DNA of 64,000 nt from assembly GCF_002929845.1 (NCBI RefSeq), contig NZ_PJJS01000044.1, positions 1 through 64,000 on the forward strand, read 5' to 3'. This DNA is from Cryobacterium sp. M96 (lineage in GTDB: Bacteria > Actinomycetota > Actinomycetes > Actinomycetales > Microbacteriaceae). Below the pieces are notes generated by a model. The model saw only the letters and a list, made by a program, of their open reading frames with translations. It had not been told where the DNA came from and made no database searches. Below are positions 1-64,000 of this stretch, piece by piece (position 1 is the stretch's first letter; every line of letters begins with the position of its first letter). Both the position numbers and the translations under genes were made by a program.

Positions 1-35
1 GAGTAGGACACCGCCGGACTCAACGTAGCAACACA

Positions 36-67
36 CACAATGGCCACCCCAACGGGTGGCCATTGTG
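36..67. terminator. Perfect 14-bp hairpin, probable terminator
   Basis: The arms 36-49 and 54-67 are perfectly complementary with a 4-base loop. There is no long T-run, so it may be a bidirectional terminator or a REP-like palindrome closing a gene left of the window. Confidence 0.55.
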
Positions 68-610
68 CGTTAACCACCACCCCGGCGCCCACCAACTGCG
101 ACAGCCCCGCCCCAACCGTTCACCGGCGCACACGACCCCGCGGTACACCAGCCGAACCCACACAAACCAAGCGCGCACCACCCCCACCCCGCGGCGCACA
201 TCCAGCAGCGGTCGTGGCCAACTCAGGAGATCCAGCCGGGCCATGCCGGGCATCCGCACCAATGCCGCACTAACCCGCGGCGGCCGTCTACTGCGGGCAA
301 CAGATGTCCTGAGTTAGCCACACACACACGGGCCCTGGCCAAGCCGCCCCGCGGCGCACGCTCTACCTGCGCCCACCTCCATACCGTGCGTCCACCTCCA
401 CACCTTGCGCCACGAACCACACCACCCCGTGGGAGGGCACACCTGCACCAACGACAGTTGGCCACCCCTCGAGGTGACTTCCATGTGGTGAGCGAGAGTG
501 AATGTCTTCATTCCGGTCGAAAGTGCCCGGTAGAGCCACCACTCTCGACCGGAGAGGGACACTCGCCGCGACCCGGTATGACACCGCCGGACTCGATTCA
601 GAATCAACCA

Positions 611-638
611 AAATGGCCTCCCAGACGGGTGGTCATTT
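611..638. repeat. Degenerate second copy of the left-edge hairpin
   Basis: The arms 611-622 and 627-638 pair with one mismatch and one G-T wobble. The preceding bases repeat the context of the 36-67 hairpin, including the exact 15-base word at 580-594. It lies about 60 bases upstream of the start at 700. Confidence 0.5.
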
Positions 639-699
639 GGCGTTGAGTTACTGTTGATAGGTCTGTCGAAATGACAGGTCAAATTACACAGGAGACACA

Positions 700-2602
<1,903 letters not shown>

Positions 2603-2628
<26 letters not shown>

Positions 2629-3634
2629 GGCGGTCACCCCGCTGACCGGCGTCGACGTGGTTCTGGCCGACCTGGACGGCGTGGTCTACGCCGGTCCAGC
2701 GGCCATCCCGTTCGCGGTCGAGAGCCTGAACCGTGCGGCGGAAACTGTGCGGGTCGGCTACCTCACCAACAACGCGTCCCGCACCGACCAGTCCGTGGCG
2801 GACCACCTCTCCGAACTGGGCCTGCACACGGTGGCGACGGATGTCGTAACCTCACCGCAGGCCGCCGTGCGTCTGCTCGCGGATGAAGTGCCGGCCGGCT
2901 CGCGCATCCTCGTGATCGGCGGCGAAGGTCTTCTGACCGAGGTTGAAAAGGGTGGCTTCGTCGTCACCCGCTCGGCGGATGACGCTCCGGCGGCCGTGAT
3001 CCAGGGCTTCTCGCCCGACCTCGGCTGGAAGGACCTGGCCGAGGCCGCGTTCGCCCTGCACCCGAACGAGGATGGCGTGGAGATTCCGTGGATCGCCACG
3101 AACACCGACTGGACCATCCCGGTGGCCCGGGGGATCGCGCCCGGCAACGGCACCCTCGTCTCCGCCGTGCACAGCGCCGTCGGTCGCCTGCCGATCGTGG
3201 CCGGCAAGCCCGAGGTGGCCATCTTCACCGAGGCCGTCACCCGCTTCGAGGCGCAGGCGCCCCTGTTCATCGGCGACCGCCTCGACACCGACATCCTCGG
3301 CGCGAACCGGGCCGGCATTCCGGCCGCGCTGGTGCTCACCGGCATCGACAAGGCCAAGCAGACCCTGGCCGCCGACGCCAAGTCGCGGCCGACGTATATC
3401 CTCGACGACCTGCGCCAGCTGCACGAGCCCTACCCGCAGACGGTGTTCTCCAAGGACGGCTCCTCCGCCACGGTGAACGGGGCGACGGTGCGCATTGTCG
3501 GCGCCGACGTCACGATCGTGGCCGAGGGTGACGGGGCGATCAACCTGCTCCGCGCCGCCTGCGCCGTGATCTGGGCATCCGGTCGGCCCATCTACGGGCT
3601 CACTGTTCCGGAGCGACTGTATCTCGGACGGTAA
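2603..3634 (+). CDS. HAD-superfamily (IIA, NagD-like) sugar/nucleotide phosphatase
   Basis: About 343 aa. All HAD motifs are visible: motif I DLDGVVYAG near residue 23 (D23 nucleophile, D25 acid/base), motif II in YLTNNASRT, the motif III Lys in GKPEVAIF, and motif IV GDRLDTDILGA. The cap and NagD-type order match class IIA phosphatases, which hydrolyse small phosphate esters in the cytoplasm. The substrate is unknown. The ATG at 2603 overlaps the end of the upstream gene; GTG at 2621 is an equally plausible start. The C-terminal extension after about residue 270 is less conserved. Confidence 0.85.
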
Positions 3635-3644
3635 CGTGGAGAGG

Positions 3645-3815
3645 GTGAATCAGCCCCACGTGACGACGGACGACGTAACCCAGGATCTTCCCGCGCGGCT
3701 CGCTGCGATCGAAGACCGGCCCCTCGAGGAGCGCGCCGCCGCGTACGTTCAGGAGCACGACGGGCTGCGGGGCCACCTCGAAGGTGGAGACGTTCCCCGG
3801 GCGAGCCACCCATGA
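3645..3815 (+). CDS. Small conserved-context protein, 56 aa
   Basis: A short acidic ORF fills the gap between the HAD gene and tlyA. It starts at GTG 3645 (or in-frame GTG 3636, 59 aa) behind a GGAGAGG stretch. Its TGA at 3813-3815 overlaps the tlyA ATG in an ATGA junction, the usual sign of translational coupling. The sequence is VNQPHVTTDDVTQDLPARL followed by charged helix-like residues; there is no membrane segment or known motif. Function unknown. The case for a real gene rests on the coupling and position, not on homology. Confidence 0.6.
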   Translation: MNQPHVTTDDVTQDLPARLAAIEDRPLEERAAAYVQEHDGLRGHLEGGDVPRASHP

Positions 3816-4717
3816 CCGACGTCGACGGAACTCCGATGGGCGCCCCCGATGACGTCGCCCCCGACACCAGTGCCAGCGACCCCAGCGACCCCGGCGTTGC
3901 CGGCGAGCGGATGCCCGACCAGCGCCTCGACTCGGCCGTCGCCGAGCGCGGTCTGGCCCGGTCCCGCACCGTCGCCGCGCAGCTGATCGTGGGCGGACTG
4001 GTCACGGTCGACGGCACGCCCGTCGTCAAGGCATCCGCCAAGGTGCGGGACACCCAGCTGATCGAGGTGGCGGCCACCGACCACTACGTCAGCCGCGGCG
4101 CCCACAAGCTCATCGCCGCCCTCGACGCCTTCGCGGTTCCGGCCCTGGGCCGCACGGTGCTCGACGCCGGAGTGTCCACGGGCGGCTTCAGCCAGGTGCT
4201 GCTCGAACGCGGCGCCGGCCAGGTCATCGGGGTGGATGTGGGGCACGGGCAACTGGCCCCTCAGCTGGCGACCGAGCCGCGACTCGTGCTGGTCGAGGGG
4301 TTCAACCTGCGCTACGCCACGGCCGAGAAGATCGCGGCCGCCTCCGGGGTGCCGCAGCGGGTGGACCTGGTCGTGGGAGACCTGTCCTTCATCTCCCTGA
4401 CCACCGTGCTTCCGGCCCTGGTGGCGTCCGCCGCCGACGGTGCCGACTTCGTGCTGCTGATCAAGCCGCAATTCGAGGTCGGCAAGGGCAGCATTCGCGA
4501 GGGCGTCGTGCACGATCCGGGCCTCCGCGCCGACGCGATTGCCGGTGTGCTCTGGGCGGCGTGGGATCTCGGCCTCAAGACGAACGGTTTGATCGCCTCG
4601 CCCATCGCCGGCGGCGCCGGAAATCGCGAGTACCTGTGCTGGCTGTCGAGCGCGGTCGGCAGCAATCCGACAGAATGGATCGAACGCACAACGGCGCTGG
4701 TGGGAGTGACTAAATGA
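3812..4717 (+). CDS. tlyA: TlyA family rRNA (cytidine-2'-O)-methyltransferase
   Basis: A 301-aa protein with an N-terminal S4 RNA-binding domain (about residues 27-85, pattern RLDSAVAERGLARSR) and an FtsJ/RrmJ-like Rossmann methyltransferase domain. SAM-binding motif I is VLDAGVSTGGFSQ; the candidate catalytic Lys/Asp residues lie in SRGAHKL, GDLSF and LIKPQFE. TlyA proteins 2'-O-methylate cytidines of 16S and/or 23S rRNA, which in mycobacteria governs capreomycin sensitivity. The start overlaps the upstream small ORF, and the stop overlaps nadK by 4 bases, so the set reads as one operon. Confidence 0.93.
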   Translation: MTDVDGTPMGAPDDVAPDTSASDPSDPGVAGERMPDQRLDSAVAERGLARSRTVAAQLIVGGLVTVDGTPVVKASAKVRDTQLIEVAATDHYVSRGAHKLIAALDAFAVPALGRTVLDAGVSTGGFSQVLLERGAGQVIGVDVGHGQLAPQLATEPRLVLVEGFNLRYATAEKIAAASGVPQRVDLVVGDLSFISLTTVLPALVASAADGADFVLLIKPQFEVGKGSIREGVVHDPGLRADAIAGVLWAAWDLGLKTNGLIASPIAGGAGNREYLCWLSSAVGSNPTEWIERTTALVGVTK

Positions 4718-5634
4718 GTGCAGCACCACGCAACATCCTCGTCGTCGCGCACACCGGCCGCACGGATTCCCTCGAGGCCGCCGTCACCGTCTGCCAGCAG
4801 CTGCTGGCCGCCGGAGCCGTGCCGGTGCTGGCCCGCAACGAGCGCGCCGACCTGCTCGCGCACTGCCCGGACCTCGACGACCAGATCGCGATCCTGCACG
4901 AGTGCGTCGCGACCACCGAACTCGAACTCGTGATCGTGCTCGGCGGCGACGGCACCATCCTGCGTGCCGCCGAAGTCGTGCGCGGCTGCTCGGCCCCATT
5001 GCTCGGCATCAACCTCGGCCACGTAGGTTTCCTCGCCGAGAGCGAGCGCGACGACCTCGGTGAGGCCGTGCGCCGGGCTCTGCTGCGCGACTACCTGGTC
5101 GAGGAACGCATGGCCCTCGCCGTTCGGGTCAAGCTCGGCGACGAGGTGATCTACGAGACCTGGGCGTTGAACGAGGCCACAGTCGAGAAATCCAGCCGTG
5201 AACGGATGCTCGAGGTCGTCATCGAGGTCGACGGCCGCCCGCTCTCCTCCTTCGGTTGCGACGGCGTGGTCATGTCCACGCCCACGGGCTCCACCGCCTA
5301 CGCCTTCTCGGGCGGCGGCCCGATCGTCTGGCCGACGCTCGACGCGCTGCTGCTGGTGCCGCTCAGCGCTCACGCCCTCTTCGCCCGCCCGCTCGTCGTG
5401 GGCCCGGACTCGTCGCTCGCCGTGGAGGTGCTCGCCCGCACCGGCGGGGCCGCGGTGCTCTGCGCCGACGGTCGCCGCGTGCACGACCTGCCGCCGGGCT
5501 CCCGTGTGATCGTGCGCCGTTCACCGATTCCCGTTCGGCTGGCCCGCCTGCACAGCGGCCCGTTCACCGACCGACTGGTCAACAAATTCAACCTGCCCGT
5601 CACGGGTTGGAGAGGCCCGGTCGGCCGTGAATAG
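4714..5634 (+). CDS. nadK: NAD kinase
   Basis: 306 aa. It carries the diagnostic GGDGTIL motif of ATP-NAD kinases, the NEATVEKSS NAD-binding segment, and the glycine-rich DGVVMSTPTGSTAYAFSGGG region. It phosphorylates NAD to NADP in the cytoplasm using ATP or polyphosphate. It is coupled to tlyA by a 4-base overlap and followed 10 bases later by recN. The tlyA-nadK-recN order is common in actinobacteria. Length is normal for the family. Confidence 0.96.
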   Translation: MSAAPRNILVVAHTGRTDSLEAAVTVCQQLLAAGAVPVLARNERADLLAHCPDLDDQIAILHECVATTELELVIVLGGDGTILRAAEVVRGCSAPLLGINLGHVGFLAESERDDLGEAVRRALLRDYLVEERMALAVRVKLGDEVIYETWALNEATVEKSSRERMLEVVIEVDGRPLSSFGCDGVVMSTPTGSTAYAFSGGGPIVWPTLDALLLVPLSAHALFARPLVVGPDSSLAVEVLARTGGAAVLCADGRRVHDLPPGSRVIVRRSPIPVRLARLHSGPFTDRLVNKFNLPVTGWRGPVGRE

Positions 5635-5643
5635 GCGTTCCGC

Positions 5644-7341
5644 ATGATCGAGGAGCTCGTCATCCGTGACCTCGGTGTCATTGCCGAGGCCACCCTGCCG
5701 CTCGGCCCCGGCTTCACCGCCGTGACGGGCGAGACCGGCGCCGGCAAAACCATGGTCGTCACCGCGCTCGGCCTGCTGCTCGGCCAGCGTGCCGATCCCG
5801 GTCTCGTGCGCCAGGGCCAGTCGCAGAGCTGGGTGGAGGGCCGCTGGCTGATCCCCGCCGATGGCACCGTCGCGACCCGCGTGCGGGACGCCGGGGGAGA
5901 CCTCGACGGCCCCGAACTCATCCTCAGCCGCTCGGTGTCCGCGGAGGGACGCAGCCGGGCCGTGGTCGGCGGGCGCAGCGCCCCCGCCGGCGTGCTCAGC
6001 GACCTCGGCGGCGACCTCGTGGTCGTGCACGGCCAGTCCGACCAGGTGCGTCTGCGTTCGGCCGTCGCCCAGGCTGCAGCCCTGGACCGCTTCGCCGGGC
6101 CGACGCTCGCCGACACCCTCGACCTGTTCCAGAGGGCCTACTACCGCTGGCAGGGCCTCCAGAGTGAGCTCGACCGACTCGTCGACGAGCAGGACCAGCG
6201 CGCCCGCGAGGCCGACACGCTGCGCGCCGCCCTCGACGAGATCGAACTCGTCGCCCCCCAGCGCGGCGAAGACGAGTCGCTCAGCGAACGCGCCGAACGC
6301 CTAGGCAACCTCGAGGAGCTGCGCATCGCGGCCGCCCAGGCCCGGGAGTTGCTCTCGGCGGAGGAGAACCCCGACGAGATGCCCGACGCTGTCGCCCTGC
6401 TCGAGTCCGCCCGGCGCCAGCTCGAACGGGCCGGGGAGCACGACCCGGCCCTGCCGCCCCTTGCCGAGGCACTCGCGAACGCCGGCTTCCTGGTTGCCGA
6501 CATCGCCGCGCAGCTCTCCAGCTACCTGGCCGGCCTCGACGCCGATGGCGCCCGCGAACTCGAGGTCGTGCAGGAGCGCCGCTCGGAGCTCACCGGCCTG
6601 GCCCGCAAGTACGCGGGCGGCCTTGACGAGGCCATCGACTTTCTCGACACCGGCAGTGCCCGTCTGCTCGAACTCGACAGCGACTCCGACCGCATAGACA
6701 CGCTCCGCACCGAAACGGATGCCGCACGCCAGTCGACTGACGGCCTCGCCGACCAGCTCACCGGCATCCGTCGCGCTGCCGCAGAGGCCCTGGGTGCGGC
6801 CGTCACAGCCGAACTGGCCGCCCTGGCCATGCCGAACGCGTCGCTGCTGGTCGAGGTCGACGGCCGGGCCGAGATCACCGCCACCGGACGCGACCTCGTG
6901 AAGATTCTCCTGCGCCCGCACGCGGGGGCGGAGCCACGGTCGCTGGCGCGCGGGGCCTCCGGTGGCGAACTGTCCCGGGTGATGCTTGCGATCGAGGTCG
7001 TCATCAACCAGGCCGACCCGGTGCCGACCTTCGTCTTCGACGAGGTCGACGCCGGCGTGGGCGGCGCCGCGGCGATCGAGATCGGCCGCCGGCTGGCCCG
7101 GCTCGCCGAAACCGCCCAGGTGATCGTGGTCACCCACCTTGCCCAGGTGGCCGCGTTCGCCGGCAACCACCTCAGCGTCGTCAAGGACAGCGACGGCTCC
7201 GTCACCGCCAGCAGCGTGCGCCAGCTGCACGGCGACGAGCGTGCCGCCGAAATGGCCCGCCTGCTCTCCGGCCTGCCCGATTCCGCGAGCGGACTCGAAC
7301 ATGCCCGGGAGCTCATGAACCTCGCCCGCGCCAACCGATAG
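5644..7341 (+). CDS. recN: DNA repair protein RecN
   Basis: A 565-aa SMC-like ATPase. Walker A GETGAGKT is at residues 29-36; a Glu/Ala/Arg-rich coiled-coil centre runs over about residues 150-390; the ABC signature is in [12 protein letters not shown] and Walker B is in [13 protein letters not shown]. RecN acts early in recombinational repair of double-strand breaks. Length matches the family. Translation starts at ATG 5644, 9 bases after the nadK stop. Confidence 0.96.
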
Positions 7342-7352
7342 GTCAGCCCTCA

Positions 7353-9074
<1,722 letters not shown>

Positions 9075-9077
9075 GCC

Positions 9078-9782
9078 GTGACCCACCCGTCTGTGCCCGC
9101 CGCCAACGTGACCGCTCCTGTGACCGCCGAGAAGTCCGGCGAATCGGCCTCCGCCCCGCTGGCGGATGAGCCGGCCTTCGCGGCGGTCTCGGACAGCGCG
9201 ATCGTTTTCGACGGCAAGGTGTGGGGTGTCCGCCGCGACACCTTCGGCTATAACGGCTCCCGCATCAATCGCGAGTACCTGGACCACCCGGGCGCCGTGG
9301 CGATCCTCGCCCTCGACGAGCACAACCAGGTGCTGCTGATCAAGCAGTACCGGCACCCCGTGCGCACGCGCGACTGGGAGCTGCCGGCCGGGTTGCTCGA
9401 CGAAGACGGCGAGCATCCACTCGTCGGAGCGCAGCGCGAGCTGGCCGAGGAGACCGACCTCGTCGCCACCGAGTGGAATGTGCTCGGTGAGTTCGCCACC
9501 TCGCCCGGCGGCAGCAATGAGGTCATCCGCATCTACCTGGCGCGCGGCCTCGCCGCGGCTCCGGAGATCTTCGAGCGCACCGAGGAAGAAGCCGACATCG
9601 AGGTGCGCTGGGTGCCGCTTGATGACTGCGTCGATGCCGTGCTGGCCCGCCGGGTGCAGAACCCGTCGCTGGTGATCGGGGTGCTCGCCGCCCAGGCAGC
9701 CCGCGCGCGCGGCTGGAGCACCCTCGGGGCGGCGGATGAGCCGTGGCCGCGGCATCCGGTCAATTGGGACCACACGGTGTGA
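9078..9782 (+). CDS. NUDIX hydrolase, ADP-ribose pyrophosphatase type
   Basis: 234 aa. The NUDIX box lies in [22 protein letters not shown], preceded by the family-typical [18 protein letters not shown] and followed by [11 protein letters not shown]. This pattern is characteristic of ADP-ribose pyrophosphatases, which hydrolyse ADP-ribose to AMP and ribose-5-phosphate. The first 40 residues are Ala/Ser-rich and variable. The GTG start is 3 bases after pyrG. Substrate preference is inferred from the family pattern. Confidence 0.88.
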
Positions 9783-10836
9783 CCGGTTGGCCTCGTCTGG
9801 TGGTGTGGGCGGTGCGGCTGGTGTTCCTGCTGGCCGGGGCGTCGCGGGTTTGGGCGGTCCGCCTGCACCGGGAGTTGCCGGTGGGGTCGTCGCGGCGGCC
9901 GTGGACTCGTATCTGCGGCACGTCGCGATCGAGCGCGGCCTGAGCACCAATACGGTGTCCGCCTACCGGCGTGACCTGGCCATCTACAGCCGGTGGCTTG
10001 CCGCGGTCGGGTTGACCGGACTTGCCGACGTCACCCGGCAGCACGTCTCCGACTACGTGCGGTTCTTGGGATCCCGCGAGGAGTCGCCGCTGACCGCGGC
10101 GTCGATCGCGCGCATCCTCTCGACCGTGCGCGGGTTTCACCGATTTCTGCTCGAGGAGGGCGTGGTCGACACCGATGTCGCCCACGAGTCCAAGCCGCCC
10201 AAGCTCGGCACCCGGCTGCCCAAGGCAATTTCGATCGAGCAGGTCACGCTGTTGCTCGCGGCGACGGACGGCGACGAGGTGCACAACCTGCGCGACAAGG
10301 CGCTGCTCGAGCTGCTCTACGCCACGGGCGCCCGCGTCTCGGAGGTGGTCAACCTCAATGTGGACGATGTGCTCGACCCCGAGGTGGTGCGCCTCACCGG
10401 CAAGGGCGACAAGCAGCGCATCGTGCCGGTCGGCAGTTACGCGCGCGCGGCCATCGACACGTTTCTGGTGCGGGGGAGACCGCTGCTCTCCGCCCGTGGA
10501 CCGGCGACGCCGGCCCTGTTCCTGGGCCTTCGCGGCAAGAGGCTCAGCCGGCAGAACGCGTGGTTGATCATCCGGGCCGCGGCCGAACGCGCCGGCCTCG
10601 AGGGGCATGTTTCGCCGCACACGCTGCGGCACTCCTTCGCGACGCACCTGCTCGAGGGCGGGGCCGATGTGCGCGTGGTGCAGGAGTTGCTCGGCCACTC
10701 CTCGGTGGCCACCACCCAGATCTACACGCTCGTCACCGCGGATACCCTGCGCGACATGTACACGACGGCGCATCCGCGGGCGCGGGTGTCCCGTTCCGTC
10801 CCCCCGGCGGTTGAGTCACCCCGCGGTGAAGGTTGA
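9736..10836 (+). CDS. xerD: Site-specific tyrosine recombinase XerD
   Basis: The core recombinase begins near [20 protein letters not shown], with a SAM-like N-terminal domain and a catalytic domain carrying a complete R-K-HxxR-H-Y set: Arg in [26 protein letters not shown], and Tyr in TQIYTLV. XerD with XerC resolves chromosome dimers at dif. The Gly/Ala-rich first ~55 codons overlap the NUDIX gene and are probably untranslated; GTG 9805 or a nearby in-frame start is more plausible. Position after pyrG-NUDIX and ahead of parA-scpAB is the usual actinobacterial xerD context. Confidence 0.93.
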
Positions 10837-10872
10837 GCCCCCGCCGGTCCTGGACGAGCTCAACCCCGCCTG

Positions 10873-10936
10873 ACTGTTCCCGTTTCGGACAACTGTTGCC
10901 CGTGTACCGGCAACAACTGTCCGGAACGGCAACAGT
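10873..10936. repeat. Large imperfect palindrome, copy A
   Basis: The 28-base arms 10873-10900 and 10909-10936 pair with about 4 mismatches around an 8-base loop. It is built on the words ACTGTTGCC and CGGACAACTGTTGCC. It could act as a bidirectional terminator for the convergent genes or be a REP-like mobile palindrome. Confidence 0.7.
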
Positions 10937-11314
10937 GGCGGCCGGGGCCGCCGCGCGCCGCTGACGTTTGAGCTTTCCGGGGCATTCCGTTCGAGCGGCC
11001 ACCGAAGGCTGCGTCTCGCGTGTTTTCCGAAGTTACGTGACGACGGATGCCGAGAGCCGCCCACGCTCGCGGCTGCGGCGGCCCCGCCGGTGGTTGAGCC
11101 TCCCGAAACCCGGTGACCGGGCCCTCGAACCCGCCCGTCGGCATCCGTCACCGTCGCTAGCTTCGAAGTTTTTCGGAACCCGCCGGTCGAGCGGCCACCG
11201 AATGCGGCGTGTCGCGATTATCCCCGAGGTTACGTGACGCCGGCTGTCGAGAGCCGCCCCCGCTCTGGGCTGCGGCGGCCCCGCCGGTCCGGGATGCGTA
11301 GCCAAACCCCGCCT

Positions 11315-11380
11315 AACTGTTGCCGTTCCGGACAACTGTTGCCCGCGTACCGGCAACAATTGTCCGGAACGGCAACAGTT
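11315..11380. repeat. Large near-perfect palindrome, copy B
   Basis: The 29-base arms 11315-11343 and 11352-11380 pair with one mismatch around an 8-base loop. The sequence is clearly homologous to copy A about 440 bases upstream, in the same orientation. A GGCCGGG(G/T)CCGCCGCGCG flank follows both copies, so the repeated unit is larger than the hairpin. Confidence 0.75.
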
Positions 11381-11630
11381 GCGGCCGGGTCCGCCGCGCG
11401 GGGCATCCGTCACCCGCGTCGTCACCCGCATCGCCACCCGTCGGAGTCTCGGCGCCCTCCCTGGCATAGCTCCTGCAATTTGGCTGCCGGGAGCCGGTTC
11501 CACCGTGTTTTCGAGCCTATTCTGCAGGATTTGCAGGAGTTATGCACGAGGGGTTACACACCAGGCCGGCGGCTGACCAGCGGAAGCCAGTGCAGATCCC
11601 GCAGACGGGCGCAGGTCGGTGCGGCCGACC

Positions 11631-12431
11631 TCAGAGCAGGCGCAGCCCCACCACAGTGATGATCGGCTCGCGCTGCCCGCCGGAGTGCACGATGTGGCCA
11701 CCGCCCTCGTCGACGGTGAGCTGGCTCGCGTGGCAGCGCAGGGCAGCCGTGACCGTCGCGAGGTGCGCCGACAGGTCGAACCACTCGGCCGCACCCGCAC
11801 CCGCACCCGCACCCGCAACACCCGCAACACCCGCACCCGATGTGGCTCCATCCACCCCCACCTGCACCACCTCGGCAAACGCGACCCCCGCCGCCCGGCT
11901 GCCGGCCAGCGCCGCCTCATGCATGCGCACGTGATCCGGATGCCCGTACCCGCCACCGTTGTCGTAGCTGATCACGAGGGCAGGCCGAAGCCGCCCGATC
12001 AGCGCGGCCACATCCGCGGTCACTTCGGCCAGGGGCGCCCGCACCAGGGCGTCGCCGTCGATGTCGTCGGCCGGCCCGGCCAGCCCCGGACGAATCCAGG
12101 TCATGCCCGAGTCCCGGTACGCGCGCGGCGCGAGGCCCGCGGCGCGCGCGGGCGGCGTGCCCAGCCAGAACCGATCCGCGAGACCGATGCCGAGGGCGGC
12201 CGCGGCGCGGGCGAGCTCCCGCTCGCGTTCCCGGGTGAGCGCATCCGTGCCCGCGAGCCCAGAGAGCAGGCCCTTCACGACCTCACCCTGCTCGCCGCGC
12301 GTGGCGGTCAGCAACGACACCCGGATGCCCCGGGCCGCCATTTCCGCAATCAGCGCACCCGTCGCAATGGTTTCGTCATCGGGATGAGCGTGCACGAACA
12401 GAACAGTGGGAACACCGTCCAGCAGACTCAC
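11631..12431 (-). CDS. mshB: PIG-L/LmbE deacetylase, MshB-like
   Basis: 266 aa. Zinc-site motifs AHPDDE (near residue 15) and GHPDH are present, as in GlcNAc-Ins deacetylase MshB of mycothiol synthesis. It overlaps the upstream mshA-type gene by 4 bases on the same strand, which strongly supports the mycothiol role. A low-complexity Gly/Ala stretch (GAGVAGVAGAGAGAGAA) interrupts the C-terminal third, encoded by short tandem repeats near 11790-11835. Other PIG-L family deacetylations are possible. Confidence 0.85.
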   Translation of the reverse strand: MSLLDGVPTVLFVHAHPDDETIATGALIAEMAARGIRVSLLTATRGEQGEVVKGLLSGLAGTDALTRERERELARAAAALGIGLADRFWLGTPPARAAGLAPRAYRDSGMTWIRPGLAGPADDIDGDALVRAPLAEVTADVAALIGRLRPALVISYDNGGGYGHPDHVRMHEAALAGSRAAGVAFAEVVQVGVDGATSGAGVAGVAGAGAGAGAAEWFDLSAHLATVTAALRCHASQLTVDEGGGHIVHSGGQREPIITVVGLRLL

Positions 12432-13699
12432 GCGCTGAGCAGTGAGGGGCGGCGGTCGCCGGCACCGGGGCGCACCAGCGACCGGTACACGGTCACGAGG
12501 CCTTCTGCCGACCGCGGCCAGTCCAGGTGCTCGGCCCGCTCGCGCGCGGCGAGCGACAGACGCCGGGCGAACGCGGGGTTCGAGAGAATCTGCGTGAGCG
12601 CGCCGGCCCAGACCTTCGGATCGCGCGAGTCCAGCACCACGCCGGTGTCGCCGTCGAGCACCGCCTCGCGCAGTCCGCCGGCCGCCGCGGCGACGACGGG
12701 AACACCGCTCGCGGCCGCTTCCAGCGCCACGAGCCCATACGTTTCAGAGTGCGAGGGTACGAGCACGACCCGGGCGCCGCTCAGCAGCAGGGCCAGGTCC
12801 ACGCGGGACTGCGGACCCACGAAACGCACGTTGCGTTCGATTCCGTGCCGGGCCGCGAGGGACCGAAGCTCGTCGATATAGCCGTCGTAGTCGGCTGACG
12901 CGTCGCCGGCGATCACGAGTTCGGGCCGGATCGGCTCCGGCACGGCCGCGATCGCCTCGATCGCGAGGTCGAGGCCCTTCAGCGGCTGCAGGCGCCCCGC
13001 GACGATCGCGTACCCGCGGATGTCGATCGGTCCAGAAAGTTCGGCAGCCCCAACCGCGGCGGCACCGACACTCCGGATGTCCGTGGGCCGGAACAGAATC
13101 CCGTCCACCCCCGGCAGCACGATCGAGATGCGCTCGGGCGCACCGCCGAGCCGCTGCACGATGGTGTCGGCCTCGGACTCGCTGATTGCGACCAGGGCAT
13201 CCGACTCCTGCGCCAGCCAGGCCTCGCCAGCCATGCGCCCGGGGGACTCGGGGCGTTCGCCGGCCGACAACGGCGTCGACGCGTCGGCCGCGATGCTGTG
13301 GAAGCTCTGCACGTGCGGGATGCCCCGGCGGCGCGCGAGCGGGAGCGCCGCCATACCCGAGAACCAATGGTGCGAGTGGATGACGTCGTAGGGTCCCAGC
13401 GCATCCATCTGCACGCGGAACGCCTCGATGAACTCCTCGTGGTCGCCCTTCGGCACGGGACGGGCCGGTCCGGCCTCGAGAAAGCGGAGCGTCACCCCGG
13501 GGCTCAACTGCATCGTCTTCGACACGGGGGAGGAGCGACGGGTGAGGATATCGACGTGGTGGCCGGCGGAGGCTAGAGCCTCCGCCTGGTGCCGCACGAC
13601 CACGTTCATGCCCCCGGCGTCGCCCGAGCCCGGCTCAGCTCCCGGGGACGTGTGCAGGCAAACGAGCGCGATTCGGAGGGGCGTAAATGGCTGAGGCAC
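12428..13699 (-). CDS. mshA: D-inositol-3-phosphate glycosyltransferase, MshA-like
   Basis: A 423-aa GT-B (GT4) glycosyltransferase. The N-terminal loop PGSGDAGGMNVVVRHQAEAL is the MshA signature; HSHHWFSG and the C-terminal PSHSETYGLVALEAAASGVPVVAA (nucleotide-sugar site) follow family order. MshA transfers GlcNAc from UDP-GlcNAc to inositol-3-phosphate, the first step of mycothiol synthesis. It is the first gene of a two-gene operon with the deacetylase. Length is typical. Confidence 0.88.
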   Translation of the reverse strand: MPQPFTPLRIALVCLHTSPGAEPGSGDAGGMNVVVRHQAEALASAGHHVDILTRRSSPVSKTMQLSPGVTLRFLEAGPARPVPKGDHEEFIEAFRVQMDALGPYDVIHSHHWFSGMAALPLARRRGIPHVQSFHSIAADASTPLSAGERPESPGRMAGEAWLAQESDALVAISESEADTIVQRLGGAPERISIVLPGVDGILFRPTDIRSVGAAAVGAAELSGPIDIRGYAIVAGRLQPLKGLDLAIEAIAAVPEPIRPELVIAGDASADYDGYIDELRSLAARHGIERNVRFVGPQSRVDLALLLSGARVVLVPSHSETYGLVALEAAASGVPVVAAAAGGLREAVLDGDTGVVLDSRDPKVWAGALTQILSNPAFARRLSLAARERAEHLDWPRSAEGLVTVYRSLVRPGAGDRRPSLLSA

Positions 13700-13906
13700 C
13701 TCAAAATCTTAACGCAAGAGCCTGTGACTCACCCGGTTCCACAGATCAGAGACCGATGACGGACCGATGACAGGCCGATGACAGGCCGAGACACGCCGGA
13801 TTCACGCGGCAGACCTGCGGTTTTCGGCGATCCGTGCCGCAACATGCCCGATCCGATCGCTACAGTGGGGACAGTGACAGGTGTAAGACGGATCGAGGGC
13901 ATCTCA

Positions 13907-14794
13907 GTGGCGCGCAAGCAGGATGACCGGACACGACTTTCCGGTTTAGACGAGGTACCGGTCGGTGCGACCGGTCGACCCAAGCGCGACTTCGATGAAC
14001 CCGCGGTTCTGCCCAGTCATGGCCCGGCGCGCATCATTTCGCTGTGCAACCAGAAGGGCGGCGTCGGCAAGACGACGACCACCATCAACCTGGGTGCCGC
14101 CCTCGCCGGCTACGGCCGCCGCGTGCTGGCCATCGACTTCGACCCGCAAGGCGCCCTCTCCGCCGGTCTCGGTGTGCCCACCCACGACGTCACCACCATC
14201 TACGACCTGCTGCTGAGCGGCTCGGTCAGCCCGCACGACGCCATCCAGAAGACGTCGGTGCACAACCTCGACATCATCCCGGCCAACATCGACCTGTCCG
14301 CCGCGGAGGTGCACCTTGTCAACGAGGTCGCCCGCGAGCAGATCCTGGCCCGCGTGCTGCGCAAGATCTCCGGCGACTACGACGTCATCCTGATCGACTG
14401 CCAGCCGTCGCTGGGTATCCTCACCGTCAACGCGCTCACGGCCAGCCACGGCGTGCTCATTCCGCTCGAGTGCGAGTTTTTCGCCCTCCGCGGTGTGGCG
14501 CTCCTGATCGAGACCATCGACAAGGTGCGTGACCGGCTCAACCCGGCCATCGAACTCGACGGCATCCTGGCGACCATGTTCGACTCCCGCACCCTGCACT
14601 CCCGCGAGGTGCTCGAGAGGGTCGTCGACGCGTTCGGCGACAGTGTGCTCGAGACGGTCATCGGCCGCACGGTCAAGTTCCCCGACGCGAGCGTCGCCGG
14701 CGTCCCGATCACCGAATTCGCACCCGAGCACGCGGCCGCCAAGGCCTACAAGCAGGCGGCGCGGGAACTGATCCAGCGTGGCGCCGTCGCCTGA
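13907..14794 (+). CDS. parA: ParA/Soj family ATPase
   Basis: About 295 aa from GTG 13907, chosen because GAGGG sits 7 bases upstream and the protein then starts MARKQDDRTRLSGL; a longer frame reaches 13778 but lacks support. Deviant Walker A is CNQKGGVGKTTTTINLG; the switch region is DFDPQGALS and Walker B lies in YDVILIDCQPS. No parB follows; instead scpA overlaps the 3' end, so this is the ScpAB-linked ParA found in many actinobacteria rather than the origin-proximal copy. TACAGT at 13861-13866 is a possible -10 box. Confidence 0.9.
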   Translation: MARKQDDRTRLSGLDEVPVGATGRPKRDFDEPAVLPSHGPARIISLCNQKGGVGKTTTTINLGAALAGYGRRVLAIDFDPQGALSAGLGVPTHDVTTIYDLLLSGSVSPHDAIQKTSVHNLDIIPANIDLSAAEVHLVNEVAREQILARVLRKISGDYDVILIDCQPSLGILTVNALTASHGVLIPLECEFFALRGVALLIETIDKVRDRLNPAIELDGILATMFDSRTLHSREVLERVVDAFGDSVLETVIGRTVKFPDASVAGVPITEFAPEHAAAKAYKQAARELIQRGAVA

Positions 14795-15587
14795 CGCAGA
14801 CGCACCGAAGTCGTTTTCGGTGGCCCTCGGCAACTTCGAGGGTCCGTTCGATCTGCTCCTGTCCCTGATCGGCAAGCACGAACTCGACATCACCGAGATC
14901 TCCCTGAGCCGGGTCACCGACGAGTTCATCGCCTACCTGCGCGGCCTCGACCAGGACGAAGAGCTCGACCAGGCCACCGAATTCCTGGTGGTCGCGGCCA
15001 CCCTGCTCGACCTCAAGGTCGTCGGGCTGCTGCCGCAGGGTGAGCTTGTTGACGCCGAAGACGTGGCTCTGCTTGAGGCCCGCGACCTGCTGTTCGCCCG
15101 GCTACTGCAGTACCGGGCCTTCAAGAGCGCGAGCGCCTGGTTCCAGGGCCGGCTCGACGCCGAGTCCACCCGGCACGTGCGGGCGGTGCGGCTGGAGGAG
15201 AAATTCCGCCGCCAGACTCCCGAGCTGGTCTGGACTCTCTCCCTCGGCGACTTCGCCGCCCTGGCCTCCCTTGCACTCACCCCGCGGGTTCTGCCCGGCG
15301 TGGGGCTCGACCACCTGCACGCGCCGCTGGTCAGCATCCGTGAACAGGCGGCCTACGTGGTACGGATGCTGCGCGCCGCCGACACGCTCACGTTCCGCGA
15401 GCTGATCGTGAGCGCCGAGGTGAAGGGCGTCGTGATCGCCCGTTTCCTGGCCGTGCTCGAGCTGTACCGCCTCGACGCCATCTCTTTCGACCAGCTCGTG
15501 CCGCTCGGCGACCTCAGCCTGCACTGGAGTGCCGAGACCTGGACCGATGACACCCTCGCCAACCTCGGAGCCGACTATGAGCATTGA
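14778..15587 (+). CDS. scpA: Segregation and condensation protein A
   Basis: A 269-aa kleisin. The N-terminal segment NFEGPFDLLLSLIGKHELDI is the ScpA hallmark, followed by an acidic helix-rich centre and a C-terminal winged helix ending near residue 260. It bridges SMC heads together with ScpB. The GTG start lies inside the last 17 bases of parA, and its own stop overlaps scpB, giving a tightly coupled operon. Confidence 0.94.
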   Translation: MAPSPDADAPKSFSVALGNFEGPFDLLLSLIGKHELDITEISLSRVTDEFIAYLRGLDQDEELDQATEFLVVAATLLDLKVVGLLPQGELVDAEDVALLEARDLLFARLLQYRAFKSASAWFQGRLDAESTRHVRAVRLEEKFRRQTPELVWTLSLGDFAALASLALTPRVLPGVGLDHLHAPLVSIREQAAYVVRMLRAADTLTFRELIVSAEVKGVVIARFLAVLELYRLDAISFDQLVPLGDLSLHWSAETWTDDTLANLGADYEH

Positions 15588-15648
15588 CACGACTATGAGC
15601 AGTGACACGGCTATGAGCATTGACACGACTATGAGCAGTGACACCGCC
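15577..15648. repeat. 36-bp tandem duplication at the scpB start
   Basis: Two near-identical 36-bp units, in frame, each encoding MSIDTTMSSDTA, so several alternative ATG codons are available for scpB translation. Consistent with replication slippage. Confidence 0.75.
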
Positions 15649-16254
15649 CCCGCAGCAGAGAACGCAGAGAACACAGAAAACACAGAGGGCACGGATGCCC
15701 CGCGCCCCCCGCTCGAGCGCACCCTCGAGGCCATCCTGATGGTCGCCGACGAACCGCAGGGGCTGCTGCAGCTCGCCGCGGCCGTCGACGCCACGCTGGG
15801 CGAGGTGCGCGCATCCGTCGCCCGGCTCGTGGCCGACTTCGACGGCCTCGCCGGCACCGTGCGCCGCGGCTTCGAGCTGCGCGAGGTGGCCGGCGGCTGG
15901 CGCATCTACGTGCGGCCCGAGCACGATGTGACCGTGGCCGACTTCGTGGTCACCCAGAACCCGAGCCGGCTTTCGCAGGCGGCCCTGGAGACCCTCGCCG
16001 TGATCGCCTACAAGCAACCGATCAGCCGCGGGGCTGTAGCCTCGATTCGTGCCGTTAATGTGGATTCGGTCGTGCGCACACTGCTCGGCCGCGGTCTGAT
16101 CACCGAAGCGTTCACCGACAGTGAGACCGGTGCGATCAATTACGGCACCACAGACCTTCTGCTAGCCCAGCTCGGAATCAACTCGCTCGACGAGTTGCCA
16201 TACCTATCGCCGTTGCTCAATGACGGCGCGAACGGATTTGAGGAATTGCCATGA
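15577..16254 (+). CDS. scpB: Segregation and condensation protein B
   Basis: 225 aa from ATG 15577, which overlaps the scpA stop. Two winged-helix domains follow a disordered N-terminus: PLERTLEAILMVADEP opens the first, and LSQAALETLAVIAYKQPISR marks the second and is diagnostic. The first 24 codons arise from a 36-bp tandem duplication encoding MSIDTTMSSDTA twice. It partners ScpA in the SMC complex. Overlaps rluB by 4 bases. Confidence 0.94.
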   Translation: MSIDTTMSSDTAMSIDTTMSSDTAPAAENAENTENTEGTDAPRPPLERTLEAILMVADEPQGLLQLAAAVDATLGEVRASVARLVADFDGLAGTVRRGFELREVAGGWRIYVRPEHDVTVADFVVTQNPSRLSQAALETLAVIAYKQPISRGAVASIRAVNVDSVVRTLLGRGLITEAFTDSETGAINYGTTDLLLAQLGINSLDELPYLSPLLNDGANGFEELP

Positions 16255-17048
16255 CAACCGACAACCAGGGGATTCAGGGGACACCCACCAATCTCGAGGC
16301 CGCCGCCGACGGCGTGCGCCTGCAGAAGGTCATGGCCTCCGCGGGCGTCGCGTCCCGACGGGTCTCCGAGGAGATGATCGCCGCCGGCCGCGTGCGCGTG
16401 AACGGCAAGGTCGTCACCGAACTGGGCCGCCGGATCCACCCCGACTCCGACCTGATCATGGTCGACAACGTCGCCGTGCAGCTGGACACCAGCCGCCGCT
16501 ACGTGATGCTGAACAAGCCCGTCGGCGTCGTCTCGTCGATGCAGGACGAGAGTGGACGCCCCGACCTGCGCGAGTTCACCGACCAGTTCGAGGAGCGCCT
16601 GTTCAACGTGGGCCGCCTCGACGCGATGACGAGCGGCCTGCTGATCCTGACCAACGACGGCGATCTCGCGCACGTGCTCGCGCATCCGTCGTTCGGGGTC
16701 TTGAAGACCTACATCGCCAAGGTCGAGGGCCGCGTGTCGGCGCAGACCATCCAGCTGCTGCAGAGCGGCATCGAACTCGACGACGGGCCCATCTCCGCCG
16801 ACAAGGCGCGCATTCTGACCAGCCCTCCCGGCGACGGCTTCAGCCTGGTCGAGCTCACCCTGCACTCCGGCCGCAACCGCATCGTGCGCCGCATGATGGA
16901 GTCCGTCGGCCACCCCGTCGTCGACCTCGTGCGCCGCCAGTTCGGCCCGCTGCACCTCGGCACGCTGCGCGTGGGCGCCGTGCGCGACCTGACCAAGGTC
17001 GAACTCGGGCAGCTGCTCACCGTGTCGCGGGCCGAAACCAAGATCTAG
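16251..17048 (+). CDS. rluB: rRNA pseudouridine synthase, RluB family
   Basis: 265 aa. An N-terminal S4 domain (RLQKVMASAGVASRR) precedes the RsuA/RluB catalytic domain with NVGRLDAMTSGLLILTNDG, whose Asp is the catalytic residue, and GRNRIVRRMMESVGHPV. It isomerises a specific uridine of 23S rRNA. Linkage to scpAB is conserved across Gram-positives. Coupled to scpB by a 4-base overlap. RluB versus RsuA specificity is inferred from context. Confidence 0.9.
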   Translation: MTTDNQGIQGTPTNLEAAADGVRLQKVMASAGVASRRVSEEMIAAGRVRVNGKVVTELGRRIHPDSDLIMVDNVAVQLDTSRRYVMLNKPVGVVSSMQDESGRPDLREFTDQFEERLFNVGRLDAMTSGLLILTNDGDLAHVLAHPSFGVLKTYIAKVEGRVSAQTIQLLQSGIELDDGPISADKARILTSPPGDGFSLVELTLHSGRNRIVRRMMESVGHPVVDLVRRQFGPLHLGTLRVGAVRDLTKVELGQLLTVSRAETKI

Positions 17049-17067
17049 GCCCAGGTCAGGAGTTCCA

Positions 17068-18150
17068 GTGGTTGAATCTCGCCTGATCGGGCCCGTGCGC
17101 GTCGTGGGCACCGGCCTGCTCGGCACCAGCATCGGCCTGGGCCTCCGCGCGCGCGGCATCGACGTCATCCTCGCCGACGCGTCGCCGACCAACCTCAGCA
17201 TCGCCGTCGACTACGGCGCCGGCCGCGCCGCCACTTTCGGCGACCTGCCGCAGCTGATCGTGGTGTGCGTGCCGCCCGACGTGACGGCCGAGATCGTCGC
17301 GCGCGAGCTGGCCGCCCACCCGCAGGCGATCGTGACGGATGTCGCGAGCGTCAAGCTCGCCCCGCTGCAGGAGCTGCGCGCACTGGGGGCCGACGTGTCC
17401 CGCTACATCGGCGGTCACCCGATGGCCGGCCGCGAACGCGGGGGACCCCTCGCCGGCCGCGCCGACCTCTTCGTCGGCCGCCCGTGGGTGGTGGCCGCGC
17501 ACGACGCGATCAGCTACCAGCAGGCCACCGCGATCGACGACCTGATCCTCGACCTCGGCGCGATCCTGGTCGAGATGAGCCCCGAGGAGCACGACAGTGC
17601 GGTGGCGCTCATTTCCCATGTGCCGCAGGTCGTCTCCACGATCATGGCGCGCCGGTTGACGGATGCCACCGGCTCGGCCCTGAACCTCGCCGGCCAGGGT
17701 CTGCGCGACGTGACCCGCGTCGCGGCCAGCGACCCCGAGCTGTGGGTGCAGATCCTCGGCGCGAACGCCGAACCCGTGCGGGACATCCTGCTTGCCTACC
17801 GCGACGACCTCGACCGCTTCATCGACGCCTTGGAAGCCCCCGCCGCACCGGGCGCGCGCCGCAAGGTGGCCGAGGAACTCGCCGGCGGCAACGCCGGGGT
17901 GGCCCGCCTGCCCGGCAAGCACGGCCAGGACCGCCGCTTCGTGTCGCTCAGCGTGATGGTCGACGACACCCCCGGGCAGCTTGCCCGACTCCTCAACGAG
18001 GTCGGCGAGGTCGGGGTCAACCTCGAAGACCTCCGCCTCGAGCACTCACCGGGCGCCCAACTGGGCCTGGCCGAAATTTCTGTACTCCCTGAGGCCGTTG
18101 GTCGCCTCACCGAAGAGCTGGCCGCCCGCGGCTGGCGGATTGCTGGTTAA
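17068..18150 (+). CDS. tyrA: Prephenate dehydrogenase
   Basis: 360 aa. The Rossmann NAD-binding loop is [15 protein letters not shown] at the N-terminus; the substrate region [13 protein letters not shown] is typical of TyrA; a C-terminal ACT-like domain begins [21 protein letters not shown] and may give tyrosine feedback control. It converts prephenate to 4-hydroxyphenylpyruvate. The GTG start is 19 bases after rluB, and the stop is 2 bases before cmk. Confidence 0.92.
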
Positions 18151-18152
18151 TC

Positions 18153-18839
18153 ATGGGTCGTCACTCAAGCCCCCACATCGTCGCGATCGACGGACCGGCC
18201 GGCAGCGGCAAGTCCAGCGTCAGCCGCGCCGCCGCCAGGCGCATCGGCTTCGACTACCTCGACACGGGCGCCGCGTACCGGGCCTTCGCCTGGTTCGTCA
18301 GCGACCGGGGCATCGACCCGGAGCACACCGACGCCGTCGTGGCCGCCCTGGGCGACTTCGACTACTCCATCGGCATCGCCCCCGACGAGCACGTCGTTCG
18401 GGTCGGCCGGGCGGATGTCACCGACGCGATCCGCGACCCCGCCGTCTCCGCCATCGTCAGCTCCGTGGCCCGCATCCCGGAGGTGCGCACGCACCTGACG
18501 GAGCTGTTTCGCGCCATCGCGGCAAGCTCCAAGCGCACCGGAATCGTGATCGAGGGCCGGGACATCACCACCGTGGTCGCTCCCACCGCCGAGATCCGCA
18601 TACTGCTCACGGCTTCCGAGGAGGCTAGAATGGCTAGGCGCTCTGCGGAAATATCGACCCAATCGGCTGAAACCGTGGCGGAGCAGCTGCGATCGAGGGA
18701 TCGCGCTGACTCACAGGTTGTCGAATTCATGAGCGCCGCAGACGGTGTGACCACCGTCGACTCCACCCATCTCGACTTCGAACAGACCATTGACGCGGTC
18801 CTCGACGTCATCAATACCTACCGCGAGGCCATCGCATGA
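18153..18839 (+). CDS. cmk: Cytidylate kinase
   Basis: 228 aa. P-loop [14 protein letters not shown], the NMP-binding YLDTGAAYR motif and GRDITTVV are all present in family order. It phosphorylates CMP and dCMP. It overlaps der by 4 bases (ATGA), as in most actinobacteria. Confidence 0.95.
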
Positions 18840-20353
18840 CCAACAACAACGACTTCGACGACACGATCCCCGACCCTGACACCGAACTGGTGACGCGACT
18901 GGACGATCTCGACGACGACCTGGTGACGCAGCGCGCCGCCGCCCTCCGCACCGGATTGAACGAGTACGACCTCGCGGACGAGGACTTCGACGTTCTTGAC
19001 ACGGTGACGGAAGACCCCGACGCCATCCAGTACCTGCCGGCCCTGCCGGTCATCGCCATCGTCGGCCGCCCGAACGTGGGCAAGTCCGCGCTCGTGAACC
19101 GCATCCTCGGCCGCCGCGAGGCCGTCGTGGAGGACACCCCCGGCGTGACCCGCGACCGCGTGACGTATAAGGGTGAATGGCACGAACGCCGCTTCAGTCT
19201 CGTCGACACCGGCGGCTGGGAGCCCGACGCCAAGGGCATCGACGCATCCGTCGCCGCCCAGGCCGAACTGGCCATCGAACTCTGCGACGTCGTCATGTTC
19301 GTCGTCGACGCCAACGTGGGACCGACCTCCACCGACGAGGCCGTCGTGCGCCTGCTGCGCAAGGCCGGCAAGCCCGTCTTCCTCGTCGCCAACAAGGTCG
19401 ACGACATCCGCCAGGAGCCGGAGGCCGCGAGCCTCTGGGCGCTCGGCCTCGGCCAGCCCTGGCCCGTCTCGGCCCTGCACGGCCGCGGCGTCGCCGACCT
19501 GCTCGACGCGATCCTCGAGGAACTCCCCGAGATCTCCGCCGTCGCCAAACAGGAAGTCGGCGGACCACGCCGCGTCGCGATCCTCGGCCGACCGAACGTG
19601 GGCAAGTCGAGTCTTCTGAACAAGGTCGTCGGCGAGGAGCGCGTTGTCGTCAACGAACTCGCCGGAACCACGCGCGACCCCGTCGACGAGCAGGTCGAGC
19701 TCGGCGGCAGGGTGTGGCGCTTTGTCGACACGGCCGGCATCCGTCGTCGCGTGCACCTCTCGCAGGGCGCCGACTTCTACGCCTCACTGCGCACCAGCGC
19801 CGCACTGGAAAAGGCCGAGGTGGCCGTGGTCCTGATCGACGTGACCGAGGTGATCAGCGAGCAGGACGTGCGCGTGATCGACCTGGTGCTCGAATCCGGT
19901 CGCGCCCTCGTGCTGGCATTCAACAAGTGGGACCAGATCGACGACGACCGTCGCCGCTACCTCGAACGTGAGATCGAGCAGGACCTGGCGCACGTCTCCT
20001 GGGCTCCGCGGGTTAACATCTCGGCCAAGACCGGCCGCCACATGGAGAAGCTCGTTCCGGCCCTCGAGACCGCTCTCGAAGCCTGGGACACCCGCATCGC
20101 CACCGGCAAGTTCAACGCGTTCCTCGCCGAGCTGGCCGCGTCGCACCCGCACCCCGTGCGCAGCGGCAAGCAGCCCCGCATCCTGTTCGGCACCCAGGCC
20201 TCCAGCCGCCCGCCGACCTTCGTTATCTTCACCACCGGGTTCCTCGACCCGGGCTACCGTCGCTACATCCAGCGTCGCCTGCGCGAGGTTTACGGCTTCG
20301 AGGGAAGCCCGATCAACATCAGCATGCGCGTGCGCGAGAAGCGCAAGCGCTAG
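18836..20353 (+). CDS. der: Ribosome biogenesis GTPase Der (EngA)
   Basis: 505 aa with two tandem G domains: [12 protein letters not shown] with DTPGVTRDR and NKVDD, then [12 protein letters not shown] with GTTRDPVDE and NKWDQ. A C-terminal KH-like domain ends [16 protein letters not shown]. Der supports 50S subunit assembly. An acidic N-terminal extension of about 70 residues precedes the first G domain, usual in actinobacteria. It is the last gene of the parA-der operon and is followed at once by a strong terminator. Confidence 0.96.
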
Positions 20354-20369
20354 CCGCTCAGCGCGTCAC

Positions 20370-20414
20370 AAGGCCCCGATCGGGAGATGTCTCATCTCCC
20401 GGTCGGGGCCTTTT
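20370..20414 (+). terminator. Rho-independent terminator after der
   Basis: A roughly 20-bp stem made of AGGCCCCGATCGGGAGATG and its complement with a 3-base loop (one mismatch), followed by TTTT. It ends the parA-der operon 17 bases after the der stop and overlaps the 3' end of the broken GNAT gene on the other strand. Confidence 0.9.
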
Positions 20415-20892
20415 CGGTCGTCTGAACCACCAGCTCCATCACGACCCGGCCTTTCCGCACCCGCGCCACGGGCCTGGGCGACAGCCGCTCACAGCCGCGC
20501 CGCCGCAACTCCGCGCCGCCGATTCCGACCCGCACCACGAAGCACGTGACCGGCCACACGGATGCGTCGTCAGGCTTCTGCCGTCTGCCCACGGTGACCA
20601 CCTTCGCCCTTTGCAGCCGCGAATACGCCGGCTTCGGCTCGACCGCGCACCAACCGACCGGCTCTCCGTCAAGAAACGCGATGACGCCCGGCCCGGGCGC
20701 GCTGGCCTGCACCTGCTCCCGCAACATCCCGGCGCACGCTTGCGCTGTGGCGTTCTGGAACTCCCGGTTCGGTAGCTTGAAGTACTGGCACCAGCATCGT
20801 GCCGGGTCGCCGCGGGTGGCGAACACCTGGCTCACGTCTTCCCGCAGCACGGATGCGGCGGCTTCGACCTTGGTCTCGCTGTCTGCTGGCAT
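20392..20892 (-). pseudogene. GNAT acetyltransferase, internally deleted
   Basis: The 166-aa frame begins like a GNAT protein: CWCQYFKLPNREFQN, then VIAFLDGEPVGWCAVEPKPAY and CFVVRVG. The acetyl-CoA-binding R-x-x-G-x-A segment and the following helices are missing. After VRVG it jumps to RPVARVRKGRVVMELVV, which resembles the extreme C-terminus of such proteins, and it then reads into the der terminator. An internal deletion is the simplest reading; a rearranged functional remnant cannot be excluded. Confidence 0.6.
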
Positions 20893-21067
20893 TCACTCAC
20901 GCTCCGCCCGCGCCGTCGCTGTGCCACTGCATCGGTCACCCGTGCTCGGTTCAGCACCGCGACTTTCCCTCCGCGGCCGCAGACGGTGCGCGAGTGGTTC
21001 CCAGACGCGGTAAGATATTCAAGTTGTCTCCCGCTGATTCTGTTCGTTGGAATCGTCGCAGGAGCGG

Positions 21068-21147
<80 letters not shown>

Positions 21148-21192
21148 GGCCGTTCGCGAAACTCTTCACGAAACGGTCTGGTCGAGACAAAA

Positions 21193-21228
21193 AGAAATCG
21201 CTCCTGAGGATTCTCAGGAGCGATTTCT
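21193..21228 (+). terminator. Terminator-like perfect 16-bp hairpin downstream of tRNA-Pro
   Basis: The arms 21193-21208 and 21213-21228 are perfectly complementary with loop GATT. An A-run precedes and T-rich bases follow, so it could stop transcription in both directions. The surrounding ~60 bases recur at 51553-51615. Confidence 0.75.
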
Positions 21229-21378
21229 GGTTTAAGCGGTGTTTGCGAGTGGTTACGTCGGCGAATTGTCGCCGGGGACCGCGTCGCACGTGGATTTTTG
21301 TGTTTTGGGGCGCGTCGGATTGTTCGGAATGCGGGGAGGCTTGCCCTCTCGGGCGGTATCGGCGGCCTAAGGGGCCGT

Positions 21379-23298
21379 TTAGGTTCTTCGCGGTGGTCCG
21401 CCGGTGCCATCGCCGTCTGAGCGTTTGGGTTTGGTCGGCCGCTCCACACCGGGTGGGTAGGTGTCCGTGTAGGGGTTATGGAATTCTCGGTCGCGACGTC
21501 GGACGAGTGCGATGGGAGGTTCGCCGTTGACCTGCTTCTTGGCGTCGTCTTTGATCTTGTCGCTGATGAAGGCGGCGATTTTGCGCAGGTTGAAGTTGGT
21601 GAGCAGCATCGTCACGATAATTTGGGCGGCGCCGAATCCGCGGACGCGGCGGCGGCTGGCGGATTCGATGTCTTCGGTGCCGCCGCTTTTCACCTGGTTG
21701 TTGAGGGACTCGATGCTGTTTCGTGCGTGGGTGTGAAACGTGTCCCATTCCTTGGTTCCGTATTCAAACGCTTGGGCGGTGCGGCGGTTGTTGGCGGTGT
21801 CGAAGGCCACGGAGTGCTGGGTGCAGATCTTGTCGGCGAAGTCCGGGAGGTCTTCGCTGTCGACCCCCTCGAGAACCTTCCTGGTCTTGAGGAGCTCTCG
21901 TAGTGGGCAGGTCACCGTGGGGCTGGGGCCGAGTGCGGGGCAGCGCAGCACGGTGCGGCCTTTGGCATCAGGTTTTTCCTTGACGTGAAGTTTGAACGCG
22001 GTTCGGCTCGTGATGCGCGCTCGATATGTTTCGGTGTCGATGACGGCGCCCAGCAGGTCCTTGGTGGCGTTCTGTAGGGGTTTGGGCGTTGCGGGACAGT
22101 AGGTGCCGCCTTCGATGTAGAGGGCGCCGTGGTCGCCGCCTTGGTGCCCGAGCCGGTCGGTACGGTAGTCCGTGGACGGCGTGAAACCGAGGTTGAAGGC
22201 GGGTTCGTGGAGGCGTTCGGCGAGTGAGTTGGCCCAGTATTGCTTGTCGGCGTCGCCGACTCCGGCTTCTAGACCAAGGGCTAGGGCTCCGCGCATCAGG
22301 GAGACTGCTTCCTCGGCGACGCGGACGTTGGGCAGGCTCATCGTTGCGGCGACGGCCAGTCCGGGAAACCGGTGCTGCCCGGGAGCTTCGGAGTCGACGC
22401 GGACGGCGATATTGATTTCCCAGCCCCACCTGAAGTTTGCGAATCCGGCCTTCTTGTTTGGAGTGGTGTTGTCGACTTGCCCTTTGGGCACGTCGACGCG
22501 TTCACCGGTCGTGACGTGCCAGCTGGCGAAGGCATCGACCGGACCAGGCTTGAGGGTTCTCTTGTCTTCGACCTTGGCCTCTGCCGCGACTCGGACGGCG
22601 AGATTATTTCGCGAGTATCCCTTGACGGTCGGGGTGCCGACATAGGTCTGGTCGAAGGAGATATCAATCTTCTTGGAGGCGCGCCGGATGTCGCGTGACT
22701 GCTCGTTGAAGGTCATGACGAGGAAGAGCTTCGTGAATTCGTCCAGACGGGCTTTGCGTTTGTCGGCCAGCACTGCGTCGTGTGCGTGGAGGATCTCCTG
22801 AATTTGGGTGTAAGTCTTGGAGTGGCGGCGTTCCTGAGGGAAGGGGTCCATCAGATCGTTGATGCGGTGAAAGGCCCGGCTGGTGTTGGCGTACCAGCGG
22901 TTCTTCTCAGCGACATGACCGACAAAGGCTGCCGAAGGGGCCTGCAGGCCGAGGAGTGCTCGGGAGGCGTCGCTGAGGCGGAACATGAACAGGTCTCGCA
23001 CGCACGTCAGGTGCATCGCCGTGCCCTCTTTGGCCAGCAGCAGCATACCTGTGAGAATGGCCCGTTCTGAGATGAGAGACGGGCGACCGCCGATACTGAC
23101 CGCGACGGCATCTTCGTCTCTCCAATCCTGAAGCCGCTCGAGGACACCGGTCTTCCGAACCCGGCCTTCCATGAGAGCTACGGTGGCGTCGTCAATGAGC
23201 TGGTGGATGTGGCCGCGGCCCATCACCTCAGCTTGGGTGATACCGCCGAGGTCGGGTTCGTATCCGTTGAACGCGTAGTCGATGTCGCCGGCGCTCAT
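21379..23298 (-). CDS. DDE-transposase-like protein of the island recombination module
   Basis: 639 aa. No exact family is recognised, but the layout is that of an IS1182/IS4-type DDE transposase: D216 in ISFDQTYVG, D349 in GVGDADKQYW (followed by Tyr and a helix), and E530 in RNSIESLNNQVK. A Cys-containing insertion (residues about 401-464, CPATPKPL to TVTCPL) and the closing AAQIIVTMLLTNFNLRKI also fit. It overlaps the upstream recombinase-like gene by 4 bases (ATGA) and is the last gene of a four-gene minus-strand operon. No flanking IS inverted repeats were found, so it is not obviously a separate insertion sequence. Catalytic assignment is inference. Confidence 0.6.
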   Translation of the reverse strand: MSAGDIDYAFNGYEPDLGGITQAEVMGRGHIHQLIDDATVALMEGRVRKTGVLERLQDWRDEDAVAVSIGGRPSLISERAILTGMLLLAKEGTAMHLTCVRDLFMFRLSDASRALLGLQAPSAAFVGHVAEKNRWYANTSRAFHRINDLMDPFPQERRHSKTYTQIQEILHAHDAVLADKRKARLDEFTKLFLVMTFNEQSRDIRRASKKIDISFDQTYVGTPTVKGYSRNNLAVRVAAEAKVEDKRTLKPGPVDAFASWHVTTGERVDVPKGQVDNTTPNKKAGFANFRWGWEINIAVRVDSEAPGQHRFPGLAVAATMSLPNVRVAEEAVSLMRGALALGLEAGVGDADKQYWANSLAERLHEPAFNLGFTPSTDYRTDRLGHQGGDHGALYIEGGTYCPATPKPLQNATKDLLGAVIDTETYRARITSRTAFKLHVKEKPDAKGRTVLRCPALGPSPTVTCPLRELLKTRKVLEGVDSEDLPDFADKICTQHSVAFDTANNRRTAQAFEYGTKEWDTFHTHARNSIESLNNQVKSGGTEDIESASRRRVRGFGAAQIIVTMLLTNFNLRKIAAFISDKIKDDAKKQVNGEPPIALVRRRDREFHNPYTDTYPPGVERPTKPKRSDGDGTGGPPRRT

Positions 23299-24353
23299 CG
23301 GGCGACCTCTTCGCCGATGATGAGACCGACGTACGCGCTGGTGTTCGCTGCTTTGGCGTGCACGAGGTGCTTGTCCAAGCTGTGGGCGGAGGCGAACCCG
23401 GCGATGGCCAGGAGCACCGGGACCGGGAGTCCGTTGTCGATTTGGGCGATGATCCAGGTTGAGCGCAGTCTGGACACGGTGGCTCGCACGCTGGCGGGAT
23501 GCTCGGTTAGGAAGTTCTGGATGACCCGTGGTCGATACTCGTCCCAGCGATACCCACTGAAGACGAAGTCCTCGGGGTTAGTGCGGTCCTGGATGCTGCG
23601 CAGCAGGGTGCGGTTCCAGAGGTGCATCACCGGAACCCGACGTGCGCGCTTTCCTGGGACGTTGACGAACACGCGGCCGTCGACGATTTCAATGTCGCCG
23701 ATTCGCGTGTCGATGATTTCGTCTGCGCGGAGGCCCGCACCTCCGGCGAGGCCGAGGAGGGCCCAGGCATTTCGTCGTTTCAGGTCGGTCGTCAGGCTTG
23801 CGGCCCAGCTGTGCATGGTGGCGGCGTCGGAGACAGTGAAGGGGCGACGACCGGGAAGGTTAGGTGCCGGGAGACGGTTGATGTCGGTGCCCGCGAGGGT
23901 GTCGGCAACGGTGCCGATCTGCCTGACGAATCCCCAGCGGTGGGATTCAGAGTGCTTCGGCAGACACGCGTGCAGATACCGGGACACGTTGTTCTGCGTG
24001 TACACGCGCTCGACGGTGAGCCGTGTGCCCGTTGTCGTCCACACCCAGGCGGCAAAGCGTGCCGACATCGACATGAGTCGGCGGGTCGCGTCGAAAGTGC
24101 GCGGCTGCATCCGTACGGCGTTCGCGATGGTGAATTCGCGCACGGCGGCCCATTGCACGGGGGAGACGTGCGGCCGGTACCGGATGATGATTCCCCACAC
24201 GTAGTCGGGAATCTCGGGGTCCAAAGCTCGAAGGTGCGCGTACGTCGCGGAGTCGGCGTGGAAAATGTCGTTGAGTTGGTCTTTTCTGTTCACGAACGTT
24301 ATGTGCGTGGGGCGTCCCCAAAGCTGTCGACGACAGTGGCCCTTCCCAAGCAC
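23295..24353 (-). CDS. Tyrosine-recombinase-fold protein lacking the nucleophilic Tyr
   Basis: 352 aa (GTG 24293 is an alternative start, giving 332 aa). The C-terminal half follows the phage-integrase fold: Arg I in GAGLRADEI (R209), the beta-hairpin Lys in VPGKRARRVP, and box II as SRLRSTW (S294 where His is usual, R297 kept). The LGH motif is replaced by AGF (F320), and at the spacing where the nucleophilic Tyr belongs there is His329. It therefore probably binds DNA without canonical strand cleavage, or uses another residue. It sits between a second such protein and the DDE-like gene. Confidence 0.7.
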   Translation of the reverse strand: MLGKGHCRRQLWGRPTHITFVNRKDQLNDIFHADSATYAHLRALDPEIPDYVWGIIIRYRPHVSPVQWAAVREFTIANAVRMQPRTFDATRRLMSMSARFAAWVWTTTGTRLTVERVYTQNNVSRYLHACLPKHSESHRWGFVRQIGTVADTLAGTDINRLPAPNLPGRRPFTVSDAATMHSWAASLTTDLKRRNAWALLGLAGGAGLRADEIIDTRIGDIEIVDGRVFVNVPGKRARRVPVMHLWNRTLLRSIQDRTNPEDFVFSGYRWDEYRPRVIQNFLTEHPASVRATVSRLRSTWIIAQIDNGLPVPVLLAIAGFASAHSLDKHLVHAKAANTSAYVGLIIGEEVAR

Positions 24354-24385
24354 CGTTCATCACCGCCGTTAACTGAAATCCCTGA

Positions 24386-25291
24386 TCAAATTGATTTATG
24401 GGATGTGTGCGGCGTGACGCTGTGCCCTGTTTTGGGGGCAAATGTGGCGATTTTGTCGAGGGCTGCGAGATTCTTCAGCCCGGAAATTCGGAGCAATTCT
24501 CGAGGTGGAGTGCCGACTTGGAGGTGTTCGAGCAGCCATGTCGTGCGCATTCGGCTGGGTCGCACATCCAGTTCGGTGCGCGATCTCAGTAGAAAGTCGG
24601 TGATCTGTCCTGGGCTTGCGCCGGTTCGCCCGGGACGAAAGATCAGTGCGGCCGGGTCGAGATCTCCGAGGATTCGGCGAAGGGGGCGCTGCCAGTCGGG
24701 GCGGATCGGAACGACGCGCGGACGGCTCTCCCACACGATTACGTGCATCTGGTCATCGCGGGTATCTAGGTCTGTGACCCGAGCGCCGAGTATTTCCCGA
24801 GTGGCGAGGCCGGCGCCCAGCCCAAGGGCCAGGAGGGCAATGGCGTCACGGTGACGTCGTGGTGTGCCCTGTGCTGTCGCCCAACTGTGCAGTGCTGCGA
24901 CCTCATCGCGTGTGTAGGGCCTCGTAGGAGCCGAGCGTGGGATTGCGCGCCGCAGGCGAACCGCCTCGGAGGGGTTCAGAGCCTCCACCATGAGAGACAG
25001 GGTCGCCCGATGCGTGGCTCTGCTGCCGCGGGTATAGGCCGTCATGCCGAGATGGATGAACTCTTCGACGATGGCTCGGCGGAAGATGCGCGGCCGTTCC
25101 AACGGTGTGCCTCGGCTCTGCCAGCACCAAAGCACGAATGCCACGGTGGCCGGATACAGCGACCGCTTGTCACGACCGGAGATGCTCGCGGTGGCATCGA
25201 CGGCGTCGGTGACGAATTTGCCGATCGTGTCCCAATAGGGCAAGGCATTGATCGGCCGGTAGTCGAGCGGCGACACAGCCTCCGCGGTCAT
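24386..25291 (-). CDS. Second degenerate tyrosine-recombinase-fold protein
   Basis: 301 aa, parallel in layout to its downstream neighbour: Arg in GAGLATREILG, box II as SRMRTTWLLEHL (Ser for His), SGLKN in place of LGHSS, and LDKIATF where the nucleophilic Tyr should lie, so no Tyr is present. The shared S-R-(L/M)-R-(S/T)-TW pattern and a LDK motif show the two proteins are related to each other. It overlaps the small upstream gene by 4 bases. A DNA-binding or architectural role is an inference. Confidence 0.7.
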   Translation of the reverse strand: MTAEAVSPLDYRPINALPYWDTIGKFVTDAVDATASISGRDKRSLYPATVAFVLWCWQSRGTPLERPRIFRRAIVEEFIHLGMTAYTRGSRATHRATLSLMVEALNPSEAVRLRRAIPRSAPTRPYTRDEVAALHSWATAQGTPRRHRDAIALLALGLGAGLATREILGARVTDLDTRDDQMHVIVWESRPRVVPIRPDWQRPLRRILGDLDPAALIFRPGRTGASPGQITDFLLRSRTELDVRPSRMRTTWLLEHLQVGTPPRELLRISGLKNLAALDKIATFAPKTGHSVTPHTSHKSI

Positions 25292-25590
25292 GGCGTGCCC
25301 GAATCCTCAGGCAGCGGTTCGATGCGGATGACGGGGGTGGATTCGCGTGTTGTGAACCAGACGCCTGGAATCCACAGGTTGATCAGCAGCAGTAGGGGCT
25401 TGCCCAGGCGGCACTGCATGACCTCGACAAGGTCGATGTCTTCGCCGTCGCGGCGGAGGCCACGACGTGCCACGAGAGTCGGATTTGTCGTTCGCCGAAA
25501 CAGGCGCCGGTTGAAGTCGAGGGTGTAGCGGCTACCGGATTCTGTCGTCACGAGATAGCGGCCTGTTGCCTCGTCCGTCAGCGCGTACAT
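25288..25590 (-). CDS. Small first protein of the recombination module
   Basis: About 100 aa from ATG 25590, which has GGAGA 6 bases upstream; a longer frame reaches 25698. The sequence starts MYALTDEATGRYLVTTESGS, is rich in beta-strand-like segments (RYTLDF, LLLLINLWIPGVWFTTR) and shows no known motif or clear membrane signal. Its stop overlaps the start of the 301-aa recombinase-like gene, so it is translationally coupled to the module. It could be an accessory or directionality factor; nothing in the sequence proves this. Confidence 0.6.
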   Translation of the reverse strand: MYALTDEATGRYLVTTESGSRYTLDFNRRLFRRTTNPTLVARRGLRRDGEDIDLVEVMQCRLGKPLLLLINLWIPGVWFTTRESTPVIRIEPLPEDSGTP

Positions 25591-25778
25591 GCTCCATCTC
25601 CGTTCTTGCGGCGGAGACACCCGCCTGCCGAATGACTCGGGCCGCTGAAGCACAACGGTAGGCAAAAGCCGGAAATCAAACCACCGACTCAGCGACAAAC
25701 CCGCGCTCGATGATCTTCCGCAGCACCGCGCATAGGTCCGGGTGAGGCCGCAACACCTGCGACCCGGAAGGGCGCACC

Positions 25779-26375
25779 ATGCGGCACAGAACGGATCCGG
25801 CAGACCTCCACGCGAGGGCCGTCAGGCTGTGGATACAGACCGGAGAACCTGACGCACAGTCAGTGTTCTACGCTGAGGCGGACAGGATCCTGTCATCAGG
25901 GCGAGAGTCAGATAACGGCGGAACCCCTAAGCGAGCAACCAATTGGGTCGCAGCACTCCACCGCTACGAAGAATTCGCGCGAACCTGCGGCCGTAACCCT
26001 CGTGAGAACACCAGAGACCGCGCCAGTCTGCCCGGCGACGAGCGTCGCTTGGGGGAGTGGGCCCGGTACCAGCGCCGCTTCCCAGAAACTCTCACCAGCT
26101 ACCAGAGAATGCGGCTCGACGTCTCGCCCGCCTTCGATTGGGACCCTCACGAACGCGTGTGGCAAGCGCAACTTACAGCATGCTTGCGGCACCTTCGAGA
26201 CCACGGCCGGCTCCCATACCTGAACGGTTCAGAGAGAGCTGAGTTCACTCTCGCCCGCTGGCTCGGACGCCAACTTCGGCAACTGCAAACGGGCACCCTC
26301 CGCAAGGACCGCGCCATTCTCCTAACCCACCTACTGAACCTCGCGGCCGAAATCGGTGAAACACCGAGCTTGTGA
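25779..26375 (+). CDS. Helicase-associated (HA) domain protein
   Basis: 198 aa, divergent from the recombination module. Two repeats resemble the HA domain found at the C-terminus of some bacterial helicases: RRLGEWARYQRRFPETLTSYQ, and later FTLARWLGRQLRQLQTGTLRKDR (W, Q and G spacing). No helicase motor is present. HA repeats probably bind nucleic acid. A stand-alone HA protein on an island may be a remnant or a small DNA-binding factor. The start at ATG 25779 was chosen as the first in-frame ATG. Confidence 0.6.
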   Translation: MRHRTDPADLHARAVRLWIQTGEPDAQSVFYAEADRILSSGRESDNGGTPKRATNWVAALHRYEEFARTCGRNPRENTRDRASLPGDERRLGEWARYQRRFPETLTSYQRMRLDVSPAFDWDPHERVWQAQLTACLRHLRDHGRLPYLNGSERAEFTLARWLGRQLRQLQTGTLRKDRAILLTHLLNLAAEIGETPSL

Positions 26376-26498
26376 CAAGGTCCTGGAATCTCGATGGCAG
26401 GTCGTCAACCAGGCTGTATCTTCGTTCGAATACAGAGTTCGAGGAACGGCATCGCGCCGTTCGTGAGCCCTACCTCGTGACAGATCTGAGAGGACGAC

Positions 26499-27074
26499 AT
26501 GGGAGCGAATCGCGAGGTGACCCGCACGCCACTCTTCCTGGATGTCGACGGCGGACTCTGCGCCATGCCCCTCAAGAACGCGGCGGTATCGCGGGACCTG
26601 GAAAGATTTCCAACGTTCGCCCCTGACCCGTACCCACAGCATGCCTGGGTCAGCACCGCCGTGGTCGCCGCCTTGAACGAATTGATCGACGAGAGGCTCG
26701 TCGAGCCGATCTGGTGCTCGACATGGGATGCCGGCGCCAACTTCCTCATTCCCGCGCTCGGGCTACACGGAGGCCCGTGGCGGGTCGCGCCGGTGGGCAC
26801 GCGGCAGGGAGACCTGATGTTTCGCGACATCTGGATCAAGACGCAAGCCGTCAGCCGTGTCGTGACGAACCAGGATTTCGTCATGGTCGACGACCTTCTC
26901 GGCGACGAGCATCGCAGACCATGGACACCGCAACGCCGGAGCATGCATCAGACCTTCGGGAGCACGGCCTCACTCCTGGTCGGCACCAAGCCCGAGTGGG
27001 GATTGACAGCCGTTGACGTACTTCGTGTTCGGGCGTACGTCCAACAGCCGGCGGGTGCAGTCGATGCGCCCTAG
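26499..27074 (+). CDS. HAD-domain protein (RNA-repair-associated HAD type)
   Basis: 191 aa. It opens with HAD motif I as TPLFLDVDGGLCAMP (DxD present) followed later by WCSTWDAGANFLIPALGL, the motif II region, and FVMVDDLLGDE as a candidate motif IV. This order with the conserved W-x-T-W resembles the HAD domain of 'Swiss army knife' RNA repair proteins. A phosphatase role on RNA ends or nucleotides is possible. ATG 26499 follows a GAGAGGA stretch by 8 bases. A stand-alone gene on the plus strand. Confidence 0.6.
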   Translation: MGANREVTRTPLFLDVDGGLCAMPLKNAAVSRDLERFPTFAPDPYPQHAWVSTAVVAALNELIDERLVEPIWCSTWDAGANFLIPALGLHGGPWRVAPVGTRQGDLMFRDIWIKTQAVSRVVTNQDFVMVDDLLGDEHRRPWTPQRRSMHQTFGSTASLLVGTKPEWGLTAVDVLRVRAYVQQPAGAVDAP

Positions 27075-27146
27075 GACCTCGTGCGACGAGGCCGTGGTCG
27101 ATATGGACAAACCAGGACCAGCCAAGTCGCGAATGGAGACCCACGT

Positions 27147-27506
27147 GTGAACGATAATGACGGCGGAGATAACAGTGACTCCGATGTGGTCCTCACGACC
27201 GGACTCCAGGAGATTCCTGACATTCCCGGCGTCTACACGGTGGAGACGCTCTCGGGAACTGTCCACCTCATATCCACTGTTGGTCGGTTGACGTGGAAAA
27301 GGTTGCCGACGCCCACCTCGGGTTCGGCAGTTTACGACGGTCAGTGCGTGATCCTAAGTGAGATGGAGGATTTCGTTGTTGGGCGACGCGGTCGCCTGAC
27401 CGTCTCGGATTCCAGTTATCTGTATGGCAGCACGACACATTTGACGGCTCGCATCATCAGAATCACCGTTGAACCGGGGAGTGCGCAACTCGGTAAACGC
27501 ACGTGA
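27147..27506 (+). CDS. Hypothetical protein, 119 aa
   Basis: GTG 27147 follows GGAG at 8 bases spacing and gives VNDNDGGDNSDSDV at the N-terminus. The rest is beta-rich: IPGVYTVETLSGTVHLIST then LTWKRLPTP, VILSEMEDFVVGRRGRLTV, ending in a basic RIIRITVEPGS segment. The alternation suggests a small beta-barrel or SH3-like fold. No family recognised, no membrane segment. Third-position G/C is lower than in the core genes. Confidence 0.5.
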   Translation: MNDNDGGDNSDSDVVLTTGLQEIPDIPGVYTVETLSGTVHLISTVGRLTWKRLPTPTSGSAVYDGQCVILSEMEDFVVGRRGRLTVSDSSYLYGSTTHLTARIIRITVEPGSAQLGKRT

Positions 27507-27675
27507 GCCTGCACTTGGAGGCAGGGCAGAGGCCTCAGGTCCGCCTGACGTAGCAGACCGATTCGGAGAGACTCCGGTCTCCTCGGTCATTGCAAACGAG
27601 TCGTCTGCGGGATGTCGAACTGAACAAAGTAGTCGATCCGAGCACCTCGTTTCCAAGTCGCGCATAGATGACGGT

Positions 27676-28020
27676 ATGAGACACGACGATTCAGCAATCA
27701 ATTCCATCCTCCAGGCCGACCCGCTGCTCAACGAACTTCAGAACGACTGGTTCGTCAGCCTGATGGAGTTCTTCCACGCGTGGGAGCACAATCCATCCGC
27801 GGAGTCCCTCAACGGTCCAGCCCGAAACGTAATGAACAGGCAATCGGAATACAACATGGCGGCTGCGCAAACGAGTTCGATGCTTGAACAGGCATTCGAC
27901 TACATGCGCCACGGGCAGACATGCTGGAGAGAATGTTGCGTGACCGAGTATCTCAACCTTGAGAAGGCCACGCTCGTCTTCGACCCGCTGGGCGTCATGG
28001 GCACAGACATCAGCTTCTGA
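27676..28020 (+). CDS. Hypothetical protein, 114 aa
   Basis: Starts at ATG 27676 (MRHDDSAINSILQADPLLN), mostly helical and rich in Trp/Glu/Met: WFVSLMEFFHAWEHNPS and MLEQAFDYMRHGQTCWRECC. No known domain. The upstream extension of the frame to 27469 overlaps the previous gene and has a biased composition, so the short form is preferred. It ends just before a strong hairpin terminator. Confidence 0.45.
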   Translation: MRHDDSAINSILQADPLLNELQNDWFVSLMEFFHAWEHNPSAESLNGPARNVMNRQSEYNMAAAQTSSMLEQAFDYMRHGQTCWRECCVTEYLNLEKATLVFDPLGVMGTDISF

Positions 28021-28318
28021 CGGCGAGCCACCGACGGTACTCATCAACCGCCCGCAGTGCCCCTCAGCTGAACGGCTGAGGGGCACTGCGGTGGTTTGTT
28101 GGCCGGGCAATCCGAATTCATCAGGGGCATTTCGAAGATCATGCCCGTCTCTACCGCCCAGAGCAACGCGGGCTGGCTTGCGCACAACTTCGTTGGCGCT
28201 CGACAAGACCGGTCTGCCGCCGCCCGCAGGAGGGGTTGCGGTACCCTGCTTGCGCCTCGGTACGGATTCCGGTGCTTATCGTTTACCGGTGTCATCGGCC
28301 GGCTGTAGGGTGGTAAAC
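28021..28318. other. Intergenic leader of the ietAS-like operon
   Basis: About 300 bases without a supported gene. The first part holds the hairpin terminator. The second part should carry the promoter for the downstream operon, but I could not assign boxes with confidence. A GTAGGGTGG stretch ahead of 28319 serves as the ribosome binding site. Confidence 0.5.
28046..28097. terminator. Very strong bidirectional hairpin
   Basis: A perfect 17-bp stem (28052-28068 with 28075-28091) around the loop TGAACG, extended outward by about 6 more pairs with one mismatch, then GTTTG. It separates the 114-aa gene from the ietA-like operon. Confidence 0.85.
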
Positions 28319-29446
28319 ATGGCAGCCCCAAAGACTACTCTTTACCAAGAGCCGGGCGGGCTCGAACGAGCGCTGGTCGACTTGGTACGCATTGGCGCGC
28401 GCGGGCACGCGGGCGGGGTGCGTCAGCTCGCTGGCCGACTGATGCGAGCAATTCCACCAGAAGTGTCCGACGCTGGTGCGTTCCGAACTGCAGTTCATGA
28501 GGCACTATCCGCGGCCAATCCGTCAAACGGTCTCCGGTTCGACAGCGGGGCGATTCCTACAGATGCTGAGGGACTGCACTCGCTTGTGAACGTCGATGCG
28601 GTTCCCGGTGCTGACGAATTCATCGCTGATGAGCGGCTTGCTGCTCAACTGCAAGAGATCGTGGCTGAGCGTAAGCGTGCCGAGGAATTGGCGCGCGCGG
28701 GCGTCTCAGTGAGCCGGACTGTCTTGTTTTCGGGCCCGCCGGGGGTGGGCAAGACGCTCGCCAGCCGATGGATCGCGCAACAGCTCGAACTGCCGCTGGT
28801 GACCCTGGATCTCGCGTCCGTCGTTTCGAGCTATCTGGGTAGTTCTGGTCGGAACATCAAGTCGGTCCTGGAGTTCGCGAAGTCCGGACCCTGCGTGTTG
28901 TTCCTGGACGAATTCGATGCCGTCGCCAAGCGGCGCGATGATGATACTGACATCGGCGAGTTGAAGCGGATCGTCAACGTGATACTTGTCGAGCTTGATC
29001 GCTGGCCAGAGACGAGTCTGTTGGTTGCTGCTACGAACCACCCCCAGTTGCTAGATGAGGCGATTGATCGCCGATTTGACCGTGTATTGAGCTTCCCACT
29101 CCCTGGCGACTCTGAACGGCGCGCCCTCCTCACTAGGGCTAACCAAAGCGACGTACCCATCGCGGTCATCGAGCTAGCGGCCGCTCTGTGGGAAGGGCAC
29201 AGCCACTCTGACATCGTGCGATTTTGGGAGCTCTGTCGACGGAAGGCGATATTGCACGATCTCACCCTCGAATACGTCGTGGTGAATCAATTGATTGAGC
29301 AGTTTCCGACAACTGAGCTACGGACCTCAGTGTGGCGACACGCTCATGAGCAGTTAGACATGTCTAATCGTAAGATCGCGACGCTTGCAGGCGTCAGCCA
29401 TCCGACGGTTGCCACGGGCATCCGTCAAGCAAAGGACACGATGTGA
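28319..29446 (+). CDS. ietA: AAA+ ATPase, IetA-like
   Basis: 375 aa from ATG 28319. The single AAA domain has Walker A GPPGVGKT at 139-146, Walker B LFLDEFDAV (D197, E198), sensor 1 in VAATNHPQLLD and the arginine-finger region DRRFDRVL. The last 25 residues (RKIATLAGVSHPTVATGI) look like a helix-turn-helix. It is coupled through a GTGA overlap to a subtilisin-like protease gene. An ATPase/S8-protease pair of these sizes is the layout of the IetAS anti-phage/plasmid-incompatibility system; the assignment rests on that layout, not on a search. Confidence 0.75.
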   Translation: MAAPKTTLYQEPGGLERALVDLVRIGARGHAGGVRQLAGRLMRAIPPEVSDAGAFRTAVHEALSAANPSNGLRFDSGAIPTDAEGLHSLVNVDAVPGADEFIADERLAAQLQEIVAERKRAEELARAGVSVSRTVLFSGPPGVGKTLASRWIAQQLELPLVTLDLASVVSSYLGSSGRNIKSVLEFAKSGPCVLFLDEFDAVAKRRDDDTDIGELKRIVNVILVELDRWPETSLLVAATNHPQLLDEAIDRRFDRVLSFPLPGDSERRALLTRANQSDVPIAVIELAAALWEGHSHSDIVRFWELCRRKAILHDLTLEYVVVNQLIEQFPTTELRTSVWRHAHEQLDMSNRKIATLAGVSHPTVATGIRQAKDTM

Positions 29447-31818
29447 CAGATATCGGTGCAGCGGGCAACGTAGCCCGACGCCTACTCCTGAATGGGGAAT
29501 CACTCCGTCTTGATGTGGAGCCCGCGCCGACCGGAGGCGGTCCGAAGTATGAGCCCTTCACATCCGAGCAAGCACGAGAGTGGCTCCTTCCTCAGGTCCG
29601 GTCTGCGCGTGCCAATATTCAGGGGCTTCCTGACTCGCTGCGAGCGGCGGACCGCGTCTACGTCGAAGCTAAGCTTCTGCCAAACTACATCGCTCCTACC
29701 TACTACCCCGAGGCCCTTCTCGGCTTCATCGGTGCCGTCCCCGTCGGTTCGCGCGCCGACACTGGCACACTCCGCACCGCGTCGATGGAGAAACTGAGCG
29801 GCACCCGACGACTAATCCTCGCCGTCGACAACGCGGCGCTGGAACGACTAGAAGAACTTGTCAACGCACCTGGCACAGGCCGCAGCGCTCTGCAGGCGTT
29901 TTCGCAGATACGACGCCTAGAGGAATTTGCTTCGCCAGCGCCGAGCACCGTTCTGCGAACCAGCCCTGGAATTGACGCCTCAGCGGGCGAGCATTCCGTG
30001 TGGGAAGCAGTGCTCCACCCCAGCACGGTGCGATCCGGCGAACCAGTACCGATCGACGACGAGGCGCTGGAGCGGTGGATCGCTTTGGTTGAGTCACGCG
30101 GCGGAGAAGTGCACCGAGACTACCTCCGCCAGGTGGGTGGCCTCACTTTCATGCCGATTCGCGCGTCATCAACCGATGTACCTGAGCTAGCGAGATTCAA
30201 CCCACTGCGGGTCCTTCGGCCGATGCCCGCAATCCGGCCACGCCCACGATTCGGACTTCGAAGCGGGAGCCGAGTTGTCGCGCCTGCCGTTCGCGGTGCG
30301 CTTGCTGATGTGACAACGGTGGCGGTATTCGACGGCGGTGTACATGACCGAGGCCGGAGTGGTCTGTTTCCGATACCAGTTATCGATCTGACCCCGGAAG
30401 CGGTAGACGCGGATGATCTCGATCACGGCACAGGCGTGACCGGAGCCGTGCTGTACGGGCTGCTGGAATCGGGTTCGCAGGCGCCGCAACCACCGCTGCC
30501 GGTGGAGAGCTTCCGCGTCATGCCCGCTCCCTATAAACCGGGAGATCTCGACGGATATTGGATCCTCGATCGTATCAAGGAGACTTTGGCCGAGGACCGC
30601 CACAAGCTCGTGAATCTGAGTCTCGGCCCCACGCTCGCTGTCGAAGACGACATGGAGCCAAACCGCTGGACCGCAGAGTTGGATCAACTTGCATGGGAAC
30701 GGGACATCGTTTTCGTCGTGGCTGCGGGGAACGACGGAAACCAGCACCCGGATACGGGCTTGCACAGAGTTCAGGTCCCCGCTGATATGGCCAACGCTGT
30801 ATCTGTCGGAGCATGTGATGCGCCTGCTCCGGACCGTCCCTGGGCGCGGGCCCCCTACTCTTCGATGGGACCCGGACGACCCGGAAGCCGAATCCAACCA
30901 ATGGGCGTGCAATTCGGCGGGGTCGATGACCGGTTGTTTAATGTTCTGCGCACCGACGGAAGCTTCCTCGAGGCCAGCGGAACAAGCTTCTCGGCACCAG
31001 TTGTAACCCACGCCCTGGCGGATCTTGTCACTCGACTGCCCCGCGTCAACAGCAGTGTGCTTCGTGCGTTCGCCACCCACTTTGCGGAGCGTCATCGAGC
31101 ATTCAAGGCGAGGCAAGATGAGCTTGGCTTTGGGCGTCTGCCGCTTTCATTCGCTGACGCTCTGGATTGCGGGCCCGACGAGGCACACGTCCTGTTCGTC
31201 GATCAGATAGCGCGCGGTGACATCCTCGGCTATCAACTCCCAGTGCCCAGATCCTTCTCGAGTGCGGCGAAGGTCTCGGTCACGCTTGCATACGCTTCAC
31301 CCGTGGAGCCGACCCAGCCGACCGAGTACACCTCCGCTTCGCTTGAGCTCACCTTGCGACCGCACCGCAACATGTTCCGATTCTCACCTCCACAAGGCTC
31401 GACGGAGAAGGCGCGGAACGTCGACCTAACTTCGATCGAAGCGCGAACCTTGCTGACGGCTGGGTGGACGAGCAGCCAGGAACCGGTGACGAAGACCCTC
31501 ACAAGCGCGGCAAGCTCGAACGAGGCGGATCTTCGCGATTCGGGCAAGTGGGAGACATTGCGACACCACCGAGTCAGCTTCGCCGCCGGCGAGATCGATG
31601 ACGCAAGGCTCGAGTTGCGTTACTTCGCTCGCCGAGCGGGCGCTCTCGACGGATCCCCAACCGAAGTGCCGTTTGCAATTCTCGTCTCCGTCTCCGATCC
31701 CAACTCCAGCGGAACGCTCTATGACGAAGTCGCCGCACAGTTCGCTGCACTCCGACCTGTGCAACGGGTTGCCGGACGGCTTCGACTGCGTGGCGGTCGC
31801 CAAAACGCCTGGTACTAG
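29443..31818 (+). CDS. ietS: Subtilisin-like S8 peptidase, IetS-like
   Basis: 791 aa. The complete S8 triad is visible: D297 in VAVFDGGVHD, H328 in LDHGTGVTGAV, and S515 in ASGTSFSAPVV, with the oxyanion Asn in VVAAGNDGNQ. A ~280-residue N-terminal region and a ~230-residue beta-rich C-terminal region flank the protease core. There is no signal peptide, so it should act in the cytoplasm, as expected for an effector partnered with the AAA+ ATPase. The GTG start overlaps the ATPase stop by 4 bases. Confidence 0.85.
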   Translation: MTDIGAAGNVARRLLLNGESLRLDVEPAPTGGGPKYEPFTSEQAREWLLPQVRSARANIQGLPDSLRAADRVYVEAKLLPNYIAPTYYPEALLGFIGAVPVGSRADTGTLRTASMEKLSGTRRLILAVDNAALERLEELVNAPGTGRSALQAFSQIRRLEEFASPAPSTVLRTSPGIDASAGEHSVWEAVLHPSTVRSGEPVPIDDEALERWIALVESRGGEVHRDYLRQVGGLTFMPIRASSTDVPELARFNPLRVLRPMPAIRPRPRFGLRSGSRVVAPAVRGALADVTTVAVFDGGVHDRGRSGLFPIPVIDLTPEAVDADDLDHGTGVTGAVLYGLLESGSQAPQPPLPVESFRVMPAPYKPGDLDGYWILDRIKETLAEDRHKLVNLSLGPTLAVEDDMEPNRWTAELDQLAWERDIVFVVAAGNDGNQHPDTGLHRVQVPADMANAVSVGACDAPAPDRPWARAPYSSMGPGRPGSRIQPMGVQFGGVDDRLFNVLRTDGSFLEASGTSFSAPVVTHALADLVTRLPRVNSSVLRAFATHFAERHRAFKARQDELGFGRLPLSFADALDCGPDEAHVLFVDQIARGDILGYQLPVPRSFSSAAKVSVTLAYASPVEPTQPTEYTSASLELTLRPHRNMFRFSPPQGSTEKARNVDLTSIEARTLLTAGWTSSQEPVTKTLTSAASSNEADLRDSGKWETLRHHRVSFAAGEIDDARLELRYFARRAGALDGSPTEVPFAILVSVSDPNSSGTLYDEVAAQFAALRPVQRVAGRLRLRGGRQNAWY

Positions 31819-31832
31819 CGCGGAGTCTTGAA

Positions 31833-32804
31833 ATGACCACAACATTGATTCGGGACGAAGCACTCGCCCGTGGGACGCTCGGCATGGCCGCGCTCGCGAT
31901 GATGCGACGCGTATTCGCAGAGCAGCTGCCCAGATTTCCTGGACTCCGCGATACTGCCACCGTCGACGATTTCGTCAACAGCTTCTTCGAGGACAAGGGC
32001 GCCGGGTATAGCAACGCAATCACCGCGCTCCCAGATGACCGCGCCGCGAAGCAGGAGACCCGAAAGTGGGTCGAACGATGGCTCGTTGACCTCACCCGCA
32101 AGCAACCCTGGGGTGCGCTCAGGAACCGCCTTGAGAAACGGCTCGAGCGCTCCACCCTGTTCAGCCCGTCGGTCGCGAAGCATTACTGGTTCCTCACAGG
32201 CGGCGAGGATGTCGATCGTCATGTCACTCAAACCGGGCTTCGGGAAATTGCTGCTCTTGCTCCAGTTGAGATGCCGATCGCCACTGGCAATGCGTCTGCG
32301 AGGCTAGGGCGTCCGGGGCAGCTGGAAGAGATGCTGCGAAGAGTTCTCGTCGCGGCGGGCCGGCTGCATGTGAGCGACCTCACTAAAATCTGCGCAGACA
32401 GGTTCCCGTCGCTCCTGGAGACGGGAGATGTCCTCGCGGCAACGGTTGATGCAGATTGGGACATCGTCGAAGAAATGACCCCCGCGATCGACAGTCCAGC
32501 AGCCACCGAGATCAAGCTAGACGACGAGCATCTCGCCCAGCAGTTGATGCCGCGGTTCACGGACACCGAACGAGCAGCCATCCGCCACGGGGGAGACGCG
32601 GCAGCGCTGGCAAAAGACCTTGGAATCGGCCGAACTAGCGCCAACAACGTTGTTCAGAAACTTCGGGCTCGACTTACGGAATTGGCAGGGGACAGCGCAA
32701 GAAGCCAGGGCGTTCTCACGGCCTTGCTAAGTCTCGTACTGGACGATTCGCTCGGTGTCCCGTCAATACAAAGTGAAGATATGGAGGACTCCAATGTCGT
32801 CTGA
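31833..32804 (+). CDS. HTH protein following the IetS-like gene
   Basis: 323 aa, starting 15 bases after the protease with CGGAG ahead of ATG 31833. The C-terminal part FTDTERAAIRHGGDAAALAKDLGIGRTSANNVVQKLRARL resembles sigma-70 region 4 or a LuxR-type helix-turn-helix. The N-terminal 200 residues are helical, with a possible sigma region 2-like layout but no clear -10-binding motif. It may be a divergent sigma factor or a regulator of the operon. The 3' end overlaps the next gene. Confidence 0.55.
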   Translation: MTTTLIRDEALARGTLGMAALAMMRRVFAEQLPRFPGLRDTATVDDFVNSFFEDKGAGYSNAITALPDDRAAKQETRKWVERWLVDLTRKQPWGALRNRLEKRLERSTLFSPSVAKHYWFLTGGEDVDRHVTQTGLREIAALAPVEMPIATGNASARLGRPGQLEEMLRRVLVAAGRLHVSDLTKICADRFPSLLETGDVLAATVDADWDIVEEMTPAIDSPAATEIKLDDEHLAQQLMPRFTDTERAAIRHGGDAAALAKDLGIGRTSANNVVQKLRARLTELAGDSARSQGVLTALLSLVLDDSLGVPSIQSEDMEDSNVV

Positions 32805-33702
32805 AGCATCAGAGCGCTGGATCGCGCTCTCCAAGACATTCCCTGTAGGACCGAAACGAAGAAACGGCATGCTTCGAAGCGCTCAACCGACCGATGGTGT
32901 CGTGGCGGGGCAGTTGCGGCAGGCCTACTGGGGCGACGCCAGGCTTGTGGTCCTCATCGACATTATCGACGACGTCGCCGCGCTAGCCTCCGTGTTCCCA
33001 GCCTGTCTGGAACCCGGGGTTGAAAACAGCACGGCCGTCATCATCGAAGGGGACGCCAGCCCTTTACACGGCCTTGTCACGGTATGGCCTGATTCCCCGG
33101 CGATAATTCCATTCGCAACGCTGGGCTCGACGATCGCCACAATCTCGAAACCTCAGCTCCGGGCCATTCGATCAGCTCCTTCAAACGACCCGATTGCCGA
33201 CGGCCTTCGTCGCGGGCACGGAGAACCGGCACTTGAATCTGGCGCTGCCCTCGCTCTTGCCGACCTATTCGATGCGATTGACGTGCTCCAAAGTGCACCA
33301 CGGCTACAACTGGCCAGCTCGGACACCGCCGCCGCCCAGTTACAGGTTCCGCTTCCGACCATCATGAGCGTCTTGCAAGCACCGCAGCCCCGCGCGATGG
33401 CAATTCGAATGGGTAAAGAACCGCTAACAGTGGAGGAGGCCGACCTCCTTGCCGCGGCAACAGAAGTCCCGCTGAGCCATATCCTCGGGGCGGTCGCACC
33501 GCTGCCGTTGGACCTCCAGCGCGAATTGCAAGAGCCTCGCTGGCGTTCCCACATTCGGAATCGAGCAATCGACGGGGACGAGGATCGCGCCCGCACGCGC
33601 CTCGGATACGAGGCCTATCAGCTCGCCGCTCGCGAGACAGGCCAAGGACGCGAGCTTTGGCGTCAGCGCCTCGACACCGTCCTCGCCACGGATAACCGAT
33701 AG
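32794..33702 (+). CDS. Unknown protein coupled to an ImmA/IrrE-type peptidase
   Basis: 302 aa from ATG 32794, chosen because GGAGG lies 6 bases upstream; it overlaps the previous gene by 11 bases. No full domain is recognised. Residues about 180-240 (LASSDTAAAQLQVPLPTIMSV, then LTVEEADLLAAATEVPLSHI) look like helix-turn-helix segments of the kind found in partners of HExxH proteins. The stop is 3 bases before the metallopeptidase gene, so it may be the regulator controlled by that peptidase. Confidence 0.5.
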   Translation: MSSEASERWIALSKTFPVGPKRRNGMLRSAQPTDGVVAGQLRQAYWGDARLVVLIDIIDDVAALASVFPACLEPGVENSTAVIIEGDASPLHGLVTVWPDSPAIIPFATLGSTIATISKPQLRAIRSAPSNDPIADGLRRGHGEPALESGAALALADLFDAIDVLQSAPRLQLASSDTAAAQLQVPLPTIMSVLQAPQPRAMAIRMGKEPLTVEEADLLAAATEVPLSHILGAVAPLPLDLQRELQEPRWRSHIRNRAIDGDEDRARTRLGYEAYQLAARETGQGRELWRQRLDTVLATDNR

Positions 33703-33705
33703 CCA

Positions 33706-34740
33706 ATGCGCGCCACCTTCGATGACGCTCCGGCTCAAGTTGAGGCGATGCTGAGCGCTTGGGAAGCCCTTGGGGGATCTCTCGATGACCTCACACTAGA
33801 TGCATTCGCGGCATTGGAACAGCGTGTCGACCTCTCTGTTCTCCGGGTGCCGGAGCTCATTCCGGCGGACTCGCACCTGGGCTGCTCCGTCGCTGGCGGG
33901 TATCGCTGGGAGCCGCCAACCCTGGTAGTGACGGAGTCACTCTCACGTCGTCGCCAGCAGTTCACGCTCTTGCATGAACTTGGCCACCACATTCAGAAGA
34001 CAAACATAGACCTGGGCACAAAGATAGTTGAGCACCGGGACCCTGAGGCATTCGAGGACGCTTGCTGCGACGCGTTCGCCGCACGGATACTCCTCCCTGA
34101 CGACCTTGTCAACGCGCACATCTCCAATCGCGGTCCCTCTGTTCGCACCGCCGTCGAACTGTTCGAGACTTCGAGCGCTTCGCGCGCGGCTATTTGCGTC
34201 CGCCTTGCCAACCGTCTTCAATCGCCAGGCGCGGTCGTTGTCGTCACTGAAGACGGAATCGTGACCTTCGCTGCGGCCGGTGGCGGTCTATATCCCCCTG
34301 CTCGCGGTAGTGACCAGACTGAGAATTCGCTCGTCCGCGCGGCGCTCGGCGACGACGATGACAGCCGCACGTTCGTGCGCGATGACGCGCAGATCTGGTA
34401 CCGCGATGGCCACACATCTGAACGGCTCTACGGGCAGGGGGCATGGGCTGGCGACCTGCTATTTCTGGTAATGGTCGAGTACAGTGCCCCGTGGTTGGCG
34501 ATGTCGCCACCCCGAGACGGTACCGTCCAACACACGACCGCCCGCTGGGAGCAATGCGAGCACTGCAACAAGACGTTCGTCATCAGGTTCATCTGCCATA
34601 AATGTGGGCAACCTCGCTGCAGATCGGGTCACTGCGGGTGCACCTCCAAGATGAAGAAGACGTGCGTGGAGTGCTTCCTCCAGAAGCACAGTAATCAATT
34701 CGCTCCCGGCTCCAAAACGTGTCTGGAATGCGCGAGTTGA
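33706..34740 (+). CDS. ImmA/IrrE-family zinc peptidase with C-terminal Cys-rich zinc ribbons
   Basis: 344 aa. The zinc-peptidase motif is HELGHH at residues 90-95, with the downstream DAFAARILLPDD that supplies the third ligand in this family. The last ~65 residues hold many Cys pairs (CEHCNKTF, CHKCGQPRC, HCGCTSK, CVECF, CLEC), consistent with two or three zinc ribbons. ImmA/IrrE proteins cleave repressors to switch on mobile elements or stress genes. Encoded 3 bases after the likely regulator; last gene of the five-gene run beginning at the AAA+ ATPase. Confidence 0.75.
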   Translation: MRATFDDAPAQVEAMLSAWEALGGSLDDLTLDAFAALEQRVDLSVLRVPELIPADSHLGCSVAGGYRWEPPTLVVTESLSRRRQQFTLLHELGHHIQKTNIDLGTKIVEHRDPEAFEDACCDAFAARILLPDDLVNAHISNRGPSVRTAVELFETSSASRAAICVRLANRLQSPGAVVVVTEDGIVTFAAAGGGLYPPARGSDQTENSLVRAALGDDDDSRTFVRDDAQIWYRDGHTSERLYGQGAWAGDLLFLVMVEYSAPWLAMSPPRDGTVQHTTARWEQCEHCNKTFVIRFICHKCGQPRCRSGHCGCTSKMKKTCVECFLQKHSNQFAPGSKTCLECAS

Positions 34741-34774
34741 TCACAGGTTGGACGATTCGGGAGTTGTCCCGTCT

Positions 34775-34818
34775 CTAACTGTTGAGCGGGCATCCGGCCC
34801 GCCAGACAGCAGTTAGGA
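34775..34818. promoter_or_regulatory. Nested inverted repeat upstream of the Ubl operon
   Basis: An outer repeat CTAACTG/CAGTTAG encloses an inner GCGGGC/GCCCGC pair. It lies immediately ahead of the AGGAG site at 34815-34819 and could be an operator, an attenuator, or the terminator of the upstream gene. Confidence 0.45.
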
Positions 34819-34825
34819 GCCCACC

Positions 34826-35470
34826 GTGGCACCCACAGACAAGACCCAAATCCACATCGACGGCGAACCGATCGACGTGACGGAGCGGCGCCTCACCGGC
34901 GCCCAGCTGCGCGCGTTCGTAACACCGCCGGCTGAAAACCTATGGCTCGATGTAGCCGATGCACCGGACCACCCTGTCGTACCCACAGAGTCTGTGGTAG
35001 TCGAGAACGGGATGCGATTCTTCACCGATCGCTCCCGCACTATTTACCTCGACAAGGTGCCCTACGTAGTTCGCACGGCGGCGCTCATTGAAACTCAGCT
35101 GCGTGGCCTCCCCACGCCGCTTGTGCCTGACAGCCATGGGATCTGGAAGGACATCCCGGATGACCTGGACGACCCCATTGAGACCGGCGAGATCGTTGCG
35201 ATCGTCAACGGTGACCGCTTCTTCACCAAGCCTCTCCCTCAGAAGAAGATCAGCGTCACCGTCAACCGCCGTCCGGTCACTATCCACGGCGCCGCTCAGA
35301 CTGGCATGTCGATCAAGGATTCCGCGATAGCTCAGGGCGTTCCCATCAAGATCGACTTCCTTCTGTCCCGCAAGGACGGCCCGAAGTTCAAGCCTGTCGA
35401 CGATAACGTGCACATCCGTGTCCGGGACGATGACGAGTTCCGCGCGAACGACGGGGATGACAACTCGTGA
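34826..35470 (+). CDS. Multi-ubiquitin-like (triple beta-grasp) protein
   Basis: 214 aa, GTG start behind AGGAG. Three repeats of a ubiquitin-like pattern are visible: residues 6-66 (IHIDGEPIDV, VENGMRFFT), 68-137 (PYVVRTAALIETQLRGLP, VNGDRFFTKP) and about 141-207 (ISVTVNRRPVTIHGAAQTG, VHIRVRDDDEF). This matches bacterial multi-ubiquitin proteins that are encoded beside E2, E1 and JAB genes. The C-terminus ends in an acidic tail without a Gly-Gly, so a standard exposed diglycine is absent. Coupled to the next gene by a 4-base GTGA overlap. Confidence 0.75.
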   Translation: MAPTDKTQIHIDGEPIDVTERRLTGAQLRAFVTPPAENLWLDVADAPDHPVVPTESVVVENGMRFFTDRSRTIYLDKVPYVVRTAALIETQLRGLPTPLVPDSHGIWKDIPDDLDDPIETGEIVAIVNGDRFFTKPLPQKKISVTVNRRPVTIHGAAQTGMSIKDSAIAQGVPIKIDFLLSRKDGPKFKPVDDNVHIRVRDDDEFRANDGDDNS

Positions 35471-35868
35471 ACACGATGACGACTTCCGCCGTCATCCTGG
35501 AAGCGATCGACGAGCTCGAGCAGACGTTCGCGGACGCCATCGTCACGACTGAAGACGACGCCGCAGGCGGAGTATGGGTATCCATCAGCAATGTCCCGGT
35601 CGGGCCGGCCTATGAGCAGGAAAGCTCGTGGATGGCATTCCAGATCACATTTCCTTATCCAGAGGCCGATGTATACCCGCTGTTCGTGCGCCCCGATCTC
35701 CGTCGCAAGGATGGCGGTGCTCACGGCGAAGGCTTCCAGTCCGTTCCTTGGGGTCCGCGCGGCGAGAACGGAACGCAGCTGTCACGCCGTAGCAATCGAC
35801 TCGACCCCGCACTCGATACGGCCGCGACCAAGGTGTTGAAGGTGCTCAAGTGGCTCGGCAAGCAGTGA
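35467..35868 (+). CDS. E2-like (UBC-fold) protein without a catalytic cysteine
   Basis: 133 aa. WMAFQITFPYPEADVYPLFVRPDL has the beta-meander and Pro-rich turn of the E2/UBC fold. No cysteine occurs anywhere in the protein, so it cannot form a standard E2 thioester. Cys-less E2-like proteins occur in some prokaryotic Ubl operons. It is placed between the Ubl and the JAB-E1 gene and overlaps both, so it is certainly part of this operon. The fold assignment comes from pattern and context only. Confidence 0.6.
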   Translation: MNTMTTSAVILEAIDELEQTFADAIVTTEDDAAGGVWVSISNVPVGPAYEQESSWMAFQITFPYPEADVYPLFVRPDLRRKDGGAHGEGFQSVPWGPRGENGTQLSRRSNRLDPALDTAATKVLKVLKWLGKQ

Positions 35869-37289
35869 TCGGCGATTGGACAGTCGTAATCACCGGGGAG
35901 CAATGGTCCGTCCTGCACGGTCACCTATTCCCCGGTGATGGGGACGAGCACGGCGCGATCCTCCGATGCGGGATTGCGCACGGCCCCCGTGGCATACGGT
36001 TACTCGTCCGAGACGTCGTGCCGGCAATCGACGGTGTCGAGTATGTAGAAGGAAACCGGGGCTATCGCAAGCTAACCGCCGAATTCGTCGCAGAGAACAT
36101 CGATATGTGCGCGCAAGAAAAGCTCGCCTACGTCGCGGTGCACAACCACGGCGGGCGCGACCGCGTCGGTTTCTCTGGGACCGACATGGCATCCCATGAA
36201 CGCGGATACCCAGCGCTACTGGACATCAACGACGGAGTCCCCGTCGGCGCACTTGTGTTCGCCAACAACGCCGTGGCTGGCGACATCTGGACCAACGACG
36301 GGAAACGCCACACGATCACCGACATGCGTGTTGCAGGTCGGCCCCAGCTCACACTCACGCCGGAGCCGGAGGCCGCCCAGGTGGCGGACTCAACATACGA
36401 CAGACAGGCACGTATCTTCGGTGATCGCGGGCAGGCGATCCTCGCTGGATCCAAAGTCGCCGTGATCGGGCTTGGCGGAATCGGCTCCCTCATTTCCGAA
36501 TACCTTGCCCGACTCGGAGTGGGAGAACTCGTGCTCGTCGATCCGGATCGCCTCGATCCGACCAACCTGCCGCGCGTCGTCGGCGCCCGCCGATCCGACG
36601 CGATGCCTCTGCTCCAAAACGACGCCCGACCGCAGTGGATGCAACGACTTGGCGCCCGTCTCGCGACCACCAAGGTGAAGATCGCCGCCAGAGTCGCTCG
36701 GCAAGCATCCCGAAGCATGCGCATCACCGCAGTTCCGCGCTCCGTTGTCGAAGCGGACGTCGCGGTGCTGTTGACCGACTGCGACCACATCTTCCTCGCC
36801 GCGGACTCCGCTCTCGCCCGTCGCTTAGTCAACGCGATCACTCACCAGTACCTCATCCCCAATACCCAAGTCGGCTCGAAAGTCACGGTCATCGATCGGC
36901 AGATCGCCGATATTTTCTCCGTATCTCGAATGAGCGGTCCGGGCAGTGGGTGCCTTCAGTGCAACGGCCTGATCCCCGCATGGAAGCTAACGGAAGAAGC
37001 CACTAGCGACGTCCAACGTCGCCGACAGCGATACATAAACGACGAGGACGTCCACGCCCCCAGTGTGATCACCCTCAACGCGGTCGCCGCATCGCGTGCA
37101 GTCGATGACTGGCTCATGGCCATCGGCGGCCTCACGGATTCGGAAGCGAGCGCCGACCATTGGGTCTCATATCACCCACTCACCGATGAAGTAGTCGAGC
37201 ATGAACCCGCGAGGTCACCCGATTGCCGCCATTGCGGTGCGTCTCGATTTGCTCGGGGTGACCAAGTGCCACTGCTCGCGAAAACCTAA
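35850..37289 (+). CDS. JAB peptidase-E1 (ThiF) fusion protein
   Basis: 479 aa. The N-terminal JAB/JAMM domain has every ligand in place: E33, H98-x-H100, S109 and D112 (VHNHGGRDRVGFSGTD). The E1/ThiF domain starts near residue 203 with VIGLGGIGS (GxGxxG from G207), then VDPDRLDPTNLPR, the adenylation signature. Two CxxC pairs (368/371 and 459/462) should bind a structural zinc. This single chain could both process Ubl and adenylate it. GTG 35850 has GAAGGTG 5 bases upstream; GTG 35865, inside a GTGA junction, is the alternative start. Confidence 0.85.
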   Translation: MARQAVIGDWTVVITGEQWSVLHGHLFPGDGDEHGAILRCGIAHGPRGIRLLVRDVVPAIDGVEYVEGNRGYRKLTAEFVAENIDMCAQEKLAYVAVHNHGGRDRVGFSGTDMASHERGYPALLDINDGVPVGALVFANNAVAGDIWTNDGKRHTITDMRVAGRPQLTLTPEPEAAQVADSTYDRQARIFGDRGQAILAGSKVAVIGLGGIGSLISEYLARLGVGELVLVDPDRLDPTNLPRVVGARRSDAMPLLQNDARPQWMQRLGARLATTKVKIAARVARQASRSMRITAVPRSVVEADVAVLLTDCDHIFLAADSALARRLVNAITHQYLIPNTQVGSKVTVIDRQIADIFSVSRMSGPGSGCLQCNGLIPAWKLTEEATSDVQRRRQRYINDEDVHAPSVITLNAVAASRAVDDWLMAIGGLTDSEASADHWVSYHPLTDEVVEHEPARSPDCRHCGASRFARGDQVPLLAKT

Positions 37290-37564
37290 CGGTGGAGAGG
37301 GCGGGACGGACCGTCCGGTGACGAAAGCGTTCGCTGGGGCTCGCAATCGTTGGCGCTCGGCTCGGTCCCTCAATTAGTGGTCCGGCGACGGGATGTCGTT
37401 CGCGCGGGTGGCACGATTTTAGCCGCAAAGCGGCTAACAGCGGTAAGAGATGCATATCGCGATGCGGGGGCCGTATCTATATAAAGCGTCGCGGCGCCGG
37501 CCCGCCTGGAGACGACGACGCCAAATCGACCATCCACACGCGCATGATCTGCCATCGTTAGGTC

Positions 37565-38026
37565 ATGGACCTCGACGCTGTGAATAACACGGTTGGTGAC
37601 GTGCTCGACGCGATGCTGGCGACTGATCCTCGGGAACACCGATTGCCTCGGGGATTCGGATGGCCCGCGGGGGCTTGCGAGGACGCCTCTGCTGTGGTGG
37701 CGGCGATCCTCGAAGACCGGCGGCTGGGCCGGTGGATCTTCGTGACCGCTGGTCGGCCCGATGGCGAGCCGGATGGTCACGCGTGGCTTGAATGGCGGGC
37801 TGCCGACGGCGGTCTGCTCTACTCGATTGATTCAACCATCCATCAGTTTGCCGGGTGGTCCGAGCCATTTATCGGTGAGGGACAGACACCAGCCGCTGCT
37901 ATCTTCTCTGTCGTTCGGTGGGAAGGGGCCATCTGGGATTGGCCCGATCTCGGACCGCCCGACATGCCACTTCCGAGGCTAATTACAGCTGTCAGAGAGC
38001 AGCTAGGTTGCGATCACTCTGAGTGA
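37565..38026 (+). CDS. Possible C-H-D (transglutaminase/papain-fold) hydrolase
   Basis: 153 aa, no recognised family. The spacing of C38 (PAGACEDAS), H72 (PDGHAWLEW) and D89 (LYSIDSTIHQF) fits the Cys-His-Asp triad of the transglutaminase/papain superfamily, with Cys at a helix start and His and Asp on consecutive strands. Encoded about 275 bases downstream of the Ubl operon on the same strand. It could process ubiquitin-like conjugates, but the distance and the lack of homology evidence keep this tentative. Confidence 0.5.
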   Translation: MDLDAVNNTVGDVLDAMLATDPREHRLPRGFGWPAGACEDASAVVAAILEDRRLGRWIFVTAGRPDGEPDGHAWLEWRAADGGLLYSIDSTIHQFAGWSEPFIGEGQTPAAAIFSVVRWEGAIWDWPDLGPPDMPLPRLITAVREQLGCDHSE

Positions 38027-38457
38027 GAAGTATCTCGGGTGCGCAACCGCTTCAAGCCTCGCTGATCCGCGCCCCCTCACGTTGAACAGATCGCAAAGCA
38101 CTGGTCGACCTGCCCGGCAGAACGCCCGCGACGCCCGTCAACTGCAACACACGAGCACAGTCTCATAACTCATCGATGTCGGGAAGCACTCACGGCGGCG
38201 CGATCTTAGCGGGCAGAAGGCTCGGTACATCTCGGAAGCTCGCTACGGGACGAGCCTTTTCGGGGCACAGTTGGAAATACCGGGGGGAGACTACTTCTAT
38301 GGCGGAGTGTCCGCGCGGTGTTGCCGAATTTGGGTAAGTCCGCGGAGGCGATCCCGAACTTGTCTGCGCGATCGGGGGTGCGGCCCGCGCGGCGCAAGCT
38401 GCGCCCGAGCCGTCGTTCCGTCGTGAGGGAGCGGCCAACGTGCCAGGACAAAACACG
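38027..38457. other. Intergenic region, nothing recognised
   Basis: About 430 bases between the C-H-D protein and the broken DHFR-family gene. No ORF with a ribosome binding site, no clear hairpin or repeat noticed. Confidence 0.5.
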
Positions 38458-39027
38458 TCAAGCCGTAACTCGCGTGGGCCGGTATCGCACGGCGACTGCC
38501 CCCCGACCGGAACTCATGGCGGTCCACGAGCTCGAGCTGGATGCGCTCACGCAGACCGGCGAGCAACGTCGGCCCGTGTCCGGCAAGGACCGGCTGCACG
38601 AGGAACTCGTATTCGTCGATCAGTCCCAGATCTGCCAACGCCAGGGGGAGCGTCACGCCACCTACCCACAGGCCCTCGCCTGACTCCTGCTTGAGTTGCT
38701 GAACCGCTTGCGCCAAGTCGCCTTGCACTAGCTCGGCGTTCCAATCGACCTCGCTCAGTGTGCTTGACACGACGTACTTCTTCGCCCGGTCGATGGTCTC
38801 GGCGAACGGGATCTGCCATTTATCCATCCAGTCAGGCCACGTGCCCGTGGCCGGCTTCCGCCACGCTGACTCCATCATCTCGTAGGTCACCCGGGCGAAT
38901 AGCAGCGCATTGGCTTGCTCGATCTGAGCGGTCCAGTAGCGTATCGAATCCTCGTTCGGGGGAGTCCTGCCTCGTGATGGCGGCAGCCGTCGAGCGTGAC
39001 GTTGATCGAGTATCGGAGTGGTCTCAT
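38458..39027 (-). pseudogene. DHFR/RibD-C family reductase, two homopolymer frameshifts
   Basis: The reading begins at ATG 39027 (MRPLRYSINVTLDGC...HEAGLP), the usual start of this family. It loses frame at a run of five G (plus strand 38958-38962), continues in another frame through the core (IRYWTAQIEQANALLFARVTYEMM, GLWVGGVTLPLALADLGLIDEYEF), then loses frame again at a run of six C (38499-38504). Undoing both gives an uninterrupted protein of about 189 aa ending at 38458, the normal family length. Either a recent pseudogene or two homopolymer base-calling errors. Confidence 0.8.
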
Positions 39028-39396
39028 CTCGTTGCTCTCCCTTGATGCACGTAGCGCGCATCGCGGACCGAGGGTCAGCCAGGCCGCGTCTTTGCTTGAA
39101 TTGCTCATGGACGAGGGTAATCGGCCCCGCCCTTTCACGGCAGCGTCAGTGCTCGGATACCGTTGGTTGCGGTCCGCGGGAAACGGTCGTTTGAAAATAT
39201 TCGGAGCAGAGAGTGCCGCTGACACTCGTGTCTCGGAACTAGCGATGAGTACACAGAACAATGTCCGCCGGATACGCGGCGTGGCCATGAGACGAGCCAG
39301 CCCACGAGTTCTTGTCGCACCTGTTCGACGGCCGAGGGGGCTCCTCATAGACTCTTCAACGGTTCGTAGCGCGTCAATTCGCCAATCAAACGAAGG
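39028..39396. other. Intergenic region, no supported gene
   Basis: About 370 bases between the broken reductase and the hydrolase-like gene. A plus-strand frame (38996-39406) crosses it but has no ribosome binding site or motif and is probably chance. Confidence 0.45.
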
Positions 39397-40656
39397 ATGT
39401 CATTGATTCAATCAGCGTTTGAAGAAGCAGATCAATCAGGACCCGTGGGGCTCGCCGCGTACGAGAATGATGACTTTGCCCATGCAACAGCGCGTGCGAG
39501 TCAGCTCATCTGCCTTGCCGTTTACCTGGGTGGTGATGACGAGCAAATTGAGATGATAGCTCCGTTTGCGAGTCACCTTGAGGTTCCCCGGCCACGGCCC
39601 GCTACGAAGACCACGCTGCGATATTCCCTCGAATGGCTTGAAGCGATGTCCTTGGGCCTCAAACGTCTAGGCGGGACCGAAGGCAACTCCGAACTGGGAG
39701 TCTTTGAAATCGAATTGGTATCTGCGAATCGAGACGTCCCTGGGCGCGACGTGAATCGGCTGTGGCAAAACATCGACAGCTTCCGGTCCTCTCGTGCCGC
39801 TTTCGCGCTACTTTACGGATCTCTCCGTGATCACAGCGAGTCCGTACGAGTCGCTGCAGCTAGCGCTCTGCACGCGTTGCATCCCATGCGTAATTCTCAG
39901 GTCGTGACCGTCCTTAGTGCAGGACTGGAATCGCAGAGTGCGCTCATCGTAGAAATGGCCCAATCCGCTCTCGCTGACTCTGGACTCTGGTCGCCTCCTC
40001 GACAGCCCAATGGCGGAGGCCCGGAGCAGGAAAGCGCGATCGCAACCGAAGCTATCGACTCTGCCAGCGTCATAATCCACGGTACTTTTGCCGCACTTGC
40101 CGACGACAAACACCGCTGGTACGACCCGTCGGCGGCGCTGCCCGTTAGGATTCTCCGCGAATCGAGTAGTGACTTGTATGTGGGAATGGACTATTTCCGA
40201 TGGACAGGGGGATACACGGAGGACACTCGGCGGGCCGGGACCGACAAGCTCTTGCGGTGGTGCAAAAAACATGGTGTGCGCCAGCTCAGCACTGTCTACG
40301 CCCACAGTCACGGTGGCAACGTAGTGCTAGACGCCATAGCGCAGGGACTTAAGGTCGAACTTCTTGTCCTGCTGCACGTTCCCATCCTGAAGCGGGACCC
40401 GCGCGTGTGGGCTCTAATCGAAAGAAGCGTAGATCGAGTCCTAGACTTGCGGACTCCGCTGGACTGGGTAGTCATTCTCGACGGGCTCAGAACCGGCAGC
40501 CGAAACGGCTTCAGTGGAGAGCTGACTTGCGTAGAGCAACCCAGACCACCGGTAACACAATTCACCGCCGTAAGTCACACCCGATATACGAAGGACAATG
40601 TTTGGGCGTCCCTTGGCTTGACGTCGTATGTCCTCACCGAGAGATCCCTGATCTAG
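39397..40656 (+). CDS. HEAT-like and alpha/beta-hydrolase domain protein
   Basis: 419 aa. Residues about 125-200 (SVRVAAASALHALHP, LIVEMAQSALADSG) look like HEAT repeats. The C-terminal half begins SVIIHGTFA and contains YAHSHGGNVVLDAI, a nucleophile-elbow motif (S-x-S-x-G class) of alpha/beta hydrolases or lipases. ATG 39397 directly abuts AAGG; TTG 39403 with GAAGGA 5 bases upstream is an alternative start. It is the last gene of the island, next to attR. A lipase-like effector is possible; no known system is recognised. Confidence 0.6.
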   Translation: MSLIQSAFEEADQSGPVGLAAYENDDFAHATARASQLICLAVYLGGDDEQIEMIAPFASHLEVPRPRPATKTTLRYSLEWLEAMSLGLKRLGGTEGNSELGVFEIELVSANRDVPGRDVNRLWQNIDSFRSSRAAFALLYGSLRDHSESVRVAAASALHALHPMRNSQVVTVLSAGLESQSALIVEMAQSALADSGLWSPPRQPNGGGPEQESAIATEAIDSASVIIHGTFAALADDKHRWYDPSAALPVRILRESSSDLYVGMDYFRWTGGYTEDTRRAGTDKLLRWCKKHGVRQLSTVYAHSHGGNVVLDAIAQGLKVELLVLLHVPILKRDPRVWALIERSVDRVLDLRTPLDWVVILDGLRTGSRNGFSGELTCVEQPRPPVTQFTAVSHTRYTKDNVWASLGLTSYVLTERSLI

Positions 40657-41031
40657 AGGTTGCATACCTTTCTGCGGCACCCAGTTTGCCTGGGCGGTGT
40701 ACCAGGACCCTACCGTCTGGACTCCGGTATCTCTGGTGATGGGGCCGTCTCGTTTGCGCTAGATATCGGTGATATTCGGCAAATTCCGAGTTAAAGCTAG
40801 AACCTTAAAAGGGGTCGCAGGTTCAAATCCTGTCAGCCCGACCAAAGCCAACGGGACGTTCCCGAAACTCTGCACGCAACGGTGCGGCCGGTCTTGGTGA
40901 TGCAGTTTCTGGGCTCACCCGGCCCCGGGGACGGTCGGAGCACTGCGAGGCAACGATGCCGAGGTTGAGGGAACAAGACGGTGACGAACTTCACGTCCCG
41001 AGTCTGTGACTGACGGGCCCTGGTGCGGTCT
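40657..41031. other. Island right end and flank, no gene
   Basis: Contains attR but no ORF that I can support. Frames crossing it lack ribosome binding sites. Confidence 0.5.
40809..40847. repeat. attR: 39-bp copy of the tRNA-Pro 3' end
   Basis: Identical to 21109-21147. No acceptor 5' strand, D-arm or anticodon arm precedes it, so this is not a functional tRNA. A further 29-base stretch (40855-40883) matches 21149-21177 with 4 mismatches, so similarity continues past the perfect repeat. Confidence 0.93.
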
Positions 41032-41433
41032 CTAATTGCGGGTGAAGCCTTCGAATGGCCGCATGCAGGTCGGACCGAAGCCGTCTCGGATCTTCTTGGC
41101 CTCCTCATTCGGATCGCTGAAAATGACGAATCCGGTAATGTCCGCGCATTCGAGGAAGCCCTCGGCGAACTGCGGGAATACCTCGGTGACGTGGCTAACG
41201 ACGGACGTCGAGTCTCGGTAGCTTTCAAGGATGTGCACCAGCGTCTCGTCCTGGTTCACGGTGTCCTCTCCTGTCGTATCCGCCAACTTTTTTGCGGCCG
41301 GCCGCCACGGGGCTCCTCCATAGGCGTTCTCAGAATCCGAGGCAAGGGCAAGGGCAAGGGCAAGCGACGTGACGGTCGCGGAGAATGCCGAATACCTGAA
41401 CAATCGGTCGAGGCTCCGTCGGATCCACGGCAT
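41032..41433 (-). CDS. Small secreted-type hypothetical protein
   Basis: 133 aa. The N-terminus RRSLDRLFRYSAFSATVTSLALALALA has the charge and hydrophobic core of a signal peptide; its ALALALA part is encoded by a tandem hexamer (AAGGGC on the plus strand near 41341-41366). The ATG at 41433 has AGGA 4 bases upstream. The mature part is unremarkable with one Cys. No family recognised. Confidence 0.5.
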   Translation of the reverse strand: MPWIRRSLDRLFRYSAFSATVTSLALALALASDSENAYGGAPWRPAAKKLADTTGEDTVNQDETLVHILESYRDSTSVVSHVTEVFPQFAEGFLECADITGFVIFSDPNEEAKKIRDGFGPTCMRPFEGFTRN

Positions 41434-41504
41434 AAGTCCTGTGGGTCGGTACGGTCAGCGGGCTGCCGGAAACCGATGGGTGGTGACGCTGCTAGGTTTG
41501 CGAC

Positions 41505-41825
41505 ATGGACGAAATTTCAGTCCGCGACGAAATCGCGGCCTTCGTCGCCGAGCGTGATTGGGCGCAATTCCACAGCCCAGAGAACCTGGCGAAGAGCATC
41601 GCCATCGAAGCCGGCGAACTACTCGAGTGCTATCAGTGGAACGCAGATGCTGACACAGATCGGGTGAGCGACGAACTGGCCGACGTGCTCACCTACTGCA
41701 TCCTGCTGGCCGATCGCCTCGGTGTCGATCCGAATCAGATCGTGCTCGACAAGCTGGCCAAGACCCGTGAGAAGTATCCGGTCAACAAATCGCGGGGGCG
41801 CAGCGACAAGTATGACGTCCTTTGA
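41505..41825 (+). CDS. MazG-like nucleotide pyrophosphohydrolase
   Basis: 106 aa, the single-domain MazG-like type. EAGELLECYQW and, after a short loop, DELADVLTYCILLADRLG give the paired E-x-x-E / E-x-x-D metal sites of all-alpha NTP pyrophosphatases. It hydrolyses non-canonical or excess (d)NTPs to NMP and PPi. It overlaps the GIY-YIG/helicase gene by 14 bases, so the two are translationally coupled. Confidence 0.85.
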   Translation: MDEISVRDEIAAFVAERDWAQFHSPENLAKSIAIEAGELLECYQWNADADTDRVSDELADVLTYCILLADRLGVDPNQIVLDKLAKTREKYPVNKSRGRSDKYDVL

Positions 41826-43590
41826 GATCGAGCGGCTCGACTTCACGAAGGAAGCGGTGCGGGCCTGGGCGCCGCGCGACCACCGCAACACCAATTGGCC
41901 GGTCGTCTACGTATTAGACGATGCCAAGGTCGGCAGCACACCCGCGGTCAGGGGCGGGCTCAACGATGTCTACGTGGGGGAGTCGCGCAACGCGGCCGGG
42001 CGCATGCGCCAGCACTTCGAGTCGACCGAGAAACAGCATCTGAGCACGGTCCGCGTCATCGTCGACGCGACATTCAACAAATCGGTGTGCCTCGATCTGG
42101 AGTCCTACCTGATTCGGATGCTCGCCGGCGACGGCTTCTACCGCGTGCTGAACCGCAACGACGGAATCACCGAGGCGGACTACTACGATCGCGGCCGGTA
42201 CCGCGAGACCTTCCGCGCGGTATTCGACGAACTCAGACGGGACGGGGTCTTCACCCGCAGCATTCCCGAGATCGAGAACAGCGACCTCTTCAAGCTGTCA
42301 CCGTTCAAGGCGCTCTCTCAGGACCAGGCCATCGCCGTCGACGGCATCCTCGAGGGGCTCTTCCAAGATCTCCAGGCCGGCACCGACAGCACGATCGTCG
42401 TGCAGGGTGACCCGGGAACCGGTAAGACCGTGGTCGCCATCTACCTGCTCAAGCTGCTCGTCGACATTGCGGCCTCGACTCCCGGTGAAGACATGGACAG
42501 CGACTCCCTGTTCTCCGAGTTCTTCGTGCCGGGGTATCGGGAACTGCTCGCGGGCATCCGGATCGGTCTGGTGGTGCCGCAGCAGTCCCTGCGTGAGTCG
42601 ATCAAGAAGGTGTTCCGCAAGACGCCCGGGCTTCGGCCGGAGATGGTCATGACCGCGTTTGAGGTGGGCTTCTCCGATCAGCACTTTGACCTGCTCATCG
42701 TCGACGAATCGCACCGGCTGAACCAACGGGCCAATCAGCCTTCGGGCGTTCAGAACAAGAACTTCAGTGTGATCACCCAGAAGCTCTTCGGGAGTGACGA
42801 CAAGACGAAGACCCAGCTCGACTGGATCACAGCGAAGAGCAAGCATCAGATCTTCCTGCTGGACGCGGCGCAGAGCGTGCGCCCGGCCGATGTGCCTCCC
42901 GAGCTGTTGACCGGTCTCGTGCGCCAGGCGAAACTCTCGAGGCGTCACCATCCGTTGATGTCGCAGATGCGGGTTCAGGCCGGTTCGGATTACGTCGCCT
43001 ACGTCAGGCGCATTCTCGATACGACGACGACCAGCACAACACCGCCGGTCGCTGCGGAGGTGTTCGAGGGGTACGACTTTCGCATGTTCGACAGCATCGC
43101 TGGGATGCGGGCGGAGATCCATCGCAAGGATGCCGCGGTCGGGCTCTCGCGCCTGCTCGCCGGGTACGCGTGGGCATGGAAGACCAAGACCGACAAGACC
43201 CTTTACGACATTGAGATCGACGGTTGTCAGCTGCGGTGGAACAGCACGCAGACCGACTGGATCGCGTCGCCGAAGTCGGTGGACGAAGTCGGCTCGATCC
43301 ACACCGTGCAGGGATACGACCTCAACTACGCGGGTGTGATCATCGGCCCGGACCTTCGCTTCGATCCCGTCGCAGGGAAGCTGGTCATCGATCGAGGGTC
43401 GTACTTCGACAAGAAGGGCAAGGAGAACAATCCGGTCCTGGGCAAGACGTACACCGACGACGACCTCCTGCGGTTCATCACGAACATCTACGCGGTACTG
43501 CTCACCCGTGGCATCCGGGGGACCTACGTGTATGTCTGCGACCCCGCGCTTCGCGCCTATCTGCGGGGATTCATCCCGATCGCTGTGTAG
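41812..43590 (+). CDS. GIY-YIG nuclease-DUF2075 helicase fusion
   Basis: 592 aa from ATG 41812 inside the MazG-like gene. Residues about 30-110 form a GIY-YIG-type nuclease domain (VVYVLDD, NDVYVGESRNAAGRMRQHF, catalytic Arg and a Glu in LDLESYLIRML). The rest is a DUF2075/SF1-like helicase: Walker A GDPGTGKT at 199-206, Walker B in LLIVDESHRL, motif III-like FLLDAAQSVR, and a C-terminal HTVQGYDLNYAGVIIGPDL. Such fusions recur in variable loci and are often counted as defence genes. DNA or RNA as substrate cannot be told from sequence. Confidence 0.8.
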   Translation: MTSFEIERLDFTKEAVRAWAPRDHRNTNWPVVYVLDDAKVGSTPAVRGGLNDVYVGESRNAAGRMRQHFESTEKQHLSTVRVIVDATFNKSVCLDLESYLIRMLAGDGFYRVLNRNDGITEADYYDRGRYRETFRAVFDELRRDGVFTRSIPEIENSDLFKLSPFKALSQDQAIAVDGILEGLFQDLQAGTDSTIVVQGDPGTGKTVVAIYLLKLLVDIAASTPGEDMDSDSLFSEFFVPGYRELLAGIRIGLVVPQQSLRESIKKVFRKTPGLRPEMVMTAFEVGFSDQHFDLLIVDESHRLNQRANQPSGVQNKNFSVITQKLFGSDDKTKTQLDWITAKSKHQIFLLDAAQSVRPADVPPELLTGLVRQAKLSRRHHPLMSQMRVQAGSDYVAYVRRILDTTTTSTTPPVAAEVFEGYDFRMFDSIAGMRAEIHRKDAAVGLSRLLAGYAWAWKTKTDKTLYDIEIDGCQLRWNSTQTDWIASPKSVDEVGSIHTVQGYDLNYAGVIIGPDLRFDPVAGKLVIDRGSYFDKKGKENNPVLGKTYTDDDLLRFITNIYAVLLTRGIRGTYVYVCDPALRAYLRGFIPIAV

Positions 43591-43743
43591 CTGCTCCCGA
43601 TTCCTCGCGGTCGACATGAGTCGGTACGGGAAACGTCGCTGGGTCGCTCTGGTCCCCCGTTCTGGGGTGTTCGCCCGGTCTCCGACCATTCCCTGCCTCC
43701 AGTAGATTTCAAACAGTCGTGTCTGCACTCGGGGTAGAGGGCA

Positions 43744-45093
43744 GTGAAAATGGGGGATCAGATGATGAAATTCGGCAGGCAAAAACCGGAGCCAGCGAAG
43801 CCACTGATCGACACGTCGTCGACAGCCGAAAAGAAGGCGTCCAAGCCGACTCTCAGCACCTGGGTCCTCGGTGGCCTGGTCGCTTTCTTCGCTCTGATGT
43901 ACGCCATCCTCGGCGGATTCCCCGCAATTCTCGTCATTCTGGGAATGGCGGCTCTGGTGACGGGTGTGTACGCGATCTCTGGTCGCCGGCCGTGGGCATC
44001 CGTATCAGCCCGCAAGACAACTGCGATCGCGGTGGCGGCCAGCCTTGTCTTCTTCATCTCCGGTGGGGTCGCTGCCGCGGCGCCAGGTGCAGCGGAAACT
44101 GCCTTGGCCGGGCAGCCCACCGCCAGTGCGACGCCGAGCGCAACTCCCATCCCAAGCCCAAGCCCAACGCCAACACCCGGACCGGAATTCTCCGAAGAAG
44201 CGCCGGTCGACCCCACAACAGTCACCGCGGCGACTGAGGGCGCGTCGGTCGTAGTTGTCGATACAAGCTCCACCGACACCACGGCACTAACGCTCCTCGC
44301 AACCATCCCCGTCAAGGGAAAGGCCGCGAAGACCGGCTACGAGCGCACTGGCATGTTCGGCTCCGCCTGGATCGACGTGGACCGAAACGGATGCGACACC
44401 CGAAACGACATCCTCTCTCGGGACTTGAACCCCACCACCAAGTCAGGCACCTGCCGGGTGATGACCGGTTACCTCGTTTCGCCCTACACCGCCACGCCAA
44501 TCGCCTTCGTTCGCGGGCAGGACACCTCAGCTCTCGTGCAGATCGACCACGTCGTGGCTCTGTCGAATGCGTGGCAGACGGGCGCTCAGCAGCTCACTCA
44601 GGCTCAGCGTGTTTCTCTGGCCAACGATCCCCTCAATCTGCTCGCCGTCGATGGCCGCTCCAACGCCCAGAAGGGCGACGGCGACACCGCAACCTGGTTG
44701 CCCTCGAACAAGGCAATCCGCTGCAGCTATGTTGCCCGTCAGGTGTCCGTCAAGGCAACATATGGTCTGTGGGTGACTCAGGCTGAGCACGACGCGATGA
44801 CCCGCGTCCTCGGCTCTTGCACTGGTGAAAAGGCACTGACCTCCTCGTTCACGCCTGCGCCAGCTCCGGTTGTTGTCGCCCCTCCTGCGCCGGCTCCTGT
44901 CGTCGTGGCCCCTGAACCTGCTCCGGCACCGGCACCTGCCCCTGCCCCTGCCCCTGCGCCGGCACCAGTCGACGTCTACTACGAGAACTGCGATGCTGTG
45001 CGCGCTGCGGGAGCGGCCCCGATCTCCGAGGGATCGCCGGGTTTCCAGCCCAAGTTTGACCGCGACAAGGACGGCATCGGCTGCGACGCCTAA
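43744..45093 (+). CDS. Membrane-anchored HNH (DUF1524-like) nuclease with Excalibur domain
   Basis: 449 aa. Two or three N-terminal membrane segments (about residues 38-75 and 96-118) are followed by a Pro/Thr/Ser linker. The HNH core reads MFGSAWIDVDRNGCDTRND, then IDHVVALSNAWQTGA and NDPLNLLAVDGRSNAQKGD. A long Ala/Pro spacer leads to a C-terminal Excalibur calcium-binding motif (FDRDKDGIGCD). The nuclease domain should lie outside the membrane, suggesting degradation or processing of external DNA. GTG 43744 follows GAGGG; ATG 43750 is an alternative start. Confidence 0.85.
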   Translation: MKMGDQMMKFGRQKPEPAKPLIDTSSTAEKKASKPTLSTWVLGGLVAFFALMYAILGGFPAILVILGMAALVTGVYAISGRRPWASVSARKTTAIAVAASLVFFISGGVAAAAPGAAETALAGQPTASATPSATPIPSPSPTPTPGPEFSEEAPVDPTTVTAATEGASVVVVDTSSTDTTALTLLATIPVKGKAAKTGYERTGMFGSAWIDVDRNGCDTRNDILSRDLNPTTKSGTCRVMTGYLVSPYTATPIAFVRGQDTSALVQIDHVVALSNAWQTGAQQLTQAQRVSLANDPLNLLAVDGRSNAQKGDGDTATWLPSNKAIRCSYVARQVSVKATYGLWVTQAEHDAMTRVLGSCTGEKALTSSFTPAPAPVVVAPPAPAPVVVAPEPAPAPAPAPAPAPAPAPVDVYYENCDAVRAAGAAPISEGSPGFQPKFDRDKDGIGCDA

Positions 45094-45185
45094 TGGATTA
45101 AAGGCTGACCAGGTGAGTGTGTGCGGGCAGCCTGCAGGTGAGAGATGTGACGGCAGCGACCTATTCTCAGACGCTCCAGCCGCCG

Positions 45186-45431
45186 ATGGTGAGCCGCTTC
45201 CTTGAACTCTTGGAGGCTGTGGATGATCTCCTCTTCGAGGCGATCGAGCCGGTCCGTCAGAAACTGATTGAAAAACTAGGCGGGTCGGATCGTGCCGCGA
45301 TGGTTGCCAGGGGAGTCCGCCCGCGTGTGATCAACGCGTCGGATGCTGACTTCGATCCGCGAACCAAGCGATTGCCCTATCCCACTTCGAACAAGCTGCA
45401 CTGGACGTCGACGCCGCTGAGCGGCGAATAG
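45186..45431 (+). CDS. Small hypothetical protein, 81 aa (uncertain)
   Basis: Starts ATG 45186 (MVSRFLELLEAVDDLLFEAIE), helical and acidic at first, then basic; an in-frame start at 45117 is possible. No known domain, and only a weak ribosome binding site. Confidence 0.35.
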   Translation: MVSRFLELLEAVDDLLFEAIEPVRQKLIEKLGGSDRAAMVARGVRPRVINASDADFDPRTKRLPYPTSNKLHWTSTPLSGE

Positions 45432-45987
45432 ATTCGCGCCTCGCGCAGGGTCCGATCCGAGACAGTGGTCAGGCGCTGGCCTTCCTGGAGGAAAACAATG
45501 AGGGCTGTGGAGGAAATGGAGCTCCACCTTCACCGACGATCCTCTCCCTGCTGTCTTTCGCAAACGGCCCACAGAACATCGATCCGAAGGCACTTGCGGT
45601 ATGTCGAGTTCCAGGACCGCCACTGGCTCGTTGGCGCGTTCAGGAACACCACTATTGCGCATTCCCATCACGGAACACCGCCAAAGAGCGCCAAAGTCAT
45701 TCACCTCCTCGTCAATCATCGCCAGGTCACTCCAGACGACGTCAGAAGCTCACTCTCATCCTCCCGCCCGTTTGCGGCCGACAGTACTGCTTGCCGTCAA
45801 CGGGCTGCCACGAGCGCGAGTTAGTCGCTGCGTATATTCCAAGTGATCGCTTGGCAATTCTCACGTTGGTCGAGGCCTTCAAACATTCATCGGCAGTGGG
45901 CTTGCGATGATTTGAGAGACCGTCAATACTGGCGACGTCGGCACCATCCCCGACCCACGTCGTCGGGCTCAGCAGGGGGAAGGTCGC
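45432..45987. other. Non-coding stretch, nothing recognised
   Basis: About 555 bases between the possible small gene and the lipoprotein gene. Open frames exist on both strands but none has a motif or a good ribosome binding site; it may hold decayed sequence. Confidence 0.45.
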
Positions 45988-46530
45988 ATGCGCACACCAT
46001 TCTCATTCGGAACAGTCACGATATTCGTGATTCTTGCGCTGGTGCTTTCGGGATGCGGTGGAGGCAGGATCATAACCACTGGCGCAGACGATGCTGCTCG
46101 CGCGGCGGCAAACCTTATTCGTGGGGGCGCGGACGACGGTGCGCGCGGGGCGGCCGTCGTCTTGCTCAATACCAGCATCGATGACGCGGCAGCCTTTCGG
46201 GGCGCGGCGGCCGCGGCAGTTGATGACGCCATTCAGGCTCCACGCTGGACTCAGTTCAAGTCGCAGTTCGCTGCGAAGGTGCGGGTGACGCGCGAAAGCC
46301 GGTTGTGCGACCCAGTGATCGATCTGGTCTTCGCAGAAGATCACGAGGAAGTGATCGCTGCGCTGAGGGCGCTCGCTGGAGAGGCTGGTGCCCGAGATGA
46401 TGGGCAGGAGCTCTATGAAGACACGGTCGCCTTGATCGAAATCTGGGAGGATTTCGACCCAACTGAACCGGACAAAACATATCTCGCAGTTGGTACTGCG
46501 CTATTTCAGGACCTTTATTGCGCTGGCTGA
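45988..46530 (+). CDS. Putative lipoprotein
   Basis: 180 aa. A lipoprotein signal peptide ends in LVLSGCGGG (lipobox, C23 as the acylated Cys). After this, Ala/Asp-rich helices (ADDAARAAANLIRGGADDGARGA) and an acidic C-terminal half with two Cys. Anchored outside the membrane by inference. GGGGGAAGG ahead of ATG 45988 supports the start. No family recognised. Confidence 0.65.
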   Translation: MRTPFSFGTVTIFVILALVLSGCGGGRIITTGADDAARAAANLIRGGADDGARGAAVVLLNTSIDDAAAFRGAAAAAVDDAIQAPRWTQFKSQFAAKVRVTRESRLCDPVIDLVFAEDHEEVIAALRALAGEAGARDDGQELYEDTVALIEIWEDFDPTEPDKTYLAVGTALFQDLYCAG

Positions 46531-46889
46531 GGCAGCTAGGCCACCGGAACACCGACCACTCGGAGTTGAGGTCAAAATCGACTACGCAAACTTTCGGTCC
46601 TTCGTGCTCGATCGAATGCGGAATTCGCAGGTCGACTTCACTGCTTGATAACAGGAGCCTCTGCATGCAGAATGACGGCCGCCCGTGTTCTAACAGCGGG
46701 GCAACACTGCGTGCTGGAGCAACGAACCTATGGCAACGGTGGCATCCGCTTGGGGGTAAAAAGTGATGACAAGATCGTCACCCGACGGAACGAGTAGATG
46801 GAGAAGTCCCTCAAAGCGAGTCGAAACACGTGAAGGCAGTACGCGAGATTTGGTTTAGCCGGAGCAAAGCTTGGGAACGTTGAGAGGGG
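46531..46889. other. Intergenic region, nothing recognised
   Basis: About 360 bases with no supported ORF. It should hold the promoter of the large patatin-like gene; I could not assign boxes. Confidence 0.5.
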
Positions 46890-49800
46890 ATGCTTGTGGA
46901 ACAGCGAAGCGAACATGTCGAGGGAGCGTTCCTTTTGACTCTCGGGCGCACACGGAAGCTAGAAGATGCGCTTCCTGACGCGGCTGACGTCGTACTGCTC
47001 GACGCGGCAGCGTTGGCCGCGACCTACCCCGTGGGAAGTAATGAGCCCGCGACCGGACCATTCGGACGAACCCTCCGCATCGCATTAGCAATGAAGGGGG
47101 GAGTCAGCCTGGCTGTGTGGATCGGCGGGGCCGTGGCCGAGCTAGATGTCCTTCGCCGGATTCGCCTGATCGGAGAGCCGGCGAATCCGCGCGCCGTCCT
47201 CCTCGCTACTTGGGCAAGAGGTCAGGAAAAGCAAGTGGCCATCGCGCAGCTGCAGTTAATTGAACGTGCGACCGTGTACGCGGAGCTGCTGGCTTCAAGA
47301 GGCTATGACGAAGTTGAGTTCGACGTGCTCGCAGGCGCCAGCGCAGGTGGCCTGAACGCGGTGATGTATGGGGTCGCGCAGCGCGTCGGCGTTACAACGG
47401 ACAAAATCTTAGAGGTATGGCAGGAAAGCGGGGACATCTGGAACCTGTTTCGTGGCCGCGGCGTAAAGAGCATCGACTCCGTCCTGCGAGGCGACGAGTA
47501 TTTCTGGGGCGCAATGCAAGGAGCTTTGAGGGATCTATACGACGCGCCGCACCACAGCGCATTGGTCGCTCCAGTGTCCGTCGACCTGTCTGCCACAGTG
47601 ATCGATGGCGAAGAGAGCAGTGAGCGCGGAACTAGGGAAGGTAAAGCCCACTTCCATTTTTCAGGAGGAACAGATACGTGCATGCCGGGGCGTCTCATCC
47701 CTGACCACGAGACGAATCGCAAAGATGCGAATGCCGCCCTGGAACGACTGGCGTACGCGGCACGCACCACGTCGTCCTTCCCAGGAGCTTTCGAGCCCGC
47801 AAAGATCTATTCAGGCGTAGCCGCCGCGGAACTCGGGTCGGTCGATATGCGAGAGGCATTCCATGCCCACCGTAAGACGAGAGTTACCCAGCCGGATGGT
47901 ACGCACCTGGATCCGTTCAGAGTCGTTGACGGTGGCGTCACCGATAACGTGCCAATCGACCGGGCACTTCGTGCGATCCGCCATCGCCCAGCTGACCGCT
48001 ACGTCAATAGGGCGTTGGTGTACTTAGACCCGAGCCCCAAGCTGGAATTCGACGGGCTGATCCGCCCGACGGCATACGCCGGGCGTCCGCCGAGTCTGCA
48101 GGAAAACGGTAGCGAAATCAACGTGCCCGATCCGCGGTCATCATTTCTGGCTGTCATCTTCACTGCTCTCGGCCACATGCTTGGTCGCGAGTCGAAAGAT
48201 GACGAGGTCGAAGGCGTCGAGCGCTTCCGCAGAACCCTTTTCTTAGAACAAGGCAAGGACGAGCTGTTCGCCCCGATTACTGAGGAACCTATCAGCCGCA
48301 CCGGTGGCGGTAATCCCGTCCATGTCTCGCGCGCCTATGCCCGCTTCCGCTCTGTTGCGGATCTTGATCTTCTTACTGAGGTGCTCGTCCAACCTTCCCT
48401 CTGGCAATTGACGTCAAAGTCACCGCGCGCCGAGCACCGAGGCTGGAGCCGCGAGGACCTGGGTGGTCTGGAACCCATTTTCTTGGACCACATCGGCCGA
48501 AATCTCGATGCTGGCCAACTCGAGGGCGTCTGCACCGGTTTTCAAGCGGCCGTTGACGCCTGCAGGTGCATGATTTCCTGGATTCGAGCAATAGAAGATG
48601 GGGCCTTCTGGTCTGGGGGTGGTATCGCGAACCTGGACGGCACGGTCTGGGCCGCCTCTGGAGCGGCACGGGTTCGGCGCGCCTTGCGCGCCAAACTTCA
48701 CGACCAGCTTGGAGCGGCGCTGATTGATCGTGACGAGGCGATCATGCAAGTTCTCAAAGGGGCCGACTCATGCGCGCCACCCTTAGGCGATCAAATCTTG
48801 CCACGGTTTCTCGCGGAGAAAGTCGTTGAAGCGTGGCTGAAGTATGGAAATGCGATACCGAGCGACGCCTCCAGATGGGACACGCTAGATTCCCTGCTTG
48901 AGGATCTCCGCGCTGTCTCACTGGCACTTGACGATCACGAAGGCAATTCGCCGACAGCGGTGGAGGAGCGTGGAGACAGGTTGCGCACCACTGACTGGGC
49001 GCAATCGCCATGGTCAGGCATCGGGCGGACCCCCAGCTCGTTCAAGGCTCGCGATCTCGCGCCGCTCGTTGCAGCACGGGGGATGCCGATGGCGATGCCA
49101 GCAATGCGGTACGAAGACATCACGGCTGCCGAAACTCGGCGGGACCCCGGGGCCTACCGCGCGTTGATGGAAGCTCAGATGATCAACGGCTATCGGAGCC
49201 TTCTCAAGCTGAGCCTAAAGGATGCGAAACAGCTCGCGCCAGAAGGTACCGGGACGGAAGAGGCCGCGCTGCCGGTTGGGGTTCAAACCGAGTCAGTGAG
49301 CGAAAGCGTTCGTCGGCTCATGCCGACAGACGAGATAAGCCCCCGTACGAAGCTAGCGGGGATGGGGTTAGCGAATTTCGCGGGCTTCCTGAGCGGTGAT
49401 TGGCGAACCAATGATTGGTGGTGGGGACGTCTCGACGCAGCACAGGGTGCAATCAACGTACTCGAGTCACTCAATCCGGTCGAAGACAGCCCCTGCTCGG
49501 CACGCCCGTGCCCGAGACAAGACGCCGAAACGGCAGTTCTCGACGAGTGGCGCCTAACCGGGGGTGGCAACGTCCCTAAGGGACGGGAAGAATTTCAGTC
49601 CTCGATCGGCGCGAACATTGCCGGGCTCGCCTCGCTTGAGCCGAGTTACAGGGTTGCGGTTACCTCACGATTGATCCGCCTGGCGTCGCGAGCTATAGTC
49701 CGGGGATCATCGAAGTTCGCGCCACAACGGATCTCGCTATGGCTGCTACGTCCGCTCCTTGTATTTATGCCGGCGTTGCTGGATCCTCCGCGCATCGCTA

Positions 49801-50678
49801 TTGTTTTTGCTCTGATCGTGATGCCCCTACTCGTTGCAGTCCCTGGAGGGCAGTCGAATGATCTCGGTGGCTGGATCGCCGCCCTCGCCCTCGCCATTTT
49901 CAGCGTGGCCACCGTCATCATCTCCTTCACTGAACGTCTCCGGCGGACTCACGCATTAGCTGCCGCCATCGATACGACACGTATGAAGTGTGTTCGGGAT
50001 GCTATCCAGCGGGCGGGTTGGGTCGGCGCCGGATACGCGCTGGCAGCACTGATCACAGCCGCCGGTGCGCTGTGGATCCTCGCCACTACCGAGAAGCAAC
50101 AGCCGCTTGTCTGGGTGATGCTTGGTGCCGCCTTGATTCTTTCGCTTTTCGCGAGGTCAAGATTTCTTGTACCGATGGTGCCTAGTGGTCACAGTCCGGT
50201 GCGATCGATAGTCGGCGTCCTGGTAGCTATCGCGATCGTCGCGGTCGCATGGCTCTTCAGCTGGATGAGCAACGGCAGTGAAGGGGAGATGGAATATTGG
50301 TTCCTCGCCCTTCTCGCATCGGCGACGGGCACGTCGGTGGCTCTCGCCCTCATGCTCGGGTGGCTTACTGGCCTCGAGAAACAGGCTTGCGGTAAACGGC
50401 AGAGTCGATTCCCGCGGCTCATCGGTCTCGGCGTGCTCACCTTCACAGCTGTGCTGTGCGGCATTGTCTCCGGCTCCCCGTTTATCGTCCCGCTCCTTAG
50501 CCAGCAAGATTGGGTGTCCCCCGCCATTCCGGCCCTTATCGCGTTCTGGGCGTGGGGTACGGCACTGTGGTGGATGCCAGCGTGGCTTCAACCTGAATAC
50601 GCGCCCAGCGACACAACCGCCACTCGAAAACCACCGAGAGAGCGCCAGATAAATGTGGCAATCACCAGCGACCTGTAG
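46890..50678 (+). CDS. Large patatin-like phospholipase with C-terminal membrane helices
   Basis: 1262 aa. The patatin core has the glycine-rich oxyanion segment KGGVSLAVWIGG (about residue 70), the nucleophile elbow GASAGG with S151, and D347 in VVDGGVTDNVP, the Ser-Asp dyad of patatins. A long helical middle (DUF3376-like by layout) follows. From about residue 950 to 1245 at least six hydrophobic segments form a membrane domain. Patatin-related proteins of this size occur in actinobacteria; lipid hydrolysis at the membrane is likely. ATG 46890 abuts GAGGGG; GTG 46896 is a better-spaced alternative start. Confidence 0.8.
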   Translation: MLVEQRSEHVEGAFLLTLGRTRKLEDALPDAADVVLLDAAALAATYPVGSNEPATGPFGRTLRIALAMKGGVSLAVWIGGAVAELDVLRRIRLIGEPANPRAVLLATWARGQEKQVAIAQLQLIERATVYAELLASRGYDEVEFDVLAGASAGGLNAVMYGVAQRVGVTTDKILEVWQESGDIWNLFRGRGVKSIDSVLRGDEYFWGAMQGALRDLYDAPHHSALVAPVSVDLSATVIDGEESSERGTREGKAHFHFSGGTDTCMPGRLIPDHETNRKDANAALERLAYAARTTSSFPGAFEPAKIYSGVAAAELGSVDMREAFHAHRKTRVTQPDGTHLDPFRVVDGGVTDNVPIDRALRAIRHRPADRYVNRALVYLDPSPKLEFDGLIRPTAYAGRPPSLQENGSEINVPDPRSSFLAVIFTALGHMLGRESKDDEVEGVERFRRTLFLEQGKDELFAPITEEPISRTGGGNPVHVSRAYARFRSVADLDLLTEVLVQPSLWQLTSKSPRAEHRGWSREDLGGLEPIFLDHIGRNLDAGQLEGVCTGFQAAVDACRCMISWIRAIEDGAFWSGGGIANLDGTVWAASGAARVRRALRAKLHDQLGAALIDRDEAIMQVLKGADSCAPPLGDQILPRFLAEKVVEAWLKYGNAIPSDASRWDTLDSLLEDLRAVSLALDDHEGNSPTAVEERGDRLRTTDWAQSPWSGIGRTPSSFKARDLAPLVAARGMPMAMPAMRYEDITAAETRRDPGAYRALMEAQMINGYRSLLKLSLKDAKQLAPEGTGTEEAALPVGVQTESVSESVRRLMPTDEISPRTKLAGMGLANFAGFLSGDWRTNDWWWGRLDAAQGAINVLESLNPVEDSPCSARPCPRQDAETAVLDEWRLTGGGNVPKGREEFQSSIGANIAGLASLEPSYRVAVTSRLIRLASRAIVRGSSKFAPQRISLWLLRPLLVFMPALLDPPRIAIVFALIVMPLLVAVPGGQSNDLGGWIAALALAIFSVATVIISFTERLRRTHALAAAIDTTRMKCVRDAIQRAGWVGAGYALAALITAAGALWILATTEKQQPLVWVMLGAALILSLFARSRFLVPMVPSGHSPVRSIVGVLVAIAIVAVAWLFSWMSNGSEGEMEYWFLALLASATGTSVALALMLGWLTGLEKQACGKRQSRFPRLIGLGVLTFTAVLCGIVSGSPFIVPLLSQQDWVSPAIPALIAFWAWGTALWWMPAWLQPEYAPSDTTATRKPPRERQINVAITSDL

Positions 50679-51141
50679 ACGCTGCCAGCAGTGAGGCAGC
50701 TCACAATTCCGCTTCGACCGGCTTTGGTCACGCCGTACCAGCGGGTGCCGGAGGCCGACATCGAAGCGGACGTTTCTACGGCGGCTGTTGAAACCCAAGA
50801 AAAGGGTGCGGGCCCCGGACTCGGTGAACTCGTGGCTGAGACTCTCATCCTCTCGCCCGAAGACGAGAAAAATGCCCTTCGAACAGCGCAATAGCTGAAT
50901 CTTCCTTTGAAATGCGACATGGCGCGACCGGTGACTGCGGCCGCCGCCTCTAACGCTGCCGCAACCGCGGCTGTCCCTATCCCCATTTCGGATGCAGCCG
51001 CACTTGCGCCGATCCAGGTGGTGATGAGGGGACGTATCCCCGCCAGCCACGATCTTGAGTTGAAGGCGATGCGCTCGGGGACCGCAGAAACGTGACAAGA
51101 CGACTTTCAGACGCTCGGGGCAGGGGCACCGAGCTCAGCGA
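50679..51141. other. Non-coding or decayed stretch
   Basis: About 460 bases. Frames on both strands are short and unsupported. The right part (from 51088) is the start of the ABC-transporter repeat copy. Confidence 0.45.
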
Positions 51142-51529
51142 CTAGGTCCGGCTCAGCGCTTCCTCATCGGCCGCAGCATTCTTCTGCACGGCGAACTGGG
51201 TCCGGTGCAATTCCTCGTACCGCCCACCCACAGCCAGCAGTTCCTCGTGCGTACCGCGCTCCACGATCGAGCCGTCCTCAACCACGAGGATCAGGTCTGC
51301 GCTGCGGATGGTGGAGAGGCGGTGTGCGATCACCATCGCCGTCCGTCCCTTGAGCGCCTCGCTGAGCGCCGCCTGCACGGCGGCCTCAGACGTAGAGTCC
51401 AGCGCCGCCGTCGCCTCGTCGAGAATGACGACGCGCGGCTGGGCGAGCAGGAGCCTCGCGATGGTCATCCGCTGGCGCTCACCCCCGGACAGCCGGTAGC
51501 CACGCTCTCCGACCATGGTGTCCAGCTGG
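51088..51529. repeat. Direct repeat, copy 1: 3' end of the ABC exporter gene
   Basis: About 442 bases, matching 53680-54124 at roughly 95 per cent by eye, same orientation, offset 2.59 kb. It covers the last ~125 codons of the exporter and about 50 bases of downstream DNA. Confidence 0.88.
51142..51516 (-). pseudogene. Truncated ABC exporter ATPase C-terminus
   Basis: Only the final part of a nucleotide-binding domain remains: [17 protein letters not shown] signature, VVILDEAT Walker B and [11 protein letters not shown]-loop, ending [13 protein letters not shown]. There is no Walker A and no membrane domain. It is nearly identical to the end of the full-length gene at 53737-55638 and breaks off at the repeat junction near 51529. 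Confidence 0.88.
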
Positions 51530-51552
51530 CGGTCCTGTAACCACGAGGGAGG

Positions 51553-51615
51553 AAACGGTCCGGTCGAAACAAAAAGAAATCGCTCTTGAGCGATACTCAG
51601 GAGAGATTTCTGGTT
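51553..51615. repeat. Copy of the tRNA-Pro downstream block with hairpin
   Basis: About 63 bases closely matching 21171-21232, including AACAAAAAGAAATCGCTC and a hairpin (51575-51590 with 51596-51611, two mismatched positions). It may serve as a terminator for the minus-strand fhs gene, or be a scar of an island boundary. Confidence 0.75.
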
Positions 51616-51774
51616 GCTGATGTTGTTGGGTGTGTTCGCGGGAACGATTCTCGAGGTGCCGCGCGATTTGGCCGGTTCCGCACGGTTTCGGGCGCGTCAC
51701 ATTGGGGGAGGGCGCATGAGCAGCTACGCCGGGGACGATCGAGGTATCACCGGCAGCCCGGCCGGGTCCGCCGA

Positions 51775-53499
51775 TCAGGACAACCCGACGATCTCGCCGT
51801 TGTCGTCGATGTCGATGCGTTCGGCTGCCGGTGCGGACGAGAGACCAGGCATGGTGCGCATGTCGCCGCAGATGGGATAGATGAACCCGGCCCCGATCGA
51901 CGCACGCACCTCACGCACCGGCAGTCGCCACCCGGTGGGTGCTCCCTTGATGCGGGGGTCGGCCGACAGGGACAGGTGTGTCTTGGCGATGCACACGGGC
52001 AGGCTGCCGAAGCCTGCCCGCTCGTACTTGTCGAGTTGCCGAGCTGCCAGAGGCGAGAGGTCTAAGCCGTCGGCGCCGTACATCTCGCGCGCGATCACAT
52101 CGATCTTATCGACCAAGGGAAGTTCGTCGGGATAGAGCCGGTGGAAGCCCGACGGTTCAGCGCAGGCCTCCGCAACCGCCTCGGCCAGCTCGACCGCACC
52201 CCTGCCGCCTTCGGTGAAGTGGTAGCTGATCGCCGCGCGCACACCTTCCTCTGCCGCGACGTCCATGATCGCTTGATGCTCACTGTCGTAGTCGGTGGGA
52301 AATGCGTTCACCGCAATGACCGGCGTCACTCTGTGCCGTCGGATGTTGGCGATCTGCCGGCGCAGGTTCGCTGCCCCGGCGATGACATCGTCGGGATTCT
52401 CGGCGAGCATCTCCGGTGGCAGCGGTCGGCCGGCGACGACCCGGTACTTGTTTGAGTGAGTTTTCAGGTCACGCACGGTCGCGACGATGACGGCGGCATC
52501 CGGTGCCAGCCCGGAGGCACGGCACTTGATATTGAAGAACTTTTCCGCGCCGATGTCTGCACCGAACCCCGCCTCGGTGATGAGGTAGTCGCCGGCATGA
52601 ATGCCGATCAGATCGGCGACGACCGAGGAGTTACCGGTGGCGATGTTCCCGAACGGACCGCTGTGGACGAGCACTGGCGCCTGCTCCACGGTCTGCATCA
52701 GGTTCGGCTTGATGGCGTCCTTGAGTATCGCGGTCATGGCGCCGGCCGCCTTGAGCATCTCGGCGGTCACCGGTTCGCCGCCGCGGTTGTAGCCGACGAC
52801 GATTCTTCCCATCCGTTCACGGAGATCCCGCAACGACGTGCACAGCGACAACAACGCCATCACCTCGCTGGCTGCGGAGATGTCGAAACCGGATTGGAAC
52901 GGATTGCCGTCGTCAGGACCGCCGAGCCCGGTGATGATGGTGCGCAGCTCGCGATCGTTGACGTCGAGGACACGTCGCCAGGTGATCTCATGGGGGTCGA
53001 ACCCGAGACGGTTTCCCTTGTGGATGTGGTTGCCGATCATCGCCGACAATAGATTGTGGGCCGCGGTAACGGCGTGCGTGTCGCCGGTCAGGTGCAGGTT
53101 CAGTGCCTCCATCGGGACCACCTGAGCGTAGCCGCCACCAGCGGCTCCGCCCTTGATGCCGAACGTCGGCCCCATCGACGGCTGCCGTATCGCGACGATC
53201 CCGAGCTTGTCGATGTGCCGGAAGCCCTGACCGAGCCCGACCGCGGTGGTCGTCTTGCCCGACCCGAGTGGAGTCGGCGTGATTGCGGTGACGACGACAT
53301 ACTTGGCCCGTGGACGGTCACGGAGCTCATCGATCGCATCGAGGGAGATCTTCGACGCTGCACTTCCGTGCGGTTCCAGCAGGTGTGGACCGATGCCCAT
53401 GTCGGCTGCAACCTCTTCAAGCGGGCGACGGGCCGCAGCGCGCGAGATAGCGAGATCCGACGGCATGGCCGTGGTGATTGATCGAGATGGCTTGAACAT
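51775..53499 (-). CDS. fhs: Formate-tetrahydrofolate ligase
   Basis: 574 aa from ATG 53499, which has a perfect AGGAGG 5 bases upstream. The P-loop TPTPLGSGKTTTAVGLGQG, RQPSMGPTFGIKGGAAGGGYAQV and the FNIKCRASGLAPDAAV segment are diagnostic of 10-formyl-THF synthetase, which makes 10-formyl-THF from formate, ATP and THF. Full length. It stands alone between two direct repeats of the ABC exporter 3' end, which suggests it was inserted or trapped by duplication. Confidence 0.95.
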   Translation of the reverse strand: MFKPSRSITTAMPSDLAISRAAARRPLEEVAADMGIGPHLLEPHGSAASKISLDAIDELRDRPRAKYVVVTAITPTPLGSGKTTTAVGLGQGFRHIDKLGIVAIRQPSMGPTFGIKGGAAGGGYAQVVPMEALNLHLTGDTHAVTAAHNLLSAMIGNHIHKGNRLGFDPHEITWRRVLDVNDRELRTIITGLGGPDDGNPFQSGFDISAASEVMALLSLCTSLRDLRERMGRIVVGYNRGGEPVTAEMLKAAGAMTAILKDAIKPNLMQTVEQAPVLVHSGPFGNIATGNSSVVADLIGIHAGDYLITEAGFGADIGAEKFFNIKCRASGLAPDAAVIVATVRDLKTHSNKYRVVAGRPLPPEMLAENPDDVIAGAANLRRQIANIRRHRVTPVIAVNAFPTDYDSEHQAIMDVAAEEGVRAAISYHFTEGGRGAVELAEAVAEACAEPSGFHRLYPDELPLVDKIDVIAREMYGADGLDLSPLAARQLDKYERAGFGSLPVCIAKTHLSLSADPRIKGAPTGWRLPVREVRASIGAGFIYPICGDMRTMPGLSSAPAAERIDIDDNGEIVGLS

Positions 53500-53679
53500 G
53501 GTGCCTCCTCAGCGCCTCAGCGCCTCTGGGGCCTGGTGACCCAAGCGTACTGTCAGGCCACGGGCTCGTGCCGGCGTGGCGTGGAGCAGTTCGAATGGGG
53601 CGTGCGGTACTGCCCCGGGTCCAGTTGACTCGTTGGAGCTCGTCAGAGTCAATCAAGTCGTCATCAGTCCCCATTAAAC

Positions 53680-54124
53680 GAAACGTGATGAGACGACTTT
53701 CCGAGGCGCTCGGGGCAGGGGTACCGAGCCCAGCGACTAGGTCCGGCTCAGTGCTTCCTCATCGGCCGCATCATTCTTCTGCACGGCGAATTGGGTCCGG
53801 TGCAATTCCTCGTAACGCCCACCCACAGCCAGCAGTTCCTCGTGCGTACCGCGCTCCACGATCGAGCCGTCCTCAACCACGAGGATCAGGTCTGCGCTGC
53901 GGATGGTGGAGAGGCGGTGTGCGATCACCATCGCCGTCCTTCCCTCGAGCGCCTCGCTGAGCGCCGCCTGCACGGCGGCCTCAGACGTCGAGTCCAGCGC
54001 CGCCGTCGCCTCGTCGAGGATGACGACGCGCGGCTGGGCGAGCAGGAGCCTCGCGATGGTCATCCGCTGGCGCTCGCCCCCGGACAGTCGGTAGCCGCGC
54101 TCACCGACCATGGTGTCCAGCTGG
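53680..54124. repeat. Direct repeat, copy 2, within the intact ABC exporter
   Basis: About 445 bases, the partner of 51088-51529. Here the sequence continues into the complete exporter gene, so this is likely the source copy. Confidence 0.88.
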
Positions 54125-55638
54125 TCCGGCAGGGACCGGATGAGCGGCTCGAGCCGCGCACGGCGGACGGCGTCCCACACCTCGTCGTCGGACGCCTCCG
54201 GTCTCGCGAGGCGCAGATTGGAGAGGATGGTCTCGTGGAACAGGTGGCCGTCCTGCGTCACCATGCCCAGGGTGTGCCGCATGGAGACGAAAGTGACATC
54301 GCGGACATCCGTCCCCGCGAGGCGCACGGCGCCGCTGTCGACGTCATACAGGCGCGAGAGGAGCTGCGCAATTGTGGACTTGCCGGCACCGGACGTACCA
54401 ACGAGGGCAACGGTCTGCCCCGGCTCGATCCTGAAGGACACGCCGTGCAGCACCTCCTCGCCGCCTCGGGTGTCCAGCGTGGCAACCTCCTCGAGAGAGG
54501 CGAGGGAGACTTTGTCCGCGGACGGGTAGGCGAAGCGGACGTTGTCGAACTCGACGGCCACTGGGCCTTCGGGGACGGCGACGGCGTCGGGCTTCTCCTT
54601 GATGAGCGGGTCGAGGTCCAGCACCTCGAAGACGCGCTCGAAGCTGACCACCGCGCTCATGATCTCCACCCGTGCGTTTGCGAGGCTGGTGAGCGGCGCG
54701 TAGAGGCGGGTGAGGAGGAGCGCCAGGGTGACCACGTCACCGGTATTCAGCTGGCCGGCGAGTGCGAGGAAGCCGCCGAGCCCATAGACGAGCGCGAGGG
54801 CGAGAGCGGAGACGAGCATCAGGGCGGTGAAGAAGACGAACTGCAGCATCGCGGTCCGGACACCGATGTCGCGGACGCGGGCGGCGCGGACGCGGAACTC
54901 CTCGGCCTCCTCGTCGGGCCGACCGAACAGCTTGACGAGGGTGGCGCCGGGCGCCGAGAAGCGCTCGGTCATCTGCGTGCTCATGGCGGAATTGTGATCG
55001 GCGGCCTCGCGGCGCAGCGCGGCGAGGCGGCTGCCCATGCGGCGGGCGGGTACCAGGAAGATGGGGAGCATGATCACGGCGAGAACCGTCACGAGCCAGG
55101 ACGTGCTGAGCATGACGATCAGGGTGAGGATCAGCGCCACGAGGTTCGTAACCACGCCGGACAGCGTGCCGCTGAAGGCCTGCTGGGCGCCGATCACATC
55201 GTTGTTGAGGCGGCTCACGAGGGCGCCCGTCCGCGTGCGGGTGAAGAACGCGATCGGCATCTTCTGCACGTGGTTGAAGACGGAGGTGCGGAGGTCCAAA
55301 ATCACGCCTTCGCCGATCCGCGCCGAGTACCAGCGCGTCACGAGTGACACGGCGGCGTCGGCCACGGCCACGAGGGCGATGACGACGGCGAGCCAAACGA
55401 TCGTGGTGACCTCGCCCTGGGCGACGATGACGTCGACCACCTGGCCGGCGAGTACCGGCGTCGCGACCGCGAGGAAAGCTCCCACGATAGAGAGGGCGAT
55501 GAAGATCAGCAGCTTGGACCGGTAGGGCACCGCGAACGTCATGATCCGCCGCACGGACTCACGGGAGAAGCCGCGCTTGCCGTCCCTGGCGGTCGAGATC
55601 TTGTGCAGCGAGCTCCAGGCCGCGCCTTCCATGCTCAT
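53737..55638 (-). CDS. ABC-type multidrug/lipid exporter, fused membrane and ATPase domains
   Basis: About 633 aa from ATG 55638 (MSMEGAAWSSLH), preceded by GGAAGGA; a longer frame reaches 55764 but lacks support. Six membrane helices (about residues 25-320) precede the nucleotide-binding domain with Walker A GTSGAGKST, signature LSGGERQR, Walker B VVILDEAT and the H-loop. It is a half-transporter that should act as a homodimer or with a partner. No partner gene lies nearby. Substrate unknown. Confidence 0.9.
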   Translation of the reverse strand: MSMEGAAWSSLHKISTARDGKRGFSRESVRRIMTFAVPYRSKLLIFIALSIVGAFLAVATPVLAGQVVDVIVAQGEVTTIVWLAVVIALVAVADAAVSLVTRWYSARIGEGVILDLRTSVFNHVQKMPIAFFTRTRTGALVSRLNNDVIGAQQAFSGTLSGVVTNLVALILTLIVMLSTSWLVTVLAVIMLPIFLVPARRMGSRLAALRREAADHNSAMSTQMTERFSAPGATLVKLFGRPDEEAEEFRVRAARVRDIGVRTAMLQFVFFTALMLVSALALALVYGLGGFLALAGQLNTGDVVTLALLLTRLYAPLTSLANARVEIMSAVVSFERVFEVLDLDPLIKEKPDAVAVPEGPVAVEFDNVRFAYPSADKVSLASLEEVATLDTRGGEEVLHGVSFRIEPGQTVALVGTSGAGKSTIAQLLSRLYDVDSGAVRLAGTDVRDVTFVSMRHTLGMVTQDGHLFHETILSNLRLARPEASDDEVWDAVRRARLEPLIRSLPDQLDTMVGERGYRLSGGERQRMTIARLLLAQPRVVILDEATAALDSTSEAAVQAALSEALEGRTAMVIAHRLSTIRSADLILVVEDGSIVERGTHEELLAVGGRYEELHRTQFAVQKNDAADEEALSRT

Positions 55639-55968
55639 TGAGGTTCCTTCCGTGGGCACCAAACCCAGTTTAGATGGCGAGTTGCCCGAGTTTTGCGACG
55701 CGGCTGCCGAGGTGATGCGCGATGCGCCGGTCAGCGTCATGGACCGCGTCGGGTCCGCGGTCATTCCACGACTGTGCGCCGGTTCCCCCCGTCATGACCC
55801 AGAAACCTCGTGTGACAGGACTGCACAGGGGCTTGGCGGACCAGGGCGCGACTGAGGTGGTCGCGCTGCGGGGCCGTCAGTTGGGCCGTCCCTCATCTGG
55901 ACGAGCCTGACACATTCATTTGGTGCTGTCGCTTGTCACAAGGGTTTCAGCGGTTGTACCCTTGTGAC
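55639..55968. other. Divergent intergenic region with palindrome
   Basis: About 330 bases between the ABC exporter (minus) and the AbiE-like pair (plus). Should contain both promoters. The only clear element is the perfect palindrome at 55935-55968. Confidence 0.5.
55935..55968. promoter_or_regulatory. Perfect 11-bp inverted repeat, probable operator
   Basis: GTCACAAGGGT at 55935-55945 and its exact complement at 55958-55968, separated by 12 bases and ending one base before GTG 55969. The place and symmetry fit a binding site for the HTH protein encoded immediately downstream (autoregulation), as in type IV AbiE systems. Confidence 0.65.
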
Positions 55969-56613
55969 GTGTTGAGTGTGAAAGAGTACGCCGCCCGCCA
56001 GGACATCTCTGTCGCGCGCGTGCACCAGCTGATCCGCGAGGGCAAGGTCGATGCCGAGAAGATCGGCTCAAGCTGGGGAATCGACGAGTCGGAGCTCCGT
56101 CGACAGCCTCCGCTCTCCCGCCCGCTGAGCCCGGCCAACTCATGGTCGCTCATCGCTCTGCTGTCGGGCGTCGAACCCGAGAACATGGAGGCGAAGGCTC
56201 GCTGGCTCCTGAACCGCAAGTGCGCTGCCCTGGCAGAAAGCAATGCGCCGGCCCTCCTCCTTGTCAGCTGGCTCCGGAATCGCGCACCGGTCCGTGCCTT
56301 GCACGCGAACGCCGATGATCTCGGTGACCTCCGCAGCGACAAGCGAATAGTCCTCTCCGGAATCAGTGACGACCGCGCGGGGCTTAGCAGCGAACATGAG
56401 GTTGAAGCGTATGTTGACCCCGAGATCGCCCAGCAGCTCATCAACGAGTACCTGTTGGTGAAGGCGAAGAATGCGAATGTCTGGCTCCACCTGGCTCGTG
56501 TCCAAGCTGACGCCGACGGGCGAGCGCCGCTGGGCCTTGTCCTCGCTGACCTCGCCGACCACGCCGGGCCACGCGAAAGTCAGCGGATCAAGGAACTGCT
56601 GAGCAACCGATGA
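55969..56613 (+). CDS. HTH antitoxin-like protein of an AbiE-type pair
   Basis: 214 aa from GTG 55969. The N-terminus LSVKEYAARQDISVARVHQLIREGKVDAEKIG is an excisionase/MerR-like winged helix-turn-helix. The rest is helical with no known enzyme motif. It overlaps the nucleotidyltransferase gene through an ATGA junction, the layout of a type IV toxin-antitoxin pair. It probably represses the operon by binding the palindrome just upstream. Confidence 0.65.
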   Translation: MLSVKEYAARQDISVARVHQLIREGKVDAEKIGSSWGIDESELRRQPPLSRPLSPANSWSLIALLSGVEPENMEAKARWLLNRKCAALAESNAPALLLVSWLRNRAPVRALHANADDLGDLRSDKRIVLSGISDDRAGLSSEHEVEAYVDPEIAQQLINEYLLVKAKNANVWLHLARVQADADGRAPLGLVLADLADHAGPRESQRIKELLSNR

Positions 56614-57338
56614 CCGTCATCGACATGCCGGTACTCGGTCAGAGGTCCTCGCTGGCTTGGCACGCCCTTTTCGACCTATCCGAGAACGTGCCGAATAACT
56701 GGTGCCTGGTTGGCGGCCAGATGGTGCACCTCTGGTGCGTCGAACGCGACACCACGCCGAATCGGCCGACCGACGACGCGGATGCTGTTTTGGATGTGCG
56801 CGCGCAGCCGACCATCCTCCATCAGGTCACCAAGGCCCTCGTTGACATCGGATTCGAGTCCGCCGGCGAAAGCCCAGAAGGCCATCAGCACCGGTGGACC
56901 CGCGGCGATGCCACCATCGACCTCCTCATCGCAGAGCACGTCGGTGAGAAGGCCGCAGCACGACGAGGAGTCACAGGCGGCACCACCCTGGAAGCCCGAG
57001 GATCCAACCAAGCAATCGACCGAGCCGAGCCGGTCACCGTCAACCATGACGGGCGCCAGGCCCAGATCTGGCGGCCGAACCTGCTCGGAGCACTCGTCCT
57101 CAAAGCTGCCGCATTCACCGCACCGCTTGACCAGGGCGTCAAGCGGCATCTCATAGATTTCGCCGTCCTCAGCACCCTGGTCACCCGTGGAGACCAGCTG
57201 GCCGTGCAGATGAGCAAGCGGGACCGCCAGCTGCTCGGTAACGCGATCGGGGCCATCCGCATAGATGGGACAATCATCCCCGTCATCGACGGGGCTGACC
57301 TCGGAATCGAACGGCTGACCATCGCGCTGAACGCGTAG
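56610..57338 (+). CDS. AbiEii-like nucleotidyltransferase toxin
   Basis: 242 aa. The N-terminal third has the nucleotidyltransferase pattern CLVGGQMVHLW (Gly-Gly) followed by PTDDADAVLDVR (paired Asp for metal binding), as in AbiEii/MNT-type proteins; a further acidic residue lies in ATIDLLI. In AbiE systems this protein modifies tRNA or another target and arrests growth, aborting phage infection. Coupled to the HTH gene by a 4-base overlap. Whether it is a toxin or another DUF-type nucleotidyltransferase is not settled. Confidence 0.7.
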   Translation: MTVIDMPVLGQRSSLAWHALFDLSENVPNNWCLVGGQMVHLWCVERDTTPNRPTDDADAVLDVRAQPTILHQVTKALVDIGFESAGESPEGHQHRWTRGDATIDLLIAEHVGEKAAARRGVTGGTTLEARGSNQAIDRAEPVTVNHDGRQAQIWRPNLLGALVLKAAAFTAPLDQGVKRHLIDFAVLSTLVTRGDQLAVQMSKRDRQLLGNAIGAIRIDGTIIPVIDGADLGIERLTIALNA

Positions 57339-57386
57339 CAGCGAGGCCGGTGGCCGGATGGCAGACTCAGACGCTTCGGCCATGGC

Positions 57387-57560
57387 GTTGTCGTAACTGT
57401 CGCCCGTGGAGCTGGCCTTGCTGGGTTGAGCGCTGCCCGGGACCTGATGAACGCCGGGTCGGATGTTGTTGTGTTGGAGGCTCGCGCGCGGCCCGGCGGG
57501 CGGGTCGAGCAAACCAGGACTGCCGCTGGCCGCGTCGTGCAACTCGGCGGCCAGTGGCGG
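57387..57560 (+). pseudogene. Flavin amine oxidase N-terminal fragment
   Basis: About 58 codons resemble the FAD-binding start of a flavin monoamine oxidase: GAGLAGLSAARDL, then VVVLEARARPGGRVEQTR and GRVVQLGGQW. The rest of the ~450-aa enzyme is absent; following codons (ATG 57603 to the stop at 57695) are unrelated and run into the ROK gene. A remnant of a gene truncated when neighbouring DNA was rearranged. Confidence 0.75.
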
Positions 57561-57691
57561 CATCCAGATGGCCCCCTACGGCCAGCTACTAACATCGAGT
57601 TCATGCCGACCAATAGAGACTGCGCTCTGCTCAACAAGGCTGAGAAGCTTCTCGTCATCGAAGATCTGCGTCGACGCGTTAACGTCGTGAC

Positions 57692-58942
57692 ATGAGCGAC
57701 CAGAAGGACGTGACGGCGCGTCGGGGTACGAACCTCCCGGCGATGGCCGATTTCAATCAGTCTGTTATTCTCGACGCCATCCGTCGATCCGCCACCGGCC
57801 TGAGTCGCGTCGAGCTCGTGACTTCTACCGGGCTTTCTCCCCAGACCATTTCAAACATCACCAGGCGCCTGCTTGACAGCGGGTTCATCGAGGAAGCCGG
57901 CAAGGCGGGCACGGGGCCCGGTAAACCCCGCACGATGTTGCGGCTCAATCCCGGCGGGCGCTACGCGCTCGGAGTTCACGTCGATCCGACGGTCGTGACC
58001 TTCGTAATGCTTGATCTCACCGGCAGCGTCGTGAGACGGTCGAGTTTTCCGACCCCAGCGGTGATGGACCCGACCCTCATCATCGAACGGATCGTCGAGG
58101 CGCTCGAGCAGCTAATCGACGACTCAGGAGTGCCGCGGGAACGGATCGGCGGGGTAGGCATTGCGGCCCCCGGGCCGATCGACAATGTGCTGGGTACGGT
58201 GGTCGACCCGCCGCACCTGGTCGGATGGCATCGGGTTCCGCTGCGGGACGCGCTCCAGTCGGGCGTCGGGCTTCCCTCGATCCTCGACAAGGACGTAACC
58301 GCGTCGGCGATCGCCGAGATGTGGGCCGGTGGGGAATCCGGATTGGGCAGCTTTGCCTTCTTCTACCTTGGCACCGGCATCGGGGTCGGTCTCGTAATGC
58401 ACGACGAAGTAGTCCGGGGAAGCTCCGGAAACGCAGGAGAGGTCGGGCACATCGTCACCGATCCAGCAGGCCCGAAGTGCTTGTGTGGGTTGCGCGGGTG
58501 CATCGCTGTGACCTGTACGCCCCAGGCACTCGTCCAGGAAGCAGAGCGCTTGGGCGTCCTCGACGATGCTTGGGGCGCCAACGACACTCGCACTGTCGAT
58601 TCGCGGTTCACGGAGCTGTGTGCGGCCGCTGAGGCGGGCAACGCGACCGCGATCGAGATCGTGGAGCGCTCAGCCGTACGGATGTCGAAAGCGGTGGCTA
58701 TCATCGCGAACCTACTCGACGTCGATCGCGTGGTACTCGGCGGCCCGTTCTGGGCACGCCTTTCAGGATATTACCTCCGCAGGATCCCCGAGTTGCTCGA
58801 AGAGCTCCGCGCCACGCGAAGCATCCACCGAATCTCAGTGGCGGGATCAACGGTGGGGGAGGACGTAGGGGCGATTGGGGCAGCCTGCCTGGTGCTGGAT
58901 CGCGCACTCGCTCCGAATCCCAGAGCGCTCCTTCTGTCCTGA
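57692..58942 (+). CDS. ROK-family transcriptional repressor
   Basis: 416 aa. An N-terminal winged helix (LSRVELVTSTGLSPQTISNITRRLL) precedes a ROK sugar-kinase-like domain with GVGIAAPGPID, a FLGTG-like FYLGTGIGVGLV segment, GEVGH and the zinc motif CLCGLRGCIAV. ROK repressors sense sugars or sugar phosphates. It is encoded directly upstream of a sugar ABC transporter and an alpha-mannosidase on the same strand, so it very likely controls them. Confidence 0.9.
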   Translation: MSDQKDVTARRGTNLPAMADFNQSVILDAIRRSATGLSRVELVTSTGLSPQTISNITRRLLDSGFIEEAGKAGTGPGKPRTMLRLNPGGRYALGVHVDPTVVTFVMLDLTGSVVRRSSFPTPAVMDPTLIIERIVEALEQLIDDSGVPRERIGGVGIAAPGPIDNVLGTVVDPPHLVGWHRVPLRDALQSGVGLPSILDKDVTASAIAEMWAGGESGLGSFAFFYLGTGIGVGLVMHDEVVRGSSGNAGEVGHIVTDPAGPKCLCGLRGCIAVTCTPQALVQEAERLGVLDDAWGANDTRTVDSRFTELCAAAEAGNATAIEIVERSAVRMSKAVAIIANLLDVDRVVLGGPFWARLSGYYLRRIPELLEELRATRSIHRISVAGSTVGEDVGAIGAACLVLDRALAPNPRALLLS

Positions 58943-58980
58943 GCGAGTGCGGAACTCGGCAAGACACGCCCGGTCAAACC

Positions 58981-59106
58981 TTGATGCTGGTTTATCTAAT
59001 CGATGTACTATCAAATCGAGGCACGGCAGCGAGGCATCCTCTTCTCTCCAGTGCGTCGGCACCACATTCCGCATGACCATCTGTACTTGGAGCAAAGGGG
59101 AGCACC
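58981..59106 (+). promoter_or_regulatory. Probable promoter/operator of the sugar transport operon
   Basis: The AT-rich segment 58981-59015 stands out. TTGATG at 58981-58986 and TACTAT at 59006-59011 could be -35 and -10 boxes (19-base spacing), with ATC-rich half-sites between them that might bind the ROK protein. GGGGAG upstream of ATG 59107 is the ribosome binding site. Confidence 0.4.
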
Positions 59107-60477
59107 ATGAAGAAAAGAGCAGCAATCGCCCTATCTGCATTCGCGATCGGCGGACTGGTAGCACTCACCGGATGCACGGCCGGATCGGCGCCATCCGAGG
59201 GCGAAGACAAGGTCCTCAAGGTCGCCTACATCAAGACCGACGCCTTCACCGCTCTCGACACGCTTTTCACAACCGCCAAGGCGGACTTCGAGGCCGCCAA
59301 CGAGGGCGTGACCGTCGAATTGCAGCCCATCGCAGCAACAGATGACGACTACAAAACCAAACTCGCCCTCTCACAGCGCTCGGCCGAGACCGCACCGGAC
59401 ATCTTCTACGAAGACACCAATGCGTTGCGAGCGGACGCGGATGCCGGGTACCTCCTCAACCTGGATGAGTACGTCTCCGAGTGGGAGGACTGGGACCAGT
59501 TCACCGACGCCGCCAAGGTGGCAGGCGAGGGCGACGACGGAAGCATCTATGCCGTCTCCCTCGGTACCGATACTCGTGCGATCTGGTACAGCAAGCCCGT
59601 CTTCGAGGCGGCCGAAATCGCTCTCCCTTGGGAGCCGAAGAGCTGGGACGACGTCATGGAGGCCGCACGCCAGATCAAGGCGAGCAGTCCTGACGTCGTG
59701 CCGTTCAACTTCTACGCTGGAACAGGCACCGGCGAGGGCTCGAACATGCAGGGCTTCTACCAACTCCTCTATGGCACCGAACTCGGGGGAGATTCGCTCT
59801 ACGACTCGGAAACCTCGAAGTGGGTCACTGGCTCGCAGGGGTTCATCGACTCCCTCACCTTCGTCGACGAGCTCTACTCCGAGGAACTCGCTCTGACTCC
59901 GGCACAGGCGCTCGATCCCAACATCTGGAAGAGCATCTTCGGGGAAATGTTCCCAAACGCGACTCTCGGCGCAACGATCGAGGGCTCCTACACGCCTTCG
60001 TTCTGGCAGACCGGTGGCTCTTACGAGTGGCCCGAGTACGTCGACGACATGGGCGCAACAGTGTTCCCGACCCAGAACGGCCAGAAGCCGGGCGGCGTTA
60101 GCATGTCAGGCGGCTGGACACTCGCAGTCGGAGCTAAAACTGCCGACCCGCAGCTTGCCTTCGACTTCATGGCGATGGCGCTGAGCAAGGACAATGCACT
60201 CGCATACGACAACGAGAACTCGCAGATTGCCGTTCGCAAGGATGTCGCCGCCGACGAGAGCTACATTGCCGCCAACCCCTTCGTCCAGACCGTCACCGAC
60301 ATCGTCGAGGTGACGAACTTCCGTCCGGCGACGGCTGACTACAACCAGATCTCAGCCGAGGTCCAGAAGGCCAACGAGGCAGTCATCACCGACAAGGCAA
60401 CTCCCGAGGAAGCGGCCGCAGCCTACGACAAGGCAATCGAAGAGATCGTCGGTGCCGAGGGCGTCATCCAGAAGTAG
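59107..60477 (+). CDS. Sugar ABC transporter substrate-binding lipoprotein
   Basis: 456 aa. The signal peptide ends in GLVALTGCTAGS (lipobox). The body follows the family 1 solute-binding fold: KVAYIKTDAFTALDTLF, DIFYEDTNALRADADAGYLLNLDEY, and MSGGWTLAVGAKTADPQLAFDFMAM. It should bind an oligosaccharide outside the membrane and pass it to the two permeases that follow. No ATPase is encoded in the window; a shared MsiK-type ATPase, as in other actinobacteria, is likely. Confidence 0.92.
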   Translation: MKKRAAIALSAFAIGGLVALTGCTAGSAPSEGEDKVLKVAYIKTDAFTALDTLFTTAKADFEAANEGVTVELQPIAATDDDYKTKLALSQRSAETAPDIFYEDTNALRADADAGYLLNLDEYVSEWEDWDQFTDAAKVAGEGDDGSIYAVSLGTDTRAIWYSKPVFEAAEIALPWEPKSWDDVMEAARQIKASSPDVVPFNFYAGTGTGEGSNMQGFYQLLYGTELGGDSLYDSETSKWVTGSQGFIDSLTFVDELYSEELALTPAQALDPNIWKSIFGEMFPNATLGATIEGSYTPSFWQTGGSYEWPEYVDDMGATVFPTQNGQKPGGVSMSGGWTLAVGAKTADPQLAFDFMAMALSKDNALAYDNENSQIAVRKDVAADESYIAANPFVQTVTDIVEVTNFRPATADYNQISAEVQKANEAVITDKATPEEAAAAYDKAIEEIVGAEGVIQK

Positions 60478-60531
60478 CAGTACCGAGACACCCAGGTGCG
60501 CGCCCACAGATAAAACGGGAACAGGAACACA

Positions 60532-61482
60532 GTGACTGCAGAAGTGCTCGCACCGCAGGACACACACGTGCGGCGGCCGGAACCGAACTCGGGTTCCCGC
60601 CGCCGCCGGGTGCGCGGAATTGTCAAGGCCGTGCGGATGATCCCGCTCGTGCCGGCGATTCTCATCATGATCACGTTTCTCGCCGGACCGATCATCTGGT
60701 CGGTTTACGGGTCGTTCACGAATGCGTCGCTCACCGGTGTCAACGCGAGCAACCCCCAGTGGATCGGCTTCGACAACTACGTCAAGCTCGTCAACGATCC
60801 CGTTTTTCCCCTCTCGCTCTGGCTGACCGCGATCTTCACTTTCGGCTCCGCTGTGATCTCACAGAACATCCTTGGCCTTGGTCTCGCGCTTCTCATGCAG
60901 AAGGCCAATAAGAAGGTAACCGCTTCCGTCGGCACGATCATCGTCGCCGCGTGGATCCTGCCCGAGATCGTCGCCGCCTTCGTCTGCTACGCCTACTTCA
61001 GTGCTGACGGCACCCTCAACCAGATTTTGGCGAACTTCGGTATGACCGGCCCCAACTGGCTGTATAGCTTCCCCATGTTCGCGATCATCCTGGCGAACCT
61101 GTGGCGTGGCACGGCGTTCTCGATGATGGTCTACCAGGCCGCCCTCAACGACGTACCGCCGGAGATTACCGAGGCGGCAATGATCGACGGAGCCGGCGGC
61201 TCCAAGCGCCTCTTTCTCGTGACCATTCCCATGATCAAGAACACGATCGTGACGAACACCATGCTCATCAGCTTGCTCACATTGTCGGTCTTCACCCTCA
61301 TCTACGTGATGACCGCGGGAGGGCCCGGCAACGACAGCACAACGTTGCCGATCCTCGCTTACAAAGAGGCATTCCGATTCAGCAACATCGGCTATGGCAC
61401 AGCCATCGCCACCGTCATGCTCATCATCGGCGCGATCTTCTCCGTCGTCTACATTCGGGCACTGCGTCCGCAGAAGGATTAG
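60532..61482 (+). CDS. Sugar ABC transporter permease, MalF/UgpA type
   Basis: 316 aa with six predicted membrane helices. The cytoplasmic coupling loop EAAMIDGAGGSKRLFLVTIP (EAA motif) lies near residue 217. The GTG start at 60532 follows the binding-protein stop by 54 bases. It pairs with the next gene to form the membrane channel. Confidence 0.92.
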   Translation: MTAEVLAPQDTHVRRPEPNSGSRRRRVRGIVKAVRMIPLVPAILIMITFLAGPIIWSVYGSFTNASLTGVNASNPQWIGFDNYVKLVNDPVFPLSLWLTAIFTFGSAVISQNILGLGLALLMQKANKKVTASVGTIIVAAWILPEIVAAFVCYAYFSADGTLNQILANFGMTGPNWLYSFPMFAIILANLWRGTAFSMMVYQAALNDVPPEITEAAMIDGAGGSKRLFLVTIPMIKNTIVTNTMLISLLTLSVFTLIYVMTAGGPGNDSTTLPILAYKEAFRFSNIGYGTAIATVMLIIGAIFSVVYIRALRPQKD

Positions 61483-61485
61483 CCG

Positions 61486-62370
61486 ATGTCAGTCATCGCC
61501 GCACCGCCCGAGGCCCGGAAGTCCGATCGGCCCGTCTCGGTAGCCTCCCCCAAGAAGAGCGTGATCGGGTTCCTCGCCAATGCCGTTCTCGTCCTGATCG
61601 GCGCCTGTTTTCTTCTTCCCCTGTGCTGGCTCATCTTCGCGTCCGTCGACAACAAGGCCACCTACCAGACCAAGTTTCCTGAAGAGTTCTCGCTGGACAA
61701 CTTCGCGGCTGTTCTCACTCCCGAACTCACGTTCCTTCCGCTGTGGAATAGCCTGATCATTTCCGTCGGTACGGCAGGTATCACGATCGTCGCCGCGCTG
61801 CTCGCGGCCTATCCGCTGTCCCGCTACCAGGCGAGATTCAACAAGCCGTTCATGTACGGGGTGCTGTTTGCGACCGGGCTGCCGATCACGGCAATCATGG
61901 TGCCGGTCTACAGCCTTTTCGTCCAGTTCAATCTGCTGGACTCGATCCCGGGCACGATCCTTTTCATGGCCGCTTCGTCTCTGCCGATCGCGATCTTCAT
62001 GACCAAGAACTTCATGGATTCGGTGCCGATCACCCTCGAGGAAGCAGCTTGGATCGACGGCGCATCGGCGATGGGAGCCCTGCGCCTGATCGTGGTTCCC
62101 TTGATGAGACCGGGCATCGCCGTGGTCGGTATCTTCGTCTTCTTTCAGGCCTGGGGCAACTTCTTCGTGCCGTTCATCCTGCTCCTCTCGCCGAGCAAGC
62201 AGCCCGCCGCGATCAGCATCTACAGCTTCTTCGGCCAGTACGGCGCGATCGCCTACGGACCACTCGCAGCGTTTTCGCTGGTCTATGCGGTGCCCGCCAT
62301 CGTTCTGTACGTTCTCGTGTCCCGCGGCATCGGCGGCTCGTTCGCCCTCGCGGGCGCAGTCAAGGGATAA
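61486..62370 (+). CDS. Sugar ABC transporter permease, MalG/UgpE type
   Basis: 294 aa, six helices, with the EAA loop EEAAWIDGASAMGALRLIVV near residue 185. It starts 3 bases after the first permease. A weak hairpin follows (near 62381-62400). The large minus-strand frame opposite this and the next gene is a shadow. Confidence 0.92.
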   Translation: MSVIAAPPEARKSDRPVSVASPKKSVIGFLANAVLVLIGACFLLPLCWLIFASVDNKATYQTKFPEEFSLDNFAAVLTPELTFLPLWNSLIISVGTAGITIVAALLAAYPLSRYQARFNKPFMYGVLFATGLPITAIMVPVYSLFVQFNLLDSIPGTILFMAASSLPIAIFMTKNFMDSVPITLEEAAWIDGASAMGALRLIVVPLMRPGIAVVGIFVFFQAWGNFFVPFILLLSPSKQPAAISIYSFFGQYGAIAYGPLAAFSLVYAVPAIVLYVLVSRGIGGSFALAGAVKG

Positions 62371-62424
62371 CTCACCATCACGCCTCGCCGCGCGGCGAGG
62401 ACCATCGCGGGCTAAGGAGCCACC

Positions 62425-64000
62425 ATGCATGACAATCGAGTCCTCCTCGAAGCGCGAATCGAGCGCGTCATCCGGGAACGGATCAAGCCCGCCGTCTATC
62501 GCCGAACCGCCCCGCTGACAATCGCTTCCTGGACCGTCGATGACGAGCCGGTGCCTTTCGACGCGGCCATCGGGCAGAGCTACGAGCCTTTCGCCGTCGG
62601 CGGTGCGTGGGGCAAGCCCTGGGGTACCGTCTGGTTCCATCTCACTGGAGGTGTGCCCGCCGAGTGGGCCGAGGATGGCACCCGGGCTGAGCTCGTCGTC
62701 GACCTCGGGTTCTCCGCCACGCTCCCGGGCTTCCAGGCCGAGGGCACCGCCTACACGGCGGACGGCGTGATCATCAAAGCGATCGAACCCCTCAACAGCT
62801 ACATCCCGGCGGGAAACGCTGGGGAGCCCGTCGACATCTACCTCGAGGCGGCCGCCAATCCGAATATCGCCGGTATTTTCACCTTTGGCGTTACCGAGCT
62901 CGGCGACAAGGCCACAGCGGGCGACTCGACCAGTTACGTTCTGCGTCGGCTCGAACTCGGACAACTTGACGTCGCCGTATGGGAGCTCCTGCAGGACACC
63001 TGGACCCTTATCGGCTTGATGAATGAGCTTCCGCACAGTCTTCCGCGACGGGCCGACATCCTGCACGCGCTCGGACGGATGGCCGATGCTCTCGATCCCG
63101 ACAACGTTGCGGGCACGGCGGCGGCCGCCCGTGCGACGCTCGTCGGCGTGCTCGCCAGTCCCGCCTACGCGAGTGCCCACCGCCTTGCCGCCGTCGGTCA
63201 CGCCCACATCGACTCCGCCTGGCTGTGGCCGGTGCGCGAGACCGTGCGCAAAGTCGCGCGAACCTTCTCGAACGTTCTGGCGCTCATGGACGAGGACCCG
63301 GACTTCACCTTCGCTGCCTCCTCGGCGCAGCAGTACGCGTGGCTGCAGGTTTACTATCCGGAACTGTTCGAGCGGGTGAAGAAGCAGGTGGCGGCGGGCC
63401 GATTCATTCCGGTCGGCGGGATGTGGGTCGAGTCCGACACGAATATGCCCGGCGGTGAAGCGCTCGCACGGCAATTCGTCGCCGGCAAGAAGTTCTTCAT
63501 GGAGGAGCTCGGCGTCGAGCCGCTCGAGGTGTGGCTTCCGGATTCGTTCGGTTACACCGCATCTCTGCCGCAGATTGTGGCAGCGGCGGGATCTCGCTGG
63601 CTCCTCACGCAGAAGATGTCGTGGAACGAGACCAATCGGATGCCGCATCACACCTTCTGGTGGGAGGGCATCGACGGCACGAGAATCTTCACTCATTTCC
63701 CCCCAGTCGACACCTATAGCGCGGAAATCTCCGGTAAGGAGCTCGCCAAGGCGGAGCGGCAGTACGCCGAAAAGGGGGTCGGCACTACTTCGCTCCTGCC
63801 ATTCGGGTGGGGCGACGGCGGTGGAGGCCCAACCCGCGAGATGCTGGCCGCTGCGGCCCGTACGCGTGACCTCGAGGGATCGCCACGCGTCACCATGACG
63901 ACGCCGGAGCAGTTCTTCCAGAGCGCGCACCGCGAGTACATCGAGGCGCCGGTCTGGTCGGGGGAGATGTACCTCGAATTCCATCGCGGCACCTACACCT
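62425..64000 (+). CDS. GH38 alpha-mannosidase (partial, runs off window)
   Basis: 525 codons are visible from ATG 62425, which has AAGGAG 5 bases upstream; no stop appears before the window ends (GH38 enzymes are usually 850-1050 aa). An N-terminal beta domain (PWGTVWFHLTG) leads into the GH38 catalytic barrel: HAHID at residues 259-263 (zinc ligands) and LPDSFGYTASLPQI with D373 as the likely nucleophile. No signal peptide, so it should cut mannosides in the cytoplasm after uptake by the upstream transporter. Confidence 0.9.
   Translation, partial: MHDNRVLLEARIERVIRERIKPAVYRRTAPLTIASWTVDDEPVPFDAAIGQSYEPFAVGGAWGKPWGTVWFHLTGGVPAEWAEDGTRAELVVDLGFSATLPGFQAEGTAYTADGVIIKAIEPLNSYIPAGNAGEPVDIYLEAAANPNIAGIFTFGVTELGDKATAGDSTSYVLRRLELGQLDVAVWELLQDTWTLIGLMNELPHSLPRRADILHALGRMADALDPDNVAGTAAAARATLVGVLASPAYASAHRLAAVGHAHIDSAWLWPVRETVRKVARTFSNVLALMDEDPDFTFAASSAQQYAWLQVYYPELFERVKKQVAAGRFIPVGGMWVESDTNMPGGEALARQFVAGKKFFMEELGVEPLEVWLPDSFGYTASLPQIVAAAGSRWLLTQKMSWNETNRMPHHTFWWEGIDGTRIFTHFPPVDTYSAEISGKELAKAERQYAEKGVGTTSLLPFGWGDGGGGPTREMLAAAARTRDLEGSPRVTMTTPEQFFQSAHREYIEAPVWSGEMYLEFHRGTYT

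Follow-up and report, generated by a model that had tools for sequence, protein, structure and literature searches.

The window, i.e., the whole 64,000-nucleotide stretch of Cryobacterium sp. M96 contig NZ_PJJS01000044.1 that was analysed, contains a module of four minus-strand open reading frames at 21379-25590, next to a tRNA-Pro gene. Outward from that tRNA gene the open reading frame listing gives a 639-aa protein, two related proteins with a tyrosine-recombinase fold (here proteins 1 and 2), and a small protein (Table 1). The module is a real one, as originally predicted, and its junctions overlap where genes are contiguous (the predicted ATGA junctions): the small-protein and protein 2 frames share 4 nt, as do those of protein 1 and the 639-aa protein, with a 32-nt gap in the middle, between proteins 2 and 1.

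Table 1. Features at and around the tRNA-Pro gene, in window coordinates.
Feature	Position	Strand	Remarks
tRNA-Pro(GGG), presumed target gene	21068..21144	+	ARAGORN; 3' end points toward module
ACCAAA, left copy of presumed 6-bp target duplication	21141..21146	.	last 4 nt of tRNA + AA
Left terminal repeat GGGCCGTTCGCGAAA, then a CACGAAAC repeat	21147..21161	.	
16-bp perfect hairpin	21193..21228	.	inverted repeat between convergent tRNA and transposase genes
Predicted DDE transposase, 639 aa	21379..23298	-	distant IS1182-type relative; D216, D351, R526, E530, K537
Recombinase-fold protein 1, 352 aa	23295..24353	-	both Arg present; Ser/Phe/His at HII/HIII/Tyr
Recombinase-fold protein 2, 301 aa	24386..25291	-	second Arg present; Ala, Ser, Leu, Ile at other four columns
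Small conserved protein, 100 aa, no assigned function	25288..25590	-	present in other element copies
Recurrent accessory gene, 198 aa	25779..26375	+	helicase-associated (HA) domain slightly below Pfam cut-off
Defence-type genes: IetA/IetS pair, capP-like M78 protein, multi-ubiquitin/E2/ThiF genes	27959..37289	+	
39-bp copy of tRNA-Pro 3' half	40809..40847	.	followed by degraded left end (GGGACGTTCCCGAAA at 40853)
Right terminal repeat TTTCGCAAACGGCCC, then ACAGAA	45556..45570	.	

The frame of the small protein, which ends at 25590, extends in its longest version to 25698. Of 93 loci searched with tblastn, 19 match this protein (E up to 1e-3), a count that includes three places fetched twice, and a Pfam search with it gave no match. 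The 198-aa accessory gene similarly has tblastn matches in 18 of the 93 loci, some places having been fetched twice, with its protein scoring 27.6 bits against PF03457 (cut-off 28.4). The hairpin between tRNA and transposase genes probably is their shared terminator.

Assignment of the 639-aa protein to the DDE fold relies on profile comparison, because its structure model is poor (mean pLDDT 44). The protein has zero matches in Pfam, NCBIfam and PHROGs, eight rows of its family gave only noise against Pfam, and PDB sequence searches with it and with A1 returned no meaningful match. Comparing 48 family sequences with 20 IS1182-type sequences, profile against profile, gives instead a probability of 97.5% (E 8.1e-12), versus at most 0.1% for eight column shuffles and one reversed control, and 0.1% for a recombinase control; the 20 sequences are needed, since lone transposases and smaller sets score weakly. 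In that alignment D351 and E530 coincide with the IS1182 Asp and Glu, and a D..Y motif, an R...E motif and an RG...NL tail align as well, with D216 lying off the first IS1182 Asp (DST). As judged from profiles, that is, the 639-aa protein is a distant relative of IS1182-type DDE transposases. The D216/D349/E530 triad proposed earlier stands at its two ends, D216 being Asp in 52 of 53 aligned family sequences and E530 being Glu in 69 of 69, but its middle member should be D351 (Asp in 57/57) rather than D349 (just 7/57). R526 (68/69) and K537 (64/69) also are near-invariant. One relative, from a Streptomyces plasmid, has Gly at the D216 position.

Proteins 1 and 2 are homologous (29% identity, E 2.3e-27). 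Against the Pfam Phage_integrase cut-off of 27.1 bits, protein 1 passes with 28.6 and protein 2 falls below with 16.7. A structure model of protein 1 (mean pLDDT 82.3) matches XerA best in Foldseek (E 1.5e-7), then Cre and the Tn1549 integrase. The 50 listed of its 63 PDB matches (E up to 0.001), as classed by title or entry, are all tyrosine recombinases or Cre derivatives, with whole-chain TM-scores of just ~0.3-0.5. Both proteins have the predicted SRxRxTW box and, likewise as predicted, have His (protein 1) or Ile (protein 2) in the column of the nucleophilic Tyr. That both keep the two Arg is correct for protein 1 but not for protein 2, which has Ala in the first-Arg column and an Arg two residues further on.

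‘Nucleophile-less’, as the pair had been called, thus describes the window's proteins but not all of their relatives: Tyr is seen in 31 of 48 proteins adjoining the DDE gene, i.e., at the protein 1 position, and in 7 of 31 of those further away. The second Arg is present in 75 of 77 sequences. The RHRHY pentad, on the other hand, is absent from all 79 aligned sequences (including two fragments); no sequence has His at HII, or His or Trp at HIII. Counted by locus, 33 of 48 have Tyr in at least one recombinase-fold protein, 15, including the window, have none among the aligned sequences, and R, R and Tyr occur together in one protein at 13. Residual catalysis consequently is possible somewhere in the family. 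As far as the sequences go, however, these proteins probably have lost catalysis and serve as partners that bind DNA, at the tRNA site or at the element ends.

Among 65 regions taken from the window's order, 54 have a tRNA gene beside the module, its 3' end toward the transposase gene, with a median tRNA-to-transposase gap of 234 bp. The 65 regions are not all independent, since some overlap or share one genome (L068/L117/L118, L069/L121, L092/L123). Ordinary DDE loci serving as a control, i.e., PF13751 and PF01609 transposase loci containing a few duplicates (e.g., L212/L227), have a tRNA in their flanks in 0 of 47 cases. Eleven of the 65 regions are without a tRNA gene. By eye, a tRNA-Pro 3' half is found immediately ahead of the left end at L068 and L122, the tRNA-less L118, L121 and L123 each adjoin a further copy, and at L119 GACCAAA precedes the left end; L097, L104, L114, L117 and L124 have no explanation or are truncated. 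A repeat of at least 30 bp occurs within the stretch read at only two loci, both tRNA-Pro, the window and L105.

At class level, 24 loci were returned, seven of these being own-genome places or second pieces of loci already included, and of the 17 tested the module has a tRNA beside it in 15, one of them a tmRNA. Within the window's taxonomic family 398 genomes were sampled, and 76 of them have relatives. Six Streptomyces plasmids bear a DDE relative; no tRNA was found in the three of those plasmid stretches that were read, nor a match to protein 1 in the plasmids searched, and two peptide patterns found no relative in viral contigs. On this distribution the module may be said to mark a transposon family that is widespread in Actinomycetes. 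A recombinase-fold match lies in the region of 45 of 47 full-size DDE genes, mostly directly upstream. Target tRNA genes are of many isotypes, with orientation and spacing fixed. On a tree of protein 1 (37 rows, leaving out near-copies L082, L083 and L085 and any locus that lacks a full DDE gene, a tRNA or a recombinase-fold gene), target isotype needs 10 changes, versus a shuffled mean of 22 (0/200 as low). The DDE tree also needs 10.

The terminal repeats of the family read GGGYYGTT.../...AACRRCCC, and element sizes are 10-37 kb. Near-identical elements in different species have inverted terminal repeats along with exact 6-bp duplications that differ by host, the duplicated 6 bp comprising the final bases of the tRNA and 2 further nt. 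Within one genus (g107), identical 6-bp repeats flank both ends of five single insertions, and one tandem pair has identical 6 bp at all three junctions; for G408 and G586, two of the eight g107 copies with an intact left end, no right end was found in the sequence read. The elements of G484 and G582 are 99.6% identical over 19.67 kb, yet are flanked by GCCAGA versus GCCACA. Three matching sites without the element are seen as well (G515/G582, G585/G232, G583/G587).

In other genera, extended regions gave seven duplication matches in 6 of 11, versus 0.8 expected, one of them (L067, offset 0) being rejected. A wider scan gave 10 matches over 54 loci, versus 1.8 expected. Accepted were those at L065, L083, L092, L105, G187 (4 mismatches) and the window, this last using a right end that belongs to a different copy, at 105 kb; L067 (offset 6), L084 and two at L102 were rejected as chance. 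A further scan of four loci gave one match, at L079, which does not exceed the control value of 1.14 and was left uncounted. Taken as sequence patterns, these ends and host-varying duplications are the signature of a DDE reaction rather than of a tyrosine-recombinase att site. The original reading of the island's ends as tyrosine-recombinase products is not supported, given the inverted repeats, duplications and element-free sites of relatives.

Terminal inverted repeats with a fixed-length duplication, as is a feature of the DDE class, are found in relatives, and for the window's own element at its left end only. Farther along the contig, past the window, a right and a left end enclose its ACCAAA at 105496-105501, and ACCAA at 76684-76688. 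The right repeat within the window is followed by ACAGAA and hence is no proven partner for the left end at 21147, and the element starting there has no securely paired right end. How such elements move, described originally as unclear for the island, is clearer from relatives' ends, with this right end being unplaced. The defence-type genes do lie in the window's island, and may or may not belong to the element that begins at 21147.

The window also has exact 39-bp tRNA repeats, at 21109-21147 and at the second position in Table 1. These probably are marks left by ordinary integrase islands that used this tRNA. Similar tRNA-Pro repeats of 35-45 bp, located elsewhere than at the gene, are seen in more than 10 of 57 genomes of the genus searched, and in G612 an ordinary integrase gene adjoins tRNA-Pro. 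The window's left boundary also fits a terminal repeat plus 6-bp target, as relatives show at both ends. Consideration of the 39-bp repeat as a tyrosine-recombinase att for the family was dropped, relatives showing 6-bp duplications that differ by host.

Overall, what lies in the window very probably is a DDE-driven, tRNA-targeting cargo transposon with non-catalytic recombinase-fold partners. Read directly from sequence are the DDE kinship, the repeats, duplications and element-free sites of relatives, the tRNA orientation and spacing, and the absence of the pentad. The four genes would constitute the transposon's mobility module, located at its end nearer the tRNA. The 639-aa protein, as the presumed catalyst of transposition, would cut the element at its terminal repeats and join it, in a single orientation, into a staggered 6-bp target at a tRNA gene's 3' end, with the 6-bp duplication thereby restoring that end; the element may move by cut-and-paste or through a circle. 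The recombinase-fold proteins would select the insertion site, recognising the 3' end of the tRNA gene, the ends of the element or both, and would recruit the transposase. We lean, though only somewhat, towards a broader version, i.e., an Actinomycetes class-wide family in which dead integrases guide a DDE transposase to nucleotides 73-78 of tRNA or tmRNA genes, switching isotype over evolution.

The DDE transposase might instead pick tRNA genes by itself, with the recombinase-fold proteins regulating expression or excision. MrpR of SPbeta reportedly is a recombinase-fold protein that acts as a repressor, and the number of isotype changes is equal on the two trees. The near-constant company of a recombinase-fold gene, mostly directly upstream of the DDE gene, nevertheless argues against this, as does the lack of any tRNA preference among PF13751 and PF01609 transposase loci, and we view it as unlikely. 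Very improbable is that the recombinase-fold proteins carry out a divergent tyrosine-recombinase reaction, with the inverted repeats as core arms, the 6 bp as crossover and the DDE protein as accessory. The tandem junction TTTCGTAAACGGCCC-ACCAAA-GGGCCGTTCGCGAAA does resemble the core site of a recombinase, spaced by 6 bp, tyrosine integrases typically target tRNA 3' ends, and the second Arg, along with many a protein 1 Tyr, is retained. The pentad is missing throughout, however, the Tyr is missing from the window's pair and, counting the window, from the aligned sequences of 15 loci, the near-invariant residues are the DDE ones, and the 6 bp differ by host between near-identical elements yet agree at both ends. 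Least probable is an ordinary tyrosine integrase, lost or in trans, moving the island via the 39-bp repeats with the module as passenger, as that exact repeat, its counterparts in the genus and the G612 integrase may suggest, but the module is found at many isotypes with fixed spacing and orientation, repeats of at least 30 bp are seen at two loci only, relatives bear terminal repeats and 6-bp duplications, and a scan of 13 proteins at 27-45.1 kb found no integrase (some short open reading frames there lying outside the scan). For the 39-bp repeats themselves this last explanation may well be right.

The literature searched held no recognised description of such a system, and a family of tRNA-inserting DDE transposons with integrase-shaped partners apparently is undescribed so far. 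The suggestion of a previously undescribed mixed module thereby gains support, from pentad-less recombinase folds together with a DDE protein and from the consistent tRNA link. tRNA-linked islands routinely are credited to tyrosine integrases; a DDE transposon, it would appear, can fill that niche, and the integrase fold may persist in a second, non-catalytic role. The family may offer as well a natural system for site-specific, oriented DDE insertion, the targeting part of which possibly is separable.

Among known systems, IS1182 is a small insertion sequence with just one gene. IS1182-type transposases (Pfam PF13751 carriers) are like the family's DDE protein in their distant profile homology and shared motifs, but that protein comes with recombinase-fold genes and a large cargo, lies near tRNA genes as ordinary DDE loci do not, and has its D216 off the first IS1182 Asp. 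Tn7-like transposons combine DDE chemistry with dedicated target selectors, inserting in one orientation with a 5-bp duplication. The family resembles these in chemistry, in having presumed target-selecting proteins, in single orientation and in short target duplication, but differs in that its presumed selector has a recombinase fold and its duplication is of 6 bp. The module and 20 further window proteins gave no Pfam match to TnsB, TnsC, TniQ or TnsD, the one exception being a weak TniB match inside an ABC transporter. Islands and ICEs that integrate at tRNA 3' ends by means of tyrosine integrases also carry cargo and accumulate in tandem, all of which is shared, whereas the family is without the catalytic pentad and has a short host-varying duplication rather than a long att core. 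Also comparable are the strand-biased circularizing integrative elements (SEs), reported from Gammaproteobacteria, and the GInts, reported from Gamma- and Betaproteobacteria (PMC10214605). Both have an end-located operon that includes a recombinase-fold protein lacking RHRY residues (Tfp/GinC), and both have target specificity, as does the family. They also encode two RHRY-motif proteins, however, with SEs encoding no DDE transposase according to that paper, while here both recombinase-fold proteins lack the pentad and are accompanied by a DDE protein.

The module consists of four minus-strand genes, present in the window as the original prediction described them, i.e., genes for a 639-aa DDE protein, for two recombinase-fold proteins (protein 1, 352 aa, and protein 2, 301 aa) and for a small protein. 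The two middle genes are paralogues, with 29% identity; the 352-aa product clears the threshold of the Pfam integrase family, whereas the 301-aa product falls short of it. The 639-aa protein has no match in Pfam, NCBIfam or PHROGs. The window covers positions 1-64000 of contig C39, whose length is 107,415 bases.

Features of the window and of the remainder of its contig (contig numbering)
Feature	Position	Strand	Remark
Four-gene module	21379-25590	minus	
tRNA-Pro(GGG)	21068-21144	opposite to module	3' end 238 nt from end of 639-aa reading frame
Left end, GGGCCGTTCGCGAAA	21147		preceded by ACCAAA
Further exact ends	45556; 70239; 76669 + 76689; 105481 + 105502		six ends, four places
Right terminal repeat, exact	45556-45576		then ACAGAA
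39-bp tRNA repeat; related repeat	40809; 70198		
AAA ATPase and subtilase genes	27959-31818		inside island
M78 (capP-like), multi-ubiquitin, E2-like, ThiF genes	33706-37289		consecutive; E2-like below Pfam cut-off
Schlafen-type helicase and GmrSD C-terminal-domain genes	41722-45093		
445-bp direct repeat	51087-51529 / 53680-54124		96% identical; around formate-tetrahydrofolate ligase gene
Left-end fragment	51552		close to 445-bp repeat

The link to tRNA genes recurs among relatives. Sixty-five oriented regions with a DDE relative were compared. They comprise the window's contig, regions of genomes G187, G193, G009 and G058, and 60 same-family stretches, some of which are not independent of one another. 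In 54 of the 65 the DDE gene is preceded by an opposite-strand tRNA gene whose 3' end points towards it, at a median gap of 233.5 nt (10th-90th percentile, 207-285). The isotypes are Leu (17), Ser (12), Pro (9), Met (9), Ala (2), Lys (2), and Val, Arg and Gln (1 each). Such a tRNA end falls within 300 bp of other positions in these regions with a frequency of 0.0006, and no tRNA was found in the flanks of 47 ordinary DDE transposase loci (PF13751 and PF01609, a few duplicates included). At the class level the same arrangement is seen at 15 of 17 loci tested (24 were returned), with a tmRNA taking the tRNA's place at one of the 15, locus L295 (363-729, genome G1048). Six of the 11 regions without a tRNA, as judged by eye, adjoin another copy, a tRNA-Pro 3' half or GACCAAA. 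Such 3' halves, directly before intact or degraded left ends, occur at L068, at L122, and at 40809 and 70198 of the window's contig. This suggests that a tRNA-Pro 3' half alone may suffice as target, or instead that ordinary integrases later separated tRNA from element.

How these elements insert is indicated by their ends, as seen especially in one genus in which related elements occupy tRNA-Ser(CGA) in several species. The elements of G484 and G582 are 99.6% identical across 19.67 kb. Their left sides read GCCAGA-GGGTTGTTTGCG and GCCACA-GGGTTGTTTGCG, respectively, and their right sides TGCAAACAACCC-GCCAGA and TGCAAACAACCC-GCCACA. Six-bp repeats likewise agree in G587 (GCCAGA), G448 (GCCACG) and G584 (GCCAGA), and one G232 contig (C3, ~362.2-396.1 kb; L083, L194) carries two sets of ends head to tail with GCCAAA at all three junctions. 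Element-less sites in G515, G585 and G583 have one copy of the 6 bp plus matching flank. Elements of this genus measure 10.4 to 36.6 kb end to end; the copies in G408 and G586 show no right end within the stretch read. The last two duplicated bases differ from host to host and yet are identical at both ends, as is predicted for a staggered DDE cut but not for a fixed recombinase crossover. In other genera the pattern was found in 6 of 11 extended regions (0.8 hits expected), as ACAGTG, ACGGGC, ACCAAA, ACCAAT, ACGCGA and ACAGGT, and another scan, of 54 loci, gave 10 hits versus 1.8 expected, of which six were accepted. Accepted duplications begin with A or G, then C, and we take them to run from tRNA position 73 (the discriminator, by tRNA numbering) onward.

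Judging by the further ends on the contig and by 639-aa gene remnants at 70 and 105 kb, the window's tRNA-Pro has apparently taken up elements more than once; ACCAA or ACCAAA indeed sits between the ends of both abutting pairs. The candidate right end at 45556 is followed by ACAGAA rather than ACCAAA, and is thus not a certain partner of the left end. The same ACAGAA is the duplication of L065, at a tRNA-Met, hinting that this segment may have come from a tRNA-Met insertion. The 39-bp tRNA repeat, relatives of which occur also in G429 (L105), is probably best explained as a mark of ordinary integrase islands, which use the same tRNA in the genus. A scan of 13 proteins encoded at 27 to 45.1 kb revealed no integrase. 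The earlier reading of the island's ends as tyrosine-recombinase products is not supported, given that the 6-bp duplications of relatives vary with the host.

In the DDE protein, two residues of the predicted triad are retained among aligned pieces, Asp at D216 in 52 of 53 and Glu at E530 in 69 of 69, but the remaining one, D349, is Asp in only 7 of 57 and gives way to D351 (57/57). Arg at R526 (68/69) and Lys at K537 (64/69) complete an R-x3-E-x6-K pattern that resembles the YREK signature of IS4-type transposases. In one comparison, a profile of 48 family members matched 20 IS1182-type transposases with 97.5% probability (E 8.1e-12), with D351 and E530 falling on an IS1182 Asp and Glu, and D216 falling off the first IS1182 Asp. 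In control comparisons, with the columns shuffled eight times or the profile reversed, the probability was at most 0.1%.

The recombinase-fold proteins, by contrast with the intact pentad RHRHY of tyrosine recombinases, most likely have lost catalysis while keeping the fold and one Arg, as the pentad was found in none of the 79 sequences in the alignment, which includes two fragments, while the second Arg is present in 75 of 77. The first Arg occurs in 19 of 46 protein 1 sequences and in none of 31 further copies; the HII column is never His, and HIII never His or Trp. A structure model (mean pLDDT 82.3, pTM 0.54) has tyrosine recombinases as its listed PDB matches, at whole-chain TM-scores of only about 0.3-0.5. 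The prediction of nucleophile-less tyrosine-recombinase folds holds for the window's two proteins, which have His and Ile at the Tyr column, but not for every relative, Tyr occupying that column in 31 of 48 protein 1 sequences and in 7 of 31 further copies.

Best supported by these sequence comparisons is a DDE transposase that would act upon terminal repeats and upon a target where the tRNA gene ends (3'), cut with a 6-bp stagger; the tRNA would stay whole, and all elements would be oriented alike. Recognition of the tRNA site may fall to the recombinase-fold proteins. These are natural candidates, since integrases classically use the 3' ends of tRNA genes and a recombinase-fold match is in the region of 45 of 47 full-size DDE genes. 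Target isotype requires 10 changes on the protein 1 tree (mean after shuffling, 22; none of 200 shuffles gave so few) and likewise 10 on the DDE tree, shuffles having been done for the protein 1 tree only. With so few changes, target choice is inherited with the module, with switches, and is not assigned to one protein.

A profile (A1) built from five DDE relatives detects the DDE family in 76 genomes out of 398 from the window's taxonomic family and in 16 out of 296 drawn from the whole class; both counts include the window's genome. A collection scan for closer relatives gave seven named loci, from Cryobacterium (three), Leifsonia, Microterricola, Terrimesophilobacter (a member of Microbacteriaceae) and an Aeromicrobium MAG contig. 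Five (L205-L208, L210) have the order protein 2, protein 1, DDE, then tRNA; no tRNA lies in the stretch of the remaining two, one of which is a contig of 3.9 kb and one a fragmentary match. Three Streptomyces plasmids (L011, L012, L013) carry a DDE relative with a single recombinase-fold gene, a divergent HTH gene and a similar hypothetical gene, with no tRNA within the stretch; in L013 Gly replaces the first Asp. As to other genes of the window, the ATPase and subtilase genes match the IetA/IetS anti-phage defence pair, the genes from M78 to ThiF form a ubiquitin-like conjugation operon with a probable defence function, and the helicase, which has a GIY-YIG-like stretch, and its GmrSD-type neighbour are defence-like.

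A DDE element that sits at tRNA genes and has recombinase-fold partners is likely, rather than certainly, new, as a search of mainly open-access journal papers gave no description of one. Tn7-like elements follow the same logic, but no Tn7 component was found in the module or in 20 further window proteins, apart from a weak TniB hit inside an ABC transporter. SE and GInt elements also possess a recombinase-fold protein without RHRY (Tfp or GinC), but in these it stands next to RHRY-bearing recombinases (PMC10214605). SEs, according to the same paper, encode no DDE transposase (PMC10214605).
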